From an uncultured Gemmatimonadales bacterium (GTDB taxonomy: Bacteria; Gemmatimonadota; Gemmatimonadetes; JACCXV01; JAHWKZ01), in NCBI GenBank assembly GCA_947259315.1, contig CAMYLR010000011.1, positions 69,590-133,589 of the forward strand: a stretch of DNA of 64,000 nucleotides, given 5' to 3'. Every line of letters starts with the position of its first letter. Position 1 is the stretch's first letter. Below are positions 1 through 64,000 of this stretch, in pieces. A model generated the notes under the pieces. That model searched no databases, was not told where the DNA came from, and saw nothing but the letters and a program-made list of their open reading frames with translations. A program made the position numbers and the translations under genes.

Positions 1-1601
1 TCCAGGAGCGTGTCGGGGATCAGCAGGATGTCCTCGTGGAGGATCGCGTGCGCGCAAAAAGCCTGCTCGCGCGGCGTCTCGGCGACGTCGAGTCCGTATC
101 GTGATTTGAACCACTGCCGGTTCGTGTCGACCAGCGAAACGAGCGCGATCGGCACGTCGAACAGCGCCGCTGCGATCCGAGTGCAGCGGTCGAACCGCTC
201 CTCGGGCGCGGTGTCGAGGATCCCCAATCCGTGGAGTGTCCGGATGCGTTGTTCTTCGTCCTCGGGGAACGGCGCGCATTGCCAGCGACAGGCTGCGCGA
301 AGCAACCAGGCGCGGATGCGCGAGCGCGCGTAGGCACTCGAGAAGGGCGCCACGAGCCAGTCGGTAACGCCGGAGTGGGTCCCCGCCTCCATGTTGACGT
401 CGCGTTCGCTCTCTGCGATGACGACAAACGGCACTTCGGCGCCCCAAGCCCCTTCCTCCGCTCGGATTCCACGGCAGATCTCGAGCGCGTCACGACCGGA
501 TAGATTGCGATCCACCAGCAACAGCGAGGGGTTTTGAGCACGAGCTGTTTCGGATAGTGTCTCGACGTCACTGGCAATCGATAACGAGAGGCCGTCGGCG
601 CGCACCGCGTCGGATAGCGTGACTATCGCCTCCGGATCGGTCACCGCGACTAGCACTTCTTGCTCGACGAGGGCGGGTGAACTCTTCGCCGAAACGCTTG
701 GTGCCAAACGGCTTGACGGCGATGCGGGGGCCGGCTCGACCTCGAACGACTCGCCCTCGGCGGCCGCGAAGACATCGAGCGAACCACCCGCTTTTGTGAC
801 CCGCTCTCGAGCACGCTCGAGCAGAAGATCCAATGAGTCATCGTCGCGCATCGGGTCGTGATGAAAGAGCGCCAAGCGCCGCACCCCCGCCGCCAGCGCG
901 ACGTCGACGACATACTCGATCGTGCTGTGGCCCCAACCCCGTTTCGTGGGGTACTCCTCGGCGGTGAACTGCGCGTCGTGGATCAACAAGTCGGCGTTTG
1001 CCAAGAATTCGGCGTGGCGGTCGTCCTCGCCCCCCGTCGCTCGGTAGCCGTTGACTCCCCGCTCGAGCGAATGAGGCTCGTGGTCGGTGGCGTAGACTAC
1101 CGTCGCGCCATCGGCCTCGAGTCGGTAACCCAAGGTGAGAGCTGAATGGTTCATGTATTGGGCGTGAACCAGGACGTCGCCGACCTCGAACGTGCCTTCG
1201 ACGAGGTCGTGATAGTGAAGCTGGGCGCCTAGATGGTTGAGCGTGATGGGCGAATACGTGTACTGCATTTGACCGGCGAGGGCTTCACGCAGCGAAGAGT
1301 CGAGCCCGCGTGGGCCGTAGATATCCCACTCGTTCCCAGCGTGAAAGAGGGGTCCGAAGAAAGGGAACCCTTGGATGTGATCCCAGTGCGTGTGAGACAC
1401 CAGGATGTGGCCTCTCTTGGCGGAATCCCCGTCACGCAGAAGTTCCTGCCCTAGACCCTGCGCGCCCGTCCCGCAATCCAGCGCGATGATCGTGCCCGCC
1501 GCCGAGCGCAGCTCGACACAGGAGGTATTCCCTCCGTAGCGAAGCGTCTCTTTCCCGGCTTTCGATATCGAGCCGCGGGTGCCCCAGAAACGGATCTTCA
1601 T
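1..1601 (-). CDS. MBL-fold hydrolase / receiver / GAF fusion protein (3' end beyond left edge)
   Basis: An open frame with no stop runs from an ATG at 1601 to the left edge (533 codons visible). Residues 1-285 are a metallo-beta-lactamase fold of the PqqB/cyclic-phosphodiesterase-like type: the opening MKIRFWGTRGS and the metal motif HTHWDH (H70, H72, D74, H75) are clear, and further metal-ligand candidates appear in NHSALT, TDHEPH and GHST. Residues about 313-435 look like a response-regulator receiver with the candidate phospho-Asp in LLLVDRNLSG. From about 455 a GAF domain of the type often placed before GGDEF domains begins (LDTAPEERF, QWFKSRYGLD, FCAHAI). The output domain lies off the window. 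A GAGGAGG ribosome site lies 8 bases before the ATG and a TATAAT-like box is read on this strand at 1634-1629. Probably a cytoplasmic signalling protein; substrate unknown. Confidence 0.85.
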   Translation of the reverse strand, partial: MKIRFWGTRGSISKAGKETLRYGGNTSCVELRSAAGTIIALDCGTGAQGLGQELLRDGDSAKRGHILVSHTHWDHIQGFPFFGPLFHAGNEWDIYGPRGLDSSLREALAGQMQYTYSPITLNHLGAQLHYHDLVEGTFEVGDVLVHAQYMNHSALTLGYRLEADGATVVYATDHEPHSLERGVNGYRATGGEDDRHAEFLANADLLIHDAQFTAEEYPTKRGWGHSTIEYVVDVALAAGVRRLALFHHDPMRDDDSLDLLLERARERVTKAGGSLDVFAAAEGESFEVEPAPASPSSRLAPSVSAKSSPALVEQEVLVAVTDPEAIVTLSDAVRADGLSLSIASDVETLSETARAQNPSLLLVDRNLSGRDALEICRGIRAEEGAWGAEVPFVVIAESERDVNMEAGTHSGVTDWLVAPFSSAYARSRIRAWLLRAACRWQCAPFPEDEEQRIRTLHGLGILDTAPEERFDRCTRIAAALFDVPIALVSLVDTNRQWFKSRYGLDVAETPREQAFCAHAILHEDILLIPDTLL

Positions 1602-1693
1602 GAAGCGGCGCCTCCTCGTGAGCGGGTTATTATACGACTACGTCTCTATGGCCGCTGCCGCGGCCGAAATACTCAAACCAAATCGGAGGACAG

Positions 1694-2059
1694 ATGCTCA
1701 CCGTAGCTACACGCGGACCGGATCAACCGAATATCGCGTCACTGCCGTTCGTGGCGCTCAAGGGCGGTATCGAGTCGGGTGAGTTTACCGACCATCCCCC
1801 GGCGATGTTCTTGATGCAAGAGGCGACGTATCTCGCGCACCGGAAGACCGATCTGAGCGCGATCGCGGCGGTCGGCCTGCCGTCCATTGGGGAAGTCGTC
1901 GCTTTCCTCGAGCCGCATGGCTTCCAGATGGTCGTGTGTTCGCCATGCGCTGCGCCTCGGGGCATCGACGAGGCCGACCTCGTTGCGTTCGCCCGCATGG
2001 GTGGAGCGGCGGATCTCGCTAAGCTCATCAAGGAGCACCACTTCGTCCTGACGTTCTGA
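1694..2059 (+). CDS. DsrE/DsrF-like family protein
   Basis: A 121-residue soluble protein beginning MLTVATRGPDQPNIASLPF, typical of the DsrE/DsrF/TusD-like fold (small sulfur-relay or related proteins). The CSPC motif followed by APRGI near residue 88 matches the conserved cysteine region of the DsrE family members that read CPPC-A-x-x-RG. Which sulfur carrier it would serve is unknown; many members of this fold have no established role. GGAGG at 1685-1689 is 4 bases before the ATG. It is divergent from the MBL-fold gene and seems monocistronic. Confidence 0.75.
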   Translation: MLTVATRGPDQPNIASLPFVALKGGIESGEFTDHPPAMFLMQEATYLAHRKTDLSAIAAVGLPSIGEVVAFLEPHGFQMVVCSPCAAPRGIDEADLVAFARMGGAADLAKLIKEHHFVLTF

Positions 2060-2163
2060 TCGGCGCCCTGACACGTTGCGGAGGGTTATTCCCTACAGAC
2101 AGCGCCCGGATTGTCACATACGATCAAACTGGGTTCGTTTGTGATGCCAACCTGGAGGACGAT

Positions 2164-2352
2164 ATGAAGAGAGCGTTCCTAACGATGTTGGCCGGTTTCG
2201 CTGCCGGGATGGCGTTGCGGCCGGTTATCGAGCGCCATGGAGCCGACTGGCGCGAGATGTGCGAGAAGATGTGTTCGTCCAGAGGATGTGAGTGCGGCAC
2301 CGAGCCAGGTGATGAGGAGAAAGAGCCGCTGGTCGCCGAGGAAGCAGCCTAA
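2164..2352 (+). CDS. Small membrane-anchored Cys-rich hypothetical protein
   Basis: A 62-residue protein with one hydrophobic N-terminal segment (about residues 4-20, FLTMLAGFAAGMAL) and a hydrophilic tail with four cysteines (CEKMCSSRGCEC) and an acidic end. A GGAGGA site precedes the ATG by about 5 bases, which supports translation. I do not recognise a family. The cysteine spacing could bind a metal or form disulfides, but nothing in the context decides this. Confidence 0.6.
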   Translation: MKRAFLTMLAGFAAGMALRPVIERHGADWREMCEKMCSSRGCECGTEPGDEEKEPLVAEEAA

Positions 2353-2409
2353 TCATCCCCTGACGCTCTGATTGCGTGCCCTCGGGCAACCGCTATCGTT
2401 GATACTACT

Positions 2410-4191
2410 ATGGATTTTGCTGTCCCCGAGGTCACCACCGCCGAGATAGCGGCGGCGTTCTTCCAGGCGACGGTCACGCTGGGGCTGGCCGTCGTCTTCC
2501 TGTACCTGTTTCGCCGTTACCGAAAACCGTACTTCGGGTATTGGGCGCTTGCGTGGCTCCTCTATCTCGTGCGGATGGGCGTGATCATCGCTTTTGTATT
2601 CACTGGGTCACGGCCGCTCCTGTTCTGGCACCAGGTACTCACCGGCTTGACCGCGTTGGCCCTTCTTTGGGCGGCGCTCGTTTTCTCGCAACAATTGACG
2701 TGGAAGCCCCGTTACCTGGCATTCGTCGCGTTCCCACTGGTCTGGTCCTACGTGGCGATGTACCGCTTGGAGAACTTCCTGGCAGCGGCCGCGCCGATGG
2801 TTGTATTTCTGAGTTTGGCCACGTTGTGGACGGGGTGGGTGTTCTATCAATACGACCGCAGAGTCGGGTCGACCGGAGCGCGGCTGCTGTTCATCTCGTT
2901 GCTCTTGTGGAGCGTACATCATCTCGACTATCCGTTTCTCCGCGCCCGGGGTGTCTGGAGCCCGTGGGGATATTACGTCGACATCATCTTCGTGCTCGCG
3001 ATGGGTGCGGGCATCCTGCTGCTCGTGCTCGAGGAGCTTCATCGGGGCTTGGGAACACTCTCCGCGCTGTCGGGAGACCTCCAGCGCGGCGAGAGACGAG
3101 TCGAGATCCTCGACGTACTGCTCAATCGCCTGCTCAGCTTACCGGCCGTGAAGGGCGCGGCGATGTACCAGGTGGAGGCCGGTCATCGACAACTCATTCG
3201 CGGCGCCGGTATTTGCGCGTCTTGGGAAGACGAGCAGCCCCACGGCGACCTGGCTCGAGCGATCGATACGGCGGTCACGACCGGCCACCCGGAAGTCGTG
3301 CACGGGGGCACCGCCTTGGATGGCGGTCCCGTCGTGGACGCCAAGGAGAGCACCTACGCCGCTGCTCTGCCCGTCCTGCGGGGATCGGAGGCAACCGGTG
3401 CGATCGTGGTGATCGGTGACTCCAGCGACCCCTTTGCGGCCCTCGATGCCCGTTTTTTGGTGGCCCTCGGTCAGCAGATCGGCGTCGCTCTGGAAAAGGC
3501 CGACCTCGATCAGCGATTGCGGACTCGTACAGCCGAGCTCGAACGACTCGCTTCTAGGATGGTGCGACAGCATGAGGAACAGCGACGCCGTATCTCGCGC
3601 GAGCTACACGATGAGACAGCACAGGTGTTCTCGGCGGTCAAGCTGAATCTGGGCCTCGTAAGCGAGTCGGCTCGAGCCGAGGAGGCCGCTCGGCTCGACC
3701 AGGTGCTGGAGCTGATCGACACTGGAATCGATAGCATTCGCAGGGTGACCCAGGATCTGCGGCCCTCGGTACTCGATGAGCTTGGCCTGCTTCCCGCGTT
3801 GCACGCGTTGGTGGGCGACTTCGGAGAGACGACCGGTCTCGCGATCCGTTTTGTGGCGCCCAACGCCCTGCCCGAGCTGTCTTCTGAAGCCGAGTTGGCG
3901 CTGTTTCGTGTTCTGCAGGAGGGGTTGACGAATGTGGCTCGGCACGCGCAGGCGAGTGCGGTCGAGGTAACGGTTGAATCAAGGGACGATCAGATCGTGG
4001 TTCACGTCAGAGACGACGGCCGTGGGCTAGAACCCGGTCGAGCCGACCGCCTGTCGGATGATGGCAGGTTGGGGCTGGTGGGTATGCGGGAGCGTATCGG
4101 CGGGCTCGGGGGTTCGGTCAGCGTCACCGGTGAGTCGGGGACGGGAGTCGACCTTAGTGTCCGACTGCCGTTGGACGAGGTGGCGACGTGA
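2410..4191 (+). CDS. Membrane sensor histidine kinase, NarL/DegS (HisKA_3) type
   Basis: 593 residues. Residues 10-210 contain about seven hydrophobic membrane segments with no large outer domain. Residues about 225-365 look like a GAF domain. A coiled linker leads to the HisKA_3 dimerisation helix with the phospho-acceptor H400 in RRRISRELHDETAQ. The HATPase_c domain follows, with the N-box EGLTNVARHA, the DDGRG box and GLVGMRERI. This is the architecture of kinases paired with LuxR/NarL regulators, and such a regulator follows with a 4-base GTGA overlap. The signal sensed is not evident; the membrane layout suggests an envelope, lipid or redox cue. The arrangement of the N-terminal membrane part resembles that of the protein at 7209-7916. 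Confidence 0.9.
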   Translation: MDFAVPEVTTAEIAAAFFQATVTLGLAVVFLYLFRRYRKPYFGYWALAWLLYLVRMGVIIAFVFTGSRPLLFWHQVLTGLTALALLWAALVFSQQLTWKPRYLAFVAFPLVWSYVAMYRLENFLAAAAPMVVFLSLATLWTGWVFYQYDRRVGSTGARLLFISLLLWSVHHLDYPFLRARGVWSPWGYYVDIIFVLAMGAGILLLVLEELHRGLGTLSALSGDLQRGERRVEILDVLLNRLLSLPAVKGAAMYQVEAGHRQLIRGAGICASWEDEQPHGDLARAIDTAVTTGHPEVVHGGTALDGGPVVDAKESTYAAALPVLRGSEATGAIVVIGDSSDPFAALDARFLVALGQQIGVALEKADLDQRLRTRTAELERLASRMVRQHEEQRRRISRELHDETAQVFSAVKLNLGLVSESARAEEAARLDQVLELIDTGIDSIRRVTQDLRPSVLDELGLLPALHALVGDFGETTGLAIRFVAPNALPELSSEAELALFRVLQEGLTNVARHAQASAVEVTVESRDDQIVVHVRDDGRGLEPGRADRLSDDGRLGLVGMRERIGGLGGSVSVTGESGTGVDLSVRLPLDEVAT

Positions 4192-4847
4192 GCTCGGAGA
4201 ACATACGGGTCCTCGTCGTTGACGATCATCCTCTGGTGCGTGAGGGTATCCGACACGTGCTGAATGAAGGCAGCGGTCTCGAAGTGACCGCCGAGGCGGC
4301 CAGCGGCGAAGAGGCTCTGAAACTGGCCCAGTCTCACCACCCTGACGTGATCCTGTTGGACATCTCGATGCCGGGCGAGTCGGGTTTGAAGGTCGCCACC
4401 AAGCTCCGGAGTTGTGTTCCCGAAGCGCGGATTCTGATTCTCAGCATGCATGACCACGCGGAGTTTGTGTTGGGCGCGGTAAGAGCGGGGGTACACGGGT
4501 ACGTGCTCAAAGACTCGCTACCCGTGGAGCTCAGGCAGGCCGTGCGGACCGTTTACGGTGGGGAGGAGTTCTTTAGTCCACCGGTCGCCAGTCGACTGAG
4601 CGCGGCACTTCGCGGAGAGGTTCCTGTGGAAGCGAAGCGGCAGAGAATCGAATCGCTTACGAAGCGCGAACGCGAGGTGCTGGTGCACGTCGCGATGGGG
4701 AGATCGAACAAGGAGGTTGCGGGGGAGCTCAGCATTAGCGTCCGCACCGTGGAGACACACCGGGAGAACCTGATGCGAAAGCTCGACATCCACTCGGTGG
4801 CCGAACTCACGCGCTTGGCTCTGAAGACCGGCCTCGTCCCCGAGTAG
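4188..4847 (+). CDS. LuxR/NarL-family response regulator
   Basis: 219 residues. The N-terminal receiver (about 5-120) has the acidic pair VVDDH, the phospho-acceptor D58 in LLDISMPG and the conserved K108 in YVLKDS. The C-terminal LuxR-type helix-turn-helix (about 150-215) reads LTKREREVL, SNKEVAGELSIS and VRTVETHRENLMRKL. The GTG start overlaps the stop of the kinase gene (GTGA), so the two are co-translated and form a cognate pair. A 16-bp palindrome 19 bases downstream of its stop, in front of a TonB-dependent receptor gene, is a plausible target site for this regulator (inference). Confidence 0.93.
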   Translation: MSSENIRVLVVDDHPLVREGIRHVLNEGSGLEVTAEAASGEEALKLAQSHHPDVILLDISMPGESGLKVATKLRSCVPEARILILSMHDHAEFVLGAVRAGVHGYVLKDSLPVELRQAVRTVYGGEEFFSPPVASRLSAALRGEVPVEAKRQRIESLTKREREVLVHVAMGRSNKEVAGELSISVRTVETHRENLMRKLDIHSVAELTRLALKTGLVPE

Positions 4848-4865
4848 GGATTCTCACCACTACCA

Positions 4866-4881
4866 TCCGTAGTACTACGGA
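4866..4881. promoter_or_regulatory. 16-bp perfect palindrome, candidate response-regulator operator
   Basis: The sequence TCCGTAGTACTACGGA is identical to its reverse complement. It lies in the 139-base gap between the NarL-type regulator and the TonB-dependent receptor. A TACAAT hexamer at 4930-4935 could be a -10 element (the -35 match is poor), which would place the palindrome centre near -68, a position typical of activator binding. Binding by the adjacent regulator is inference. Confidence 0.5.
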
Positions 4882-4986
4882 CTTTTCCGGGCCGTAGAAT
4901 CCCGAATTTTCCGGTGTGCAAAAAACCCCTACAATCGGTTCGTAGTCCTATTCATGACATATGCGGTTGAAAGGAGACCGACGTCC

Positions 4987-7173
4987 ATGACACTACTCTG
5001 TGAGTCTCTCTCCAGATTGCGCCGTTACGCTGCGGCAGTCACGCTCATGGTTCTTGCGTTCACGGGCACTGCGGTAGCCCAGGCCGCCCAGGCTCCCGAC
5101 ACTACGCAGCAAGGTGAGCTGGATCTGATCTGGGTTACGCCGATCACGGTGACGGTTACGCGCACCGCGACCGACGTCTTCGATAGCCCTGCGCCCGTGA
5201 GTGTGCTCGACGAGTGGATGATTCGGGATCGAGCTCCCAACACGGTGACCGATCTGTTCAAGGATCTTCCCGGGCTCGACGTGAATGGCGTCGGCACAAA
5301 CCAGACCCGACCCGCGATTCGCGGCCAGCGAGGCCAACGTATCCTGCTGCTCCAAGACGGGATGCGGCTCAACAACTCACGCCGTCAGCAGGACTTTGGC
5401 GAGATCCCGGCGCTTGTCGACGTAGCTTCGGTGGAGAGCGTCGAAGTCGTGCGTGGGCCGGCCTCCGTACTGTACGGAACGGACGCGATCGGCGGGGTGG
5501 TCAACGTTGTGACCCGCGTACCATCTGAGGAGGGTGTGCACGGTACCGTTGGGTACCGCTTCAGCACTCACGACGATCAGAACAAAGGCGCTCTCAGCTT
5601 GTCGGGAAAGAACAGCCACGTCTACTTCCTGGCCAGTGGCACCTACCGGGACAGTGATGCCTACGACGCGCCGTCCGGCTCGTTCGGAGACATCCGCCTC
5701 GAATCAGATACCGAGGTTCAGAACACCGGGATACAGGATGACAGCTTCAATCTGCTTCTCGGTTTTATGCCGGCACCAGAACAAGACCTGACGTTCAAGC
5801 TCGAGCGGTATCGCGCCGAAGAAACTGGGTTTGGTTTTGTGGATCCAGCTGCGTTTGCGCCCGACGACCCGCTGATCGAGATCGTGTATCCGTTTCAGGA
5901 TTTCGATAAGTACACCCTTCGGTACCGCGCGCAGAGTTTGAATACGGCTCTCGCCGATGAGCTCGATGTGCTGGGCTACTGGCAGGACAATGAGCGCGCG
6001 TTGGAACTCGGGCTGATGATGCCGATCGGCCCCGAGGCGACGCTCGACATCGTGACCGAGAACTTCACTGACTTAGAGACTAGTGGGTTCCGGGCCGAGG
6101 CCCAAAAGCAAGCCGCAGATATCCACCGTTTCACCTACGGGCTCGACTACTTCCGCGATGACTCGAAGAATACGGATCTGACTACGACCACGATCCTGGG
6201 GTTCGGACCGCCGATGATCGAGGAGGACGACTCGTCTTCGGTCCCGAATTCGACGTACCGCAGCGTAGGAGCGTTCTTGCAGGACGAAATCGCGCTGCCG
6301 TCGGACGTGTCTCTCGTTTTAGGGGTGCGGTTCCAGGATGTCGAGGCTGAAGCCGATCCGACGCCTGGTTTGGATCCTTCGCTGGAGTCGCAGTCACACC
6401 AGACGGTGGTCGCTTCGGCCAGTACAACCATTGGCGTGACCGATAACCTGAATCTGATCGGCTCCGTCGGTCGGGCATTCCGTGCGCCGAACCTGGTCGA
6501 GCTGTTCTTTAGCGGACCGACCCCCGAGGGCGCCGCGTTCCAGTCGCGAAACCCGGATCTCGAACCCGAGACGAGTCTCAACCTCGACATCGGCGCTCGG
6601 TATCGCGGGAGGCTGTTCTACATCGAGGGGTTCGTGTTCCGGAATGAAGTCAAGGATGGCATTCGCATCGCGCCGACCGGAAACACGATCAATGAGTTGC
6701 CCGAGTTCCAGAATGTGAACGTCGACGAGCTCCTTTTCCGTGGTGTCGAAATCGCCGGCGACGTTCAGCTGCTGAACGGGGTCTACTTCGGGGGCAACTA
6801 CACGTACCTGTCGACACGCGACGAGAACGATCGATCGAACCCGGTCGGCGAGTCGTTCTCGAGCAAGCTCAACCTGCACCTCGGAATCGAAGATCCTGGT
6901 GAGCGGTGGTTCGCGGAGTATCGGCTGCGTCACAACGGTGACCGCGAGGATGTCCTCCTAGTGACGAACCCGGTCGGCCCGGAGCTTCCCGCGTTCACGA
7001 CGCACACGCTTCGCGGCGGTTTGACCGTCTTCGAGAACACGTCCTACCGCCAGCGGATCGGGATCACCGTCGCCAATCTGACGGACGAACTGTACGCCGA
7101 GTTCTCGAACGCCAGCTTCTTCCGGCCCGAGCCCGGCCGCACGTTGATCGTGACGTGGGGGCTGGACTTCTAG
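4987..7173 (+). CDS. TonB-dependent outer-membrane receptor
   Basis: 728 residues from the ATG at 4987, which has AAGGAG 10 bases upstream; an ATG at 4954 lacks this. A signal peptide ends near VAQA. The plug domain follows (TVTRTATDVFDSPAPVSVLD, NQTRPAIRGQRGQRILLLQDG, VESVEVVRGPASVLYGTDAIGGVVNVVT). The remainder is a beta-barrel with the typical closing segments (RAFRAPNLVELFFSGP, NPDLEPETSLN, and a final aromatic FVTWGLDF-like end). The family imports siderophores, heme, cobalamin or glycans; the plug is closest in style to the heme/hemoglobin and cobalamin receptors, but the ligand cannot be named. No TonB box was verified. It lies alone downstream of the two-component system. Confidence 0.92.
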   Translation: MTLLCESLSRLRRYAAAVTLMVLAFTGTAVAQAAQAPDTTQQGELDLIWVTPITVTVTRTATDVFDSPAPVSVLDEWMIRDRAPNTVTDLFKDLPGLDVNGVGTNQTRPAIRGQRGQRILLLQDGMRLNNSRRQQDFGEIPALVDVASVESVEVVRGPASVLYGTDAIGGVVNVVTRVPSEEGVHGTVGYRFSTHDDQNKGALSLSGKNSHVYFLASGTYRDSDAYDAPSGSFGDIRLESDTEVQNTGIQDDSFNLLLGFMPAPEQDLTFKLERYRAEETGFGFVDPAAFAPDDPLIEIVYPFQDFDKYTLRYRAQSLNTALADELDVLGYWQDNERALELGLMMPIGPEATLDIVTENFTDLETSGFRAEAQKQAADIHRFTYGLDYFRDDSKNTDLTTTTILGFGPPMIEEDDSSSVPNSTYRSVGAFLQDEIALPSDVSLVLGVRFQDVEAEADPTPGLDPSLESQSHQTVVASASTTIGVTDNLNLIGSVGRAFRAPNLVELFFSGPTPEGAAFQSRNPDLEPETSLNLDIGARYRGRLFYIEGFVFRNEVKDGIRIAPTGNTINELPEFQNVNVDELLFRGVEIAGDVQLLNGVYFGGNYTYLSTRDENDRSNPVGESFSSKLNLHLGIEDPGERWFAEYRLRHNGDREDVLLVTNPVGPELPAFTTHTLRGGLTVFENTSYRQRIGITVANLTDELYAEFSNASFFRPEPGRTLIVTWGLDF

Positions 7174-7208
7174 TGTTGGATCTCAGCTAGCTCCAACGAG
7201 GGAGGGGC

Positions 7209-7916
7209 ATGAGAGAGCCGGTCCACTTCATCCCGATCGCGACCACGGTGATCGCATTGGTGTTCGCGCGAATCGTGTTCGAACGGTATCGCGGGCGCGG
7301 CGGAACACACCTCCTTTGGTGGTCGATCGGGATTCTGCTCTACGGAGTCGGGACGCTAACTGAGTCGTTGGTGACCCTCTTTGGCTGGAATGCGGTCGTT
7401 TTCAAGGCCTGGTACATCTCGGGTGCCCTGCTGGGCGGCGCGCCGCTCGCGCAGGGCACCGTGTACCTGTTGTTGAAACGGCGGACGGCCAATCGGTTGG
7501 CGAGCGTCCTCTTACCCTACATTGGCGTGGCGGCCGCTTGCGTGATTCTCTCACCGGTCAATTACGAGCTCGTCGAAGCACACCGATTGACCGGTGCGGT
7601 CTTCGAGTGGCAGTGGGTGCGTTTATTCAGCCCATTCATCAACACGTACGCGTTCATCTTCCTCGTCGGCGGCGCCGTGTTGTCGGCGGTGCGATTCTAT
7701 CGCAGCGCGGGTACGCACCACCGCTTTGTCGGAAACGTGTTTATAGCGGTCGGTGCGCTCTTGCCGGGCATCGGCGGGATGGCCACCCGAATGGGACACA
7801 CCGACGTTCTGTACGTCATGGAGTTCATCGGTATCGTTCTCATCTGGATGGGTTACCGATGGAACATCAAGACGCCCAAGGAAGTGCTTTCCAAACCACT
7901 GGCGGCAGCGACCTGA
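7209..7916 (+). CDS. Multi-pass membrane protein, unknown function
   Basis: 235 residues with about seven hydrophobic helices and short loops (for example VHFIPIATTVIALVFARIVF near the start). After the first helix comes RYRGRGGTHLLWWSIGILLYGVG. The histidine kinase at 2410 has the comparable RYRKPYFGYWALAWLLYLVR, which suggests a shared membrane module. A GAGGGAGG ribosome site precedes the ATG. I do not recognise a named family. The next gene starts 15 bases downstream on the same strand. Confidence 0.7.
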   Translation: MREPVHFIPIATTVIALVFARIVFERYRGRGGTHLLWWSIGILLYGVGTLTESLVTLFGWNAVVFKAWYISGALLGGAPLAQGTVYLLLKRRTANRLASVLLPYIGVAAACVILSPVNYELVEAHRLTGAVFEWQWVRLFSPFINTYAFIFLVGGAVLSAVRFYRSAGTHHRFVGNVFIAVGALLPGIGGMATRMGHTDVLYVMEFIGIVLIWMGYRWNIKTPKEVLSKPLAAAT

Positions 7917-7930
7917 GGGGTTGGGTCGGC

Positions 7931-8170
7931 ATGCGTGACGATACCGACGGTCTGATCGTGGTCGCGACGTGTGATGCCCGGCACAAGGCTGAGCTGTTGG
8001 TGGAGCTGCTGGAGGATGGTGGGATCGCGGCTGTACTCGAAGACGGGGAGTCGATCGGGTTTGGATCCAAGCCGCCTTTCGGTCCGTTTCACGTTGCCGT
8101 GCGATCCGATGACGCCGAATCTGCGAAGGAGTTGGTGGCTGGCTGGTGGGAAGCTGACGACTCGGACTAG
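7931..8170 (+). CDS. DUF2007-like putative signal-transducing protein
   Basis: 79 residues. The pattern of a short strand with alanine/lysine-rich helix and AVLEDGESIG...FHVAVRSDDAESAKELV resembles the small DUF2007-type ferredoxin-like domains described as putative signal-transducing proteins (PII-like fold). The ATG at 7931 is the natural start because upstream codons in this frame lie inside the membrane-protein gene. Its stop overlaps, tail to tail, the last 4 bases of the gene on the opposite strand. Function unknown. Confidence 0.6.
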   Translation: MRDDTDGLIVVATCDARHKAELLVELLEDGGIAAVLEDGESIGFGSKPPFGPFHVAVRSDDAESAKELVAGWWEADDSD

Positions 8171-9117
8171 GTAGTGCTTGCAGACGCGGGGATGGTCGTC
8201 GACTGGGCTCGAACCCACCATCCGAAAACGAATAACGTGAACAGTATCCGCGCGGCCTGACCCGCGGGCACACCGAAGCCGAGAGTCGCGGTCAACTGTG
8301 GAGCGGCGAACCAGTAGTAGGTCCCGACCGCCAACGCGGCCAGTACTGGCAGAATCCTCACTACGGAGACCCTGGCCAACCCCGTAATCACCGCAATGAT
8401 GGCGTAGCTCGCTGCCGCACCCAGGAATACGGTCGCGTAGACCGAAGCCGCCGAGCTCAGCGGTCCGTCCGCGGTCTGGAAATATCCGAATACGAACCCC
8501 GGGAACCCGGCGGCGAACGCTCCAAACGGCGTGGCCAACCAGCGGTTGGAGTCGAGCGACTCGCCCAAGGCCACCAACGGCGCCTGCTGAGGCGATGGGT
8601 CGATACACGTGGCCGAACACACCGTGCAACACCGCGTGTGGCCGACCTTCAGGATCGGACGCTGGCCATAGAGACGTTCGACCGGCAGCACGGGGCAGAC
8701 CGCGTTGCAGAAGCCGGATCTCGCCTTGAACAATGCGCCCAGCAGGACAGCCAGGACCCCGACTGCCAGTATCGTGATCGCCAGCGCGGTTCCGTTTTGA
8801 TTGAACAGAAACCGTCGGGCGGGCACGAGGGCCCCAAACAGCGCGATTCCGATGATGGGGGCTGCGGTGACAAACCAGGACGGTGGCCAGGGTGCGTCCG
8901 AGATTCTGTTTCCGTGCAGGTTCAGCGTTGACAGCGGACAGGTGTTTCGCCACAGCAACGGTGTCAGCAGGAGTGACGCTGGGACCAACGGGATCACGAC
9001 GTTCCAGAGGATCTCGAGCGTTGGTGCAGGCCATTGGAAGAGGCCGACGAGAAGGACCGGGGTAGCCAGCAGGCCGACCCACTCGGCGACTCTCCACGGG
9101 CGGCTATTACTGGTCAT
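8167..9117 (-). CDS. Membrane protein with Cys-rich Fe-S-like segment
   Basis: 316 residues from the ATG at 9117, which has GAGGAG 4 bases upstream; an in-frame ATG at 9189 lacks this. About eight hydrophobic helices. Between helices 4 and 5 is a cytoplasmic loop with cysteines, GFCNAVCPVLPVERLYG and TRCCTVCSATCID, whose CxxxCP spacing recalls the polyferredoxin-like membrane proteins of the NapH/NosR/CcoG group. An N-terminal segment also carries a cysteine (WRNTCPLSTLN). It probably takes part in membrane electron transfer, but the partner is unknown. It is convergent with the preceding small gene and divergent from the next one. Confidence 0.65.
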   Translation of the reverse strand: MTSNSRPWRVAEWVGLLATPVLLVGLFQWPAPTLEILWNVVIPLVPASLLLTPLLWRNTCPLSTLNLHGNRISDAPWPPSWFVTAAPIIGIALFGALVPARRFLFNQNGTALAITILAVGVLAVLLGALFKARSGFCNAVCPVLPVERLYGQRPILKVGHTRCCTVCSATCIDPSPQQAPLVALGESLDSNRWLATPFGAFAAGFPGFVFGYFQTADGPLSSAASVYATVFLGAAASYAIIAVITGLARVSVVRILPVLAALAVGTYYWFAAPQLTATLGFGVPAGQAARILFTLFVFGWWVRAQSTTIPASASTT

Positions 9118-9177
9118 CGTCTCCTCTGGTGCGTAGGCTCGTACTTGGCACACAAACAGATCGAGAGGAGGAGCAGC

Positions 9178-9420
9178 GTGGCCAAACACGATGTCGGTTT
9201 CGAGATGCCGCAGCGGGCGCTCGACCGCTCGGACGTGATCTTCCGCGTTCGCGAGGACGGGGAGCTTCTAGGTACGCTGACGGTCTCAAAGGGATCGGTC
9301 GTATGGTTCCCCAAAAAGAGCCACTATGGTCACAGAGTCGGGTGGTCAAGGTTCGACGCCCTAATGCGCGAGCACGTCACGCGCTTCGAGAAGCGATCGC
9401 CGGCGCGCGACACAGACTAA
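9178..9420 (+). CDS. Small conserved hypothetical protein
   Basis: 80 residues from a GTG at 9178 with GGAGGAG 6 bases upstream. The body DVIFRVREDGELLGTLTVSK followed by GSVVWFPKKSHYGHRVGWSRFD belongs to a short conserved hypothetical family that I recall from many proteobacteria; the recurrent words are GTL-x-VSKGSVVWFP and the WSxFD end. No function is known to me. Its stop overlaps the stop of hutF by 4 bases, so the two genes converge. Confidence 0.65.
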   Translation: MAKHDVGFEMPQRALDRSDVIFRVREDGELLGTLTVSKGSVVWFPKKSHYGHRVGWSRFDALMREHVTRFEKRSPARDTD

Positions 9421-10766
9421 TCTGAGTCCCTAGAGCGTGCGTTGGCCACGCGAGCGGATCGCGACGGGCGCCAATCGCCCCCCACACACGTCGAGATGAT
9501 CGTCTCGTTGCCGGTGCCGAAGATCCACGAGTCCAGTAACGTGTCCGCCTCGCTTCCTCTGAGTGCCGGGGCGGTCAGGTCGAGAGCCACAAAATCCGCC
9601 CAAAGACCCGGCCCGATGAGCCCAGCTTCTACGCCCAGCGCTCGCGCGCCGTTGAGTGTCGCGACGTCGAGCAATGAGGCTGCCACACCGCCGTCCTGGT
9701 CGGTCACGATACCTCGCTGTTGCGCCTTCAGTCGCTGACCGTACTCGAGCCACCGCATCTCTTCGGTCATGGCGATCCGGGCGTTTGAATCCGTCCCCAG
9801 GCAGATGTGGCCGCCAGCCCTGTGAATCGCCGGGACATCGGCGATTCCGTCCCCGAGGTTGGCCTCGGTCAACGGACAGATGCAGACGTTGCCGCCACGT
9901 TCGAGAAGACGCTGCATGTCATCGGACGCAGTGTGCGTGCAGTGGATCGCGGTAAAGCGGTCGTCGATCGCGAGCGCGTCGTCTAGCAGCGCCATCGGCC
10001 GGCGCCCGTGGAAACGGACACAATCTTCGACCTCCTGTGGCTGCTCTTCGACGTGGATGTGGAAGACGAGGTCTCGACGGCTGGACTCTTGGTGGAGCTC
10101 GACGATAGCCTCGATCGGGACAGCCCGAACGCTGTGGGCGGCCACGCCCATCGTCTGGGTGTCGGGCTCAAGGCCCGAATAGAGTCGGTCGACCGACATC
10201 CAGAACTCACTCGGTGATCGGGTGTCAAACCGTTGTTGACTCCCATGCAGTGGCTTCCCGAAACCGCCAGCCTCGTAGTGGGTGTTCAGCAACACTAATC
10301 GAATCCCAGCCTCGGCGGCGGCGTCGAGCAGCACGATATCGAGGTCGTAATCACGCTCGGTTGTCGCGTGGTGGACGTAGTGAAACTCGCCTACGGTGGT
10401 GATCCCGGCGTCGCGCATCTCGATAAAAGCCTCGAGGGTGAGCGCGCGGAAACGCTCGGGCTCGAGCGCATCGACGAGCTCGTACATCGCTTCGCGCCAC
10501 GTCCAGAAGCTTCCGCGACCGCTGGGAAACCGCTCCCCGCGACCACGCAACCCGATCTGGAACGCGTGTGAGTGAACGTCGACGAGTCCCGGCAGCAGCG
10601 CCTGGTCCCGAAGGCGACGGGTCGGGTTCAAACCCAGTCGCCCGACAGCCTCGATTCGAGCGCCAGCACCGACCGCCACCTGGACGCCAGCCTCGAAACG
10701 CTCACCAGTCCAGGTGAGATCCGCCTCGATGATCTCGGCCGGAGCGCCGGGTTGGGTGTCGCTCAT
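9417..10766 (-). CDS. hutF: Formimidoylglutamate deiminase (HutF-like amidohydrolase)
   Basis: 449 residues, the usual length. Amidohydrolase-superfamily metal motif LLPGLVDVHSHAFQ near the start, then the HutF-style RGRGERF...SFWTWREAMY. Later motifs include HIHVEEQPQEVEDC, a helix with IHCTHT, CPLTEANLGDGIAD and the metal Asp in CLGTDSNARI. HutF converts N-formimidoyl-L-glutamate to N-formyl-L-glutamate plus ammonia in the five-step histidine degradation route. No other hut gene is in the window, so the rest of the pathway must lie elsewhere. Guanine/cytosine deaminase-like relatives are the main alternative, but the WTWREAMY segment favours HutF. Confidence 0.85.
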   Translation of the reverse strand: MSDTQPGAPAEIIEADLTWTGERFEAGVQVAVGAGARIEAVGRLGLNPTRRLRDQALLPGLVDVHSHAFQIGLRGRGERFPSGRGSFWTWREAMYELVDALEPERFRALTLEAFIEMRDAGITTVGEFHYVHHATTERDYDLDIVLLDAAAEAGIRLVLLNTHYEAGGFGKPLHGSQQRFDTRSPSEFWMSVDRLYSGLEPDTQTMGVAAHSVRAVPIEAIVELHQESSRRDLVFHIHVEEQPQEVEDCVRFHGRRPMALLDDALAIDDRFTAIHCTHTASDDMQRLLERGGNVCICPLTEANLGDGIADVPAIHRAGGHICLGTDSNARIAMTEEMRWLEYGQRLKAQQRGIVTDQDGGVAASLLDVATLNGARALGVEAGLIGPGLWADFVALDLTAPALRGSEADTLLDSWIFGTGNETIISTCVGGDWRPSRSARVANARSRDSD

Positions 10767-10879
10767 GGCCTTAGCTTGCTGCGCGCCGGCGCGCCCGGCA
10801 AGCCGGGTCGTCGGGGAGCGCTCGATGGGCGATGAAACCTGGGGCGCCCGACCGCCGTAGGGCGGGAATGGAGGTGACG

Positions 10880-11587
10880 ATGACTGCTACCACACAGACT
10901 GCCACATTTCGTTCCAGTTCGATCCCGAACCCGTTCCTCGTCCTGGCCGAGGCGCGGACCTATACGACGCTGCTGTACCTGTTGCTGAGCTTTCCGCTGG
11001 GATTGGCCTACTTCGTGATCCTCTTGACCGGTGGAGCGCTGGGGATTGGGCTGTCGGTCATCGCCGTCGGCCTGGTGATCCTCTTCATGCTCGTCTTGGC
11101 CGGTTGGGCGCTGACCGTATTCGAGCGCCAGCTCGCGATACATCTCTTGGGCGCCGATGTCCCCCCCGCCAAACCGGAGGGTGCGCCCAAGGACGGATGG
11201 CTGTGGATCAAGAGCGTGTTTGGGAACCCCGTGACCTGGAAGGGGATCCTCTTCCTGGGGCTCAAGTTCCCGTTGGGTCTGGCCAGTTGGGTCGTAACGA
11301 TCGTATTGCTGGCGATCGTTGCCACTTTTGTCACGGCGCCGTTGTCGTTGGCGCTCGGTGCTTCGATCAACATCTTCGAGTGGCAGGTCGAGACCTACGG
11401 GGAGGCCGCCGTGTTGACGCTGATCGGTCTCCTGGCGCTGTTGCCGACCGCCTATTTCCTCAACGCTTTGGGTGCCGTTTGGGCGCGTTTCGCCGAGGTC
11501 ATGCTGGGCCGTGAGTGGCCCGAGCCTACACCGTCGCCCGTCGAAGCCGTCTCTTCAGGTGGTGAATCTTACGCCGGACTTTCTTGA
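10880..11587 (+). CDS. Sensor-domain (PF13796-like) membrane protein
   Basis: 235 residues from the ATG at 10880 (GGAGG 5 bases upstream). It contains two copies of a pattern typical of the Sensor domain found at the N-terminus of many actinobacterial histidine kinases: TYTTLLYLLLSFPLGLAYFV then TWKGILFLGLKFPLGLASWV, each followed by a long hydrophobic hairpin. Here it stands alone, without a kinase. Four to five membrane helices. Its 3' end overlaps the gene on the opposite strand by 62 bases. Ligand unknown. Confidence 0.75.
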   Translation: MTATTQTATFRSSSIPNPFLVLAEARTYTTLLYLLLSFPLGLAYFVILLTGGALGIGLSVIAVGLVILFMLVLAGWALTVFERQLAIHLLGADVPPAKPEGAPKDGWLWIKSVFGNPVTWKGILFLGLKFPLGLASWVVTIVLLAIVATFVTAPLSLALGASINIFEWQVETYGEAAVLTLIGLLALLPTAYFLNALGAVWARFAEVMLGREWPEPTPSPVEAVSSGGESYAGLS

Positions 11588-11849
11588 GTTCGGCCTTATC
11601 ACCGGCCTCGAGTGCCGCCGCTCGCTCGACTTTTAGCGCCCGGATCTCGGCTTTCACCTTGTCTTTGTCGATCCCCACGACTTCATGGTGCACGTGGGCC
11701 TCGATCCCGAGCACCTCGCACAGCAGCGGGAGAAGCTGTTCTTTGTGCATGGTGGTGTTGCCGATCAGTCTCTCGTCATTGATCTCGGCCGCTATATCAC
11801 GCAGTCGGGCGACCGTCATGTCGTGCAGCTCTTCGTAGGTGTGGGTCAC
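11526..11849 (-). CDS. Rho N-terminal (SAP)-like domain protein
   Basis: 107 residues from a GTG at 11849 that has AGGAGG 10 bases upstream; a longer reading to 11978 is possible but its extra N-terminus is not conserved in style. Residues 1-55 (YEELHDMTVARLRDIAAEIN, then MHKEQLLPLLCEVLGI) match the Rho-termination-factor N-terminal/SAP helix-extension-helix fold. The rest is a Lys/Arg-rich helical tail (ALKVERAAAL, LKKVRRKIHHLKRRLRR), probably a nucleic-acid-binding coiled coil. Role unknown. It overlaps the end of the Sensor-domain gene tail to tail. Confidence 0.7.
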   Translation of the reverse strand: MTHTYEELHDMTVARLRDIAAEINDERLIGNTTMHKEQLLPLLCEVLGIEAHVHHEVVGIDKDKVKAEIRALKVERAAALEAGDKAELKKVRRKIHHLKRRLRRATV

Positions 11850-12188
11850 GTGCGTAATGCCTCCTATTTGAAGTGGCGGATCCCCAGTCCGGGAAGATAT
11901 CACCGTGTTGTGGTCTTGAGGAGCGATCGGTAATAGGATTGGATACAGAGCTCCGATAACGGCGATCGCGATGTTCATCGCGAGCGCAACGCCACGGGTT
12001 CCGCCCTCCGAGCCTCATCCGCGCCCAGAGACGCTGGGATCACCTGGCTGCCGAAGAGCCCAGGAATACTGCTTCAGGCCGTGAACTTCCAACCCCGAGG
12101 AGGCGCACGTGAAGCATCTCCTGGAGGGCTTGCGAGGCTCGCGCTCGTGAAGTGAGTCGCTGACTGACCGTAGCGCGGAGGCGCGCCG
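11850..12188. other. Intergenic region with a short RBS-led open frame
   Basis: No conserved gene is recognised in these 339 bases. At 12109 a GTG lies 5 bases after GAGGAGG (12097-12103) and opens a 13-codon frame (VKHLLEGLRGSRS) that stops at 12150. The same frame continues after the stop as SESLTDRSAEARR. This could be a tiny peptide, a leader for the cupin gene, or the remnant of a broken gene; coding is not proven. Confidence 0.3.
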
Positions 12189-12554
12189 CTGAAAAAAATC
12201 GACCTGAACCAGAAGCTCGCATCGGTCAACGAGGTGTACGTCCCCAAGATCGTCGGCGAGCTGAACGGTCAGTACGTCAAAGTCGCCAAAGTCAAGGGCG
12301 ACTATCCGTGGCATCATCACGCCGACGAGGACGAGTTGTTCTTGGTCCTCAAGGGGTCGATCACGATCCGGTTCCGAGACGGCGACGTCGAGCTCGGTGA
12401 GGGCGAGATGTGCATCGTGCCGAGCGGCGTTGAGCACAGCCCGACCGCCGACGAGGAAGCCCATATCCTCTTGTTCGAGCCCGTCACCACCCGCAACACC
12501 GGCAACGTCGATCACGCCTACACGATCGAGGCCGAGGACCTGGAACAGATCTAG
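12189..12554 (+). CDS. Cupin-domain protein with probable CTG start
   Basis: The cupin core is VKGDYPWHHHADEDELFLVLKG and GEMCIVPSGVEHSPTADEE, with metal-ligand candidates HHH, E and H. The nearest conventional start is a GTG at 12234, but the frame is open upstream and reads LKKIDLNQKLASVNEVYVPK, the N-terminus normal for this cupin family (homologues begin MKK). A GGAGG at 12177-12181 is correctly placed 7 bases before the CTG at 12189, whereas GTG 12234 has none. I therefore place the start at CTG; the protein is then 121 residues. Function within the cupin superfamily is unknown (mannose-6-phosphate isomerase-like). Confidence 0.75.
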   Translation: MKKIDLNQKLASVNEVYVPKIVGELNGQYVKVAKVKGDYPWHHHADEDELFLVLKGSITIRFRDGDVELGEGEMCIVPSGVEHSPTADEEAHILLFEPVTTRNTGNVDHAYTIEAEDLEQI

Positions 12555-12674
12555 CGCTCAACCCTCCACCAGTCTGCAATGGCGCTTTGAGCGCCTCGTC
12601 CCGATTTGTAGTCCTTCTTCACATCACGCATCGACGCCAGCCCAGACACGTGGTACGCCACGCGAGGAGGTGGA

Positions 12675-13653
12675 ATGAACGCGACATGTGTTCGAAGGAC
12701 GGCTTACGGTGTTGCCGCGGTTGCTCTAGCGGCTGTTGGCCAGGAACGGACGGTCTACGCACAGGTCGCGGAGACCGTTGCGTCGGTTGAGGTCACGACG
12801 GTAACCGACACGTTGCCGGCAGCGGTCGGCGGTCTCACCGTTGACCGACTCGGCCACGTCTACGTAGCCGACTTTGGCGAACGAGTATGGAAAGTCTCTC
12901 CGTTCGGCGAGGTGACTGAGCTGGCGACGGGGCTCTACGGGGCCTCTGGCAACGCCGTCGATTCCCATGGCACCCTGTTTCAGGCCAACTTCTTTGGCAA
13001 CACGATCAGCCGGATCTCACGTGACGGAACGACGGAGACCTTTGCTGCCGGGTTCAACGGACCGGTGGGGATCTCGATCGAACCGGGTGTACCGCGTGAC
13101 GCTCGACGGTGACGTCACGACGGTCGCTGGCACCGGAGCGTTTAGCGCCACCGATGGCCCAGGACCCCAGGCGACATTCGCGACGCCGAACGGGATCGCC
13201 TACGATGCGGTCCGCGATCGTCTGTACACCAACGACTACCTGATCCCGTTCTCGCAGCGGCGGTTTGTGCCGCCGAGGAGCGTCGTCCGGCAGATCCGTT
13301 TCCCGACGCTCACCGAAAGCTTTAATGCAGCCTACGAGGCGGGTGGAATCGATGCTGCCGTGGCTGCGCAGAACGCGTACCGTGAGTCACGGCCCGGGCG
13401 ATTCACCGAGCTCGAGGTGAATGCGCTCGGGTATCAGATCATGAGCACCGGCAACGTGCAGGACGCGATCGCCGTCTTCAAGCTCAACGTCGAGGCGTAC
13501 CCGAACTCGTTCAACGTCTACGACAGTCTGGCCGAAGGGTACAAAGTGGCCGGCGAGCGCGATCTGGCGATCGAGTTCTACGAGAAGTCGCTCGAGCTAA
13601 ACCCCGCCAACACGAACGCGGTGAGCATGTTGGAGGAATTGGGCGCGCGCTAG
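12675..13653 (+). pseudogene. Secreted NHL-repeat/TPR protein broken by an internal deletion
   Basis: From ATG 12675 the frame gives a signal peptide and NHL/SMP-30-like beta-propeller repeats (GGLTVDRLGHVYVADFGERV, GNAVDSHGTLFQANFFGNT, FNGPVGISIEP) and then hits a stop at 13112. A second frame, open from 12967 to 13653, carries the continuation: NRVYRVTLDGDVTTVAGTG, further propeller blades, and a C-terminal TPR pair (AIAVFKLNVEAYPNSFNVYD, AIEFYEKSLELNPANTNAV). The junction is at about 13070-13090. At that point roughly the second half of one blade is missing and the frame shifts, so this looks like an out-of-frame deletion and not a single-base error. The sequence at the join is TCGATCGAACCGGG. 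A real mutation and an assembly fault are both possible. Confidence 0.8.
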
Positions 13654-13694
13654 CGCTTCAGACGCTTACTCGCGCCGGGCGTAGATTGGCCGCC

Positions 13695-15680
13695 ATGATC
13701 ATCGGCGCCGACACCGGTGGTACGTTTACCGACTTCGTCGCTGCGGACGAGTCTGGGGTTTGGACGTGGAAGGTTCCTTCGACGCCCGACGATTTCGCTC
13801 GTGGTGTGTTGAGCGGGTTGGAGCAGCTCTTCGCGGAGCGTGGGGGTCGAGGCGCTAGCCAATCTGACGTCACGCTAGTCCACGCTTCGACGGTCGCGAC
13901 CAACGCGCTCCTCGAGCGAAAGGGGGCGCGCACTGCGCTGATCACGACCCGCGGTTTCAAAGACGTGTTGGCGATCGGCCGCCAAACGCGCCCGCACCTG
14001 TACGACTTGGCGGCACACCCAGCCCCACCCGTTGTCCCCAGTGGTTTGCGTTTCGAGGTCAGTGAGCGTGTGACGGCTGACCGAGAGGTCCTCGAGCGGT
14101 TGCAACCGGCAGAGATCGAGCGTGTCCTCGATCAGGTCGTAGCGGCCGATGTCGAGTCGCTGGCCGTCTGCCTGTTGTTCTCGTTCCTCGTTCCGGAGCA
14201 TGAGCGGGCGATCGGCGAAGCGGCGAGAGCCCGGGGTCTGGAAGTCTCTCTATCGTGCGAGATCGCACCCGAGTTTCGCGAGTACGAGCGCACCAGCACG
14301 ACGGTCGTCAACGCGTACGTGGCGCCGGTGGTTCGCCGCTACTTGGAGCGATTGGCCAAGGGGGCGGTAAGCGCTGGTGTGAGTCGCCTGCAGGTCGTCC
14401 ACTCGGCGGGCGGGAGCTTGAGCCCTCGAGCGGCAACGGAGCGCGCGGTCGCGACGGTGCTATCCGGCCCCGCCGCGGGCGTGATGGGAGCGCTCGAGGT
14501 GGCCCGCCAGACGATAGGACCGGATCCGAAGGTGATCTCGCTCGACATGGGTGGAACGTCGGCCGACCTGTCGCTGATCGACGGTCAGCTCGGGAAAACG
14601 ACCCAAACTGTAATCGGTGGTCTGCCGATTCAGGCGTCGATGGTCGACATCCATACCGTCGGCGCGGGGGGCGGCTCGATCGCCCGGCTCGACGCTGGCG
14701 GGGCGCTGCAAGTCGGTCCGGAGAGCGCGGGGGCGGATCCTGGGCCAGCCTGTTACGGTCGCGGAGACGCGGCGACCGTCACCGACGCGAACCTGGTGCT
14801 GCAACGCATCGCTCCAGATCACTTCCTCGGTGGTCGCATGGCGCTCGACGTGGCGCGCGGCGAAGCGGTGATCGATCAACTCGCACGGTCGATGGGCGTC
14901 GATCGGAGAGCTGCGGCGCACAGCGTTGTGACGGTCGTTAACGCGAACATGGAGCGCGCGGTGCGCGTGATCTCGGTTCAACGGGGCCACGATCCACGCG
15001 ACTTTGCGCTGGTTGCGTTTGGCGGCGCGGCTGGGCTCCACGCCTGCGCGCTGGCCGAGTCACTCGGGATAACGCACGTGATCGTACCCCGCGATCCGGG
15101 TGTCTTGTCGGCGCTGGGGGCCACCGAGAGCGACGTCGCAAAGGAGTACGGCCGCACGGTCATGCAGCCGCTGGGGCCAAACGCCGCTTTCGCAAGTGTA
15201 TTTGGGGATCTGGAGACGAAGGCTCGAGCGGCGCTCGATCGAGAGCGGGTCGATCCTCGATCGGTCGTCGTTACGCGCACCGCTGATGCTCGATACCGCG
15301 GTCAATCGCACGAGTTGACGATCGATTGGCACGACGATGTGGCTGATGTCGCTGCGACATTCCACGCCACTCACCAGCGATACCATGGTTATCGCGCCGA
15401 CAACGAGCCGATCGAGATCGTGACCCTGCGGCTTCGCGCGGCGGCCACCGTCGAACGACCGCCTCCTATCGAATTGGACGGCGGGGCCGGCGTCGAGGAG
15501 GCCACGCTTAGTATCCGCGATGATGTAGCGGTCATCGATCGGTTGGCGCTGGCAGCCGGTGTTCGCATGGTTGGATCGGCGCTGTTGGTCGAACCCTACG
15601 CCACGACGTATCTACCGTCCGGTTGGGAAGCGACAGTCGATGCGCACGGTCATCTCATGCTCGTTTCAGAGGCAGCTTGA
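13695..15680 (+). CDS. Hydantoinase/5-oxoprolinase family protein, subunit A
   Basis: 661 residues from the ATG at 13695. The phosphate-binding opening MIIGADTGGTFTDF, the HASTVATNALLERKGA segment, the ISLDMGGTSADLSL motif and the GAGGGSIA loop are those of the HyuA half of hydantoin/oxoprolinase-type ATP-dependent amidohydrolases. It is expected to phosphorylate the substrate carbonyl with ATP while HyuB, which overlaps its 3' end, completes hydrolysis. Candidate substrates are N-methylhydantoin, 5-oxoproline or acetone/acetophenone (the carboxylases are relatives). No gene next to it decides which. Cytoplasmic. Confidence 0.9.
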   Translation: MIIGADTGGTFTDFVAADESGVWTWKVPSTPDDFARGVLSGLEQLFAERGGRGASQSDVTLVHASTVATNALLERKGARTALITTRGFKDVLAIGRQTRPHLYDLAAHPAPPVVPSGLRFEVSERVTADREVLERLQPAEIERVLDQVVAADVESLAVCLLFSFLVPEHERAIGEAARARGLEVSLSCEIAPEFREYERTSTTVVNAYVAPVVRRYLERLAKGAVSAGVSRLQVVHSAGGSLSPRAATERAVATVLSGPAAGVMGALEVARQTIGPDPKVISLDMGGTSADLSLIDGQLGKTTQTVIGGLPIQASMVDIHTVGAGGGSIARLDAGGALQVGPESAGADPGPACYGRGDAATVTDANLVLQRIAPDHFLGGRMALDVARGEAVIDQLARSMGVDRRAAAHSVVTVVNANMERAVRVISVQRGHDPRDFALVAFGGAAGLHACALAESLGITHVIVPRDPGVLSALGATESDVAKEYGRTVMQPLGPNAAFASVFGDLETKARAALDRERVDPRSVVVTRTADARYRGQSHELTIDWHDDVADVAATFHATHQRYHGYRADNEPIEIVTLRLRAAATVERPPPIELDGGAGVEEATLSIRDDVAVIDRLALAAGVRMVGSALLVEPYATTYLPSGWEATVDAHGHLMLVSEAA

Positions 15681-17284
15681 AACCGCGGCTGGCAGCGGCC
15701 GCGGAGCGATCGCTCTTTGCCGGACTTTTCGCCAGCATCGCCGACGAGATGTTGGCGACGTTGATACGCACGGCGTACTCGCCAAACATCAAGGAGCGGC
15801 GCGACTGCTCGACGGCGCTCTTCGACGGTCAGGGTCAGCTAGTCGCCCAAGCCGCGGCGATTCCGGTTCACCTCGGCGCGATGCCGCTATCGGTCGCTGC
15901 AGTGCTCAGCGCGTTCGATGAATGGCAACCGGGTGACGTCGTGGCGCTCAACGACCCGTTCCGCGGTGGTACTCACCTACCCGACGTAACGATGGTGAGC
16001 CCGGTTTTCACGGGCGATAGTGAGGAACTGTTCGCTTTTCTCGCTTCGCGCGCGCACCACGCCGACATGGGCGGCGCGACGCCGGGGTCGATGCCGTTGA
16101 GCCGCGACGTGTACCAGGAAGGGCTGCGGATCCCGCCGACCAAGATCGTCGTCGCTGGCTCACGTCGCGATGACATCTGGAACATTTTGCTGGCCAACGT
16201 TCGAACACCTACAGAGCGACGTGGGGATCTTCGCGCGCAAGTGGCGGCGCACACGGTCGGCGCAAGGCGGCTCGGGGACGTGCTCACAAAGCATGGGAGG
16301 ATCCAGCTGGCGACGCGCATGAGCGATCTCATCGAGTATGGCGAAAGCCTGATGCGCGCGGTCGTAGCCGCGATCCCGGATGGCCAGTACCGGTTCGAGG
16401 ATGCGCTCGATGACGACGGGTTTGGGACCGAGACGATACCGATCGTCGTCACGGCAACGGTGGCTGGGGACCGCGCCGAGATCGACTTCGCCGGCACGGC
16501 ACCGGCTTGCGAAGGGGGCGTCAACGCCGTCGAGGCGATCACCCTGTCGGCGGTTCGATACTGCTTCTTGTGTCTGATGGCGACGCGTTGGGAAGGGGCC
16601 CCCGTCGGTACCGGCGAACCACCGCTCAACGCGGGTTGCTTTCGGCCGATCGAGGTCGTCGCGCCGGCGGGAACGGTCGTCAACGCCGGACCACCCCACG
16701 GCGTGGCCGCCGGCAACGTCGAGACGTCACAACGCATCGTCGACGTCGTCCTCGGTGCCTTAGCTCAAGCGCTGCCGGACGTCATCCCGGCCGCGTCTCA
16801 GGGTACGATGAACAACGTGACGTTGGGTGGGCGACATCCCGAGTCTGGTCAGCCGTACGCGTTCTACGAGACGATCGCCGGGGGCACCGGCGCCGGCCCG
16901 CTGGGTCCGGGGCTCGACGGCGCGCACGCCCACATGACCAACACGTGGAACACACCGGTCGAGGCGCTCGAGTTCGCCTACCCGTTCCGCGTCGAGCGGT
17001 ACGCGATTCGTGACGGGTCTGGTGGCGATGGCCGGCGGCGAGGTGGAAACGGCCTGTGTCGCGAGATCCGGGTTCTCGGACGCGCCCAAGGCACGTTGAT
17101 CTCCGAGCGACGCCGATCGAGGCCCTACGGGTTGGCGGGTGGCGACCCGGGTCAGGCCGGCGAGGATATAGTGTTGCGGGACGGGGAGATACACCCCTTG
17201 GGAGCGAAGGCGGTACTCGACCTGGCTGCCGGCGACGTGGTGCGGGTCAGCACTCCCGGAGGTGGGGGGTGGGGAAGACCCTGA
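15677..17284 (+). CDS. Hydantoinase/5-oxoprolinase family protein, subunit B
   Basis: 535 residues from a TTG at 15677 that overlaps the hyuA stop as TTGA; the frame stays open upstream to 15623 but the family begins about here (LKPRLAAAAERSLFAGLFAS). Family motifs: RTAYSPNIKERRDCSTALFD, VHLGAMP, ALNDPFRGGTHLPD, SRAHHADMGGATPGSMP, YETIAGGTGAG, and the end VRVSTPGGGGWGRP. This is the HyuB partner of the preceding gene and likely forms an A2B2-type or larger complex. Normal length for the family. Confidence 0.9.
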   Translation: MKPRLAAAAERSLFAGLFASIADEMLATLIRTAYSPNIKERRDCSTALFDGQGQLVAQAAAIPVHLGAMPLSVAAVLSAFDEWQPGDVVALNDPFRGGTHLPDVTMVSPVFTGDSEELFAFLASRAHHADMGGATPGSMPLSRDVYQEGLRIPPTKIVVAGSRRDDIWNILLANVRTPTERRGDLRAQVAAHTVGARRLGDVLTKHGRIQLATRMSDLIEYGESLMRAVVAAIPDGQYRFEDALDDDGFGTETIPIVVTATVAGDRAEIDFAGTAPACEGGVNAVEAITLSAVRYCFLCLMATRWEGAPVGTGEPPLNAGCFRPIEVVAPAGTVVNAGPPHGVAAGNVETSQRIVDVVLGALAQALPDVIPAASQGTMNNVTLGGRHPESGQPYAFYETIAGGTGAGPLGPGLDGAHAHMTNTWNTPVEALEFAYPFRVERYAIRDGSGGDGRRRGGNGLCREIRVLGRAQGTLISERRRSRPYGLAGGDPGQAGEDIVLRDGEIHPLGAKAVLDLAAGDVVRVSTPGGGGWGRP

Positions 17285-17363
17285 CAGCTGCTGCTGGACA
17301 AGCGGTCGCCACCCCACCAAATTGGTAGTCATCACAGGCCTAACCTGACCAATGGAGGCGTGC

Positions 17364-20300
17364 GTGCGTACCCATCCGCTCTTGGTCCCCCACGCTCTTG
17401 TAGCAGGCTTGATCGCTTTGATCGCCTGCTCGGAAGATTCCCCCACAGCGCCTAGCGATCAAACGGTTCGTCCACCGGCGGCGGTCCTCCGTGCGTCCAG
17501 CGGCGACGCCTACGTGGCCGGCCGCGTACTGGTGGAGTTCAAACCCGGCGCCAATGAAACGGCGATCGCTAACAGCCAGGGCGCGGCGATGGGGAGGCGC
17601 TACCTCCGAAAGATCAGGATGCTGCACGTGACCAACGGCCAGGAGATGCGCATCGTGCAAGCGCTGCGCAGGCGGGCGGACGTTGTGTTCGCCGAGCCCG
17701 ATTACATCCGCACGATCGACATCGGCTGCCCGTCGTGCTCGGTGCCGACCGACGCGCTGTTTGGACAAAAGTGGGATCTCGACAACGACGGCACGGTCAG
17801 ATCCGAGACGGGTGGGGTTCTGGCCAACACAGGTCAGGTTGACGCTGACATGGATTGGCTCGAGGCGTACGATCATCTCGGCCCGCAGTTCAGCGGGTCG
17901 GCCCGCATAGCGATCCTTGACACTGGGATTCGAGCCACGCACCAGGACATCGTAGGGCGGGTCGCCGTCCAGTTCGACTTCGTGAATCAGGACCCGGACG
18001 CAGCTGACGATCAGGGACACGGCACCCACGTAGCCGGGATCGCTGGAGCGCGTGGAAACAATGCCATCGGTGTTTCGGGTGTCGCTTACGGCGCCAATAT
18101 CGATTTCGCCATCGCCAAGGTTTGCCGGGTGACGGTGATCAGCGCCGAGTGCGCTAGCTCGGACATCATCGACGGGATCGACTGGGCGGTGCTGAACGGC
18201 GCCAACGTCATAAACATGAGCTTTGGCGGCGACACGCCGTCTGCCGGTGAGCAGACCGCCCTCCAGGCGGCTCGCGCCGCTGGAGTGCTGCCGTTTTGTG
18301 CGGCTGGCAACAACGCTGGTCCGGTGATCTACCCGGCCGCATTCCCGGAATGCGTAGCGGTCAGCGCCACCGACTGGGGCGATAACCTCGCCAGCTACTC
18401 GAACTCCGGACCCGAGGTCGAGTTGTCCGCACCGGGCGGCGACTTTGAGAACCTCTTCGGCTACAGCCAGATCTTCTCGCCGTGCTTTGATAGCGATAGC
18501 GCCTACTGCTACAAATCCGGTACATCGATGGCGTCGCCAAATGCGGCCGGGCTTGGAGCGCTCATTTACGCGGTCGGTCTAACCGACGACGACGCGGTGC
18601 TCAATCAGATGAAGAGCACCGCGGATGACCTCGGTCCGGCCGGCGTCGATAATCAGTTTGGTCACGGCCGCATCAACGCCTTCCAGGCGATCCAGAACTT
18701 GACGCCCGGTGACCCCAACCAATCACCGACCGCGGCGTTCACGTATTCCTGCAACGATCTCGATTGCGGGTTCACCGATCAGAGCACCGACTCGGACGGT
18801 ACCATCGTTTCATGGAGTTGGACGTTTGGTGACGGCGGGACGTCGACGCTCCAGAACCCGTCTCACACGTACGCTTGCAGCGGCGACTATTCGGTTACGC
18901 TGCGGGTGACCGATGACGGTGGCCGCTCGGGCATCGATTCTCAAACGGTCAGCGTGACCGCCAGCACCGGGCCGCCTGGTGGTCCGGGCGATATAGCGGA
19001 CCTCATGATGTGGTTGCAAGCGGACGCGATTACTGGCCTCAACGACGGCGACCCGGTATCGAGCTGGTCCGACTTGTCTGGGAGCTGCAATCCGGCTACG
19101 CAAGGGACGGCGTCCAAGCAGCCAGCTTACAGGGTCAATCAGGTGAATGGCTTGCCGGCGGTCGTATTCGATGCCACCGACGACGGCATGTCGACGACCG
19201 CGAACCCCGGCACAGCGACGACGATCGTCGCCGTGTACGCGTCCCGCGCGGGCGCGTCGGGCAAGATGCTCAATGGCGGTTTCTCGTTCTTTATGGGTCC
19301 CTACGTCAGCTTCTATCGCAACTTCACCTTCGCCTATGTGACCGGCCCGGGCGTGACGAGCGGTCGATGGGTGATCCACACATTGCGGCAATCGTCGTCG
19401 TCGGCAGAGATGCACTTCGATGGCGCGCTGATCGGTTCGACGGGCTCAGTGTCGAACCCGGGAAGCATCTTGCTGGCGAAGCAGGGCACGTACGGTGAAC
19501 AGCTGGACGGGTCGATCGCCGAGGTGTTGGTCTACAACCGCACGCTGACCGATACCGAGCTCGGCGACGTCCACAACTTCTTGTCGACCAAGTACACGGC
19601 GCCACCGGGGAACGCATCACCGACGGCCGCGTTTAGCTCGAACTGCACAGACCTTGACTGCACATTTACCGATCAGAGTACCGACTCGGATGGCAGCGTA
19701 GTCTCGTGGAGCTGGGACTTTGGCGACGGCAACACGTCGACGGCTCAGAACCCGTCGCACAGCTACGCCGCGGCGGGCACGTATTCGGTGTCGCTGACGG
19801 TGACCGATAACGAGGGTGCGACGGACGCCACATCATCGGATGTGACGGTGACGGCGCCGGCGGCGAACGTGCCGCCGACAGCGGCATTCTCGTCGAGCTG
19901 CACGGATCTCGGCTGCAACTTCACGGACCAGAGCACCGACTCCGATGGCAGTGTCGTGTCGTGGAGCTGGGACTTTGGCGACGGCAACACGTCGACGGCT
20001 CAGAACCCGTCGCACAGCTACGCCGCGGCGGGCACGTACTCGGTGTCGCTGACGGTGACCGACGACGACGGCGATTCCGACGCGACATCGAATAACGTGA
20101 CCGTTACCGAGCCCGGACCGTTCGACCCGAGCGATGTGCCGGATCTCCTGATGTGGCTCAAGGCGGATGCGATCACCGGTCTCAGCGACGGCGATAAGGT
20201 GTCGACATGGCCAGACGCTTCGGGCAACGGCAAGCACGCGACCCAGTCCTCGAACTCGAAGAAGCCGAAGTACCGAACGAACCAGGTGAACGGTCTCCCG

Positions 20301-21890
20301 GCGGTCGAATTCGACGCTTCGAACGACGGAATGTCGACCAGCGCCAACTCGCCGACGACGACGACGATCATCGCCGTCTACAAGTCACGCACGGGGGCTT
20401 CGGGCAAGTTGCTCAACGCTGGCTTCTCGTTCTTTATGGGGCCGTACGTCAGCTTCTACCGCAACTACACGTTTGCGTACGTGAACGGCCCGGCCGTCAC
20501 GAGCGGTCGGTGGATAACCCAGACACTGCGTCAATCGTCGTCGTCGGCAGAGCTCCACATCGACGGTGCTTTCGTTGGGTCGACGGGGTCGGTCTCGAAC
20601 CCGGGGAGTATCCTGCTCGCGCGACAGGGCACGTACGGTGAGCGGTTGGACGGTTCGATCGCCGAGGTGTTGGTCTACAGCCGAACTCTGACCGACACCG
20701 AGCTCAGTGATGTCCACGACTGGCTATCGAACAAGTATGTGGCACCGCCGGGTAATGCGTCGCCGACGGCGGCGTTTAGCTCGAGCTGCACGGATCTCGA
20801 CTGCAACTTCACCGACCAGAGCACCGACTCCGACGGCAGCGTGGTGTCGTGGAGCTGGGACTTTGGCGACGGCAACACGTCGACGGCTCAGAACCCGTCG
20901 CACAGCTATGCGGCGGCAGGGACGTATACGGTTTCGCTGACGGTGACCGATAACGAGGGTGCGACCGACGCCGCGTCATCCGATGTGACCGTGACGGACC
21001 CGGCGGTGAATGTCCCGCCGGCGGCGGCGTTTGGTTCAAGTTGTACGGATCTCGACTGCAACTTTACCGACGAGAGCACCGACTCCGACGGCAGCGTGGT
21101 GTCGTGGAGCTGGGACTTTGGCGATGGGAACACGTCGACGGCGCAGAATCCGTCGCACAGCTATGCCGCGGCGGGGACGTACACGGTGTCGCTGACGGTG
21201 ACCGACGACGACGGTGACTCCGACGCGACCTCGAGTGATGTGACGGTTACTGAGCCGGGCTCATTTGACCCGAGTGACGTGCCAGATCTGCTGACGTGGC
21301 TCAAGGCCGATGCGATTACCGGTCTCAACGACGGTGATCCGGTAGGGACGTGGCCCGACGCATCGGGTAACGGAAAGGACGCTACTCAGACGACGTCGTG
21401 GAGGCGGCCGATCTACGCAACGAACCAGGTCAACGGCCTGCCCGCGCTGAAGTTCGACGCTTTCAACGACGGCATGGTGACCAGCGCGAATCCGCCCAAG
21501 TCTTCGACGATCATCGCCGTTTACAAGTCGAACGCGGGAGCCTCGGGCAAGACGTTGAACGGTGGGTTCTCGTACTTCATCGGCCCGTACGTCAGCTTCT
21601 ACCGCAACTACACCGGTGCATTTGTGACCGGACCGGGGGTGACCTCGGGTCGCTGGTTGATCCACACGATTCGCCAGGGCTCACGCGCTGAGTTGTTCAT
21701 CGACGGTGTGGCAAACGGCTCGACGAACCGGACCGCAAATCCGGGCAACATCTTGCTGGCCGGGTCGGGGACCTATGGCCAGAAGCTAGATGGCTCGATA
21801 TCCGAGGTGTTGGTGTACAGCCGGACGCTGACCGATACCGAGTTGGCGGACGTCCACGCCTGGCTCCAGGCGCGGTACGCGATCCCGTAG
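17364..21890 (+). CDS. Subtilisin-family (S8) lipoprotein protease with PKD and LamG-like repeats
   Basis: 1508 residues from a GTG at 17364 with GGAGG 5 bases upstream (an ATG at 17352 contains that site). The signal peptide ends in a lipobox (LIAC, then SEDS), so an outer-membrane or surface lipoprotein is likely. A fervidolysin-like propeptide follows (AYVAGRVLVEFKPGA). The S8 catalytic triad is complete: Asp in IAILDTGIRATH (about D186), His in GHGTHVAGIAG (about H219), Ser in SGTSMASPNAAG (about S388). The C-terminal 1050 residues hold five PKD domains and three LamG/concanavalin-like domains in the order PKD-LamG-PKD-PKD-LamG-PKD-PKD-LamG. No sortase or type IX sorting tail is seen. It probably degrades external proteins, with the repeats binding polysaccharide or protein surfaces. 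Confidence 0.92.
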   Translation: MRTHPLLVPHALVAGLIALIACSEDSPTAPSDQTVRPPAAVLRASSGDAYVAGRVLVEFKPGANETAIANSQGAAMGRRYLRKIRMLHVTNGQEMRIVQALRRRADVVFAEPDYIRTIDIGCPSCSVPTDALFGQKWDLDNDGTVRSETGGVLANTGQVDADMDWLEAYDHLGPQFSGSARIAILDTGIRATHQDIVGRVAVQFDFVNQDPDAADDQGHGTHVAGIAGARGNNAIGVSGVAYGANIDFAIAKVCRVTVISAECASSDIIDGIDWAVLNGANVINMSFGGDTPSAGEQTALQAARAAGVLPFCAAGNNAGPVIYPAAFPECVAVSATDWGDNLASYSNSGPEVELSAPGGDFENLFGYSQIFSPCFDSDSAYCYKSGTSMASPNAAGLGALIYAVGLTDDDAVLNQMKSTADDLGPAGVDNQFGHGRINAFQAIQNLTPGDPNQSPTAAFTYSCNDLDCGFTDQSTDSDGTIVSWSWTFGDGGTSTLQNPSHTYACSGDYSVTLRVTDDGGRSGIDSQTVSVTASTGPPGGPGDIADLMMWLQADAITGLNDGDPVSSWSDLSGSCNPATQGTASKQPAYRVNQVNGLPAVVFDATDDGMSTTANPGTATTIVAVYASRAGASGKMLNGGFSFFMGPYVSFYRNFTFAYVTGPGVTSGRWVIHTLRQSSSSAEMHFDGALIGSTGSVSNPGSILLAKQGTYGEQLDGSIAEVLVYNRTLTDTELGDVHNFLSTKYTAPPGNASPTAAFSSNCTDLDCTFTDQSTDSDGSVVSWSWDFGDGNTSTAQNPSHSYAAAGTYSVSLTVTDNEGATDATSSDVTVTAPAANVPPTAAFSSSCTDLGCNFTDQSTDSDGSVVSWSWDFGDGNTSTAQNPSHSYAAAGTYSVSLTVTDDDGDSDATSNNVTVTEPGPFDPSDVPDLLMWLKADAITGLSDGDKVSTWPDASGNGKHATQSSNSKKPKYRTNQVNGLPAVEFDASNDGMSTSANSPTTTTIIAVYKSRTGASGKLLNAGFSFFMGPYVSFYRNYTFAYVNGPAVTSGRWITQTLRQSSSSAELHIDGAFVGSTGSVSNPGSILLARQGTYGERLDGSIAEVLVYSRTLTDTELSDVHDWLSNKYVAPPGNASPTAAFSSSCTDLDCNFTDQSTDSDGSVVSWSWDFGDGNTSTAQNPSHSYAAAGTYTVSLTVTDNEGATDAASSDVTVTDPAVNVPPAAAFGSSCTDLDCNFTDESTDSDGSVVSWSWDFGDGNTSTAQNPSHSYAAAGTYTVSLTVTDDDGDSDATSSDVTVTEPGSFDPSDVPDLLTWLKADAITGLNDGDPVGTWPDASGNGKDATQTTSWRRPIYATNQVNGLPALKFDAFNDGMVTSANPPKSSTIIAVYKSNAGASGKTLNGGFSYFIGPYVSFYRNYTGAFVTGPGVTSGRWLIHTIRQGSRAELFIDGVANGSTNRTANPGNILLAGSGTYGQKLDGSISEVLVYSRTLTDTELADVHAWLQARYAIP
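18984..21890 (+). repeat. Intragenic repeats: LamG (~620 bp, x3) and PKD (~245 bp) units
   Basis: Inside the subtilase gene, LamG-encoding units lie at about 18985-19605, 20125-20745 and 21275-21890. PKD pairs lie between them at about 19610-20110 and 20755-21250, with a more divergent PKD at about 18715-18960. The PKD units are nearly identical over long stretches at DNA level (for example the 19-base word GTGGAGCTGGGACTTTGGC). A compound unit LamG-PKD-PKD of about 1.14 kb thus occurs twice plus a final LamG, which points to recent internal duplication. Confidence 0.85.
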
Positions 21891-21903
21891 GTCAAGAGGG
21901 GGA

Positions 21904-22254
21904 CTAGCGCCTACCGGTACGAATAACGATCTCGCCGTCGCGGCCGATCACGATGTCGCCCTGCCGGGTGCGACCGCGGCGGCGGGTGTCGAACAGGACA
22001 TCCCGACCGAGCCCGAACCCCTTCCGCAAACACCAACGCCGCCCGTGTACGGGGTGACCCGCGCCTGAGCGGCAGAACGACGGGCCTCGGCCGCGGCGGT
22101 TCTGACCGCGGAAGAGATCGTCGTCCAGAACGATGACCAACCGGCCATCTCGGTCGTTTCCACCTCCGCGGCCGCGTCCCTGGGCCCACAGATCGCTCGC
22201 CCCGGCGATCGTCAGAACCAGCGCGGCCGCCAAAATCCAACCCGACTTGCTCAT
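21904..22254 (-). CDS. Small secreted basic protein, unknown function
   Basis: 116 residues. A clear signal peptide (SGWILAAALVLTIAGASDLWAQG) is followed by a Gly/Arg-rich segment and LVIVLDDDLFRGQNRRGRG. Then come CRSGAGHPVHGRRWCLRKGFGLG, with two cysteines that could pair, and a short strand-rich tail ending IVIRTGRR. The family is not recognised, but the layout resembles small periplasmic proteins of unknown function that end in an EIVIR-like strand. A GAGGTG site precedes the ATG. It converges with the subtilase gene. Confidence 0.6.
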   Translation of the reverse strand: MSKSGWILAAALVLTIAGASDLWAQGRGRGGGNDRDGRLVIVLDDDLFRGQNRRGRGPSFCRSGAGHPVHGRRWCLRKGFGLGRDVLFDTRRRGRTRQGDIVIGRDGEIVIRTGRR

Positions 22255-22342
22255 TCACACCTCTGTTCAGTCACGGCGACCCAGCCTCTGTTACCCGGTC
22301 GATCGCGTCGCGATCCCACTTGGTGGACGACTCGCATGGTTA

Positions 22343-22357
22343 GTTGTATAATACAAC
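22343..22357. promoter_or_regulatory. Palindromic operator for the MarR-GNAT regulator
   Basis: GTTGTATAATACAAC is a perfect inverted repeat of 7 bases around a single A, 44 bases before the regulator's start. It contains a TATAAT-like -10 word, so a bound dimer would block transcription. Palindromes of this TTGTAT/ATACAA kind are typical MarR-family operators. Autoregulation is inferred. Confidence 0.65.
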
Positions 22358-22401
22358 CATTATCGTTCACGCTGCGCTCTAGCAGGAATCGGAGGATCCC
22401 G

Positions 22402-23331
22402 ATGCCTACTTCACACGATGTTGAGTCGCTTGTTCCCGCAATACGTCGCGCCTCGCGCGAATTCGTGCGAGAGTTGGACTTGTTGGATGTACCACATGAT
22501 GGGTGCACGATGAGCGATTGCCACGCGTTGATCGAGCTCGGTCGTCACGGCGTGCTCACGGCGGCTCAGCTGGGGCGCCACCTCGGGCTCGAGAAGTCGA
22601 CGATAAGCCGCAAACTGACTCGGCTGCAGAAGAAGGGATTCGTTCGATCGCGGCGCGATAGTGGCGATGGCCGATACAAGCGGCTGGTTCTAGCCCGTCC
22701 GGGTCGGGCGGTACTCGATCGGATCGACAAAGCCGCAGACCGGCGGGTCAGCGATGCGTTGTCCCTGTTGACCCCTGGTGAACGTGAGACGGTGCTCGAG
22801 GGCTTTCGGCTGTACGTCGACGCGCTGGCGCGATCGGGTCTTCGCGGCGCTGTGCGAACGCGGCGGATGCGTCGATCGGACAACGCCGATATCGCGTTTA
22901 TCGTGCGCACGGTGATGATGGAGTTCGACCTGGCCCGTAAGGGATTCGCGTACTTCGACGCCGAGGTCGACCGCATGTACGAGCACTTTCAGGGGCGCCG
23001 CAGCGCCTACTTCGTAGCGACCGTTGGTGATCAAGTAGTCGGGGGTGCGGGGATCGCGCCGCTCAGGGCGGGACCCGATGACACGTGTGAGCTCCAGAAG
23101 ATGTACTTGCTGCCGGCGGCTCGCGGCCGCGGACTGGGCAAGCAGCTGCTCGAGCGGTGCCTCAAGGCAGCGCGCGTGGCCGGTTTTCGGCAGTGTTACC
23201 TGGAGACGATGCCTCAGTTGACGACTGCGCGCGCGCTATACGAACGCGCCGGCTTCAGTGCGATCTCCGAGCGGCTGGGAGATACCGGCCACCCCAACTG
23301 TCAGAATCACTACGTCATGTCACTCGAGTAG
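22402..23331 (+). CDS. Bifunctional MarR-type regulator / GNAT acetyltransferase
   Basis: 309 residues from the ATG at 22402 (GGAGG 6 bases upstream). Residues 1-150 are a MarR winged helix-turn-helix: CHALIELGRHGVLTAAQLGR, LGLEKSTISRKLTRLQKKGF and the wing RRDSGDGRYKRLVLA. Residues about 155-309 are a GNAT domain with the acetyl-CoA loop AARGRGLGKQLLERCLKAAR and the end RALYERAGFSAISERLG. Such MarR-GNAT fusions are known and are thought to couple ligand or acyl-CoA sensing to transcription; substrates are mostly unknown. A palindromic operator lies just upstream. Confidence 0.9.
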   Translation: MPTSHDVESLVPAIRRASREFVRELDLLDVPHDGCTMSDCHALIELGRHGVLTAAQLGRHLGLEKSTISRKLTRLQKKGFVRSRRDSGDGRYKRLVLARPGRAVLDRIDKAADRRVSDALSLLTPGERETVLEGFRLYVDALARSGLRGAVRTRRMRRSDNADIAFIVRTVMMEFDLARKGFAYFDAEVDRMYEHFQGRRSAYFVATVGDQVVGGAGIAPLRAGPDDTCELQKMYLLPAARGRGLGKQLLERCLKAARVAGFRQCYLETMPQLTTARALYERAGFSAISERLGDTGHPNCQNHYVMSLE

Positions 23332-23347
23332 AGCTCCCTCGCAACAC

Positions 23348-24157
23348 CTACTCAGCGACATTGGGCTCGATCGATGACACCGCCATTTCGATCTTGAACT
23401 TCCCGGAACCCGCCATCTCCCGGAGGTTCTTTAGTTGGTCGCCCATTACTCGCTCAACCATCTCCCGCTCTTGGTCAGACATGTCCTCGAGGCTTTTCTC
23501 TAGTTCTGCGAGCGATTCCTGGGCTTCCGCCATGTCGACCTCGGATGCACCGCCGGGTCCCATAATGCCATCCGCCTCGATCAGGATGCGGAACGGGTGG
23601 TACATCCCGTTGACCTGCCGGTAATCGGTCATGAGAGCCTCGACGGACATGGGTCGAGTTGAGTCCTCAACCACCATGTTGCCTTTCATTCGCATACGGC
23701 GCGGAAGAGAGCTCTCGGTATCGAGCGCGATCGACATCCAGGTCGGCTGGAACTCACCGTCCGACTGCATTCCGGGTCCCAGTTCGAGGCCTTCGAAGTT
23801 ATCGATCGAAACGACATGGCAGGTGCGACCGTCGACTTCCTCGGTCCCGTCGTATTTCGCCCGATCGGCGATTTTGCGGAACCAGTTTTGGGGGCTTTCC
23901 CACTTTGAACTCATGGATTCGTTGACTTGCGCGGGAACGAATACTGGATGCCCGTCAACGATCTCCTTCTTCATGAGCGTCGTGCTCTCGAAGCCCATCG
24001 TCTTGGCCGTCATCCGGTAGTTGTCGGTGTTCTTGGCGCCATCTTCGTATACCTGCAGAGCTTGCTGGATGATTTGCGCGGCGTCCTGGGCTGGCGCGAT
24101 GGTGGCGGTGACCATGACCGCCATGCAGACAGCAGCGAAAACATGGATGAAACGCAT
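23348..24157 (-). CDS. Secreted LolA-like outer-membrane lipoprotein-sorting-type protein
   Basis: 269 residues from the ATG at 24157 (GAGGAGA upstream); a longer in-frame reading to 24667 overlaps the divergent gene and is rejected. A signal peptide (MRFIHVFAAVCMAVMVTATIAPAQ) is followed by a domain with MTAKTMGFESTTLMKKEIVD, WFRKIADRAKYDGTEEVDGR, CHVVSIDNFEG and RMKGNMVVEDSTRPM. The strand pattern resembles LolA/LppX-fold periplasmic proteins. A charged helix (EAQESLAELEKSLEDMSDQE) lies near the C-terminus. A role in lipid or lipoprotein handling is possible from the fold, but not shown. Confidence 0.6.
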   Translation of the reverse strand: MRFIHVFAAVCMAVMVTATIAPAQDAAQIIQQALQVYEDGAKNTDNYRMTAKTMGFESTTLMKKEIVDGHPVFVPAQVNESMSSKWESPQNWFRKIADRAKYDGTEEVDGRTCHVVSIDNFEGLELGPGMQSDGEFQPTWMSIALDTESSLPRRMRMKGNMVVEDSTRPMSVEALMTDYRQVNGMYHPFRILIEADGIMGPGGASEVDMAEAQESLAELEKSLEDMSDQEREMVERVMGDQLKNLREMAGSGKFKIEMAVSSIEPNVAE

Positions 24158-24304
24158 CGTCTCTCCTCGTGAAGTCCTTGGATTGCCCCAAAACCGGTCG
24201 GGTTCCGTGACCCGGGGCGCAGAGTTAACGTGACAGCGGTTGCCGCGGCAAGTGTGCGTATATTCCGCGTCGATCTGATGTGATACCCAAGACAGGAGGC
24301 GTTG

Positions 24305-25270
24305 TTGCGTTATCGGCGACTGGGTGATGCCGGGGTCAAAGTCTCGGCGATCAGCCTCGGATCGTGGCTCACCTACGGCGGTCGGGTCGAGGAACAGACC
24401 GCCCACTCGTGCATCGCGCGGGCCTACGATTTGGGGGTCAATTTCTTTGACACTGCGAACGTCTACGCGCACGGGGCCGCCGAGCAGGTGATGGGCCAAG
24501 CGCTGGCGGAGTATCCGCGCGACAGCTACGTGTTGGCCACAAAGGTGTACTTCCAGATGGGGGATGGTCCCAACGACCGCGGTCTGTCCCGCAAGCACGT
24601 ATTCGAACAGTGCCACCATTCGCTGCGGCGCTTGGGTGTCGACTATATCGATCTGTACCAGTGCCATCGGTACGACGACGAGACGCCGCTCGAGGAAACG
24701 TGTGAGATCATGAACGATCTCATCCGGCAGGGGAAGATCTTGTACTGGGGCGTGTCCGAGTGGTCGGCCGGGCAGATCGAGGCCGCGTTCGAGGTGTGTC
24801 GAACCCTTGGATGGACTCCGCCTAGGAGCAATCAGCCGGAGTACAACGCGCTCCAGCGATCGATCGAAGCGGCCGTCTTGCCGGTTTCCGAGGAGCTCGG
24901 GATCGGAAACGTCGTCTGGTCACCGATCGCCCAAGGGGTCCTGACCGGTAAGTACGTGTCCGTGGATGAGCTGCCTTCTGGCAGCCGGGCCACCGGGGAG
25001 GCGGCGGGGTTCATGGGTCGCTACATGAACCAGGATGTGCTCGACGCCGTGCAGGCACTCAGGCCCGTGGCCGAGCGGTCGGGGTGCTCGCTGACCCAGC
25101 TCGCGCTCGCCTGGTGCCTGAGACAACCGAGGGTGTCGAGCGTGATCGTCGGCGCGACCCGAGTTGAGCACGTCGATGAGAACGTCGCCGCTGCAGATAT
25201 CGATCTCGACCCGACCGCGATCGCCGAAGTGGATCAGCTGATCGGGGCGACCGCGGTGCCGAGCGTATGA
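24305..25270 (+). CDS. Aldo/keto reductase, Kv-beta-like subfamily
   Basis: 321 residues from a TTG at 24305 (AGGAGG 5 bases upstream; the TTG at 24302 is too close). NADPH-dependent aldo/keto reductase barrel with the catalytic tetrad visible: Asp in FFDTANVYAHG, Tyr in the same motif, Lys in VLATKVYF and His in LYQCHRYD. The long loop PNDRGLSRKHVFEQCHHSLRRL and the SEWSAGQIEAAFEVC segment place it in the family of voltage-gated potassium-channel beta subunits and YghZ-type reductases. Its stop overlaps the next start (ATGA), so it is co-transcribed with a secreted peptidase. The substrate is unknown. Confidence 0.9.
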   Translation: MRYRRLGDAGVKVSAISLGSWLTYGGRVEEQTAHSCIARAYDLGVNFFDTANVYAHGAAEQVMGQALAEYPRDSYVLATKVYFQMGDGPNDRGLSRKHVFEQCHHSLRRLGVDYIDLYQCHRYDDETPLEETCEIMNDLIRQGKILYWGVSEWSAGQIEAAFEVCRTLGWTPPRSNQPEYNALQRSIEAAVLPVSEELGIGNVVWSPIAQGVLTGKYVSVDELPSGSRATGEAAGFMGRYMNQDVLDAVQALRPVAERSGCSLTQLALAWCLRQPRVSSVIVGATRVEHVDENVAAADIDLDPTAIAEVDQLIGATAVPSV

Positions 25271-26571
25271 GACATCGGAAGCTGTCAATAGCGGTCGCGG
25301 CGGTGACCTTCGTCGCGACACTTGCTGGGACGGTCAAGGCTCAGGAGCTCTCGCCGGTCGAGCAGGAGATCGCTGCCCATGTCGAGGGTCATGCAGCCCA
25401 AGCCGAGGCGCTTCTCGAGCAGATCGTCAACATGAACAGCGGAACGATGAACCACGATGGCATCCGAGCCGTGGGTTCCATCGTTCAACAGCGGTTCGAA
25501 GGGCTGGGGTTCGCGACCCGCTGGATCGATATGCCGGATAGCGTAAATCGCGCCGGGCACTTATTCGCGGAGCGAATCGGTACACGCGGGCGTCGCGTGT
25601 TGCTGATCGGACATCTCGATACGGTGTTCGAACCGGGCGATCCGTTCCAGGAGCTGTCTCGCGAAGAGTCCACCGCGAGCGGACCCGGGGTGGTCGACAT
25701 GAAGGGTGGGGTCGTGGCCATGGTTTACGCCCTCGCAGCGCTGGAGGCGGCGGGTGCGCTGGATGGGGCGACGATCCGTGTCGCGTTGATTGGCGATGAG
25801 GAGTTTGCCGGGCTGCCGCTGGAGCTGAGTCGCGGGGACCTGGTGGCGGCTGCTCAGGAGAGCGACGTGGCGCTCGGCTTCGAGGGCGGCGAGACCGGAC
25901 GAGCGGTGGTCGCGCGCCGCGGATCGAGTGCCTGGACGCTCGAGGTCAGCGGTCAGCAGGGTCACTCGTCGCTGATCTTCGGCGAGCGATTCGGCAGCGG
26001 CGCGATCTTTGAGGCCGCGCGGATCCTGCATCGTTTTCACGACGAGGTTCGCGGACCCGAGTACCTGACGTTCAACCCCGGGATCATCCTCGGGGGCACT
26101 GACGTCAGCTATAACGCGACCGACAATCGCGGAACGAGCTTTGGCAAGACCAACGTCATCGCCCAGCGCGTGGTTGTCGATGGCGGCCTGAGGTTCATCT
26201 CTGAAGAGCAGAAAGAAGCCGCTCGCGAGCAGATGCGCGCCATCGTGGCCGATCACCTGCCGGGCACCTCGGCCGAGGTGTTTTTCAAGGACAAGTATCC
26301 CGCGATGCCCCCAACGGAAGGCAATCAGGCGTTGCTGGCGCTGCTCGATCAAGTCAGCCGTGAGCTAGGACAGGGGCCGGTCGAAGCGTTCGATCCCGCC
26401 GAACGCGGCGCCGCCGACATCTCCTTCGTCGCTCCGTACGTCGACGGCCTGGACGGCCTGGGCCCATTCGGTTCAGGCGCCCACACGCCGGACGAGCAGC
26501 TCGATCTGGTGTCGCTCCCGGCGGTTACCAAGCGGGCGGCGCTCATGATCTATCGCTTGACACAAGAGTAG
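25267..26571 (+). CDS. Secreted M20-family metallopeptidase (glutamate carboxypeptidase-like)
   Basis: 434 residues with a signal peptide ending near VKAQE. The M20 dizinc motifs are present: LIGHLDTVFEP (His, Asp), GVVDMKGGVVAMVYAL (bridging Asp), GDEEFAG (Glu pair) and a late His in GSGAHTPDEQ. A dimerisation insert begins after RRGSSAWTLEVSGQQGHSS. This is the carboxypeptidase G2/glutamate carboxypeptidase branch. The natural substrate could be a peptide or an acylated amino acid in the periplasm. ATGA overlap with the reductase before it, and 10 bases to the broken cyclase gene. Confidence 0.88.
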   Translation: MRHRKLSIAVAAVTFVATLAGTVKAQELSPVEQEIAAHVEGHAAQAEALLEQIVNMNSGTMNHDGIRAVGSIVQQRFEGLGFATRWIDMPDSVNRAGHLFAERIGTRGRRVLLIGHLDTVFEPGDPFQELSREESTASGPGVVDMKGGVVAMVYALAALEAAGALDGATIRVALIGDEEFAGLPLELSRGDLVAAAQESDVALGFEGGETGRAVVARRGSSAWTLEVSGQQGHSSLIFGERFGSGAIFEAARILHRFHDEVRGPEYLTFNPGIILGGTDVSYNATDNRGTSFGKTNVIAQRVVVDGGLRFISEEQKEAAREQMRAIVADHLPGTSAEVFFKDKYPAMPPTEGNQALLALLDQVSRELGQGPVEAFDPAERGAADISFVAPYVDGLDGLGPFGSGAHTPDEQLDLVSLPAVTKRAALMIYRLTQE

Positions 26572-26581
26572 GGGGCCGACG

Positions 26582-27252
26582 ATGAAGTGCAGTCGGGTCG
26601 CGATTAGCACGATGGTGCTGCTTCTGCTGGGCTTCGGATTGGGACGCGCACAGGGGCCGACGGGAGCCCCGATCGATCTGTCGTACCCGTTCAATGAGGA
26701 GACCGTGTACTGGCCCACCGCGTCGCCGTTTGAGCTGACCGTCGAGGCGGCGGGTCAGACAGAAGCGGGCTATTGGTACGCCGCTAACTCTTTTCGCGCC
26801 GCTGAGCACGGTGGGACCCACCTCGATGCACCGATCCATTTCGCCGAAGGCAAGCGTACCGCGGCCGAGATCCCGCTCGACGACCTGATGGGGCCTGGGG
26901 GAGCCGTTGGCCCGATCGATCGAGCTACTTGGGCACAGCGGAGCTCGGTCCAAGTGCGGTGGCTGATCTCCACTTTCCAGGCTTGGGTCCCGATGCGGCC
27001 ACATGGTTGGTCGAAGAGCGTCGGGTGCGGGCGGTAGGGATCGATACCGCCTCGATCGACCGCGGCCAGTCGACCGAGTTCCACGCGCATCGAGTGTTGG
27101 CCGAAGCCAATGTCCCGATCTTCGAGAACGTGGCCAACCTCGACCAACTGCCACCGACCGGAGCGTGGGTTGTGGCGTTGCCAATGCAGATCGAGCGCGG
27201 CACCGGCGGTCCCCTGCGCGCCGTGGCGTTCGTACCCGACTCGGGACAGTGA
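26582..27252 (+). pseudogene. Secreted cyclase-family (kynurenine formamidase-like) gene with out-of-frame deletion
   Basis: From ATG 26582 one frame gives a signal peptide and the N-terminal part of a cyclase-family metalloenzyme, IDLSYPFNEETVYWP and the metal motif HGGTHLDAPIHF, then PLDDLMGPGGAV. A second frame carries the C-terminal part: RWPDRSSYLGTAELG from about 26910, then LHFPGLGPDAATWLVEERR, VGIDTASIDRGQS and VANLDQLPPTGAWVVALPMQ, ending at 27252. Intact members have roughly 45-60 more residues between these parts, so DNA is missing and the frame is lost. The join lies at about 26905-26925, in CCCGATCGATCGAGC. Either a true pseudogene or an assembly fault. Confidence 0.85.
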
Positions 27253-27253
27253 T

Positions 27254-27502
27254 GTGAGCGATACAATCGAGCGAACGGTGGGCGGCGTGACGGTACGCAT
27301 CGATCGCCTCTTGTGCGTCGGTTTTGGTGACTGCATCGACGAAGCACCGCACGCGTTTGCGTTGGACGATGAGGGGATCGCGGAGTTTGGCGAGGCAGTC
27401 AACGGCGTCGACCGGGGGCAACTTATCCGCGCCTGCGAAGCGTGTCCGGTCGATGCCCTGTCGGTGCACGACGCCGACGGCAACCCGCTGGCGGCAGAGT
27501 GA
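27254..27502 (+). CDS. Single-cluster ferredoxin
   Basis: 82 residues from a GTG at 27254. CVGFGDCIDEAPHAFALDD and CEACPVDAL give the four cysteines of a small single-cluster [3Fe-4S]/[4Fe-4S] ferredoxin of the Fer4 type used with P450s or radical enzymes. Its stop overlaps the GTG of the Mrp-type ATPase as GTGA. In this context it may supply electrons to the radical SAM enzyme encoded four genes downstream or carry a cluster for the Mrp protein; both are inference. Confidence 0.85.
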   Translation: MSDTIERTVGGVTVRIDRLLCVGFGDCIDEAPHAFALDDEGIAEFGEAVNGVDRGQLIRACEACPVDALSVHDADGNPLAAE

Positions 27503-28404
27503 CCGAGCGGACGCGCAAGGTACGGACGTACCACGAGGTAGCTGATCCGGACTCCGAGGATATCGTCGGCCAAATCGAGGCTCAGCGCTCGAAGTTGGTT
27601 GGCCGTTTGGCGGACATCGATCGATTGGTGGTCGTGGCCAGCGGCAAGGGCGGGGTGGGAAAGAGCGCGATAACCGCCAATCTTGCGGCGTTGATAGCCG
27701 AACGCGGGCGTCGCGTCGGCGCCATCGATGGGGATCTGCACGGCCCGTCGTTGGCTGCCATGCTCGGTGCCGAGCGTACACCGTTGGTCGTCTCCGAGCA
27801 CGGAGTCGAGCCAGCCGTCGGTGCGGCCGGCGTCAAGCTGATGTCGATGGACCTCGTGCTGTCGGATGGTGCGCCGCTCGAGTGGCGTCAACCCGAGGTG
27901 GCTGGATTTGTGTACCAGAGCACCCTCGACACCGGTGCGGTGCGGGAACTGCTGGCCGACGTCGTGTGGGGTGAGCTCGATTTTCTGTTGATCGATGCAC
28001 CGCCGGGTACCGACAAACTGGCGCGTTTGCTGGAGCTATTACCGGTGATCGACACACTATTGTTGGTCACGACGCCATCCGAGGCGGCTCGCCGAGCGGT
28101 GGGGCGCACTGTTCGACAAGCGCACGGGACGGGGATTTCGACGATCGGGCTGGTGGCTAACATGACCGCTCACGAGTGCCCCGACTGCGGTCGGTCGGAA
28201 CCGATGTTCGAGGCCGACGGCGCCGCCCGGCTGGCGACCGAAACGGGACTCGAGCTGTGGGCCGAGGTGCCGTTCGAGCCCCGCTTCGCGGTGGCTACCG
28301 ACGCCGGGCGGCCGCTCGTCCTCGAAGCGCCTGAGTCGCCAGCCGCACGCGAGCTCGGTCGCCTCGCGACCAAGCTCGCGAACGCAACGAGCGACACCGC
28401 ATGA
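27499..28404 (+). CDS. Mrp/NBP35-family P-loop ATPase (Fe-S cluster carrier)
   Basis: 301 residues from a GTG at 27499. Deviant Walker A VVASGKGGVGKSAITANLAA, then IDGDLHGPSLAAMLG, and the DFLLIDAPPGTDKLARLLEL switch region. The CPDCG motif late in the protein (HECPDCGRSEPMF) matches the paired cysteines by which Mrp/ApbC proteins hold a bridging [4Fe-4S] cluster. Expected role: ATP-dependent Fe-S delivery to apoproteins. The N-terminal 45 residues (EDIVGQIEAQRSKLVGRLAD) are not the usual DUF59 domain. It sits between the ferredoxin (GTGA overlap) and the zinc-ribbon PCP_red gene (ATGA overlap), pointing to a dedicated maturation role. Confidence 0.88.
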   Translation: MTERTRKVRTYHEVADPDSEDIVGQIEAQRSKLVGRLADIDRLVVVASGKGGVGKSAITANLAALIAERGRRVGAIDGDLHGPSLAAMLGAERTPLVVSEHGVEPAVGAAGVKLMSMDLVLSDGAPLEWRQPEVAGFVYQSTLDTGAVRELLADVVWGELDFLLIDAPPGTDKLARLLELLPVIDTLLLVTTPSEAARRAVGRTVRQAHGTGISTIGLVANMTAHECPDCGRSEPMFEADGAARLATETGLELWAEVPFEPRFAVATDAGRPLVLEAPESPAARELGRLATKLANATSDTA

Positions 28405-28841
28405 AGTTCCTGTGTATCGACTGCGATGAGGTAATGACGTTCGCCGAACGCGAGCTACCCGGCGACGGCACGTTGGCGGCGGTGTTCGAGTGTCCTGATT
28501 GTGGGCGCGAGATGGCGATGCTCACGAACCCGATGGAGACCAAGCTGGTGAGCGGGCTCGGGATCCAGGTCGGAGGCCGCACCGTCCCCGATCAGCCGCT
28601 GGAGCTGGTGCGATCATCGGTGACCACCGGCGACGAGCAAGCGTTCGCCGATTTGCCATTAACGGCCGGAACGGTGCGCTGGAGTGAAGCCGCTGCTGAG
28701 CGACTCCAAGGCGTCCCGGGATTCGTGCGCGGCATGGTGAAGAAGATCTACGGCGAGTACGCCGTCGAACGGGGGATCGAGGAGATCACTCCCGAGATCA
28801 TGGACCGCGCCCGGCAAGATCTCGGGCTCGAGGGGATGTAG
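28401..28841 (+). CDS. Zinc-ribbon protein with C-terminal PCP_red domain
   Basis: 146 residues. Cysteines C5, C8, C31 and C34 (FLCIDCDE and FECPDCGRE) form a rubredoxin-like zinc ribbon. Residues about 92-141, RWSEAAAERLQGVPGFVRGM followed by YGEYAVERGIEEITPEIMDRA, match PCP_red, the small helical domain at the C-terminus of the BchB/ChlB subunit of dark-operative protochlorophyllide reductase. No photosynthesis gene is in the window. The ATGA overlap with the Mrp gene places it in the same transcript. Function unknown; a tetrapyrrole- or Fe-S-related adaptor is inferred. Confidence 0.8.
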   Translation: MKFLCIDCDEVMTFAERELPGDGTLAAVFECPDCGREMAMLTNPMETKLVSGLGIQVGGRTVPDQPLELVRSSVTTGDEQAFADLPLTAGTVRWSEAAAERLQGVPGFVRGMVKKIYGEYAVERGIEEITPEIMDRARQDLGLEGM

Positions 28842-28843
28842 CG

Positions 28844-29230
28844 ATGCTGCGGCGGGCCGAGCACGAGCCACACCGGGCTCACAAGTTCCGTCAGGCGGCG
28901 ATCGCCTACCTCCACTACGCGGTGCTCTACGAGCTCGGTGTTTACGCGCTCTACGAGCAGGAGATGTTTCCCGCCAGCCGCGGCTCGCCGACGGTGTGGC
29001 TGGTTTTTGGCGTGGTCATCACCGGTCTCGTCGTATGGGGTCTGTGGTGGTGGCAGAACCGGTGGTTCGCGCGCGTCGTGTGGGTGGTGATGTCGTTGCG
29101 GCTCCCGGCGCTCATGGCGGGCGCCTTTTTGGGGACCGCGACCACCGTTGCTCCGGGTTTCTACCTCGCCGGCGGTATCGTCGTAATCGCTGCGATGTGG
29201 ATGATCGCTCGGGCAGCCTGGGACGTGTGA
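28844..29230 (+). CDS. Small integral membrane protein, unknown function
   Basis: 128 residues. A charged N-terminus (MLRRAEHEPHRAHKFRQAAI) is followed by about four hydrophobic helices (YAVLYELGVYALYE, WLVFGVVITGLVVWGLWWW, LPALMAGAFLGTA, FYLAGGIVVIAAMWMI). Tyrosines and tryptophans crowd the interfaces. It starts 2 bases after the zinc-ribbon stop, so it is surely translated with it. Family not recognised; by position it could anchor the PCP_red proteins to the membrane. Confidence 0.65.
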   Translation: MLRRAEHEPHRAHKFRQAAIAYLHYAVLYELGVYALYEQEMFPASRGSPTVWLVFGVVITGLVVWGLWWWQNRWFARVVWVVMSLRLPALMAGAFLGTATTVAPGFYLAGGIVVIAAMWMIARAAWDV

Positions 29231-29245
29231 GCCCGGGCCGCCGGA

Positions 29246-29274
29246 TTGACACTACCCCCAGCCGTCAGTATATA
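29246..29274 (+). promoter_or_regulatory. Sigma70-like promoter before the tandem USP gene
   Basis: TTGACA (29246-29251), a 17-base spacer and TATATA (29269-29274) give a near-consensus promoter. The predicted start near 29281 leaves about 45 bases before the ATG at 29328. It would drive the USP-PCP_red gene and the respiratory genes beyond it independently of the ferredoxin/Mrp genes. Confidence 0.65.
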
Positions 29275-29327
29275 AGGCGCCAACATCGCCGAAGGGTTTA
29301 CGCCCCGCCGCTCTAGTCCCGGACGGC

Positions 29328-31355
29328 ATGTACCACGAGATACTGGTTCCAGTAGACAATTCAGAGCACTCTGATTGGGCGGTCGATCGTGCCATCGAGA
29401 TCACCGGTCAATCCGGCGGCCGGATCACCGGTAACCACGTCTACGCCGCTCGCCTTCACGATGTTCGCTTCCGACAGCTCGAGACGGGACTTCCGGCTCA
29501 ATTCCAGACACCCGAAGAGATCAAGCGACAGCGCAAGGTTCACGACAAGCTGATCGAGAAGGGCCTGCAGCTGATCAGCGATAGCTTTCTCGATCAGGTC
29601 GAGAAGCGGTGCCACGAGGCGGGCGTCGACCTCACGCGGCAGCTGCTCGAGGGGATCCACTACGAGGAGCTGATCCGCGAGGCCAATCAAGGGGTGGGAC
29701 GTCTGCCTTCGCTTATCGGGTTCGACCCCAACATCGCCGACAAGTACGACGGCGGTGACGCCGTTCGTTCCGACGTGCGCCTGGGCGCCGACGGTCGGAT
29801 CGAGGCCGAGGAGGAGTCACTCGAGGAGAAGCTTGCGGGCACCTCGGAGCGGGCCTACGACCTGGTGGCGATCGGCGCCCACGGGCTCGGCCGGCAGCAG
29901 TTCAGCCAGCTCGGTGGGGTCGTCGCACGGGCGATCCGCGGCATAGAAAAGGACATCCTGATCGTCCGTGACGAGCGACCGATTCGCGACGGCAAGTACA
30001 TGGTGTGCGTCGACGGCTCAGCCTACAGCTACAAGGCGATGCGTCACGCGCTCGAGCTGGCACAGATGTTCGGCGGCAAGTTGTTCGTTTGCAGCGCGTT
30101 CGACGTTGAGTACCACCACGTCGTCTTCCACAACATCAAGGATGTCTTGTCCGTACAGGCATCGAAGGTGTTCAAGTTCGAGGAGCAGGAAGAGCTCCAC
30201 AACAACATCATCGACAAGGGGTTGCTCAAGCTCTGCCAAGCGAACATCAAGCGCGCCCAGGTCATGGCCGAGGAGTACCCGGACGTAGAGGTCGAAACCC
30301 AGATCCTGATCGGCAAGCCATTCCAGGTCGTGCTTCAGTGGGCCGAAGAGATCGAGCCGTCGCTGTTGATCTTCGCCCGCCACGGCAGCCATCGGATCGA
30401 GGGCACCGAATTGGGTTCGCAGGCCGAGAACTTGGCCCGCCTGGCACCTACCAACGTGCTGCTGATCGGCACCACCGAAGTTCATCCGGAAGAGATTCCG
30501 TGGATCGAAGAAGATGGGGAAACCGGTCTCGAATGGGCTCCCGAAGCGGAAGTCCGGATCCTTCGGGTACCGCCGTTCGCGCTCGGCATCGCCCGCAAGG
30601 CGGTCGAGGAGTACGTGATCGAACGGTACGCTTCCAACGGCAACGGCTCGGGCGCGTTGCCGATAGTGACCAACGCGCGGCTCGATGAAGCGATCCAGAA
30701 ACTGCTTCCCACGCACATGCAGCTCATCATGGGGATCGGCACCGCCGAAGAGCTGGCGCTAGCCGAGGTCAAGGCGGAAGAAGCGATGAAGCGCACGGTG
30801 GTGGAAGGGCACGACGACGTTCCCGTGCCCGAGACGCGGATCGTGGAGGCCAAGTGCCCCTACACCGGCCACGTCGAACAACGACCGTGGACAGCTAGCG
30901 ATCCGGTCGTTTGGACGCACGAGGCGCGGCAACGTCTCGAGCTCGTTCCGCTCATCGCGCGCCCATTGGCCCGCAACACCGTTGAGCGCTTTGCCCGCGA
31001 TCACGGATGGTGGCGCATCACGACGCCGGTCATGGACGAGAACAAGCAGGCGATGATCGAGGCCGACGAGTTCGATCTCGATACGATGCTCGTCATGTTC
31101 AAGGAGCTGCAGACGAAACAGATCAAAGCCGCGGCCGAAGGAGTCGACGGACTGACACCTGAGATGCGCAAGTTCATCGACGAGGCTAAGGAGGCCGGGG
31201 TCACGCGCTGTCCGATACGGGATATCGAGGCCGCTGCGGACAAGTGCCCGGTGGACTTCAAGACCGCTACCCCGGCCGAGGCCAAAGCGGCGATCGAGGC
31301 GGTCATGAAGGAGCAGAAGAGCGACGCCAACGGTGACGACCGGGACGAAGCTTGA
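29328..31355 (+). CDS. Tandem universal stress protein with two PCP_red domains
   Basis: 675 residues, cytoplasmic. Residues 1-215 form a USP domain (EILVPVDNSEHSDWAVDRAI, then AYDLVAIGAHGLGRQQFSQLGG). A second, KYMVCVDGSAYSYKAMRHAL to SLLIFARHGSHRIEG and NVLLIGT, spans about 222-383. Residues about 401-460 (LEWAPEAEVRILRVPPFALG, YVIERY) and 527-585 (VVWTHEARQRLELVPLIARP, TVERFARDHGWWRIT) each fit the PCP_red pattern. The last 90 residues are helical with two cysteines. USP domains bind ATP or act as nucleotide-gated adaptors; PCP_red in BchB lies near the bound tetrapyrrole. The TTGA overlap to the radical SAM gene indicates a joint function. A scaffold or sensor role in heme handling is inferred. 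Confidence 0.82.
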   Translation: MYHEILVPVDNSEHSDWAVDRAIEITGQSGGRITGNHVYAARLHDVRFRQLETGLPAQFQTPEEIKRQRKVHDKLIEKGLQLISDSFLDQVEKRCHEAGVDLTRQLLEGIHYEELIREANQGVGRLPSLIGFDPNIADKYDGGDAVRSDVRLGADGRIEAEEESLEEKLAGTSERAYDLVAIGAHGLGRQQFSQLGGVVARAIRGIEKDILIVRDERPIRDGKYMVCVDGSAYSYKAMRHALELAQMFGGKLFVCSAFDVEYHHVVFHNIKDVLSVQASKVFKFEEQEELHNNIIDKGLLKLCQANIKRAQVMAEEYPDVEVETQILIGKPFQVVLQWAEEIEPSLLIFARHGSHRIEGTELGSQAENLARLAPTNVLLIGTTEVHPEEIPWIEEDGETGLEWAPEAEVRILRVPPFALGIARKAVEEYVIERYASNGNGSGALPIVTNARLDEAIQKLLPTHMQLIMGIGTAEELALAEVKAEEAMKRTVVEGHDDVPVPETRIVEAKCPYTGHVEQRPWTASDPVVWTHEARQRLELVPLIARPLARNTVERFARDHGWWRITTPVMDENKQAMIEADEFDLDTMLVMFKELQTKQIKAAAEGVDGLTPEMRKFIDEAKEAGVTRCPIRDIEAAADKCPVDFKTATPAEAKAAIEAVMKEQKSDANGDDRDEA

Positions 31356-32632
31356 TCTCGGCAGTACCGCATATCGTCGCTTGGAACCTCACCCGGCGCT
31401 GCAATCTCGCCTGCGCCCATTGTTACATCGCGGCTGGATCGTGGCACGCGGCTGGAGAGGAGCTGCCGACCAGTGACTGCCACCGGATCGTGGACGAGAT
31501 CCTGGCGGTCAACCCGTCGCCGATGTTGATCCTGTCCGGCGGTGAGCCGCTGCTGAGGGATGACTTGGAATCGATCGCCGCTCGCGCTTCAGCCGGCGGT
31601 GCAACGGTCGTAGTCGGTACCAACGGCACTCGATTGACAGACGCGCGAATCGCGTCGCTCATGGCGGCCGGGGTGCAGGGTGTCGCGGTGAGCGTCGACT
31701 CCCTCGACCCTGTGTATCACGATCGTTTTCGACACGGCGCGGGCGCGCTCTCCGACACGTTGGCCGCGGTAGAGCGATTGAGCGACAACCGCTTGGATCT
31801 CGTTCTGCAGACCACCGTGACCCGCGGGAATCAAGCCGAAATAGGACGCCTCGCGTCATTGGCCGCTGATTCCGGGGCGGTCGCTTTCAACGTCTACTTC
31901 GTTGTAGCCACTGGAAGAGCCGGCACCATGAAGGGGATGTCGACCGCGGAAAATGATGATGTCTTGACAGAGCTCGCCGCGCTCGAGCGCGAGTACCGCG
32001 GTCGGATGCTCGTTCGGTCGAAGTGCCAACCCCAGATCATGCGTCACGTCTACGATTCGGATCCCGAATCACCGCTGTTGAACTACGCCACTCGTTGCCC
32101 GTGCGGAGTGCAGTACTGTCGGATCACGCCCGACGGGAAAGTGACGCCGTGTCCCTACATGGAGGTCGTTGCCGGCGACTTGAGTGCGCAATCGTTCGGT
32201 GAGATCTGGAGCGACTCGCCGGTGTTTGGGGATCTGCGCAGAGGAGAGCTGGGTGGGAAGTGTGGTCGTTGCGGGTATCGTGAGATCTGCGGTGGATGCC
32301 GCGCGCGGGCCTTCGCCGAGACGGGCGACTATCTGGGACCGGACGGGTCGTGCGGCTATGAGCCTGATGGTGTCGAGTCGCCGGTGACGCGGACGCGTGA
32401 GATCACCTACGGCACGCCAGCCCGGGCCGAGCTCGAGTGGTCACCCGAGGCGGCGGAACGAGTCGCTCGGATCCCGAGCTTCGTCCGCGGTGTCGTGACT
32501 CATCGCGTCGAGACCTTTGCCGCTGACCACGGTCACGATCGCGTTACCGCCGCGCTGCTCGACGAGGTGCGATCCCAGATGCCGATCGACTTCTCGAAAC
32601 GCCGACCCTTCTTCAGCCGGAAGCGCGAGTGA
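31352..32632 (+). CDS. Radical SAM/SPASM enzyme (NirJ/AhbD-like) with C-terminal PCP_red domain
   Basis: 426 residues from a TTG at 31352 in TTGA overlap. CNLACAHC (C17, C21, C24) binds the catalytic [4Fe-4S] cluster; SGGEPLLR follows. The C-terminal SPASM-type part (CPCGVQYCRITPDGKVTPCP, GKCGRCGYREICGGCRARAF, ETGDYLGPDG) is strongly like the NirJ/AhbC/AhbD enzymes that modify porphyrin side chains in heme d1 and siroheme-dependent heme synthesis. Residues about 361-409 (LEWSPEAAERVARIPSFVRG, VETFAADHGHDRVT) are PCP_red. The window's own heme operon uses HemQ, so this enzyme is probably not needed for protoheme; tailoring of a special heme or insertion into a partner protein is the inference. 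Confidence 0.85.
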   Translation: MISAVPHIVAWNLTRRCNLACAHCYIAAGSWHAAGEELPTSDCHRIVDEILAVNPSPMLILSGGEPLLRDDLESIAARASAGGATVVVGTNGTRLTDARIASLMAAGVQGVAVSVDSLDPVYHDRFRHGAGALSDTLAAVERLSDNRLDLVLQTTVTRGNQAEIGRLASLAADSGAVAFNVYFVVATGRAGTMKGMSTAENDDVLTELAALEREYRGRMLVRSKCQPQIMRHVYDSDPESPLLNYATRCPCGVQYCRITPDGKVTPCPYMEVVAGDLSAQSFGEIWSDSPVFGDLRRGELGGKCGRCGYREICGGCRARAFAETGDYLGPDGSCGYEPDGVESPVTRTREITYGTPARAELEWSPEAAERVARIPSFVRGVVTHRVETFAADHGHDRVTAALLDEVRSQMPIDFSKRRPFFSRKRE

Positions 32633-32633
32633 G

Positions 32634-34457
32634 ATGAGTAGTGTCGCGACGGTGTTTCGAATCGCCGCGGTGGGGAATCTGCCACGGCTACGTGGAACGC
32701 GTTCGTTGGTTCCTAGCTTTGGCGCGGTCGCGCTGGGGCTGCTTATGGCGCAATCGGGGTTCGCGCAGGAAGCCGGTATCGCGACCCGCGAGTACGGCGA
32801 CTTCCCTTACATCGGCAGCCGAGTAGCGGTGTGGATAGCGGCGCAGGTCCACCTCATGTTCGCGGCGTTTGTTCTTGGCGTCCCGATGTTCGCGATGGTC
32901 GCCGAGGCGATCGGCATCTTTGGTGGCGACAAGCGCTACGACCGACTGGCCAAGGAGTTTACCCGACTTCTGCTGATCGCTTACAGCGCGACCGCCATCT
33001 GGGGTGCGGTTCTGGTTTTCTTCCTGACCACGTTGTACCCCCGGTTCTGGGCTCACCTGTCGGAGATCTTCGAAGTCTCGATGTGGATCTACGTCGGGCT
33101 CTTCTTCCTCGAGTCGTTCACTCTGTACCTCTACTACTACGGTTGGGATCGTTGGAAGGCAGGGACCGCGAAGTACGCGCACTGGGGGTTGGCGATCCTG
33201 CTCAACATCTGGGGCACGGCGGTCATGTTTATCGCCGACAGTTGGTTGAGCTACATGATGAGCCCGCCGGAAGTGATCACGGCCGATCCATCGCCGGGGG
33301 TCGTTCAGTTGTGGAGCGCGATCAACAACGCCACGTGGATGCCGATCAACATCCATCGCATCATCGCCAACGTCGTGTTCGGGGGCTCGGTCGTCGGCGC
33401 TTACGCCGCGTACCGGTTCCTGGCCGCCAAGTCCGATGAAGAGCGCGCGCACTACGACTGGATGGGGTACGTCGGCAACTTCATCGCGATCGGGGCGCTC
33501 ATCATCCTGCCGTTCGCCGGTTACTACCTGGGACGCGAGATCTACGAGTTCAACCAGCAGATGGGGATCACGATGATGGGTGGTTTCATGAGCTGGTTGT
33601 GGATCATTCAGGCCTTCTTGATCGGCGTCTTGTTCTTGACCGGCAACTACTACTTGTGGGTCGGCATGACTCGCATCCCCGGTGCCGAGCGGTTTCTTCC
33701 GTACACCAAGTGGATGCTCGTAGTGTTGGTCATCGGCGTTATCGTGTGGGCCACGCCACACACGATGATCGCCAATCGTGCCGAGCTCGAGGCGATGGGC
33801 GGCTCTCACCATCCGTTCCTGGGTGTGTTGGGCGTCATGAGCGCCAAGAACACCGCGGTCAACCTGATGATTCTGACGACGTTCCTTTCGTTCCTGATGT
33901 ACCGACGAGCCAACAAGCGCCCGGTGGTCGGGTGGGCCAAAACAGGGACAATCGTGCAGGCTTCGCTCTTCGCGTTATCCGCCGCGGTCGTGCTCTTCTA
34001 CGGCGTCTATGGCTACTTCGTGACAGCGATCGTGCGGATCGGCTTCAGCGTCTACCAGGTGCTGGCGGTGCTGGGGACGATCATCGCCGTCATGGTGCTC
34101 GATGTGTTGATGCTGCGCGGCTCCGAATCGCGAGGCGCGATTCAGTGGGGCAACATGCCGGCGCGATCGCAATACGCACTGTTTGTCTTGGTGGTCACGT
34201 TTACCTGGCTCATGGGATTGATGGGCTTCGCGCGCAGCGGCATTCGCCAACACTGGCACGTTTGGGAGGTCATGCGCGACACCAGTCAGTGGGCGGCCAC
34301 CCCAGCGTTGGGACCCGCGGCTCAGGTGATCAGCGTGTGCGTTCTGATCTTCCTCGTGCTGATCGCATTCATCTTCTGGCTTGGCGGGTTGGTGGAGAAA
34401 CCGCAGCTAGTACCGGAACAACCGGCACCTGGAGCTTCCGGAACCGTGACGAGCTAA
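32634..34457 (+). CDS. CydA-like membrane protein (cytochrome bd-type subunit I homologue)
   Basis: 607 residues with about 13-14 membrane helices. Homology to CydA is shown by H73 in AQVHLMFAAFVLG (cf. H19 of E. coli), FLESFTLYLYYYGWDR (cf. FLESTFVGLFFFGWDR) and H241 in INIHRIIANVVFG (cf. H186). It is not a normal bd oxidase subunit: I find no GRQPW quinol-loop motif. The segment matching the MEFQFGTNW region, with the Glu ligand of heme b595, reads LVFFLTTLYPRFW. The C-terminal half is longer, and no cydB follows. Cytochrome c genes come directly after it, so it may oxidise quinol and pass electrons to them instead of to oxygen. Long CydA-like proteins of this kind are, as I recall, also discussed in Nitrospira. 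Confidence 0.8.
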   Translation: MSSVATVFRIAAVGNLPRLRGTRSLVPSFGAVALGLLMAQSGFAQEAGIATREYGDFPYIGSRVAVWIAAQVHLMFAAFVLGVPMFAMVAEAIGIFGGDKRYDRLAKEFTRLLLIAYSATAIWGAVLVFFLTTLYPRFWAHLSEIFEVSMWIYVGLFFLESFTLYLYYYGWDRWKAGTAKYAHWGLAILLNIWGTAVMFIADSWLSYMMSPPEVITADPSPGVVQLWSAINNATWMPINIHRIIANVVFGGSVVGAYAAYRFLAAKSDEERAHYDWMGYVGNFIAIGALIILPFAGYYLGREIYEFNQQMGITMMGGFMSWLWIIQAFLIGVLFLTGNYYLWVGMTRIPGAERFLPYTKWMLVVLVIGVIVWATPHTMIANRAELEAMGGSHHPFLGVLGVMSAKNTAVNLMILTTFLSFLMYRRANKRPVVGWAKTGTIVQASLFALSAAVVLFYGVYGYFVTAIVRIGFSVYQVLAVLGTIIAVMVLDVLMLRGSESRGAIQWGNMPARSQYALFVLVVTFTWLMGLMGFARSGIRQHWHVWEVMRDTSQWAATPALGPAAQVISVCVLIFLVLIAFIFWLGGLVEKPQLVPEQPAPGASGTVTS

Positions 34458-34461
34458 AACG

Positions 34462-35256
34462 ATGTGGGCGACGAACCTCAAGATTCTGGGCATCGTGCTC
34501 GGCACACTCGCCCTGTACACGTTGATCGCCAACGGCATCCCCCAGGTCGAGTCCGAGGTACCGCAGGAGTTGTCGTTCACAGGCGAAGTGAGCGCGGCCG
34601 AGTTGGTGGCGGCGGGTGAAGAGTTGTACGCCGGGGCTGGCGGCTGCACCGCCTGCCACGGGCTCGGCACGCGGGCGCCCAACTTGTTGAGCGACGCCGG
34701 CGGTCAAGGTGCGATCGGCGCGCGCTGCGGCCAGCGCGTAGAGGGTGAATCGTGCAAGGAGTATCTGTATCGATCGATGATCGAGCCCAATGTGTTTGTC
34801 GTTGAGGGGTTTCAGCCGATCATGCCGGACATGCGACGGACGCTGTCGGAGGTTCAGATCTGGGCCATGATCGCCTATCTGCAAAGCGTGGGGGGCGAGG
34901 TGACGGTCACCGGCGACGACATCGCGGCTGCGCAACCTGCCGGTGAAGACGAGGCGTCGGATTCAGGTGCGGGAGCGATGATCGTAGCGACCACTGATCC
35001 GCTCGAGTTGCTGCGTGAGATGCAGTGCCTGGCTTGTCACTTGCTAGGCGACGAGGGGGCTCAAGTGGGTCCGCCTCTCGATGACCTCGGAAGCCGCCTG
35101 ACGACTGATCAGATTCGTGAGTCGATCCTCGACCCCAACGCGGAGTTGGCGGCGGGCTACGAACAGTTCGGCGGTATGATGCCGGCCAACTTCGGTCAAA
35201 GGCTGACCGCCGAGCAGCTCGAGGTGATCGTGTCGTATCTCGGATCCCAAAAGTGA
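34462..35256 (+). CDS. Membrane-anchored diheme cytochrome c
   Basis: 264 residues. An uncleaved N-terminal helix (LKILGIVLGTLALYTLIANG) is followed by two class-I-like cytochrome c domains with heme sites C62-TA-C65-H66 and C189-LA-C192-H193. Probable distal Met ligands lie in QPIMPDMRR and GGMMPANFG. An acidic linker (PAGEDEASDSGAGA) joins the domains. It starts 4 bases after the CydA-like gene and is 7 bases before the next cytochrome gene. It should sit on the periplasmic face as the first electron acceptor from the CydA-like protein (inference). Confidence 0.88.
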   Translation: MWATNLKILGIVLGTLALYTLIANGIPQVESEVPQELSFTGEVSAAELVAAGEELYAGAGGCTACHGLGTRAPNLLSDAGGQGAIGARCGQRVEGESCKEYLYRSMIEPNVFVVEGFQPIMPDMRRTLSEVQIWAMIAYLQSVGGEVTVTGDDIAAAQPAGEDEASDSGAGAMIVATTDPLELLREMQCLACHLLGDEGAQVGPPLDDLGSRLTTDQIRESILDPNAELAAGYEQFGGMMPANFGQRLTAEQLEVIVSYLGSQK

Positions 35257-35263
35257 GCGTGAC

Positions 35264-36067
35264 TTGAGCATCAATCGGTATCTGCGCCATCCGTTTTGGC
35301 AGGCGATTCTGGTCCTAGTGATCGCGTACGTGTTGATCGAGTACGGCATCCCGTATTTGCCTCCGCTAATCGGGATCAGCAGCGCGCCGGTACCACAGTC
35401 GGTCGTGTTGCAGTACATGCTGACCGTGTTGGCGGGAGTACTGATCTGGGTCAGCGACAATGAGGAGCGTTGGGCGCGGTTTCGCGAGCCGATCCGCGCG
35501 ACGCTCGTCGATCGCGACAAGCGAGTGTTACGGATTGCGCTACTCGTCATCGTCCCGCTGCTGACCGGATGGCTCACTTTCCGCGCCGTGCGTCAGACCG
35601 TGGCCGCGCCCCCCAGCTTGCGGTCGATCCATCCGGCACCACCGTCGTCGATCACGTTTCGTGGCCAAACGATGCAACTCGCTGGGCTGGAGAACCCGCT
35701 GCGCGAAGGCGACTTGATGGCTGAGGCCTATCGTGTCGGGAAGCGCGTTTACTACCAGAACTGTCTGCCGTGTCATGGCGACGCGCTGAGCGGAGACGGG
35801 CACTACGCGCACGGATTCACGCCCGCACCGCTGGCGTTTACCGGTTCGAGCACGATCGCTCAGCTGACCGAGAGTTTTGTGTTCTGGCGGATCGCCAAGG
35901 GCGGCCCGGGACTTCCACGCGAGGGCACGCCGTGGAACTCGGCCATGCCGGCGTGGGAGGACATCCTGAGCGAGGACGAGATCTGGTCGGTGATCGTGTT
36001 TCTGTACGAGCAGGCAGGCGTCTCGCCCCGGACTTGGGAAGAAGCCGAGGGGTCTGGTGAGCACTAA
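35264..36067 (+). CDS. Membrane-bound monoheme cytochrome c
   Basis: 267 residues from a TTG at 35264. About three N-terminal hydrophobic segments (FWQAILVLVIAYVLIEYGIP, VVLQYMLTVLAGVLIWVSD, LRIALLVIVPLLTGWLTF) precede a periplasmic cytochrome c domain with the heme site C167-LP-C170-H171 and a probable Met ligand in NSAMPAWEDIL. The membrane part is unusual for a simple cytochrome c and suggests a subunit of a larger quinol-oxidising complex. It overlaps the following gene by 11 bases. Confidence 0.85.
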   Translation: MSINRYLRHPFWQAILVLVIAYVLIEYGIPYLPPLIGISSAPVPQSVVLQYMLTVLAGVLIWVSDNEERWARFREPIRATLVDRDKRVLRIALLVIVPLLTGWLTFRAVRQTVAAPPSLRSIHPAPPSSITFRGQTMQLAGLENPLREGDLMAEAYRVGKRVYYQNCLPCHGDALSGDGHYAHGFTPAPLAFTGSSTIAQLTESFVFWRIAKGGPGLPREGTPWNSAMPAWEDILSEDEIWSVIVFLYEQAGVSPRTWEEAEGSGEH

Positions 36068-37604
36068 GGGGTTTGCGATAGGGGTCGCGTTGAGCGCATT
36101 TGTCGCGGCCGCGCCGGCGGCCGCTCAGGAAACGCCTGTCGGAAAGGCGATATACGATAAATGGTGCGCCGAATGCCACGGCGAGGACGGTGCAGGCGAC
36201 GGCTCGGCAGCAGCCTACATGTTGCCGCAGCCGAGGGACTTCACCACCGGGCTGTACCAGATTCGCACCACGCCCAGCGGCGAGCTTCCCACCGATGATG
36301 ACATCCTCAGAATGATCGACGAAGGCATGCCCGGGTCGGCGATGCCAGGCTGGAAAGAGTACCTGAGCGACACCGAGCGCAACGACCTGGTTCAGTACCT
36401 GAAGACCTTTTCACCGTTCTTCGAAGACGAAGCCCCGTCGCCGGTCGAGTACGGTGGACCGCCTGGAGTGAACGAGGAGGGCCTCGCCGAGGGGAAAGAG
36501 TTCTACGACAAGATCGAGTGCTGGAAGTGCCATGGACAGGCTGGCCGCGGAGACGGTCCGTCGGCGCCGACTCTCGAGGACGATTGGGAGCTTCCGATCC
36601 GAGCCACAGACTTGACCGAGGGTTGGAACTTCAACGGCGGCCACACGACGGAAGCGATCTTCGCCCGGCTGATGACGGGGCTCAACGGAGCGCCGATGCC
36701 GTCGTTCGCAGACCTGATCGACGCTGAGTTCATGACCGAGGAACAGCTGTGGCGCGTTGCGCAGTACGTGAAGAGCCTCTCTCCCGAGACGCCTGAGGTT
36801 CGAGAGGTCGTTCGGGCGGCTCTGGTCGAGACGCTTCCCACGAGTGTCGACGATCCGGCGTGGGATGCAATCGAGAGGTTTTACATCCCTCTCGTCGGGC
36901 AAATAATCGTCGAGCCGAGGTGGTTCGCGCCGACGGTCGACGGCGTGTGGGCGCAGGCCGCTCATGACGCCCAGCGCGTCGCGTTGCGCCTAACGTGGAA
37001 CGATCCATCGGAGAGCCCGAATCCGGAATGGGAGGAGTGGCGGCAGCGCGTGGTCAGCGTCATGGAGCCAAGCGTCGAGGCCACTGACGAGTTGCTATCC
37101 GATGCGCTTACGGTTCAGTTCCCAACCACGATCCCCGAGGGCATGAAGCGTCCCTATTTCTTGATGGGTGCTCAGGACGAGCCGGTGTACTTGTTGAGTT
37201 GGAACAGCGGTGGCGGCGCAACCGAAGCGCTCGGTCGCGGGATGAACGCGATCGAGCCGATCGGGGGTGCCTCGACGTTGACCACTGAGTCGACGTTCGA
37301 TGATGGACAATGGCGGCTCTATTTGAGTCGCGATCTGATCACTGAGAGTGCAGATCGGCTGGCTATCGAGACTGGCCGTCCGATTCCCATGGCGATCTTC
37401 GCCTGGGACGGTTCGAACGGCGAGTCCGGTACGCAGGGCGCGATAAGCACGTGGTACTTCTTGTATCTCGATCAGCCGACGGAGAACATTACGTACGCGT
37501 TTCCGGTAGTGGCGGTGCTTTTGACAGCCGTGCTGGGCTTGGTCATCATTGCGCGCGCTCAGCGCGCAACCGGCGGCGGTGGCCCTGAACCCGGGTCTGA
37601 TTAA
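36057..37604 (+). CDS. Diheme cytochrome c fused to an ethylbenzene-dehydrogenase-type heme b domain
   Basis: 515 residues from a GTG at 36057. The order is: signal peptide; two cytochrome c domains with heme sites C37-AE-C40-H41 and C155-WK-C158-H159 (Met candidates in GSAMPGWK and GAPMPSFAD); then residues about 245-480, which resemble the EB_dh/DMSO-reductase gamma-type heme b domain (WFAPTVDGVWAQAAHDAQRV, ALRLTWNDPSESPN, WRLYLSRDL); and a C-terminal anchor helix (FPVVAVLLTAVLGLVIIARA). EB_dh domains bind heme b through Met and Lys in molybdenum enzymes and nitrite oxidoreductase, but no molybdopterin subunit is nearby. Here it probably serves as a three-heme electron wire in the respiratory complex. 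Confidence 0.82.
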   Translation: MSTKGFAIGVALSAFVAAAPAAAQETPVGKAIYDKWCAECHGEDGAGDGSAAAYMLPQPRDFTTGLYQIRTTPSGELPTDDDILRMIDEGMPGSAMPGWKEYLSDTERNDLVQYLKTFSPFFEDEAPSPVEYGGPPGVNEEGLAEGKEFYDKIECWKCHGQAGRGDGPSAPTLEDDWELPIRATDLTEGWNFNGGHTTEAIFARLMTGLNGAPMPSFADLIDAEFMTEEQLWRVAQYVKSLSPETPEVREVVRAALVETLPTSVDDPAWDAIERFYIPLVGQIIVEPRWFAPTVDGVWAQAAHDAQRVALRLTWNDPSESPNPEWEEWRQRVVSVMEPSVEATDELLSDALTVQFPTTIPEGMKRPYFLMGAQDEPVYLLSWNSGGGATEALGRGMNAIEPIGGASTLTTESTFDDGQWRLYLSRDLITESADRLAIETGRPIPMAIFAWDGSNGESGTQGAISTWYFLYLDQPTENITYAFPVVAVLLTAVLGLVIIARAQRATGGGGPEPGSD

Positions 37605-37672
37605 CGTCTAGCCGACATTTAAGGGGTCGATAGCATCGTTGCATTGATCAACCACACATGAAGGAGAGGGAT

Positions 37673-38500
37673 ATGAACTTTTCACTGAGGCAGATCCTCG
37701 CCTTGGTCGTGGTGTCGGGGATCTCGATCGCCACCGCTTGTGGTGGTGGTGGCGAGCCAACCGATGACGGGGCCGACGGCGACGCTCCGGCAGCGGCCGG
37801 TCCGGTCGTAAGCCCGGACAGTGCGGCCATGATCACCGGGACGGTTTCGTTCGAAGGCACGGCGCCGGCGGCCGAGCCGATCGATATGAGCGAGGAGCCG
37901 ACTTGCGCCGAGAAGCACCCCGATGGCGCCATGCGCCAACTGGTCATGGTTGCGGGCGGTGGGTTGGCCAACGTCTATGTCTACGTGAAGTCGGGGTTGG
38001 GGGACCGGAGTTTCCCGACTCCGTCGGCGCCGGTGACGCTGGACCAGGACGGCTGCGAATACATGCCGCACGTCTTGGCGATACAGGTAGGGCAATCGCT
38101 GGAGATCAAGAACAGCGATGGGATCCTCCACAACATCAACACCCAGCCCACCGTGAACCGCGGTTTCAACATCAGCCAGCCGGTCGTGATGGAAACGTCG
38201 CGGGAGTTTTCGCAACCGGAAGTCATGATCCCGGTCAAGTGTGATGTCCACGGTTGGATGGAAGCGTTCATCGGTGTCCAGGCTCACCCGTACGCGGGTG
38301 TCAGTGGCGCCGACGGATCGTTCTCGTTGGCGGATCTGCCTCCCGGTGAGTACGAAATCGAAGCCTGGCATGAGTTGTACGGGACGCAGTCCCAAACGGT
38401 CACCGTAGGGGTCAAAGAGACCGCCGAAGTGAGCTTCACGTTCAGCTCCGATATGGCCGGGAACCACGTGCCTCTAGGCGAACCGCTCGTTCTCAGATGA
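37673..38500 (+). CDS. Cupredoxin-like lipoprotein (plastocyanin/carboxypeptidase-regulatory type)
   Basis: 275 residues from the ATG at 37673 (AAGGAG 6 bases upstream). A lipoprotein signal ends at C23 (SIATAC, then GGGG). Type-1 copper ligands are plausible in ILHNINT (His) and PVKCDVHGWMEAFIGV (Cys, His, Met), typical of the methylamine-utilisation/plastocyanin-like family with a following carboxypeptidase-regulatory beta sandwich (GADGSFSLADLPPGEYEIEA). Placed between the c-type cytochromes and the CuA subunit, and joined to the latter by an ATGA overlap, it is a natural electron shuttle to the oxidase. Confidence 0.83.
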   Translation: MNFSLRQILALVVVSGISIATACGGGGEPTDDGADGDAPAAAGPVVSPDSAAMITGTVSFEGTAPAAEPIDMSEEPTCAEKHPDGAMRQLVMVAGGGLANVYVYVKSGLGDRSFPTPSAPVTLDQDGCEYMPHVLAIQVGQSLEIKNSDGILHNINTQPTVNRGFNISQPVVMETSREFSQPEVMIPVKCDVHGWMEAFIGVQAHPYAGVSGADGSFSLADLPPGEYEIEAWHELYGTQSQTVTVGVKETAEVSFTFSSDMAGNHVPLGEPLVLR

Positions 38501-39255
38501 ACTGGAGTTGGCTGATGCCCGAGCCGGCGTCGACGTTTGGCGCCGGCATCGACTCGATCTACTACATCATCCTGTGGATCACCGGGGCGATCTTCGTGCT
38601 CGTCGAGACCGCGTTGATCGTGTTCATCATACGGTATCGGCATCGCGAGGGTCGGGTCGCCGCTTACTCCCACGGCAACAAGAAAGCCGAAATCGTATGG
38701 ACAGTGATCCCGTTCATTTTGGTGCTGTTTATCGTCTACGCCAGCAACGACATCTGGTTGGAGGTCAAACGAGCCGACCAAGGCGGTGCGGCTCCGGCGG
38801 ACGCGCTACCGCTCAGGGTAGTCGCTAAGCAATTCGAATGGAACGTGACGTACCCGGGCCCGGACGGAGAGCTCGACACCGCTGACGATTTCGTCAAGCG
38901 AAACCAGCTTCACGTCCCCATCGGAAGGGCGGTTCGGATCGATCTCGGATCCGAAGACGTAATTCACTCGTTCTTCCTGCCGGATTTTCGCGTCAAGCAG
39001 GACGCCGTGCCGGGGATGACGATCCCGGTCTGGTTCGAGGCCACACGAACCGGAGAGTTCCCGTTGGCGTGCGCTGAACTGTGTGGGTTGGGGCACTATC
39101 GTATGCGCGCCTCGCTGACGGTCCACGAAGCTGCCGATTTCGATCTTTGGCAGTCCCAAGAGATCGCCGCCAGCGGCTCGCCGACTGGTGCCAGTGAGAT
39201 CGATACCGAAAGAGCAAATGAAGCCGAGATCAGCGAAGGGGAGGAGAGCGCATGA
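38497..39255 (+). CDS. coxB: Cytochrome c oxidase subunit II
   Basis: 252 residues. Two N-terminal membrane helices (YYIILWITGAIFVLVETALI and IVWTVIPFILVLFIVYAS) are followed by a cupredoxin domain with the binuclear CuA site: His in EDVIHSFFLPDF and the cluster CAELCGLGHYRM. Unlike the other subunit II in this window it has no fused cytochrome c domain, so it must accept electrons from a separate donor, probably the upstream cytochromes or cupredoxin. An Ala/Glu-rich tail of about 35 residues follows the domain. ATGA overlaps on both sides. Confidence 0.93.
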   Translation: MNWSWLMPEPASTFGAGIDSIYYIILWITGAIFVLVETALIVFIIRYRHREGRVAAYSHGNKKAEIVWTVIPFILVLFIVYASNDIWLEVKRADQGGAAPADALPLRVVAKQFEWNVTYPGPDGELDTADDFVKRNQLHVPIGRAVRIDLGSEDVIHSFFLPDFRVKQDAVPGMTIPVWFEATRTGEFPLACAELCGLGHYRMRASLTVHEAADFDLWQSQEIAASGSPTGASEIDTERANEAEISEGEESA

Positions 39256-41057
39256 GTACGACCCAGCTGTTGGCGCCCAACGTAACCGCGCAGCACTGGG
39301 CCGATCCGAGCCATCCGGATGATCGCCCATTCATCCGGAGATACATCTTTTCAACCGATCACAAGACGATCGGAAACCAGTTCATGTTTATGAGCTTGTT
39401 CTTTCTGCTGGTTGGCGGAGCGCTGGCGATGATGATCCGTTGGCAGCTCGGTTGGCCGGGTCAGCCGATGCCCGGGGGAGGGGTGCTGCCCGAGACGATG
39501 GCGCCGGGCGGAATCCTGTTGCCCGAGTTCTACAACTCGCTGGTCACCATGCACGGCACGTTCATGATCTTCTTTGCCATCATGCCCTTGCTGGTAGGGA
39601 TGTTCGGCAACTGGCTAATCCCGCTCCATGTCGGTGCTTCTGACATGGCGTTCCCGCGGCTCAACATGATGTCGTTTTGGTCGGCTGTCCCCGCGGGGTT
39701 CATCATGCTGGCCAGCTTCGTCGTCGAAGGTGGAGCCGCCGGGGCGGGGTGGACGGCTTATCCGCCACTGAGCGCGGTGCCGGAGTACAGTGGGGTCTCG
39801 ACCGGACAGCAACTTTGGTGTGTGAGCCTGATCATCCTCGGGTTCTCTTCGCTGATGGGGGCGGTCAACTACATCACTACGATCGTCAATATGCGCGCTC
39901 CCGGTATGACCTGGATGCGCATGCCGTTGCCGATCTGGTCGCTCTTTATCACCGCGATCTTGATCCTGCTGGCGATCCCGATCCTGGCTGGCGCAGCGAT
40001 CATGTTGCTGTTCGACCAGACGATCGGCACGACGTTCTTCCTGCCCGAGGCCGGTGGTCAGCCGCTACTGTGGCAGCACCTGTTCTGGTACTTCGGCCAC
40101 CCCGAGGTCTACATCCTGATCCTACCAGCGATGGGCGTCGCGTCCGAAGTGATCGCAAATGGATCACGCAAGCCGATCTTTGGTTATCCCGCGATGGTCG
40201 GCGCGATCGTGGCTATCGCGTTCCTCGGTTGGATCGTGTGGGGACACCACATGTTCCAGAGCGGGATGAACCCGCTTCTGGGATCCAGCTTTATGCTGTC
40301 GACGATGATCATCGCCGTGCCTTCAGCGATCAAAGTGTTCAACTGGCTGGGTACGATTTGGCGCGGCGACATTCACTTCCATACGCCTATGTTGAACGCT
40401 CTAGCTTTCGTCGGGATGTTCGTGATCGGTGGATTGTCGGGCGTGTTCATGGCGTCGACGCCGGTCGACATTTACATCCACGACACGTACTTCATCGTCG
40501 CGCACCTCCATTACGTGCTGTTTGGCGGCAGCCTGTTCGCGATCTTCGCCGGGATCTACTTCTGGTTCCCGAAGTTCTTCGGCCGGATGTTGAGCCCAAC
40601 CCTCGGCAAGATTCACTTCGCACTCACGTTCGTGTTTTACAACCTGGTGTTCTTTCCGATGCATAATCTCGGGTTGGGCGGCATGATGCGGCGCATCTAT
40701 GACCCCAATCAGTACGGCTTCCTCGAGCCGCTTCAGCCGATGAACACGTTCGTGTCGGTGTTCGCGTTGGCACTCGGTGTGAGCCAGCTGGTGTTCTTCT
40801 TCAACATCCTCTGGTCGCTGTGGCGCGGAGAGAAAGCGCCAGAGAATCCGTGGCGGTCGAACTCGTTGGAGTGGAGCCTGGCGTCGCCGCCGCCGCACGG
40901 AAACTTCGAAGCGATGCCGGCGGTGTATCGCGGGCCATACGAGTACAGCTACCCCGGTCGAGGCGAGGACTTCTGGCTCCAGGGTGAGCCACCGGACGGC
41001 GGAGCGGTCCATGCGCCCACCGGTGGGGCACCGGTGGGCGAGGGGGTGCCCCAATGA
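39252..41057 (+). CDS. coxA: Cytochrome c oxidase subunit I (heme-copper, A type)
   Basis: 601 residues, twelve expected helices. Heme and CuB ligands are visible: TMHGTFMIFF (low-spin heme His), WYFGHPEVYILILP (CuB His and the cross-linked Tyr, with the A1-type Glu), WGHHMFQSG (CuB His pair) and VAHLHYVLFGG (His for hemes a and a3). The C-terminal 60 residues (GPYEYSYPGRGEDFWLQGEP and a Gly/Pro tail) are soluble. It pumps protons while reducing oxygen. It is translationally coupled to subunit II before it and subunit III after it. Confidence 0.95.
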   Translation: MSTTQLLAPNVTAQHWADPSHPDDRPFIRRYIFSTDHKTIGNQFMFMSLFFLLVGGALAMMIRWQLGWPGQPMPGGGVLPETMAPGGILLPEFYNSLVTMHGTFMIFFAIMPLLVGMFGNWLIPLHVGASDMAFPRLNMMSFWSAVPAGFIMLASFVVEGGAAGAGWTAYPPLSAVPEYSGVSTGQQLWCVSLIILGFSSLMGAVNYITTIVNMRAPGMTWMRMPLPIWSLFITAILILLAIPILAGAAIMLLFDQTIGTTFFLPEAGGQPLLWQHLFWYFGHPEVYILILPAMGVASEVIANGSRKPIFGYPAMVGAIVAIAFLGWIVWGHHMFQSGMNPLLGSSFMLSTMIIAVPSAIKVFNWLGTIWRGDIHFHTPMLNALAFVGMFVIGGLSGVFMASTPVDIYIHDTYFIVAHLHYVLFGGSLFAIFAGIYFWFPKFFGRMLSPTLGKIHFALTFVFYNLVFFPMHNLGLGGMMRRIYDPNQYGFLEPLQPMNTFVSVFALALGVSQLVFFFNILWSLWRGEKAPENPWRSNSLEWSLASPPPHGNFEAMPAVYRGPYEYSYPGRGEDFWLQGEPPDGGAVHAPTGGAPVGEGVPQ

Positions 41058-41683
41058 GCGAGGCGGCAGCCATTCACGCCCACGCTCCGCGCCCCATGGA
41101 GGGGATCCGGGTCTACAACGTGAAGCTCGGAATGTGGGTCTTCCTGCTGTCCGAGGTGATGTTTTTCAGCGGGCTGATCGGCGCGTACATCATCCTGCGG
41201 TTTGCAAACCCAGAACAATGGGCGGCGCCGGGTGAGGTGCTAAACGTCACGCTGACGGCGTTCAACACGTTTATGCTGATCTGTAGCAGTGTAACGATGG
41301 TGAAGGCCTTTGCCGCGATCGAGCACGGCGATCAGGCCGGGCTCAAGAGGTGGCTGCTGGCGACGATCGTTCTGGGCGCGGCGTTTGTCGGCATTCAGGT
41401 CTTCGAGTACATCAAGCTCGCCGAGCACGGGTTTGTGCCGATGGCCAGCCAGTACGCTGCGGACGGCGGCGGGCCACTGTATGGCTCCACGTTCTACACG
41501 ATGACCGGCTTCCACGGTGCGCACGTTACGATCGGCGTGCTGTGCCTCATCTTCACGTTGGTCAAGGCGCTACGCGGTCACTACACCGAGGAGTACTACT
41601 CGGGCGTGGAGATCATGGGGTTGTACTGGCACTTCGTGGATCTGGTTTGGATTATCTTGTTCACGATCGTTTACTTGATCTAG
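41054..41683 (+). CDS. coxC: Cytochrome c oxidase subunit III
   Basis: 209 residues, five helices, the short bacterial form. Conserved segments: KLGMWVFLLSEVMFFSGLIG, FYTMTGFHGAHVTIGV and the end YYSGVEIMGLYWHFVDLVWI. Starts in an ATGA overlap with subunit I and is followed after 9 bases by subunit IV. It stabilises the dinuclear centre of subunit I; no cofactor of its own. Confidence 0.93.
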   Translation: MSEAAAIHAHAPRPMEGIRVYNVKLGMWVFLLSEVMFFSGLIGAYIILRFANPEQWAAPGEVLNVTLTAFNTFMLICSSVTMVKAFAAIEHGDQAGLKRWLLATIVLGAAFVGIQVFEYIKLAEHGFVPMASQYAADGGGPLYGSTFYTMTGFHGAHVTIGVLCLIFTLVKALRGHYTEEYYSGVEIMGLYWHFVDLVWIILFTIVYLI

Positions 41684-41692
41684 GACGTCGAC

Positions 41693-41962
41693 GTGGCTAA
41701 CAAGAAACCGAACTACTACTTGGTCTGGTTGTACCTGTTGGTCCTGACGATCGCCGAGGTGGGAGTAGCCTTCTTGTCGGGGCTACCGTTCGAGGTGCTG
41801 GTCTTCATCCTGCTGTCGTTGGCGATCTGGAAAGCGGCGCTCGTAGCGATGTACTACATGCACCTTCGGTTCGAGCCGCCCCGGCTCGTTATCATCGCTC
41901 TGGCTCCCCTTCCGCTGGCGGTTCTGATCACGATCGTCGTGGTGACGATGGAGGTCTTCTGA
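41693..41962 (+). CDS. Cytochrome c oxidase subunit IV (CtaF/CyoD-like)
   Basis: 89 residues from a GTG at 41693. Three hydrophobic helices in the pattern of the bacterial subunit IV: YYLVWLYLLVLTIAEVGVAF, VLVFILLSLAIWKAALVAMY and LVIIALAPLPLAVLITIVVV, with the characteristic AALVAMYYMHLRFE between helices 2 and 3. An assembly/stability subunit. A second homologue is encoded in the opposing oxidase operon at 42925-43242. Confidence 0.85.
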   Translation: MANKKPNYYLVWLYLLVLTIAEVGVAFLSGLPFEVLVFILLSLAIWKAALVAMYYMHLRFEPPRLVIIALAPLPLAVLITIVVVTMEVF

Positions 41963-41973
41963 ACCCCGGGCTG

Positions 41974-42108
41974 ATGGAAGGGATGCTGTGGGCGGGGCTC
42001 GTCATGATCGGCGTCCCGCTATTGGTGGGCATCGGGGTCGCGATCGTGATCGTGCGCCATCGTTCTCGCTACCACTCAGAAACCCGAACCGAGTCAGAGT
42101 CGAGGTAA
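41974..42108 (+). CDS. 44-residue single-helix membrane protein in the oxidase operon
   Basis: An ATG at 41974 opens 44 codons: one membrane helix (MLWAGLVMIGVPLLVGIGVA, IVIV) followed by a basic-polar tail RHRSRYHSETRTESESR. Alternatively a CTG at 41959, in a CTGA overlap with the stop of subunit IV, would add five residues. GGAAGGGATG-like sequence around the ATG makes the exact start uncertain. Position between two oxidase-linked genes and the positive-inside tail argue for a real small subunit; no family is recognised. Confidence 0.6.
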   Translation: MEGMLWAGLVMIGVPLLVGIGVAIVIVRHRSRYHSETRTESESR

Positions 42109-42112
42109 ACTG

Positions 42113-42310
42113 ATGGCTCGCTCCTCGCTGATCGGCTTTCATCGGGTGTTGATCGGGGCGGCCATTCTGTTCTGTATCGGATTCGCCGTGTGGATATGGT
42201 GGGCTGGACACAACACGGTGCTGGCGGTCGTGTTTGTCGTCCTCGGACTCGGGCTCAGCTACTACTTGAAGAACCTCCACCGCTTCGTCGATTACAAGGA
42301 CGACAGCTAG
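42113..42310 (+). CDS. 65-residue two-helix membrane protein ending the oxidase operon
   Basis: 65 residues: IGFHRVLIGAAILFCIGFAV and TVLAVVFVVLGLGLSYYLKN are two membrane helices, with WIWWAGHN in the turn and a charged end HRFVDYKDDS. It starts 4 bases after the previous stop and is the last gene of the operon; the opposing operon ends 10 bases further. Probably an accessory subunit of the oxidase. Family not recognised. Confidence 0.65.
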   Translation: MARSSLIGFHRVLIGAAILFCIGFAVWIWWAGHNTVLAVVFVVLGLGLSYYLKNLHRFVDYKDDS

Positions 42311-42319
42311 CCCTAGCTA

Positions 42320-42850
42320 TTACTCGTCCCAAATCCGGTTGAAGTGCGTCAGCAACCGGGGGTGGCGGTACCATAGCCAGGCCGCCATCCCGGCGGCAGC
42401 CAGCAGGTTCGCGACCGCGACGCCCCAAAACGCGATGCTTCCGAGCAATGGTTGGCCGATCGCCACCATGTAGACGTGGAAAGCGACCTCGAAGAAGATA
42501 AAGAAGAAAACCAGGGCGATCCCGAGCGGTGGGATGCGCTCGATCTCGGTCACCAGAAACGACGCTACGACGCCGACGCCGATGAACGCCGCGTGGTGCA
42601 CGATCGTGTAAGCCGCGACCATACCCGGATCGATGACCGTGTGACCGGCAGCCGCTTCACCTCCCTTGAAGAGCACAGTTCCGAGGAGCGACGGGGTGTA
42701 GAGCGCCTGATACTGGACTACGTCGAGGAACAGGAACCAAGCGGCAACGATCCCGGCACCGATCATCCCGGTCACAAAGCCTTCGATCAGGACGTTTGGG
42801 GCGGAAGCGGGTGGGACGATGGGTCGTGTTGCTGAAGGGGCGTCGGTCAT
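42320..42850 (-). CDS. Four-helix membrane protein ending the caa3 operon
   Basis: 176 residues from the ATG at 42850 (GGGAGG 4 bases upstream); a longer frame to 43189 overlaps the subunit IV gene and is rejected. Four hydrophobic helices: FVTGMIGAGIVAAWFLFLDV, YTIVHHAAFIGVGVVASFLV, LGIALVFFFIFFEVAFHVYM and IAFWGVAVANLLAAAGMAAW. Histidine pairs (HH, FHV) face the membrane. It is the final gene of the caa3-type operon. Family not recognised; an assembly or heme-related role is possible. Confidence 0.65.
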   Translation of the reverse strand: MTDAPSATRPIVPPASAPNVLIEGFVTGMIGAGIVAAWFLFLDVVQYQALYTPSLLGTVLFKGGEAAAGHTVIDPGMVAAYTIVHHAAFIGVGVVASFLVTEIERIPPLGIALVFFFIFFEVAFHVYMVAIGQPLLGSIAFWGVAVANLLAAAGMAAWLWYRHPRLLTHFNRIWDE

Positions 42851-42924
42851 TGTACCTCCCGAAGCGCGAGTGGAAGGCAGATGATGGCCGGGCGTCTGCT
42901 GTGACGCAAGCCTGATCCCATCGA

Positions 42925-43242
42925 TCAGGCCGGCGCCATCAGCCTCAGCGCCCCGAACAGCAGCATGAGGGCGAGGATGATGGCCGCGGCAACGACCAGC
43001 CCGGTCGACAGAATCGCGGTCAAGATCGGCCGATCGTACCGCAGGTGCATGAAGAACATCGCCACCAGCGCGAACTTCGTCGCCGAGAGTACCAACAGAA
43101 TCGGCGCGATCACTGTTCGCAGGAACGGGATGTAGAACACCGCCACCTCGAGCAGCGTGATGATCGCCAAGATGAGCGCCACCAGCCAATACGTGCTTCG
43201 GCTGGCGTGAGCACCACTGTGATGTTCAGCGATCTCGTTCAT
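42925..43242 (-). CDS. Cytochrome c oxidase subunit IV family protein (caa3 operon)
   Basis: 105 residues, three helices, with the subunit IV signature TKFALVAMFFMHLRYDRPIL between helices 2 and 3; the first helix is STYWLVALILAIITLLEVAV. It lies 13 bases after subunit III of the same operon. Paralogue of the protein at 41693-41962. Confidence 0.85.
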   Translation of the reverse strand: MNEIAEHHSGAHASRSTYWLVALILAIITLLEVAVFYIPFLRTVIAPILLVLSATKFALVAMFFMHLRYDRPILTAILSTGLVVAAAIILALMLLFGALRLMAPA

Positions 43243-43255
43243 GCGCGCGCACCCC

Positions 43256-43828
43256 TCATTGGATGAGGTATACGACCGTAAAGATCACGATCCACACCAC
43301 ATCTACGAAATGCCAATACAACCCCGCGACCTCCACGTCAAGGCTTCGCTCTGGTCCCAGCCGTCCACGGAACGCCATGACGAGCAGCGTCGCCATCCAG
43401 ATCACGCCGACCGTCACGTGGGCGCCGTGGAAACCGGTGAGCACGAAGAAGGTCGAGCCGAAGAGGTTTTGCTGGAGGGTCAATCCCTCGTGGTAGAAAT
43501 GCGAGAACTCGTAAACCTGACCCGCCAGGAAGATACCCCCGAGGACGATGACGCCGCCGATCCAGATCTTCGCCTGACGCGTGTCATCGCGCTGGACGGC
43601 GTCCAGGGCCAGCACCATGGCGAGGCTCGACATGAGTAGTACGAAAGTCGAGACCGACGTCAGTGGGATGTTGAGGATTTCGGCCGGTGTGGGGCCGACC
43701 ACGCTTTTTCCTTTGTAGGAGAGATACGTCGCGATCAGCGACCCGAAAAACATGCACTCGGATCCAATGAACACCCACATCGCCATCTTACGGTGCGGAA
43801 CTCCGAACGTCGTTGCGTGCGTGCTCAT
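43256..43828 (-). CDS. ctaE: Cytochrome c oxidase subunit III (caa3 operon)
   Basis: 190 residues. PHRKMAMWVFIGSECMFFGS, STFFVLTGFHGAHVTVGVIW and the end VAGLYWHFVDVVWIVIFTVV are the standard subunit III blocks. ATGA overlap with subunit I upstream. Short five-helix bacterial form. Confidence 0.93.
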   Translation of the reverse strand: MSTHATTFGVPHRKMAMWVFIGSECMFFGSLIATYLSYKGKSVVGPTPAEILNIPLTSVSTFVLLMSSLAMVLALDAVQRDDTRQAKIWIGGVIVLGGIFLAGQVYEFSHFYHEGLTLQQNLFGSTFFVLTGFHGAHVTVGVIWMATLLVMAFRGRLGPERSLDVEVAGLYWHFVDVVWIVIFTVVYLIQ

Positions 43829-45711
43829 TCGGTCCCTCTCGCCGGCTCAAATATGGGGTTCCCCGGGCGCTCTAGCGGCTGGAAGGCCCACCAGTAGACG
43901 GCGACCACGAGCACCGCTACTCCCGCTAGCACAGGTAGCAAACCGACCATCGTTCCGCCGCCGGCGAGCGTAAGCCCGGCCGCGGCCACCAGCGGCCAGT
44001 GGCTGGGCGAAGGCAACTCGATCCGTTCGACAGGGTGATCGGGCTGGGGTGGGGTGCCGTCTTCCCTGGTGTGGGTCGAGATGTCCCTGGTCGGGCCGTA
44101 CTTGTGGAGCCACAGCGGTCGCGCGCTGTTGACGGTCGGAATGACGGCGAAATTGTACTCGGGCGGTGGCGAGCTCATCGACCACTCGAGCGTGGCTCCA
44201 TCCCACGGATCCGGCGTGGCCGCTTCTCCCGATCGCAGACTGCGCACCAGGTTTACGTAGAACAACAAAACGCCGAGCGTGAGAACGAAGGCGCCAACGG
44301 TCGCCATCAGGTTCCACTGTTCCCACCCGGCCCCGGCTGGGTAGGTGTAGATCCGCCGCGCCATGCCGTCGAGACCGAGAAAGTGCATCGGGAAGAACGT
44401 CAGGTTCATGCCCAGGAACATGACCCAGAAGCTGAGCTTCCCGAGCCCCTCACCGAGCATCCGGCCGGTGACCTTGGGCCACCAGTAACAGACGCCGGCC
44501 AGGAGACCAAACACCGTGCCGCCAAAGAACACGTAGTGCAGGTGCGCGACCACGAAGTACGAATCGTGCTGCTGCAGGTCGATCGGCGCCGATGCGTGCA
44601 TGATTCCAGACAGCCCGCCGACGATGAACAGCGCCACCATGCCAACGGCGAAGTAGAGCGGCGTCCGCATGACGATATGGCCGCCCCACAGCGTTCCGAT
44701 CCAGTTGAAGATCTTTACACCGGTTGGGATCGCGATCAGCATCGTACCGAGCGAGAACGCGGTGTCGGCGATCGGTCCCAGGCCGGTCGTGAACATGTGA
44801 TGGCTCCACACCCCAAAACCGAGGAAACCGATCAAGATCCCCGAGAAGATCACAAACGGCGCCCCAAACAGCGGCTTCCGCGAGAAGGTGGGAAGGATCT
44901 CCGATACGATGCCAAAGGACGGCAGAATCAGGATGTAGACCTCGGGATGTCCGAAGATCCAGAATAAGTGCTGCCACAGCACCGGCGTCCCGCCTGCGGC
45001 CGCGACGTAGAAGTTGGTGTCAAAAAAGCGGTCGAACAGCAGGAAGATGAGGCCCACTGTGATGGCCGGAAACGCCAGCAACATGAGGATCTGAACGATC
45101 AACGCCATCCACACGAATAGCGGCATCCGCATCAGCGACATGCCTGGTGCTCGCATGTTGAGAGCCGTGACCGTGAAGTTGACCCCCGAGGCGATCGAGG
45201 CGATGCCCATGATCTGCAGGCTCAACACCCAGAAATCGATTCCGAGTCCTGGGTTGTACTGCTTGGACGTCAGATTGGCGTAGCCAAACCAGCCCGCATC
45301 TGGGGCTTGATTCACGAAAAACGCCAGGTTCAGCAAGATCGCGCCAAAGAACCAGGTCCAGAACGAGAACGCGTTCAGCCGCGGGAACGCGACATCTCGA
45401 GCGCCGACCATGAGCGGGATCAAGAAGTTGAACATCGCGGCCGCCAGCGGCATGAGCACCAGGAACACCATGGTGGTCCCGTGCATCGTGAACAGCTGGT
45501 TGTAGGCGTCCGCGCCGACGACCGCTCCTTCGGGCGCAGCGAGCTGGAGCCGGATGATGAGCGCTTCCACGCCGCCAACGATGAAGTAGAGCAGGGCCGT
45601 GGCCCCGTACATGACACCGATTCGCTTGTGATCGACGGTGGTCAGCCACGAGGCGATGGATCCGGAGTAGATCGACTCGTGCTGCACGGTGTCCGTTGGC
45701 GCAGCGTTCAT
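43825..45711 (-). CDS. ctaD: Cytochrome c oxidase subunit I (caa3 type) with C-terminal membrane extension
   Basis: 628 residues from the ATG at 45711 (a frame further upstream overlaps subunit II and is rejected). Ligands: FTMHGTTMVF, WIFGHPEVYILILP, WSHHMFTTG, VAHLHYVFFGG. After the usual core and a soluble segment (NSARPLWLHKYGPTRDIST) there are two more hydrophobic helices (HWPLVAAAGLTLAGGGTMVG, VLAGVAVLVVAVYWWAF), an extension seen in some caa3-type CtaD proteins. It starts in an ATGA overlap with the CuA-cytochrome c subunit and ends in one with subunit III. Confidence 0.94.
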   Translation of the reverse strand: MNAAPTDTVQHESIYSGSIASWLTTVDHKRIGVMYGATALLYFIVGGVEALIIRLQLAAPEGAVVGADAYNQLFTMHGTTMVFLVLMPLAAAMFNFLIPLMVGARDVAFPRLNAFSFWTWFFGAILLNLAFFVNQAPDAGWFGYANLTSKQYNPGLGIDFWVLSLQIMGIASIASGVNFTVTALNMRAPGMSLMRMPLFVWMALIVQILMLLAFPAITVGLIFLLFDRFFDTNFYVAAAGGTPVLWQHLFWIFGHPEVYILILPSFGIVSEILPTFSRKPLFGAPFVIFSGILIGFLGFGVWSHHMFTTGLGPIADTAFSLGTMLIAIPTGVKIFNWIGTLWGGHIVMRTPLYFAVGMVALFIVGGLSGIMHASAPIDLQQHDSYFVVAHLHYVFFGGTVFGLLAGVCYWWPKVTGRMLGEGLGKLSFWVMFLGMNLTFFPMHFLGLDGMARRIYTYPAGAGWEQWNLMATVGAFVLTLGVLLFYVNLVRSLRSGEAATPDPWDGATLEWSMSSPPPEYNFAVIPTVNSARPLWLHKYGPTRDISTHTREDGTPPQPDHPVERIELPSPSHWPLVAAAGLTLAGGGTMVGLLPVLAGVAVLVVAVYWWAFQPLERPGNPIFEPARGTE

Positions 45712-46739
45712 CGTAGGCTCCTCAGATAGGCGACCAAGCTCGCGATACGCTCTTCTGAGAGGTTGAGGTTTGGCATCCGAACGCCCGGCTTGATGCTTTC
45801 GGGGTCCCGCAGCCAGGCTGCCAGCTGGTCCGGTTCGTTGGCGAGCAGCCCGGAGGCGATCGTCGATCGGCTTCCGAACTTGGTCAGATCGGGTCCGATC
45901 TTGGCTTGCGCAGGTGTTCCGGCGATCGCGTGACAGGCGGCGCAACCGGAAGAGAGAAACGCTTGCAGACCAACGGAATCCTGCACTGCCGGCCGGCGCT
46001 GCTGCTCGACCCATGCGTCGAACGAGTCGGCCGTTTCAACGAACACTTTCAACCGCATGTTGGCGTGCGACGTACCGCATAGCTCGGCGCATTGGCCAAT
46101 GAACACGCCGACGGAATCGGGCGTGAACCAAAGCTTGTTTTCGCTGCCCGGGTTGAGATCGCGCTTGCCTCCCAGCCGCGGCACCCAAAACGAGTGGATC
46201 ACATCGGCTGACGCCAGCGCGAGGTTGGCTGTTCGTCCGACTGGCAAATGGAGCTCGTTGGCGGTCACGATCCCGAGATCGGGATACTCGAACTCCCACC
46301 ACCACTGATGACCGATCACCGCTATTTCGATTCTGTCGGCTGGCGGCTTCTGCTGGACCTCGAAGATCGTGCGCACGGTGGGAATCGCGATGAAGAACAG
46401 GATCGCAGCCGGTACCAACGTCCAGGCGATCTCGAGCGCGGTGAAGCCGTGCACCTGGTCGGGTACGCCCGAGTCGCCGGGCCGGCGCCGATAGCGGATG
46501 ATCGCGTAGACGAGGAGCAGTTCGACGACGACAAAAATCCCCGCTGTCCAGAACCACACTGTCTTGTACACATCCTGAATCGAACGTGACAGATCGGAGG
46601 CCGGTTGTATGGTCGACCAATCAGGGACGTCGGCGAGGCCACACGCCGCGAGCGAGCCCCCCAGGACCAAGAGCGCGACTGCGGAGCAGAGCCCACGCCC
46701 TGACGAGATGCTTCTAGGCTGTGGTGACCGCGGCTCCAC
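45708..46739 (-). CDS. ctaC: caa3 oxidase subunit II: CuA domain fused to cytochrome c
   Basis: 343 residues from a GTG at 46739 preceded by GAGGGGG; an ATG at 46793 is possible but gives a poor extended signal. Lipoprotein signal ending LAAC-G, two membrane helices (VWFWTAGIFVVVELLLVYAI, LEIAWTLVPAAILFFIAIPT), then the CuA domain (GHQWWWEFEYPD, DVIHSFWVPRL, CAELCGTSHANM) and a C-terminal cytochrome c with CAACH and the Met candidate in GVRMPNLNL. This is the caa3 arrangement, in which the oxidase carries its own cytochrome c donor, unlike the first oxidase. Confidence 0.94.
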   Translation of the reverse strand: MEPRSPQPRSISSGRGLCSAVALLVLGGSLAACGLADVPDWSTIQPASDLSRSIQDVYKTVWFWTAGIFVVVELLLVYAIIRYRRRPGDSGVPDQVHGFTALEIAWTLVPAAILFFIAIPTVRTIFEVQQKPPADRIEIAVIGHQWWWEFEYPDLGIVTANELHLPVGRTANLALASADVIHSFWVPRLGGKRDLNPGSENKLWFTPDSVGVFIGQCAELCGTSHANMRLKVFVETADSFDAWVEQQRRPAVQDSVGLQAFLSSGCAACHAIAGTPAQAKIGPDLTKFGSRSTIASGLLANEPDQLAAWLRDPESIKPGVRMPNLNLSEERIASLVAYLRSLR

Positions 46740-46933
46740 GTGCCCCCTCAATGCGTGCGCGATGGTTGTCGAAGGCGGAAAAATCGCCGACACTCTACCC
46801 AGACCCGCGGGGCGCCGTCAAGGTGGGGAACCTCTCTCCGCCTCGAGGGGTTTACATAGTGCTGGTCCGCAGGAAGGCTCGGGGGATAGGTTTCCCGGAC
46901 GTTACGGATCGAGAAAATACCGGGAGGAACACA

Positions 46934-48553
46934 ATGTTCGTTCGTCGTCTAGTGCAGACATCCACAACGCTCGTGGCGTTATTCTTACTCTCCGGTGGTG
47001 GGGCGGCTTCGCTTCACGCCCAGGCTCCGGACGACGATCGTTTTGTGATCGCCGTGCTACCGTTCGTCTCGGCCGATGATGGGAAAGCCAAGGACCTGCA
47101 GGAAGAGATCATCGCTGAGTTGAATGATCTCGGCCCCTACACACTGGTCGCCGAGGACGAAGTCAACGACGCGGTGGAGCAGAACGGTTTCAAGCCAGGC
47201 TCGCCGATTCCCGACGTCAAGACGCTCGAGATCGCTCAGTCGCTGGAAGCCAAAATCGTCGCCCGTGGCACACTCGATCGCCAGGGTGACATGTGGATCG
47301 CCAAGTCGACTTTCGTCGACGTTGCGACCCGCAACACCCAGCACCTGCCGCAGGTCACTGACTCCGACATAGACGACTTGGGCGAAAGCCTGGTGGAAGC
47401 GTTCAACGCCCGGAACCAAGCCGATAAGCACATCATCTTCGGTCGCGACTACATGCGATCGGAGAATCACGAACGGGCGATCTCGAACTTCGAGCAGGCG
47501 CTCGAGTACGATCCGGGACTGGCGCTGGCCTACTTCTTCATGGGCCAGTCGTACTTGGAGCGAGATATGGTCGACCCGGCCCTCGTAGCGTTGGAGAAGG
47601 CGATCGAGCTCGACCCGGCGTACATCAACGCCTACCACTCGATCGGTGAGGCCTACCTCGAAAAAGGCGATACAACACATGCCCGTGACTTCTTCGAGGA
47701 GTTGATCCGCCGCAAGAGCGACGATTGCGATATCCAGGTCGCTTATGGCTACGTGATGGCCAATCAGCTACAGGAAATCGAGAAGGGTTTGGCGGCGTTC
47801 GAGCAGGCGACGACACTCTGTCCGAATAATGCAGCCGCTCATCAGTACTTGGCCTATGCGTTGCCGGACGACCGTCGGGACGAGAAGATCGCCAATCTCA
47901 AGAAGTACCTGGAGCTCTCGGCCGGCGGCGCGACCGATCCCGAAGCGTTGCAGTTTCTTTTTGGTCTCTACTTTGCAAATGAGCAATACGAGGAGGCGAG
48001 AGCCACCGCCGACGAGGCGCTAGCTGCCGATCCGGGCAATGCCAACCTGCTGGGTTCGGCCGGGTACGTTCAATACAAGCTCGGCGAGTACAACTCCGCG
48101 ATCGATTATTACAATCGAGCGCTGGAGGTCAATCCCGATTTCGAGCGCAACACGGTTGAGTTCGCCAAGGATCTCGAGCGCGCCGGCAAAGGGCAATCGA
48201 GCGCGATCCTGGCCAATATCTTCCTCAAGGACGCCTCCGATGCGCTGAAGGGCGGCCGCTACGGTGCAGCCCTCGAGTTCCTGGGCCAGGCCTCGCGACT
48301 TGGGGGCAATTCGTGCGCGATCTCCTATTACCGCGGAGATGCCTATTATCGGATGGCGAAGGCGCTCCAGGGGGAGGACAAGTCGATCCCGCAGAACGAG
48401 CGGTCGCGGTCGCTGTTCACGACGGCGATCTCGCACCTCCGGAACGCTTGTGGCGATTACGCATCCTATGGGCAGGGTCTGATCGGGAACTCGAACCAGT
48501 ATATCGAGCGGGTCGATTTGATCATCAAGAAGCTGAGCCGACAGGGCGGGTAA
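46934..48553 (+). CDS. Secreted TPR-repeat protein
   Basis: 539 residues from the ATG at 46934 (GGGAGGA 5 bases upstream). A signal peptide (TLVALFLLSGGGAASLHAQA) leads to a domain of about 150 residues (FVIAVLPFVSADDGKAKDLQ, then LEAKIVARGTLDRQGDMWIA) resembling the FlgO/CsgG-like or TolB-amino-terminal fold of periplasmic proteins. From about residue 175 at least seven tetratricopeptide repeats follow (HERAISNFEQALEYDPGLAL, PALVALEKAIELDPAYINAY, YNSAIDYYNRALEVNPDF). Probably a periplasmic protein-interaction scaffold. It is monocistronic with a terminator 26 bases after the stop. Confidence 0.85.
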   Translation: MFVRRLVQTSTTLVALFLLSGGGAASLHAQAPDDDRFVIAVLPFVSADDGKAKDLQEEIIAELNDLGPYTLVAEDEVNDAVEQNGFKPGSPIPDVKTLEIAQSLEAKIVARGTLDRQGDMWIAKSTFVDVATRNTQHLPQVTDSDIDDLGESLVEAFNARNQADKHIIFGRDYMRSENHERAISNFEQALEYDPGLALAYFFMGQSYLERDMVDPALVALEKAIELDPAYINAYHSIGEAYLEKGDTTHARDFFEELIRRKSDDCDIQVAYGYVMANQLQEIEKGLAAFEQATTLCPNNAAAHQYLAYALPDDRRDEKIANLKKYLELSAGGATDPEALQFLFGLYFANEQYEEARATADEALAADPGNANLLGSAGYVQYKLGEYNSAIDYYNRALEVNPDFERNTVEFAKDLERAGKGQSSAILANIFLKDASDALKGGRYGAALEFLGQASRLGGNSCAISYYRGDAYYRMAKALQGEDKSIPQNERSRSLFTTAISHLRNACGDYASYGQGLIGNSNQYIERVDLIIKKLSRQGG

Positions 48554-48578
48554 TCCTGTGGTCCAGCTGTTCAAGCCG

Positions 48579-48610
48579 AACGGGCCGCCCTTTCGAGAGT
48601 GGCCCGTTTT
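48579..48610 (+). terminator. Rho-independent terminator after the TPR gene
   Basis: AACGGGCC (48579-48586) pairs with GGCCCGTT (48601-48608) around a 14-base loop, and the T-run 48607-48610 follows. The position 26 bases after the stop fits. Confidence 0.75.
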
Positions 48611-48613
48611 GCG

Positions 48614-48642
48614 TTGACACTTTCGCCCGGGTTCCGTAGGTT
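48614..48642 (+). promoter_or_regulatory. Promoter for tRNA-Asp
   Basis: TTGACA (48614-48619), a 17-base spacer and TAGGTT (48637-48642) form a good sigma70-type promoter about 48 bases before the tRNA. It may also read into the heme operon, since there is no terminator between the tRNA and hemA. Confidence 0.6.
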
Positions 48643-48689
48643 CTCTCCCCTGCATTTCTTAAGCGTTCGTTCGTCATTCATGCACGCGC

Positions 48690-48767
<78 letters not shown>

Positions 48768-48801
48768 TGCAAACAAGCTTGCCCCAAACCGTTTCCCGCC
48801 G

Positions 48802-50052
48802 ATGACCGGGCCCGCCGTCAACCTGGTAGGTATCAGCCACAAAACGGCGCCACTCGCCCGCCGAGAGCGGTTTGCGTTTCCTACCGCGACGTGTCGCGAG
48901 ATCCTCTCGCAATCGACCGAAGAGACGCTGATCCTGGTGACCTGTAATCGAACTGAGCTGTATGGTTTGGCCGGGGCGGCGGAGCTCGAATCGAGCCTGT
49001 TGGCGGCAGCCAACGCCGGCCAGGGGCCGTTCTATGTCCGCGAGGGCCGCGAGGCGGTCGAACACCTCTACGAGGTCGCCGGCGGGCTCGACTCGATGGT
49101 GCTGGGAGAGCCCCAGATACTGGGACAAGTGAAACGGGCGATGGGGACGGCGCGCGACGCGGGTCGGTTGGGACCCGTTCTAGACGAGCTGACCCGCCGT
49201 GCGGTCCGTGTTGGTCGGAGGATCAGGGGCGAAACCGGTGTTGGGCGCGGGTTGCCGTCGATCCCGAAGGTCGCCACTGGGATGGCACGACTGACGCTCG
49301 GCGAGCTAAGTGGACGCTCGATGCTCATCATTGGCTCCGGAAAGCTCGGTGATTTGACCGCACAGACGCTGCAGCGGGCTGGTGCGGCCGACATCGTGGT
49401 TACCAACCGCCACTCGGAATCGGCCCAGCGGCTGGCTCAATCGATCGGCGGTCGAGCGGAACCGCTCGGCGAGATCGATCGGCTGCTCGCCGACGCCGAC
49501 ATCGTCATATCGTGCACATCTTCACAGACCCCGATCCTCGACCGCCACCAGTTGGAGCGCGTGGTCGGGCAACGTCGTTCGCCGCAGCCATTGGTCATCA
49601 TCGACATCGCGGTGCCGCGAGACATCGAGCCGACGGCCTGCGAAATCGAGGGTGTACACCTGTTCGATCTCGATGACCTGCGCGGATGGAGCTCGGAGGC
49701 CGTTCCCAGGAAAGCGATTGACGCGGCTCGAGACATCGTCGCTGCCGAGGCGCAGGATTTCGATGTGTGGTTGGCGGGTCGCTCCGCGGTGCCAACGATC
49801 CGGGCGCTTCGCGATCGAGCCGAGCGAATCGTCGCCGCGGAGGTGGAGCGAGCGGGCTCAAATGACCAGGAGACGCTACGAGCCTTTGGAAGGCGAGTGA
49901 TAAACAAGCTGCTACACCATCCGACAGCCAGACTCAAAGACCGGGCCGCCTCGGAAGGGGAGACCTACCTCGACCTCGCTCGCGATCTCTTCGCTCTCGA
50001 TCTCGAGTTTCCTGACGAGCGGGGCAATGGTGGGCGTGACAGTGGTGGGTGA
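48802..50052 (+). CDS. hemA: Glutamyl-tRNA reductase
   Basis: 416 residues from the ATG at 48802 (the frame runs back into the tRNA, which cannot be coding). VGISHKTAPLARRERF opens the catalytic domain; C48 in LVTCNRTELYG is the nucleophile that receives glutamate from tRNA-Glu. The NADPH domain has MLIIGSGKLGDLTAQTL and the C-terminal dimer helix ends in LDLARDLFALDLEF. First step of the C5 route to 5-aminolevulinate; HemL, the next enzyme, is encoded five genes downstream. It overlaps hemC by 26 bases. Confidence 0.95.
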   Translation: MTGPAVNLVGISHKTAPLARRERFAFPTATCREILSQSTEETLILVTCNRTELYGLAGAAELESSLLAAANAGQGPFYVREGREAVEHLYEVAGGLDSMVLGEPQILGQVKRAMGTARDAGRLGPVLDELTRRAVRVGRRIRGETGVGRGLPSIPKVATGMARLTLGELSGRSMLIIGSGKLGDLTAQTLQRAGAADIVVTNRHSESAQRLAQSIGGRAEPLGEIDRLLADADIVISCTSSQTPILDRHQLERVVGQRRSPQPLVIIDIAVPRDIEPTACEIEGVHLFDLDDLRGWSSEAVPRKAIDAARDIVAAEAQDFDVWLAGRSAVPTIRALRDRAERIVAAEVERAGSNDQETLRAFGRRVINKLLHHPTARLKDRAASEGETYLDLARDLFALDLEFPDERGNGGRDSGG

Positions 50053-50968
50053 AGCGCGGCCGCGGTTGCGGATCGGGACCCGGGGTAGCGCACTAGCCAG
50101 AGCCCAAACGCGGCTCGTCTCGCGGGCACTCGAAGCGGCCGGTTGGGAAACCGAGGAAGTCGTCGTGCGAACGGCTGGGGATCGGTCTCCGGATGCGTCT
50201 CCGGCCGAGTTGGGGCGCGGCGCTTTCGTGGCTGCGCTCGAGCGTGCCCTCACGGATCGGTCGGTCGACCTGACCGTGCACAGCGCCAAGGACTTGCCAA
50301 CTGGTGATCGGCCCGCGGTGACGGTGATCGCTTACCCACCACGCGCGGACGCCCGCGACGCGATCGTGACCCGCGACGGGGAACCACTGGCGAGTCTGCC
50401 GCCGGGTGCGCGGGTCGCAACATCGAGTCCTCGCCGACGCGCATTCCTGCTGTCCGAGCGTGACGACCTCAACGTGGTCCCGATTCGCGGCAACGTCGAT
50501 ACGCGACTCGCCAAGCTGGATCGGGGTGACGTCGACGCTTTGTGCGTTGCAGCAGCGGGGCTCGATCGGCTCGGTTTGGCGAGCCGCGCCGCTGAGCGGC
50601 TTGCGCCAGCGCGTATGCTCCCGGCTGTTGGTCAGGGCGCTCTCGCGGTTCAGATCCGAAACGAGGATGAAGACCTCGAGGGTGATCTCAGTTCGCTTGA
50701 TGATCCGATTACGCGCCGGGCGGTGACCGCGGAGCGCAGTTTTCTGGGAGCGATGGGGGGTGGCTGCCAGACCCCGCTGGCGGCTTACGCGATCTGCGAA
50801 GACGACCAGCTGACGATCGATGGGGCAGCGATCGACCCCGCTGGCGGCCAGGCGTTCTTTGATCGCTCGACCGGCCCGATCGACGAGGCCGCTCGGATCG
50901 GGAGTCAGCTCGCCGAGCGACTGCTGGCGAATGGCGCCGATGTGATCGTGGGGGTGGGACTGAAGTGA
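50027..50968 (+). CDS. hemC: Hydroxymethylbilane synthase (porphobilinogen deaminase)
   Basis: 313 residues from the ATG at 50027; GTG codons at 50036-50045 are alternatives. RIGTRGSALARAQT, the VHSAKDLPT loop, TSSPRRRAFLL and NVDTRLAKLDRG are family motifs. C247 in GAMGGGCQTP carries the dipyrromethane cofactor. Joins four porphobilinogens into the linear tetrapyrrole. Coupled to hemD by a GTGA overlap. Confidence 0.95.
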   Translation: MVGVTVVGEARPRLRIGTRGSALARAQTRLVSRALEAAGWETEEVVVRTAGDRSPDASPAELGRGAFVAALERALTDRSVDLTVHSAKDLPTGDRPAVTVIAYPPRADARDAIVTRDGEPLASLPPGARVATSSPRRRAFLLSERDDLNVVPIRGNVDTRLAKLDRGDVDALCVAAAGLDRLGLASRAAERLAPARMLPAVGQGALAVQIRNEDEDLEGDLSSLDDPITRRAVTAERSFLGAMGGGCQTPLAAYAICEDDQLTIDGAAIDPAGGQAFFDRSTGPIDEAARIGSQLAERLLANGADVIVGVGLK

Positions 50969-51738
50969 AGGGCAACCTCTTGCACGGTTGGCGCGTCCTT
51001 GTGACCGCCTCGGAGGGTGGTCGGTTCTGCGATCATCTAGAGCGCAACGGTGCGCTATCGGTTCACGTCCCGACGATAGCGATTCGGCCGCTCGGTGGTG
51101 AGCTGATCGATGGCGCGTTGCGCCGACTCGAAGCCTACGACTCGATTGTGCTGACCAGCAGCAACGGGGTGGACTCGCTGGCAAACCGGCTGGTGGCGCT
51201 TGGGGTGACAGTGCCCTCGGGACTGGCTTGGGTAGCGGTCGGGCCCCGGACGCGTGACGCGCTCGAGTCGTCGCTAGGCGTCGAGGTGCGCGCCATGCCA
51301 TCCGAACAACGGGCGGCGGCGATTCCCGACGTGATGGGAGACGTCGAGGGCCGACGAGTGCTCCTCGTACGGGCCAAGCGAGCTACCGAGGAGCTGCCGA
51401 TGATTCTGCGCCAGCGGGGTGCGGTGGTGGACGATGTGGCGGCTTACGAGACGATCGAGGGGCCGGAGGATGTGCGCAGTGCGCTCGAGTTGGCACTGAC
51501 CGAGCCCCCGCGTGCGATCGTATTCACCAGCGGCTCGACCGTACGGGGTTTTGCGCGACTCGTCCCCGACCCGCGAAGCGCGTTGGACGGAGCGGTGATC
51601 GCCTGCATCGGGCCAGTGACGTCGGAGGCTGTTCGGCAAGCCGAGCTAGGTGTCCCGGTCGAGGCAGCCGAGCCCACTCCCAAAGGGATCGTCGAAGTAC
51701 TGGTGGCTGCTTCGGGACCGGATCGCGCCCGTGTCTAG
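50965..51738 (+). CDS. hemD: Uroporphyrinogen-III synthase
   Basis: 257 residues from a GTG at 50965. The family is poorly conserved; support comes from position between hemC and hemB and from the typical segments GWRVLVTASEGG, YDSIVLTSSNGVDSLANRL, WVAVGPRTRDAL, RVLLVRAKRATEELPMILRQ, AIVFTSGSTVRGF and ACIGPVTSEAV. It cyclises hydroxymethylbilane with inversion of ring D. Its stop overlaps the GTG of hemB by 8 bases. Confidence 0.9.
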   Translation: MKGNLLHGWRVLVTASEGGRFCDHLERNGALSVHVPTIAIRPLGGELIDGALRRLEAYDSIVLTSSNGVDSLANRLVALGVTVPSGLAWVAVGPRTRDALESSLGVEVRAMPSEQRAAAIPDVMGDVEGRRVLLVRAKRATEELPMILRQRGAVVDDVAAYETIEGPEDVRSALELALTEPPRAIVFTSGSTVRGFARLVPDPRSALDGAVIACIGPVTSEAVRQAELGVPVEAAEPTPKGIVEVLVAASGPDRARV

Positions 51739-52705
51739 TTCGAGGTTCGAGCGTTTTCGAAGGCTGCGGCGAACGCCAGCGATGCGAGCGTTGATCGCCG
51801 AGACTCGACTCTCTGCGCGCCAGCTGGTGTATCCGATGTTTGTTCGGGACGGACAGGGGGTACGCGAACCGATCGCGTCGATGCCGGGCCAGGAGCGGGT
51901 GTCGGCCGACGAGCTGGTGCGCGATGTCGACCGTGCCTCCGAGCTCGGGATCGGTGGAGTCTTATTGTTTGGCTTGCCGGCCGAGAAAGACGGTGTCGGC
52001 AGCGGCGCATGGGACGAAGACGGGGTCGTTCAGCGCGCGATTAGGGCGGTGCGCCAAGCCGATCCGGGCTTGGTCGTGGCGGCCGACGTTTGTCTGTGTG
52101 GCTACACCGATCACGGTCACTGCGGGGTGTTACGCGATGGCGATGTGGACAACGACGAGACGTTGCCGTTGCTGGCGCGAGCTGCCGCGTCCCTGGCGGC
52201 AGCAGGGGCGGATATCGTCGCGCCGAGCTCGATGATGGACGGCCAGGTCGCGGCGATCCGTTTGCAGCTCGACGAGGCGGGTCACCGGGACGTGGCGATC
52301 ATGGCTTATGCCGCCAAGTACGCGTCGGCGTTCTACGGCCCGTTTCGTGACGCCGCCGATTCAGCTCCCCAGAGCGGAGATCGGCGGGGGTACCAAATGG
52401 ATCCGTCCCATGTTCGGCAGGGGTTGGCGGAGATCGCTACCGATCTCTCCGAGGGGGCCGACGTGGTGATGGTCAAACCCGCGCTGGCCTATCTCGACGT
52501 GATTCGCGCCGCGCGCGAGCGGTTCGACGCGCCCCTCGCTGCGTACAGCGTGAGCGGTGAGTACGCGATGCTGGCGGCGGCCGCCGAACGCGGTTGGCTG
52601 GATCACGAGGCCGTGGTTCTCGAGTCGCTGAACGCGATCGTCCGTGCGGGTGCGGACATCGTGATCACCTACTCCGCACTGGATGCCGCCCGTTGGCTGA
52701 GTTGA
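51731..52705 (+). CDS. hemB: Delta-aminolevulinic acid dehydratase (porphobilinogen synthase)
   Basis: 324 residues from a GTG at 51731. The active-site cysteines C121, C123 and C131 (ADVCLCGYTDHGHCGVL) mark the zinc-dependent form. The Schiff-base lysines are K196 (YAAKYASAFYGPFRDA) and K249 (VVMVKPALAYLD). It condenses two aminolevulinates to porphobilinogen. TTGA overlap with hemQ. Confidence 0.95.
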   Translation: MSSSRFERFRRLRRTPAMRALIAETRLSARQLVYPMFVRDGQGVREPIASMPGQERVSADELVRDVDRASELGIGGVLLFGLPAEKDGVGSGAWDEDGVVQRAIRAVRQADPGLVVAADVCLCGYTDHGHCGVLRDGDVDNDETLPLLARAAASLAAAGADIVAPSSMMDGQVAAIRLQLDEAGHRDVAIMAYAAKYASAFYGPFRDAADSAPQSGDRRGYQMDPSHVRQGLAEIATDLSEGADVVMVKPALAYLDVIRAARERFDAPLAAYSVSGEYAMLAAAAERGWLDHEAVVLESLNAIVRAGADIVITYSALDAARWLS

Positions 52706-53388
52706 GCGCTCGCAATTTCGTCCACGTGCTGGCGTTACGGGTCGACCCCGCCTGGCGGAGGGAATCGCGTGAAACGCGTCGCGTCGAGTGCGAAGAGCTG
52801 CTCGAGGCCGCCAGTCGAGCCGCCGAGAGAGTGACGACATACACGTACTCGATGATCGGCACACGGACCGACGTGGATCTGCTGTTTTGGCGACTCGGTG
52901 CGTCGCTCGAGGACCTCGAGGAGACCGCGAGTTCGCTGTTGTGTTCGGGTGTCGGGAAATGGTGCACGATCTCCCATTCCATGATCGGCTTGGTCCGACC
53001 TTCTAAGTACGTAAAAGAGAGAACTCCCCAGGAGGAGGCGATGTTCACCGGCGATCGTTCCCGGTATCTGATCGTCTACCCGTTCGTCAAGACGACCGAG
53101 TGGTACTTGCTGCCGGAAGACGAGCAACGTCGTCAGATGTCGGAGCACATCCGGGTGGGGCGGCGCTACCCGATGATCCAGCAGTTGCTCGCATATTCGT
53201 TTGGACTCGACGATCAGGAGTTCATCGTCGCTTACGAGACCGATGATCTTGGCGCTTTTCAGGACCTCGTTCGTGACCTCAGAGCGACCGAAGGCCGGTT
53301 GGCGACGGTCCGCGACGTTCCGCAACTGGTAGGGGTCCATCGTCCGCTGGCCGACATAATGGCGTTGATCGGAGGGTCGGAGGCGTGA
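52702..53388 (+). CDS. hemQ: Chlorite-dismutase-family protein, probable coproheme decarboxylase HemQ
   Basis: 228 residues from a TTG at 52702 overlapping the hemB stop. Family blocks: FWRLGASLEDLEETASSLLC, GRTR-like motif replaced by IGTRTDVDLLFW, then YLIVYPFVKTTEWYLLPEDE, MSEHIRVGRRYP and YSFGLDDQEFIVAYETDDLG. By the spacing known in the Listeria/Geobacillus enzymes, Y126 (VYPF) fits the catalytic Tyr and H149 (SEH) the heme ligand. HemQ converts iron-coproporphyrin III to heme with two peroxide-dependent decarboxylations. Its place inside a hem operon rules against a true chlorite dismutase and implies the coproporphyrin-dependent route. Confidence 0.88.
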   Translation: MSARNFVHVLALRVDPAWRRESRETRRVECEELLEAASRAAERVTTYTYSMIGTRTDVDLLFWRLGASLEDLEETASSLLCSGVGKWCTISHSMIGLVRPSKYVKERTPQEEAMFTGDRSRYLIVYPFVKTTEWYLLPEDEQRRQMSEHIRVGRRYPMIQQLLAYSFGLDDQEFIVAYETDDLGAFQDLVRDLRATEGRLATVRDVPQLVGVHRPLADIMALIGGSEA

Positions 53389-54656
53389 ACCAGACGCTGT
53401 TTGCGCAAGCCAGAGAGCTCTTCCCCGGGGGGGTCAACAGCCCGGTGCGCGCCTTCGGTGCGGTGGGGGGGACCCCGCGCTTTATCACGCGCGCTGAAGG
53501 CGCCCACGTGTGGGACGCGGACGGCGTCAGACGAATCGACTACGTCTCGTCGTGGGGCGCGATCATCCTCGGTCACGCCGATCCCGGCGTCGTCGATGTG
53601 GTCCGTTCAGCTGCCAGCCTTGGCACGAGCTACGGCGCGCCGACTCCGGCTGAGATCGCGCTCGCGGAGCGCATTCGGGCTGCGATACCGTCGGTCGAGC
53701 GGATGCGTTTCACATCCTCGGGGACGGAAGCGGCGATGAGCGCAGTCCGCTTGGCGCGAGCCCACACAGGCCGGACAAAAATCCTGAAGTTCGCTGGGTG
53801 TTACCATGGGCATATCGACGCGCTCTTGACGGCGGCGGGCTCCGGGGTCGCGACGATGGGATTGCCGGGGAGTGCCGGGGTGTCCCCAGAAGCCACCCGT
53901 GACACGCTGGTGGCTCCGTACAACGATCTAGGCGCGGTGAACGAGCTATTCGACCGTTATGGAGATGAGCTCGCGGCCGTATTGGTCGAGCCGGTGGCTG
54001 CTAACATGGGGCTGGTCCTGCCAGCGCCGGGCTTTCTCGAGCTCCTGCGCGAGCAGGCCAGCGCGCATGAAGCATTGCTGGTCTTCGACGAGGTCATAAC
54101 GGGGTTTCGCGTGGCGCCGGGTGGCGCTCAGGAGCGGTACGGCGTGATCCCTGACTTGACGTGTCTGGGGAAAGTGATCGGTGGCGGTCTTCCGGTCGGG
54201 GCGTTTGGCGGCCGGGCCGATATCATGGCTCAGGTCGCACCCGATGGACCTATGTATCAAGCCGGGACTCTGTCAGGCAACCCGTTGGCGATGGTCGCGG
54301 GCGCGGCGACTTTAGGTCGCCTCACGGACCGCAGTGTGTTCGATCGGTTGGAACAACAGACCGCTCGGCTGGCGACCGGGCTTGCGGAAGCGATTGACGC
54401 CAGCCCGCACGCCGGACGCGCTAGCGTGGCTACGCTTGCATCTCTGCTGACGCTCTTCTGGACGCCGCAACCACCGACCTCGTTCGCCGAAGCCCAAGCC
54501 GGCGACGACGAAGCGTTCGCGCGGTTCTTTCACGGCCTGCTCGATCGCGGCATCAGCCTGCCACCTTCGCCCTACGAAGCCTGGTTTGTGACGCTGGCTC
54601 ACGGCGAGGACGAGATCGAAGCCACGTTGGCGGCTGCCGGGCAAGCGCTTGCCTAA
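53385..54656 (+). CDS. hemL: Glutamate-1-semialdehyde 2,1-aminomutase
   Basis: 423 residues from a GTG at 53385 (GTGA overlap with hemQ). Family opening ARELFPGGVNSPVRAFGAVG; PLP site with SSGTEAAMSAVRLAR, CYHGHIDALL, LLVFDEVITGFR and the Schiff-base K263 in CLGKVIGGGLPVGAFGGR. It makes 5-aminolevulinate from the product of HemA. Usual length. Confidence 0.95.
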   Translation: MNQTLFAQARELFPGGVNSPVRAFGAVGGTPRFITRAEGAHVWDADGVRRIDYVSSWGAIILGHADPGVVDVVRSAASLGTSYGAPTPAEIALAERIRAAIPSVERMRFTSSGTEAAMSAVRLARAHTGRTKILKFAGCYHGHIDALLTAAGSGVATMGLPGSAGVSPEATRDTLVAPYNDLGAVNELFDRYGDELAAVLVEPVAANMGLVLPAPGFLELLREQASAHEALLVFDEVITGFRVAPGGAQERYGVIPDLTCLGKVIGGGLPVGAFGGRADIMAQVAPDGPMYQAGTLSGNPLAMVAGAATLGRLTDRSVFDRLEQQTARLATGLAEAIDASPHAGRASVATLASLLTLFWTPQPPTSFAEAQAGDDEAFARFFHGLLDRGISLPPSPYEAWFVTLAHGEDEIEATLAAAGQALA

Positions 54657-54671
54657 CCGGTCCCGGTTCTC

Positions 54672-55682
54672 GTGAGCGATCGTTTCCTCCTCGCCTGTCG
54701 CAGCGAAGAGGTGGATTGTACGCCGGTCTGGTTTATGCGACAGGCGGGTCGATGTTTGCCCGAGTACCGCGCGATTCGAAAGCATCATTCGTTGCTGGAG
54801 ATCGTTCGCCAGCCCGAGCTCTGCACAGAAGTCACGCTCCAACCGGTCGACCGGTTCGGGGTCGATGCCGCGATCGTGTTCTCTGACATCACGCTGCCTT
54901 TTCTTGGCCTCGGCGTTCAATTCGAGATTCAATCCGGGGTTGGCCCGGTGGTCGAGAGCCCTTTGCGGGAGCCGGTTGACGTCGAACGGCTGTCGGTATT
55001 CGATCCGCATTCCGACGTGGCCGAGCTGTTCGCCGCGATCGATTTGATACGACGCGCGAGCGCGGTGCCCGTGATCGGTTTCGCGGGCGCACCGTTTACG
55101 CTGGCGGCATACCTGATCGAGGGTCGACCATCGAGACGGTTCCATCTCGTGAAGGGTTTTATGCACCAACACCCCGGTGCCTGGCGGCGGCTGATGGAAC
55201 AGTTGACTGACGCGACGATCGCGTATCTGGCGGCTCAGGTCGAAGCTGGCGCCCAAGCGCTGCAGGTCTTCGATTCGTGGATCGGAGCGCTGAGCCCGAG
55301 CGATTATCGCGCGTCGATTCAGCCGCATATGGAACGCTTGTTTGGGAGCCTGCCGCCGGTTCCGACGATCCACTTTGGGACCGATACGGCGGGGTTGCTG
55401 CCGTCATTGGCGGAGGCTGGGGGTGATGTCATCGGGCTCGACTGGCGTATCGATCTCGACCGTGGGTGGGAGATCGTCGGCGACCGTGGGATCCAGGGTA
55501 ACCTCGACCCAGTGGTCGCAGCCGGCCCGTGGGAGGTCGCCGAGCGTCAGACCCGTGCGATCCTGGCCGCGGCGGGTGGCCGGCGAGGGCACGTGTTCAA
55601 CCTCGGCCACGGCGTTCTTCCCCACACACCCGTCGATAACTTGAAACGGTTGGTCGAGCTGGTTCACGAGGAGACCGCGTGA
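54672..55682 (+). CDS. hemE: Uroporphyrinogen decarboxylase
   Basis: 336 residues from a GTG at 54672. The signature TPVWFMRQAGRCLPEYRAIR is at residue 18, followed by DAAIVFSDITLPFLGLG and the second signature block GFAGAPFTLAAYLIEG; GHGVLPHTPVDNL lies near the end. It decarboxylates the four acetate side chains to give coproporphyrinogen III. GTGA overlap with hemH. Confidence 0.95.
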   Translation: MSDRFLLACRSEEVDCTPVWFMRQAGRCLPEYRAIRKHHSLLEIVRQPELCTEVTLQPVDRFGVDAAIVFSDITLPFLGLGVQFEIQSGVGPVVESPLREPVDVERLSVFDPHSDVAELFAAIDLIRRASAVPVIGFAGAPFTLAAYLIEGRPSRRFHLVKGFMHQHPGAWRRLMEQLTDATIAYLAAQVEAGAQALQVFDSWIGALSPSDYRASIQPHMERLFGSLPPVPTIHFGTDTAGLLPSLAEAGGDVIGLDWRIDLDRGWEIVGDRGIQGNLDPVVAAGPWEVAERQTRAILAAAGGRRGHVFNLGHGVLPHTPVDNLKRLVELVHEETA

Positions 55683-56590
55683 CTCCGGGATTGCTGGTCA
55701 TGTCGTATGGGACCCCTGAGCGACTCGAGGACGTCGAGTCGTATTACACCCACATTCGGCGTGGCGATCCGCCCCCTCCGGAGCTGCTCGACGAGCTAGT
55801 GGAGCGTTACCGGGCGGTTGGGGGTCCCACGGCTCTAAATCGCATCACGCGTCGACAGGCGGCCGCGCTGGAAGCGACGCTCGGAGATCGTGGAGCCCAT
55901 GTTCAACTGTATATCGGGTTCAAGCACGTGGCGCCGTTCATCGGCGATGTCGTTGAACAGATGGCCGCCGATGGCATCGAAAGGGCGGTCGGCCTCGTGT
56001 TGGCTCCGCACTATTCGCTGCGCTCGATCGCCGAGTACCAGACGTATGCGGAAAAGAAGCGACCCGACGGTATGCGGTTAGACATCGTTTCAAGTTGGCA
56101 CGACCATCCGGCGTTTATCGACGGGCTCGCCCGGCGGCTCAGCGATGCGCTGCCGGGCGCAGGCGACAACCCGCACGTCGTTTTCACGGCACATTCGGTG
56201 CCCGCATCGGTGCTCAATCGCGGCGATCCATATCCTGATCAACTCCAACGCACGGCCCAACTGGTAGCCGAGGCCGCAAGCCTTGACGGGTGGTCCTTCG
56301 CCTATCAGAGCGCTGGTCGTACCGGCGAACCGTGGCTGGGCCCGGACATCCTCGAGACGATCGATGAGCTCGCGGAGCGGCGGGAGAGAGGTGTGGTCGT
56401 GCAATCGATCGGATTCGTGGCCGACCACCTCGAAGTGCTCTACGACCTCGACATCGAAGCCCGCGATCTGGCGAACCGGCGTGGACTCGCCTACGCTCGC
56501 GCCGCAATGCAGAACGACGATCCGGACTTCATCGAAGCGCTGGCGACCATCGTTGAAGATCGATTGGCGACACTCGAGTCGACAGGATGA
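55679..56590 (+). CDS. hemH: Ferrochelatase (probably coproporphyrin ferrochelatase)
   Basis: 303 residues from a GTG at 55679. LVMSYGTPERLEDVESYYTH at the start, YRAVGGPTALN, VFTAHSVPAS with the metal-site H172, WLGPDILETID and IGFVADHLEVLYDLDIEA with E252. The short bacterial form. With HemQ in the same operon it should insert iron into coproporphyrin III and not protoporphyrin IX; this is inferred from context. No gene for the oxidation step (HemY/CgoX, HemG or HemN) is in the window. Confidence 0.92.
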   Translation: MTPGLLVMSYGTPERLEDVESYYTHIRRGDPPPPELLDELVERYRAVGGPTALNRITRRQAAALEATLGDRGAHVQLYIGFKHVAPFIGDVVEQMAADGIERAVGLVLAPHYSLRSIAEYQTYAEKKRPDGMRLDIVSSWHDHPAFIDGLARRLSDALPGAGDNPHVVFTAHSVPASVLNRGDPYPDQLQRTAQLVAEAASLDGWSFAYQSAGRTGEPWLGPDILETIDELAERRERGVVVQSIGFVADHLEVLYDLDIEARDLANRRGLAYARAAMQNDDPDFIEALATIVEDRLATLESTG

Positions 56591-56648
56591 ATGTGAGTTG
56601 GGGGGCCGCTCGGCAGAGCGTAGCTTGATGGCAACGAAAGGGTGAATC

Positions 56649-56948
56649 TTGAGCGTCTTTGGTAGACTGATCTTTGGCAGATGGTTCGCGCGATGGCTGC
56701 TCCGCGGTGGGCCGTGGGCGATCGCTGCCAAGCTGGCCGCAGTTGGCATTTGGGGCGCGTTCAAGTGGCGCCGTGAAACGCGCCGTCTCGCGCGCGAGGT
56801 GGAGCGCCGGGAGATCGAGGCCGAGTACGAGGTCCTGCCAGGAACCTCGGCTCCTGGGACGGGTACCGGTTCTCGGAGGCCGACCGCCGAATTGCCCGAA
56901 ACATCAGCCGATAGTCAATACCCTCAGAGGAGAACAGACGGTGCTTAG
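56649..56948 (+). CDS. Small membrane-associated hypothetical protein
   Basis: 99 residues from a TTG at 56649 (AAAGGG upstream). Arg-rich N-terminus with a hydrophobic stretch (LLRGGPWAIAAKLAAVGIWG), then an amphipathic charged helix (RRETRRLAREVERREIEAEY) and a Pro/Thr/Ser-rich tail. Its stop overlaps the GTG of the next gene by 8 bases. I do not recognise it. Confidence 0.5.
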   Translation: MSVFGRLIFGRWFARWLLRGGPWAIAAKLAAVGIWGAFKWRRETRRLAREVERREIEAEYEVLPGTSAPGTGTGSRRPTAELPETSADSQYPQRRTDGA

Positions 56949-57684
56949 AACATTTTTTGTCGGAGTGTTTGCCACGTTTGTATTGACCATGCCGGTCCTG
57001 GCTCAGGACGATACCGCGGAGAACGGTGAGCCCGAGGTGGCCGCCGATGCCGCACCAGCGGCCGAAGAAGAGCCAGCGGCCGAAGAAGAACCAGCGGCCG
57101 AAGAAGAGCCAGCGGCCGAAGAAGAGCCAGCGGCCGAAGAAGAGGTCGTGTCAATGCACGATTGGGAGTTCGCGCTCCAGCCGACCCAGCACGCGCCCAG
57201 CGGCGCGGGAGTGGTCAAGGTGACCGAGGGCGACGCCGGACAGGCTCTGGTGGTCGAGGTCGAGGGGCTACCGCTGATCGATGAGCTCGACCAGGAAGAC
57301 CGCGACGTCAACGCCTACACGGTATGGATCGTCCCGAGCAAGGAGCGCGTCAAGGAATCGACCTTGGCCGGTGTGGTCACGGTGGGTCCGGAGGGAACCG
57401 GCGCGTTTGAGAGCACGACCTCGCTGGAGACGTTTGGCATCATCGTTACCGCCACGCCGGACGGTGCGCCGGAGGCGATCTCGGGGGTCCCGGTCCTGAC
57501 CGGAATACCGGTGACATCGGCGCCACCAGCCGCCCCAGCTGAAGACGCCGCGGCCGATACGCCGCCCGCGGAAGGGGAAGCGGCTCCAGCTGAGGACGCC
57601 GCCGCCGATGCCCCGCCAGCTGAGGGCGAGGCCGAGCCCGAAGCCGAGGAGCCGGACGAGGAAGCGCAAGGCCAAGCTTTTTAG
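56941..57684 (+). CDS. Secreted acidic protein with PAAEEE repeats
   Basis: 247 residues from a GTG at 56941 (GAGGAGA 7 bases upstream). A signal peptide (TFFVGVFATFVLTMPVLAQ) is followed by an Ala/Glu-rich stretch with five PAAEEE units, then a globular part of about 120 residues (MHDWEFALQPTQHAPSGAGV, VWIVPSKERVKESTLAGVVT, FGIIVTATPDGAPEAISGVP) that looks like an all-beta anti-sigma-like or immunoglobulin-like domain. A second Ala/Pro/Glu-rich tail follows. Probably periplasmic. Function unknown. Confidence 0.65.
   Translation: MLRTFFVGVFATFVLTMPVLAQDDTAENGEPEVAADAAPAAEEEPAAEEEPAAEEEPAAEEEPAAEEEVVSMHDWEFALQPTQHAPSGAGVVKVTEGDAGQALVVEVEGLPLIDELDQEDRDVNAYTVWIVPSKERVKESTLAGVVTVGPEGTGAFESTTSLETFGIIVTATPDGAPEAISGVPVLTGIPVTSAPPAAPAEDAAADTPPAEGEAAPAEDAAADAPPAEGEAEPEAEEPDEEAQGQAF
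57055..57144 (+). repeat. Five tandem 18-bp repeats encoding PAAEEE
   Basis: The unit CCAGCGGCCGAAGAAGAG is repeated five times (57055-57144) with a single G/A change in the second copy. Being in frame, it can expand or contract by slippage without breaking the gene. Confidence 0.9.
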
Positions 57685-57725
57685 CGTCGCTTAGCGACTC
57701 TTAGTAGGACCAGCCACACAGGATG

Positions 57726-57757
57726 ACCGCCTCCCCCGCTCGGGGAGGCGGTTTTTT
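57726..57757 (+). terminator. Strong Rho-independent terminator
   Basis: ACCGCCTCCCC (57726-57736) and GGGGAGGCGGT (57742-57752) form a perfect 11-bp stem around a 5-base loop, followed by a T-run 57752-57757. It separates the heme-side genes from the division cluster. Confidence 0.95.
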
Positions 57758-57767
57758 GTGGGTCTAC

Positions 57768-57797
57768 TTGACACGGCTGGCGCGTTCGTCCTACAAT
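57768..57797 (+). promoter_or_regulatory. Sigma70-type promoter of the mra/dcw cluster
   Basis: TTGACA (57768-57773), an 18-base spacer and TACAAT (57792-57797). Transcription would start near 57804, inside the MraZ boxes, so MraZ bound there would block initiation. Confidence 0.8.
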
Positions 57798-57833
57798 GTG
57801 GGGCCAGGTGGGAAATAATGGGAGAAAGTGGGC
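57798..57833 (+). promoter_or_regulatory. MraZ operator: four (G/A)TGGGN boxes at 10-bp spacing
   Basis: GTGGGG (57798), GTGGGA (57808), ATGGGA (57818) and GTGGGC (57828) recur every 10 bases, one helical turn. This is the known pattern of MraZ binding sites (TGGGN direct repeats). The last box contains the proposed GTG start of mraZ itself. Autorepression of the cluster is expected. Confidence 0.85.
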
Positions 57834-58289
57834 TGTGGACACGAACGTTGTGGGGTCAAAACGTCGTTTCTTGGTCAGTACACGCATTCAATCGATGAGA
57901 AGGGTCGGGTCAGCCTCCCAGCACGGTTCAGGGACGGCGAGGCGGGTCAATCTTTTGTTGCCACCCGTGGGCTCGGGTCATGTCTCTTCCTCTACCCGTT
58001 GGCCGAGTGGGATCGGGTCCTCGCGCGATTCGACCGTCAGAAGGCTCGAATCGATCCCGAGCAGCGACGTCACTTTCTCCAACTCATGCGACACACCGTC
58101 GAGACGACCGTCGACGCCCAGGGGAGAATCCTACTCCCGAGCCCTCTCGCCAAGCTGGCAGGCATCGGCGATGAGGTCACGTTCGTGGGCGCTGGGGACG
58201 TGATCGAGATGTGGGACCCGAAGCATTATGAGGAGTTTGTTGGCCAAGCTGGTGAGGAGTTCGATCAATGGTTGACTCAGTACCTGTAG
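57828..58289 (+). CDS. mraZ: Transcriptional regulator MraZ
   Basis: 153 residues from a GTG at 57828, the only standard start in frame; homologues usually begin at the SFLGQY segment (about residue 13), so the first 11 residues (MGCGHERCGVK) are an unusual extension or a non-standard start (ACG at 57858) is used. Two AbrB-like SpoVT motifs: GQYTHSIDEKGRVSLPARF with the DxxGR signature, and VETTVDAQGRILLPSPLAKL. It forms a ring that binds the TGGG boxes upstream and represses the division cluster. Confidence 0.92.
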   Translation: MGCGHERCGVKTSFLGQYTHSIDEKGRVSLPARFRDGEAGQSFVATRGLGSCLFLYPLAEWDRVLARFDRQKARIDPEQRRHFLQLMRHTVETTVDAQGRILLPSPLAKLAGIGDEVTFVGAGDVIEMWDPKHYEEFVGQAGEEFDQWLTQYL

Positions 58290-58296
58290 CGCGACC

Positions 58297-59247
58297 GTGC
58301 CCGAGCGGCGGTTCCACGAACCGGTCCTGTTGACGGAGACGATCGCGATGCTGAGGCCAGTTACAGGAAAAACGTATCTCGACGCCACGCTCGGTGGTGG
58401 TGGGCACGCCGAGGCGATTCTCGAGGCGTCGGCGCCAGCCGGACGATTAGTGGGACTGGATCGGGATCCGCAGGCGATCCAGTTCGCAGGCCAGCGGTTG
58501 GCGCGGTTTGGTGATCGGGTCGAGTTATTGAATACGAACTTCGCCGAGATCGACCGGACGTCGAGGCTCGAGCAAGCGCATTTCGATGGCGCTCTGCTCG
58601 ACCTCGGCGTTTCCTCGGCGCAAGTCGACGACGTGGTGCGCGGCTTCAGCTACCGTCAGGACGCTCCGCTGGATATGCGGATGGGGCCCAGAGGGGAACC
58701 TGCTCGGGAATTGTTGTCGCGCGCCGCACCATCGACCCTCGAGCAGATCATTCGAGACTACGGTGAAGAACGTCACGCACGGCGTATCGCCAAGGCGATC
58801 GTGCGTGAGCGCGAACGCGAGCCGATCAATACTACCAATCGGCTGCGAGCCATCGTCGAGTCGGCAGTCCCAGCGAGCTCGCACCAGCTCAAGAGCGTCG
58901 CGAGGGTCTTCCAGGCGATCCGAATCGCCGTCAATGACGAGCTGACGGCGTTAAAGAGTGGTCTTAAACAAATTGAGCGGCGGCTGAACGCCGACGCCCG
59001 GCTAGTGGTGATCGCGTATCACTCGTTGGAAGACCGTGTAGTCAAGCGGTATTTCCGCGAGTTGGCGGCGGATTGCGAGTGTCCGCCCGATCTCCCCGTT
59101 TGCCGGTGTGACAAGGTTTCTGAGGCGGACGTGCTCACCCCCCGACCGATCCGTCCGACCGAGGCCGAAGTCGCCGCCAATCCTCGTGCTCGGAGCGCGC
59201 GTTTGCGCGCCATCGAGCGGCGCCGCCAGGTGGCGGACCAAACCTAG
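58297..59247 (+). CDS. rsmH: 16S rRNA (cytosine1402-N4)-methyltransferase
   Basis: 316 residues from a GTG at 58297, 7 bases after mraZ. FHEPVLLTETIAMLRP, the SAM site YLDATLGGGGHAEAIL, GLDRDPQAIQFA, ALLDLGVSSAQVDDVVRGFS, the FQAIRIAVNDEL block and VIAYHSLEDRVVKRYFRE are all present. It methylates N4 of C1402 in 16S rRNA. Standard place in the dcw cluster. Confidence 0.96.
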   Translation: MPERRFHEPVLLTETIAMLRPVTGKTYLDATLGGGGHAEAILEASAPAGRLVGLDRDPQAIQFAGQRLARFGDRVELLNTNFAEIDRTSRLEQAHFDGALLDLGVSSAQVDDVVRGFSYRQDAPLDMRMGPRGEPARELLSRAAPSTLEQIIRDYGEERHARRIAKAIVREREREPINTTNRLRAIVESAVPASSHQLKSVARVFQAIRIAVNDELTALKSGLKQIERRLNADARLVVIAYHSLEDRVVKRYFRELAADCECPPDLPVCRCDKVSEADVLTPRPIRPTEAEVAANPRARSARLRAIERRRQVADQT

Positions 59248-59267
59248 CGCCGGAAAGTAGGGAGTCG

Positions 59268-59714
59268 GTGAACGTCTACGTTCGTGAGTATCGCAAGATC
59301 GAACACCGAACCCGTCGCCGAACCAGTTTTGCGTGGCATTATCTGCCGACGCTCCTGTTGCTCACGGCTGCAGTCGTCGTCGGCAAGGTCTACGTCCAGT
59401 CGGTCGCGATTCGGTGGTCTGATCGCGCTTTGGAGCAGAAAACCACGGCGCGAGATCTAGAGACCACGAATGATGCGCTGGCGCGTTCGATCGCAGTGTT
59501 GACGACCCGAGACCGGGTAACGCACGTTGCAGACCGGCGCCTGGGCATGGTCACTCCGACCGAGATCGACATCGTTTGGCTGCCGGTTCCCGATGGTACC
59601 CCCGCGCACGCACCGCCACTGCCAGCCAAGATCGATGGTGGAGTGCTGGCCACCGTGGGCGGTTGGCTTGATGCGCTCTGGCAGGAGGAAGCTCTCGCGC
59701 TGACGAGCCAATAG
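59268..59714 (+). CDS. ftsL: Cell-division protein FtsL-like
   Basis: 148 residues from a GTG at 59268. Basic cytoplasmic N-terminus (REYRKIEHRTRRRTSFAW), one membrane helix (YLPTLLLLTAAVVVGKVYVQ), then a coiled-coil (ALEQKTTARDLETTNDALAR) and the RLGMVTPTE end typical of FtsL/FtsB-type proteins. Assigned from position between rsmH and ftsI and from topology, because the family is weakly conserved. It should bridge FtsQ and FtsB and help activate FtsWI. Its last base is the first of the next gene. Confidence 0.8.
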   Translation: MNVYVREYRKIEHRTRRRTSFAWHYLPTLLLLTAAVVVGKVYVQSVAIRWSDRALEQKTTARDLETTNDALARSIAVLTTRDRVTHVADRRLGMVTPTEIDIVWLPVPDGTPAHAPPLPAKIDGGVLATVGGWLDALWQEEALALTSQ

Positions 59715-61738
59715 TGGCTCGCACCCGAGGGATCCGCTCCAAGAAGGTGAGTGAGTCCGATCGCCTTCGAATCGGACGTCGTCGCCAACGGCTCATCTTC
59801 GTCTTGCTTCTCATGTTTTCAGCCCGGCTCGGAGTCGCGTTCTTCGAGATCCAGGTTCGCGGCCACGACGAATACCGGGCAACAGCCCAAAAACAGCAAA
59901 AGAAGCGCATCGTCATCCCGCCCGAGCGGGGCACGATCTACGATCGTAACGGGGTGCCACTTACGGTCAATGAAGAGGAGTACGGCGTTTACCTCGTCCC
60001 ACGCCACGTTGATCCCGATGAGACAGAGCAGTTTGTCGAGACGTTGACCTCGATCTTGGGGGTCAATGCCCGAGAGGTCAAGCGCCGTCTGGAGGAGGGT
60101 GGGTGGTACGTGCGTCTTACGCGTGGGATGTCGCCCGAGATCGTCCACCAGCTCGAAGCCGCGAAACTGGATGGCGTGGGTGTGGAGTCGTATCGGGTGC
60201 GCCGGTATCCCTACGATCGGCTGGCGGGCGATCTGCTTGGCAAGGTCAACACCGAAAACAAAGGCCTCGACGGCATAGAGCTGTATTACGACGAGGTCCT
60301 TCGTGGAACTCCGGGTTACGCCATCCACCAACGAGACGCCTTGGGGCATGAGTACCCGAACTTCACATTCCCGGTTAAGGCTCCAGTCCACGGTCGGGCC
60401 TTGTACCTGACGATCGATCTAGGGGTGCAAGAGATCGTCGAGGCTGCTCTCGAGACAGCCATGGGTAAGACTCACGCGAAAGCCGGAAGTGTTGTAGTCG
60501 TCGACCCGCGAACCGGCGAGGTGCTGGCGATGGCGACTCGCGGCGGACCCAGAAAGAGCGACCAACGGGGGAGAAACGTAGCTGTGGTCGATCAGTTCGA
60601 GCCCGGGTCGACTTTCAAGATCGTGCCCCTCACCGGGTTGTACGAGGAGTCGCTGGCGGCTCCAAACGATTCGCTGTTCTGTGAGCGCGGCACGTGGCGA
60701 CACAAGGGGCGCACGATTCGCGATGTCCACCCGTACGACTATCTCACCGTCGAGCAGGTCATCGAAGCTTCGTCGAATATCTGCTCGATTAAGCTCGCGG
60801 ATCGCCTCGGCGACAATCGACTCTACGAGTACGCCCGCAAGTTCGGGTTCGGATTGCCAGCTGGTCTCGATTTTCCCGGCGAGCCGCGCGGCCTGCTCAA
60901 ACGTCCGGATGAATGGTCCGTGCTGACGGCCGGATCGGTGACTATGGGGTATGAGGTCATGGTGACCTCGGTCCAGATGGCGATGGCGTACAGCGCGGTG
61001 GCCAACGGTGGCGAGCTACTGAGACCCTATTTGGTAAGACGGATCGTCGACACCGAGGGCGGGGTCGAGTTCGAGGGTCGTCCGCAGCTCGTTCGCCGGG
61101 TCATGAAGCCGCAGACGGCGCATCTGGTGACTCAGGCACTCGTTCGCGTGGTGGAGTTTGGCACTGCCAGGAGTGCGCAGATCGACATGCTCCCGGTGGC
61201 TGGGAAGACAGGCACCGCCCGCAAGGTCGGCGAGCGGGGGTATGACTACAAGCGGCACACCTCCTCGTTCGCGGGGTTTTTCCCCGCTGATGATGCGCGA
61301 TACGCTGTCTTCGTCCGTATTGATGAACCGGTGGGCAAGTTCTACGGGGGGTTGGTGGCGGCACCGGTGTTCCATGAGATCGTCGAGAACACACTTCTGA
61401 CCCGCGCGGTGGATCGATCACCCGCACTGGTTGAGCGGTTTCGGTCGCCCCAGCAGGTTGTGCAGCGTGTTTCAGACGGGTTTGGTGCATTGCCCGCCGC
61501 GACGGAGCCCGATACGCTCGCTTCGTCGCAGCCGGTGGAATTACCGGACGGCGTCGATCCGCGCACGCACGTAAAGGTACCGGATTTCACTGGACTGGGT
61601 CTGCGCGAGGCGATCCGCCGCGCGTCGCGTCTTGGGATCGAGCTCGCATTTGATGGAACGGGGACGATCGTTGGCCAGGATCCGGAGCCTGGGGAGGTGC
61701 TGACCCGCGGCGGCGTGGTACTGGTTCGGGATCGATAG
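59714..61738 (+). CDS. ftsI: Penicillin-binding protein 3-type transpeptidase with PASTA domain
   Basis: 674 residues from a GTG at 59714. One N-terminal membrane helix (LIFVLLLMFSARLGVAFFEI), the PBP dimer domain (PERGTIYDRNGVPL) and the transpeptidase domain with S299-T-F-K302, the S353-S-N355 motif and KTGTARK. Residues about 610-674 (VKVPDFTGLGLREAIRRASR, VGQDPEPGEVL) are a PASTA domain, absent from E. coli FtsI but known in Gram-positive and some other PBPs. Septal peptidoglycan cross-linking. Starts on the last base of ftsL and ends on the first of murE. Confidence 0.93.
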   Translation: MARTRGIRSKKVSESDRLRIGRRRQRLIFVLLLMFSARLGVAFFEIQVRGHDEYRATAQKQQKKRIVIPPERGTIYDRNGVPLTVNEEEYGVYLVPRHVDPDETEQFVETLTSILGVNAREVKRRLEEGGWYVRLTRGMSPEIVHQLEAAKLDGVGVESYRVRRYPYDRLAGDLLGKVNTENKGLDGIELYYDEVLRGTPGYAIHQRDALGHEYPNFTFPVKAPVHGRALYLTIDLGVQEIVEAALETAMGKTHAKAGSVVVVDPRTGEVLAMATRGGPRKSDQRGRNVAVVDQFEPGSTFKIVPLTGLYEESLAAPNDSLFCERGTWRHKGRTIRDVHPYDYLTVEQVIEASSNICSIKLADRLGDNRLYEYARKFGFGLPAGLDFPGEPRGLLKRPDEWSVLTAGSVTMGYEVMVTSVQMAMAYSAVANGGELLRPYLVRRIVDTEGGVEFEGRPQLVRRVMKPQTAHLVTQALVRVVEFGTARSAQIDMLPVAGKTGTARKVGERGYDYKRHTSSFAGFFPADDARYAVFVRIDEPVGKFYGGLVAAPVFHEIVENTLLTRAVDRSPALVERFRSPQQVVQRVSDGFGALPAATEPDTLASSQPVELPDGVDPRTHVKVPDFTGLGLREAIRRASRLGIELAFDGTGTIVGQDPEPGEVLTRGGVVLVRDR

Positions 61739-63213
61739 TGGGGGTGGCCGTCGAGACGACACGTCTCTCCGCGCTGGCTAAGCGGGTCGGCGGGCGGGTC
61801 GTTGGCGACGAGGACCCTCGCGTCGTCGGAGTATCCCATGATAGCCGTCGTGTGCAAGCAGGGGATTTGTTCGCGGCGATCACCGGCTTTGAAGCCGATG
61901 GCCATCGTTTTGTCCCTGCGGCGGTCGAGGCGGGCGCCGTCGCTGGGTTGGTCGATCACGAGGGCTCCTGGCCGGTGCCAGTGATCGTCGTCGATGACGT
62001 GCGCCGTGCGATCGGACCCATAGCGCATGCTGTTGTGGGTGACCCCACGACTCGTATGCGGGTGATCGGGATTACTGGAACCAATGGCAAGACGACGACG
62101 ACGTTCATGACAGCGGCGGTCTTGGGTGGCGATGAGGTGGCGACGCTGGGAACGCTCGGTGCCCGGCGTGGCGAGCGGGTTTTCAAGACCGGGTTTACGA
62201 CGCCCGAAGCGCCCGACTTGGCGCGCCTTTTTGCGGACTTGGAGCGGGAAGGGGTGAGATCGATCGTGATGGAGGTCTCGAGCCACGCGATCGCGCTCGA
62301 GCGCATCGGCGGGATTCACTTTACGGCGGGCGGGTTTACGAACTTGAGCCCTGATCATCTCGATTTTCACCCCACCATGGAAGATTACGGCGAAGCGAAG
62401 CTCGATTTCTTTCGTCTGCTTCGTGAGCAACACGGCTTTGGGGTGGTGAACGCAGACGACGCCTGGGGTGATCGGTTTCGAGCCGCAGGGCCCGACGAGA
62501 CGTGGCGCTTTAGCGAGAGTAATCCCGAGGCCGAGGTGTACGCCGAGCGGATGGAGATCGAACGCGACGGCACGACGATGGATGTACGCACTCCGCGCGG
62601 ACGCTTTACGACCCGTCTGTCGATGGCTGGTCGCTTCAACGCTGCCAACGCGCTGGCAGCGGCGGCGTTGGGTGTTGGGCTCGGGACTGAGCCGGAGGCG
62701 GTGGCGCGAGCGCTAGCGGAAGTTGACCACGTACCCGGTCGCTACGAGGTGTACCGTGGCGTCGATATCACGGTAATCGTGGACTACGCCCACACGCCGG
62801 AGGCGATCGAAAGGGTCCTGCTGGCGGTACGTGATACCGGAGCCCGACGGATCTTGTGTGTCTTTGGCTGTGGGGGCGAGCGTGACCGCACCAAGCGACC
62901 AGAGATGGCCCGAGTTGCGGGAACGTTGGCAGAGGTCGCGATTCTCACCACCGATAACCCGCGCCGCGAGTCGATCGATCAAATCGTCGCCGACGCCATC
63001 GTCGGATTTGATGACACCCCGGCCCGGTGGGAGCGGATCGATGACCGCGCGGCGGCGATCGAACATGCGATCGGCGAAGCTGAGCGCGGTGACGTTGTAT
63101 GTGTGCTCGGCAAAGGAGACGAGGAGCACATCTTGATCGGCAACCAGCAGATACCGTTTTGTGATCGTGACGTGGTTCAACGCGCCTTGGCAGTCCGAGA
63201 CGGTGCAGAGTGA
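61738..63213 (+). CDS. murE: UDP-MurNAc-L-Ala-D-Glu:meso-diaminopimelate ligase
   Basis: 491 residues from a GTG at 61738. DSRRVQAGDLFAAITG in the N-domain, ATP loop VIGITGTNGKTTTTFMTAA, TTPEAPDLARLFADL and EVSSHAIALERI, then NLSPDHLDFH. The C-domain has DYAHTPEAIERVL, CVFGCGGERDRTKRPEMARV and TTDNPRRES; DNPR is the signature of enzymes that add meso-diaminopimelate. Cytoplasmic peptidoglycan precursor synthesis. GTGA overlap with murF. Confidence 0.96.
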   Translation: MGVAVETTRLSALAKRVGGRVVGDEDPRVVGVSHDSRRVQAGDLFAAITGFEADGHRFVPAAVEAGAVAGLVDHEGSWPVPVIVVDDVRRAIGPIAHAVVGDPTTRMRVIGITGTNGKTTTTFMTAAVLGGDEVATLGTLGARRGERVFKTGFTTPEAPDLARLFADLEREGVRSIVMEVSSHAIALERIGGIHFTAGGFTNLSPDHLDFHPTMEDYGEAKLDFFRLLREQHGFGVVNADDAWGDRFRAAGPDETWRFSESNPEAEVYAERMEIERDGTTMDVRTPRGRFTTRLSMAGRFNAANALAAAALGVGLGTEPEAVARALAEVDHVPGRYEVYRGVDITVIVDYAHTPEAIERVLLAVRDTGARRILCVFGCGGERDRTKRPEMARVAGTLAEVAILTTDNPRRESIDQIVADAIVGFDDTPARWERIDDRAAAIEHAIGEAERGDVVCVLGKGDEEHILIGNQQIPFCDRDVVQRALAVRDGAE

Positions 63214-64000
63214 GTGCTAGGCTGACCGCCGATCAGGTGACCGCCGCGCTGGGCGTAAAACCCAGCCGACAGCCGCCTCAAGCCTTCAGGGGTGTAACGA
63301 TCGACACCCGCCGAGCAACGGATGGAGAGCTTTTCGTTGCGATCCGTGGCGACCGCTATGATGGCAATGATTTCTTGGACGCTGCGGTGGCTGCTGGTGT
63401 GTCCGGTGCGGTGGGCGAGGATAGGGGTTTCGCCGATCGTGCCGAGATCGCGTTCTGGGCGGTACCCGACGGGCGGGCTGCGCTCCAGGCGCTGGCCGCT
63501 CATTATCGGAATGCGCTCTCGACCCAGCTCGTCGCGGTCACCGGCTCGAATGGAAAGACGACCACAAAAGAGCTGATCGCGGCGGTGCTGGCGCAACGTT
63601 TCTCGACCTCGGCAACCGCTGGCAACTTGAATAACCAGATCGGGGTCCCACTCACCTTGCTCGATATCGATCCCAACGACGATTGGGCGGTGGTCGAGCT
63701 GGGGTCCAGCGAGCCCGGGGAGATCGCGATTCTGTCGCGCATCGCTCAACCAACGATGGCGGTCCTTACCAGCGTCGCGGCCAGCCACCTCGAGGGGCTG
63801 GGTTCGGTCGAGGCGGTGATGGAGGAGAAGCTGGCTCTCGGACGTGTTCTCTCTCCTGACGGGACCCTGTTCTATAACGGCGATGATCCGCGCTTGACAG
63901 CTGCGGTTTCGAAGTTGAAGTGCCGACTGGTCTCCTACGGTATCGAGCCATCGAACGACGTTCGACCGGAGCGCTGGGAGTTGGACGGCGAAGGCCGCGG
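63210..64000 (+). CDS. murF: UDP-MurNAc-tripeptide:D-Ala-D-Ala ligase, 5' part (cut by right edge)
   Basis: Open from a GTG at 63210 to the right edge (263 codons, no stop). LTADQVTAALGVKPSRQPPQ, GVTIDTRRATDGELFVAIRG and DRYDGNDFLDAAVAAG form the N-domain. The ATP loop AVTGSNGKTTTKELIAAVL, TSATAGNLNNQIGVPLTLL, ELGSSEPGEIAILSRI and NGDDPRL follow. This is the start of MurF, which adds D-Ala-D-Ala to the UDP-MurNAc-tripeptide. Follows murE in the usual dcw order. Confidence 0.94.
   Translation, partial: MSARLTADQVTAALGVKPSRQPPQAFRGVTIDTRRATDGELFVAIRGDRYDGNDFLDAAVAAGVSGAVGEDRGFADRAEIAFWAVPDGRAALQALAAHYRNALSTQLVAVTGSNGKTTTKELIAAVLAQRFSTSATAGNLNNQIGVPLTLLDIDPNDDWAVVELGSSEPGEIAILSRIAQPTMAVLTSVAASHLEGLGSVEAVMEEKLALGRVLSPDGTLFYNGDDPRLTAAVSKLKCRLVSYGIEPSNDVRPERWELDGEGR

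Follow-up and report, generated by a model that had tools for sequence, protein, structure and literature searches.

A PCP_red-bearing gene module co-inherited with a CydA-like respiratory complex in three bacterial phyla

We report that four core proteins, namely an Mrp NTPase, a zinc-ribbon-PCP_red protein, a USP-PCP_red protein and a radical-SAM-PCP_red enzyme, are co-inherited and co-localized with a CydA-like respiratory complex in Gemmatimonadota, Methylomirabilota and Acidobacteriota. The locus was analyzed in a window of 64,000 nucleotides, the whole stretch of DNA under study, which comes from the 2.4-Mb genome of a non-photosynthetic Gemmatimonadota bacterium, assembled in 33 contigs at about 96% completeness. 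The module is very probably accessory to the CydA-like complex. We put at roughly 45% the more specific reading, that it is a dedicated maturation module for a CydA-like/cytochrome c/EB_dh respiratory complex, acting by iron-porphyrin modification with PCP_red as the handling domain.

Gene order and PCP_red domains of the module

The genes lie on one strand (+) in the order ferredoxin, Mrp, zinc-ribbon-PCP_red, TM128, USP-PCP_red, radical-SAM-PCP_red, CydA-like, two-domain cytochrome c, membrane cytochrome c and cytochrome c-EB_dh, and are followed on the same strand by a cupredoxin/carboxypeptidase-like gene and by CoxB, A, C and D, with intergenic distances of -11 to +97 bases from ferredoxin to CoxD. 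The first-pass annotation had described an overlap-linked gene chain running into a respiratory operon, and the spacings agree with this: -7 bases between ferredoxin and Mrp, -4 between Mrp and the zinc-ribbon gene, +2 from there to TM128, +97 from TM128 to the USP gene and -4 from the USP to the radical SAM gene, whose stop at 32632 is separated by 1 base from the CydA-like ATG at 32634. Profile matches likewise confirm the identities proposed for the zinc ribbon, the two USP domains, the ferredoxin, the Mrp/NUBPL NTPase, the radical SAM plus SPASM enzyme and the CydA-like protein.

The small ferredoxin (Fer4_15/Fer4_13; 27254..27502; Pfam 38.0 bits, cut-off 22.4) is conserved in Gemmatimonadota modules and went undetected in most Methylomirabilota and Acidobacteriota loci. 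The adjoining Mrp/NUBPL Fe-S carrier P-loop NTPase (open reading frame as listed 27442..28404; PF10609 210 bits, above cut-off) more likely starts near 27496, with a 7-base overlap with the ferredoxin gene, and is a core gene across the three phyla; it shares PF10609 and the C-x2-C motif, here ECPDC, with Mrp/ApbC/NUBPL Fe-S carriers, the module copy being operon-specific. The zinc-ribbon protein (28401..28841; PF08369 53.5 bits) ends in PCP_red and has two conserved C-x2-C pairs; its named relatives are nearly all from Gemmatimonadota MAGs, and as a query against plasmids it gave no matches. TM128 (28844..29230) is a predicted membrane protein that matched no family in Pfam or NCBIfam, with orthologues in many Gemmatimonadota modules and weak detection in Methylomirabilota and Acidobacteriota loci. 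The tandem USP protein (29328..31355; Usp 113.6 bits, PCP_red 56.3 bits over two stretches) has orthologues carrying 2 to 3 PCP_red copies.

A profile search with PF08369 found four matches in the source genome, all at this locus, and hmmscan was concordant. Three of the four segments pass the Pfam cut-off of 32.5 bits, in the zinc-ribbon protein (28680..28814; 55.8 bits), on the C-side of the USP protein (30912..31046; 43.5 bits) and in the radical SAM enzyme (32438..32572; 51.2 bits), while the degenerate copy on the N-side of the USP protein (30534..30626; 24.6 bits) fails by itself. A second HMM was built from the BchB C-termini of phototrophic relatives only and is therefore independent of the module; among all reading frames of the window it ranked the same four segments highest, at 28.8, 24.9, 21.7 and 8.0 bits. 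Given that 200 shuffles of all window ORFs reached at most 12.0 bits, three copies lie beyond chance and a chance similarity of helices is ruled out for them, whereas the fourth, at 8.0 bits, falls within the shuffle range with this HMM alone. Support for the fourth copy comes instead from the Methylomirabilota and Acidobacteriota orthologues, where the domain is complete, and from the AlphaFold model of the USP protein, in which a short-long-medium helix triplet is predicted twice, at residues 405-459 and 531-580, the sub-threshold copy included. For the zinc-ribbon protein (mean pLDDT 79.7, about 95 across the PCP_red part), the top PDB matches of the model are the PCP_red NMR structures 2KRU and 2L09, with modest Foldseek E values of 3e-3 and 6e-3 and rmsd of 1.3 and 2.9 Å, respectively. 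The four PCP_red segments reported in the first-pass annotation thus stand.

A fifth, decayed copy may lie near USP residues 611-640, which align to the third PCP_red of orthologues. One USP Cys-Pro aligns with the VP of this decayed copy, and we thus dropped Cys-Pro motifs, considered as heme-regulatory motifs, as evidence. Zinc-ribbon-PCP_red proteins of Methylomirabilota and Acidobacteriota (L145-L191, L200-L220) have an extra conserved CPF motif ahead of PCP_red, a candidate heme-regulatory motif that we record as a lead. Some Methylomirabilota proteins outside the standard set have three or four tandem PCP_red domains (L176 2269-3225 and 13783-14877; L179 1034-2728; L180 3503-4351).

By sequence and fold, the domain is the same small helical PCP_red as in BchB/ChlB (DPOR; 2KRU, 2L09, 2YNM), and a P-loop Fe-S-associated NTPase and a ferredoxin occur in both systems. 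In contrast to BchB/ChlB, the module has its PCP_red on zinc-ribbon, USP and radical-SAM proteins, and the Oxidored_nitro domain is found nowhere in the source genome. The test for BchB/ChlB membership (TIGR01278) gave 35.8 bits against a cut-off of 490, and a profile search of the source genome returned no PF00148 protein (BchB/N/Y/Z, NifD/K), in keeping with the earlier remark that chlorophyll reductase is absent. A relic of lost chlorophyll synthesis is disfavored, since the set and the CydA-like genes are kept together in three phyla and the source genome has no PF00148 protein left. PF08369 has been used among phototrophy marker families (PMC12815261). Open-access papers, searched by domain name, Pfam accession and NCBI product name, yielded no published account of such a module; the first reading knew of no described function for the combination.

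Co-occurrence with the CydA-like respiratory genes

Besides the source genome, 297 Gemmatimonadota genomes were sampled, 114 of which have PF08369 and 77 at least three matches to it. A CydA-like protein is present in 74 of these 77; conversely, at least three PCP_red matches occur in 74 of the 77 genomes with a CydA-like protein, leaving 3 without the set. The other PF08369-positive genomes mostly have 1 or 2 matches, the best of which is usually high-scoring and in a long frame, as BchB would be. Both states occur within several families (e.g., f3, f5, f7, f9 and f10). In Methylomirabilota, PF08369 was found in 64 of 95 genomes, with 2 to 10 matches each, and a CydA-like protein in 57 of the 64 positive versus 2 of the 31 negative genomes. 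The Fisher p values (4e-62 in Gemmatimonadota, 1e-15 in Methylomirabilota) overstate independence, as the genomes are related.

The neighborhoods are shared as well. From the USP gene to CoxC, gene order is kept in Gemmatimonadota families f1, f3, f4, f5, f6, f7, f9 and f10 as far as the contigs extend, with minor rearrangements among families upstream of the USP gene. Methylomirabilota loci have a USP protein with two or three PCP_red copies, radical-SAM-PCP_red, Mrp and zinc-ribbon-PCP_red genes adjoining CydA-like and cytochrome genes. Among Acidobacteriota, where PF08369 is present in 15 of 149 genomes, several have the CydA-like, cytochrome, three-copy USP, Mrp, zinc-ribbon-PCP_red and radical-SAM-PCP_red genes inside 20 kb or on nearby stretches. 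In some Methylomirabilota loci the module genes instead follow the cluster's own Cox genes on their downstream side. Gene order varies among the three phyla and the set remains together. The link with the respiratory operon that comes next, put forward in the first-pass annotation, is borne out in three phyla by both co-occurrence and common neighborhood.

A survey for modules away from respiratory genes, which had been named as a possible refutation, returned few exceptions, usually at contig edges, and mostly no refutation. Module genes occur in genomes in which a CydA-like protein was undetected at L054 (genome G016) and at L042 and L254 (genome G159): L054 and L254 are truncated by a contig end, and L042 is a solitary radical-SAM-PCP_red gene. 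G016 is a near-complete genome with a canonical CydA, and its module locus, without detectable CydA-like protein, is interrupted by contig ends. In Methylomirabilota loci L186-L191 the zinc-ribbon-PCP_red gene is solitary, with other module genes unrecognized within the fetched flanks.

Several Gemmatimonadota modules have genes for an ABC transporter, comprising an ATPase and an ABC2-type permease, placed between their zinc-ribbon/ferredoxin genes and the USP gene (L041 8490-10231; L051 4911-6589; L040 4673-6483). A CcmAB heme exporter was ruled out within these three modules, as the transporter parts match ABC2_membrane and not CcmB.

The inferred client is the CydA-like membrane protein (32634..34457; PF01654, Cyt_bd_oxida_I, 75.6 bits, cut-off 26.2), the sole CydA-family member found in the source genome. 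In a profile alignment with E. coli CydA, His19, Glu107 and His186 are kept and Glu99 is replaced by Tyr. The GRQPW region with Glu445 reads IRQHW, and Met393 lies where the alignment is poor; the loss of Glu445 is the weaker statement, because the local alignment spans only about the first 290 residues and is weak past the first half. The heme site thus appears, by alignment, to be without two canonical acidic residues. Downstream lie a cytochrome c with two c domains (34462..35256), a membrane-anchored cytochrome c (35264..36067), both recognized by profile matches, and a protein with two cytochrome c domains and an EB_dh-type heme b domain (36057..37604; TIGR03477 86.3 bits, below the cut-off of 169.85), all three co-conserved. 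The open reading frames of the cupredoxin/carboxypeptidase-like protein, so named from its sequence, and of CoxB, CoxA, CoxC and CoxD (37658..41962) keep this order in many loci. Directly after them, on the opposite (-) strand, is a second heme-copper oxidase cluster (42320-46620; a CoxA-type protein of 729 aa and a CoxC-type protein). Next to ccEB-like genes at L236 (G238:C92), L176 and L237 is another CydA-like type, which is more divergent (about 50-55% identity) and in some genomes is adjacent to multi-PCP proteins.

Bd-like CydA proteins termed OR-N and OR-C have been described from Nitrospirota and Nitrospinota (PMC10839748, PMC12342949). Like the CydA-like protein of the module, to which we liken them by description, they are divergent and presumably use cytochrome c. 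Neither paper mentions protochlorophyllide or radical SAM proteins.

The radical SAM enzyme and the supply of heme

The radical SAM/SPASM enzyme with C-terminal PCP_red (31352..32632; Radical_SAM 83.1, SPASM 36.5, PCP_red 46.1 bits) has both the CxxxCxxC motif and the SPASM domain, which places it in the radical-SAM superfamily. Its top curated families are NirJ2 (269.1 bits) and AhbD (264.0 bits), then TIGR04053, with NirJ and AhbC lower; all these scores are below the family cut-offs, which for NirJ2 and AhbD is an NCBIfam equivalog threshold of 500 bits. The same ranking was found for orthologues in Methylomirabilota and Acidobacteriota, at 270-303 bits against NirJ2/AhbD. A tree of 21 sequences puts the radical-SAM-PCP_red proteins in one group (support 86/96), separate from NirJ and TIGR04053, with PqqE much farther. 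Judged from sequence, the enzyme is nearest the tetrapyrrole group (NirJ2/AhbD/TIGR04053) and remote from PqqE.

With NirJ, NirJ2 and AhbD, which belong to heme d1 and alternative heme synthesis, the module enzyme has in common the radical SAM plus SPASM core; these are its nearest curated families and its tree neighbors. The substrates of AhbC, AhbD and NirJ are tetrapyrrole side chains (PMC7242693). Unlike these enzymes, it forms its own clade, below all equivalog cut-offs, carries a C-terminal PCP_red and is linked to an oxidase-like operon rather than to cd1 nitrite reductase. A Thermus TIGR04053 gene adjoins a nitrite reductase gene.

The window also encodes hemA, hemB, a hemQ-like protein (Chlor_dismutase), hemL, hemE and ferrochelatase (48706-56590), a gene set that we take, by family knowledge, to specify the coproporphyrin-dependent route. 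Given this operon with a HemQ-like protein and a ferrochelatase, the radical SAM enzyme is probably unnecessary for heme b.

Proposed role and alternative explanations

The favored model is one of dedicated maturation. The radical SAM enzyme, of NirJ/AhbD type, would modify iron porphyrin side chains, its substrate being coproheme, or heme made by the coproporphyrin pathway, whose genes lie 16-24 kb downstream. PCP_red, which in BchB is part of an enzyme that binds and reduces a tetrapyrrole, would hold the tetrapyrrole or pass it from protein to protein; Mrp, plus ferredoxin where present, would deliver Fe-S clusters or electrons; the USP protein, of the ATP-binding type, would act as a nucleotide-dependent scaffold or chaperone, and the product would go into the CydA-like subunit. 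We hold it tentative, a little short of even odds, that the module serves the complex via tetrapyrrole chemistry. The first-pass annotation had proposed a dedicated Fe-S/tetrapyrrole module: its respiratory link holds and its tetrapyrrole part gains support from the position of the radical SAM enzyme near NirJ/AhbD, while Fe-S maturation has as its basis the Mrp carrier and the ferredoxin, the latter outside the core beyond Gemmatimonadota-type loci. In a bolder version, which we regard as rather doubtful, the module supplies a novel type of cytochrome c-linked bd-like oxidase with a new modified heme, such as an iron tetrapyrrole of chlorin or NirJ type, which it makes and inserts; PCP_red would then be a general tetrapyrrole carrier that predates chlorophyll synthesis or stands apart from it.

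A caveat to the heme reading is that PCP_red could be a protein-docking domain instead of a tetrapyrrole binder. Assembly would then proceed without tetrapyrrole chemistry: the radical SAM enzyme would act on the CydA-like protein or on a cytochrome by altering a side chain or peptide, and PCP_red would be a tag that gathers the module proteins. We hold this unlikely: the domain does occur on unrelated proteins in 1 to 4 copies, related SPASM enzymes often modify peptides too, and the same co-occurrence data fit, but the enzyme clusters with heme-type enzymes and not with PqqE, and an unsystematic look at the module noticed no candidate precursor peptide. Regulation by redox or energy status, with the USP and zinc-ribbon proteins sensing oxygen or nucleotide state to control the respiratory complex and the Fe-S proteins acting as sensors, would accord with known roles of the USP family, with a G-9x-GS-type nucleotide motif read off the second USP domain, and with Nitrospira marina USPs near low-oxygen-induced operons (PMC8115632); it is improbable in that it leaves unexplained the radical SAM enzyme and the Mrp carrier conserved in every phylum.

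That AhbD is among the nearest radical SAM families and that HemQ/coproheme pathway genes lie within the window would suit an oxygen-independent, AhbD-like backup to HemQ for heme b synthesis, placed in the operon by chance. A general backup, however, is not expected to track the CydA-like gene so tightly, and the enzyme scores below the AhbD cut-off, which makes this explanation decidedly improbable. The location of the CydA-like and cytochrome c genes immediately 5′ of CoxBACD would fit a replacement of complex III (quinol to cytochrome c) by the module and the CydA-like complex, ahead of the neighboring aa3 oxidase; but cytochrome b proteins are also encoded in the source genome, and the Alternative complex III marker ActD is present in 286 of 298 genomes, the source included, irrespective of the module. 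We consider this replacement extremely improbable and rejected it.

PCP_red is regarded as a chlorophyll-synthesis domain, yet 64 of 95 Methylomirabilota and many Gemmatimonadota genomes have PF08369, mostly in the module described here. The module also offers a defined set of genes that, expressed together, could bring the CydA-like complex within reach of assay. If the maturation reading is true, widespread, uncharacterized CydA-like respiratory complexes would have their own assembly pathway, PCP_red function could be tested outside photosynthetic systems, and there may be a new heme modification to be found.
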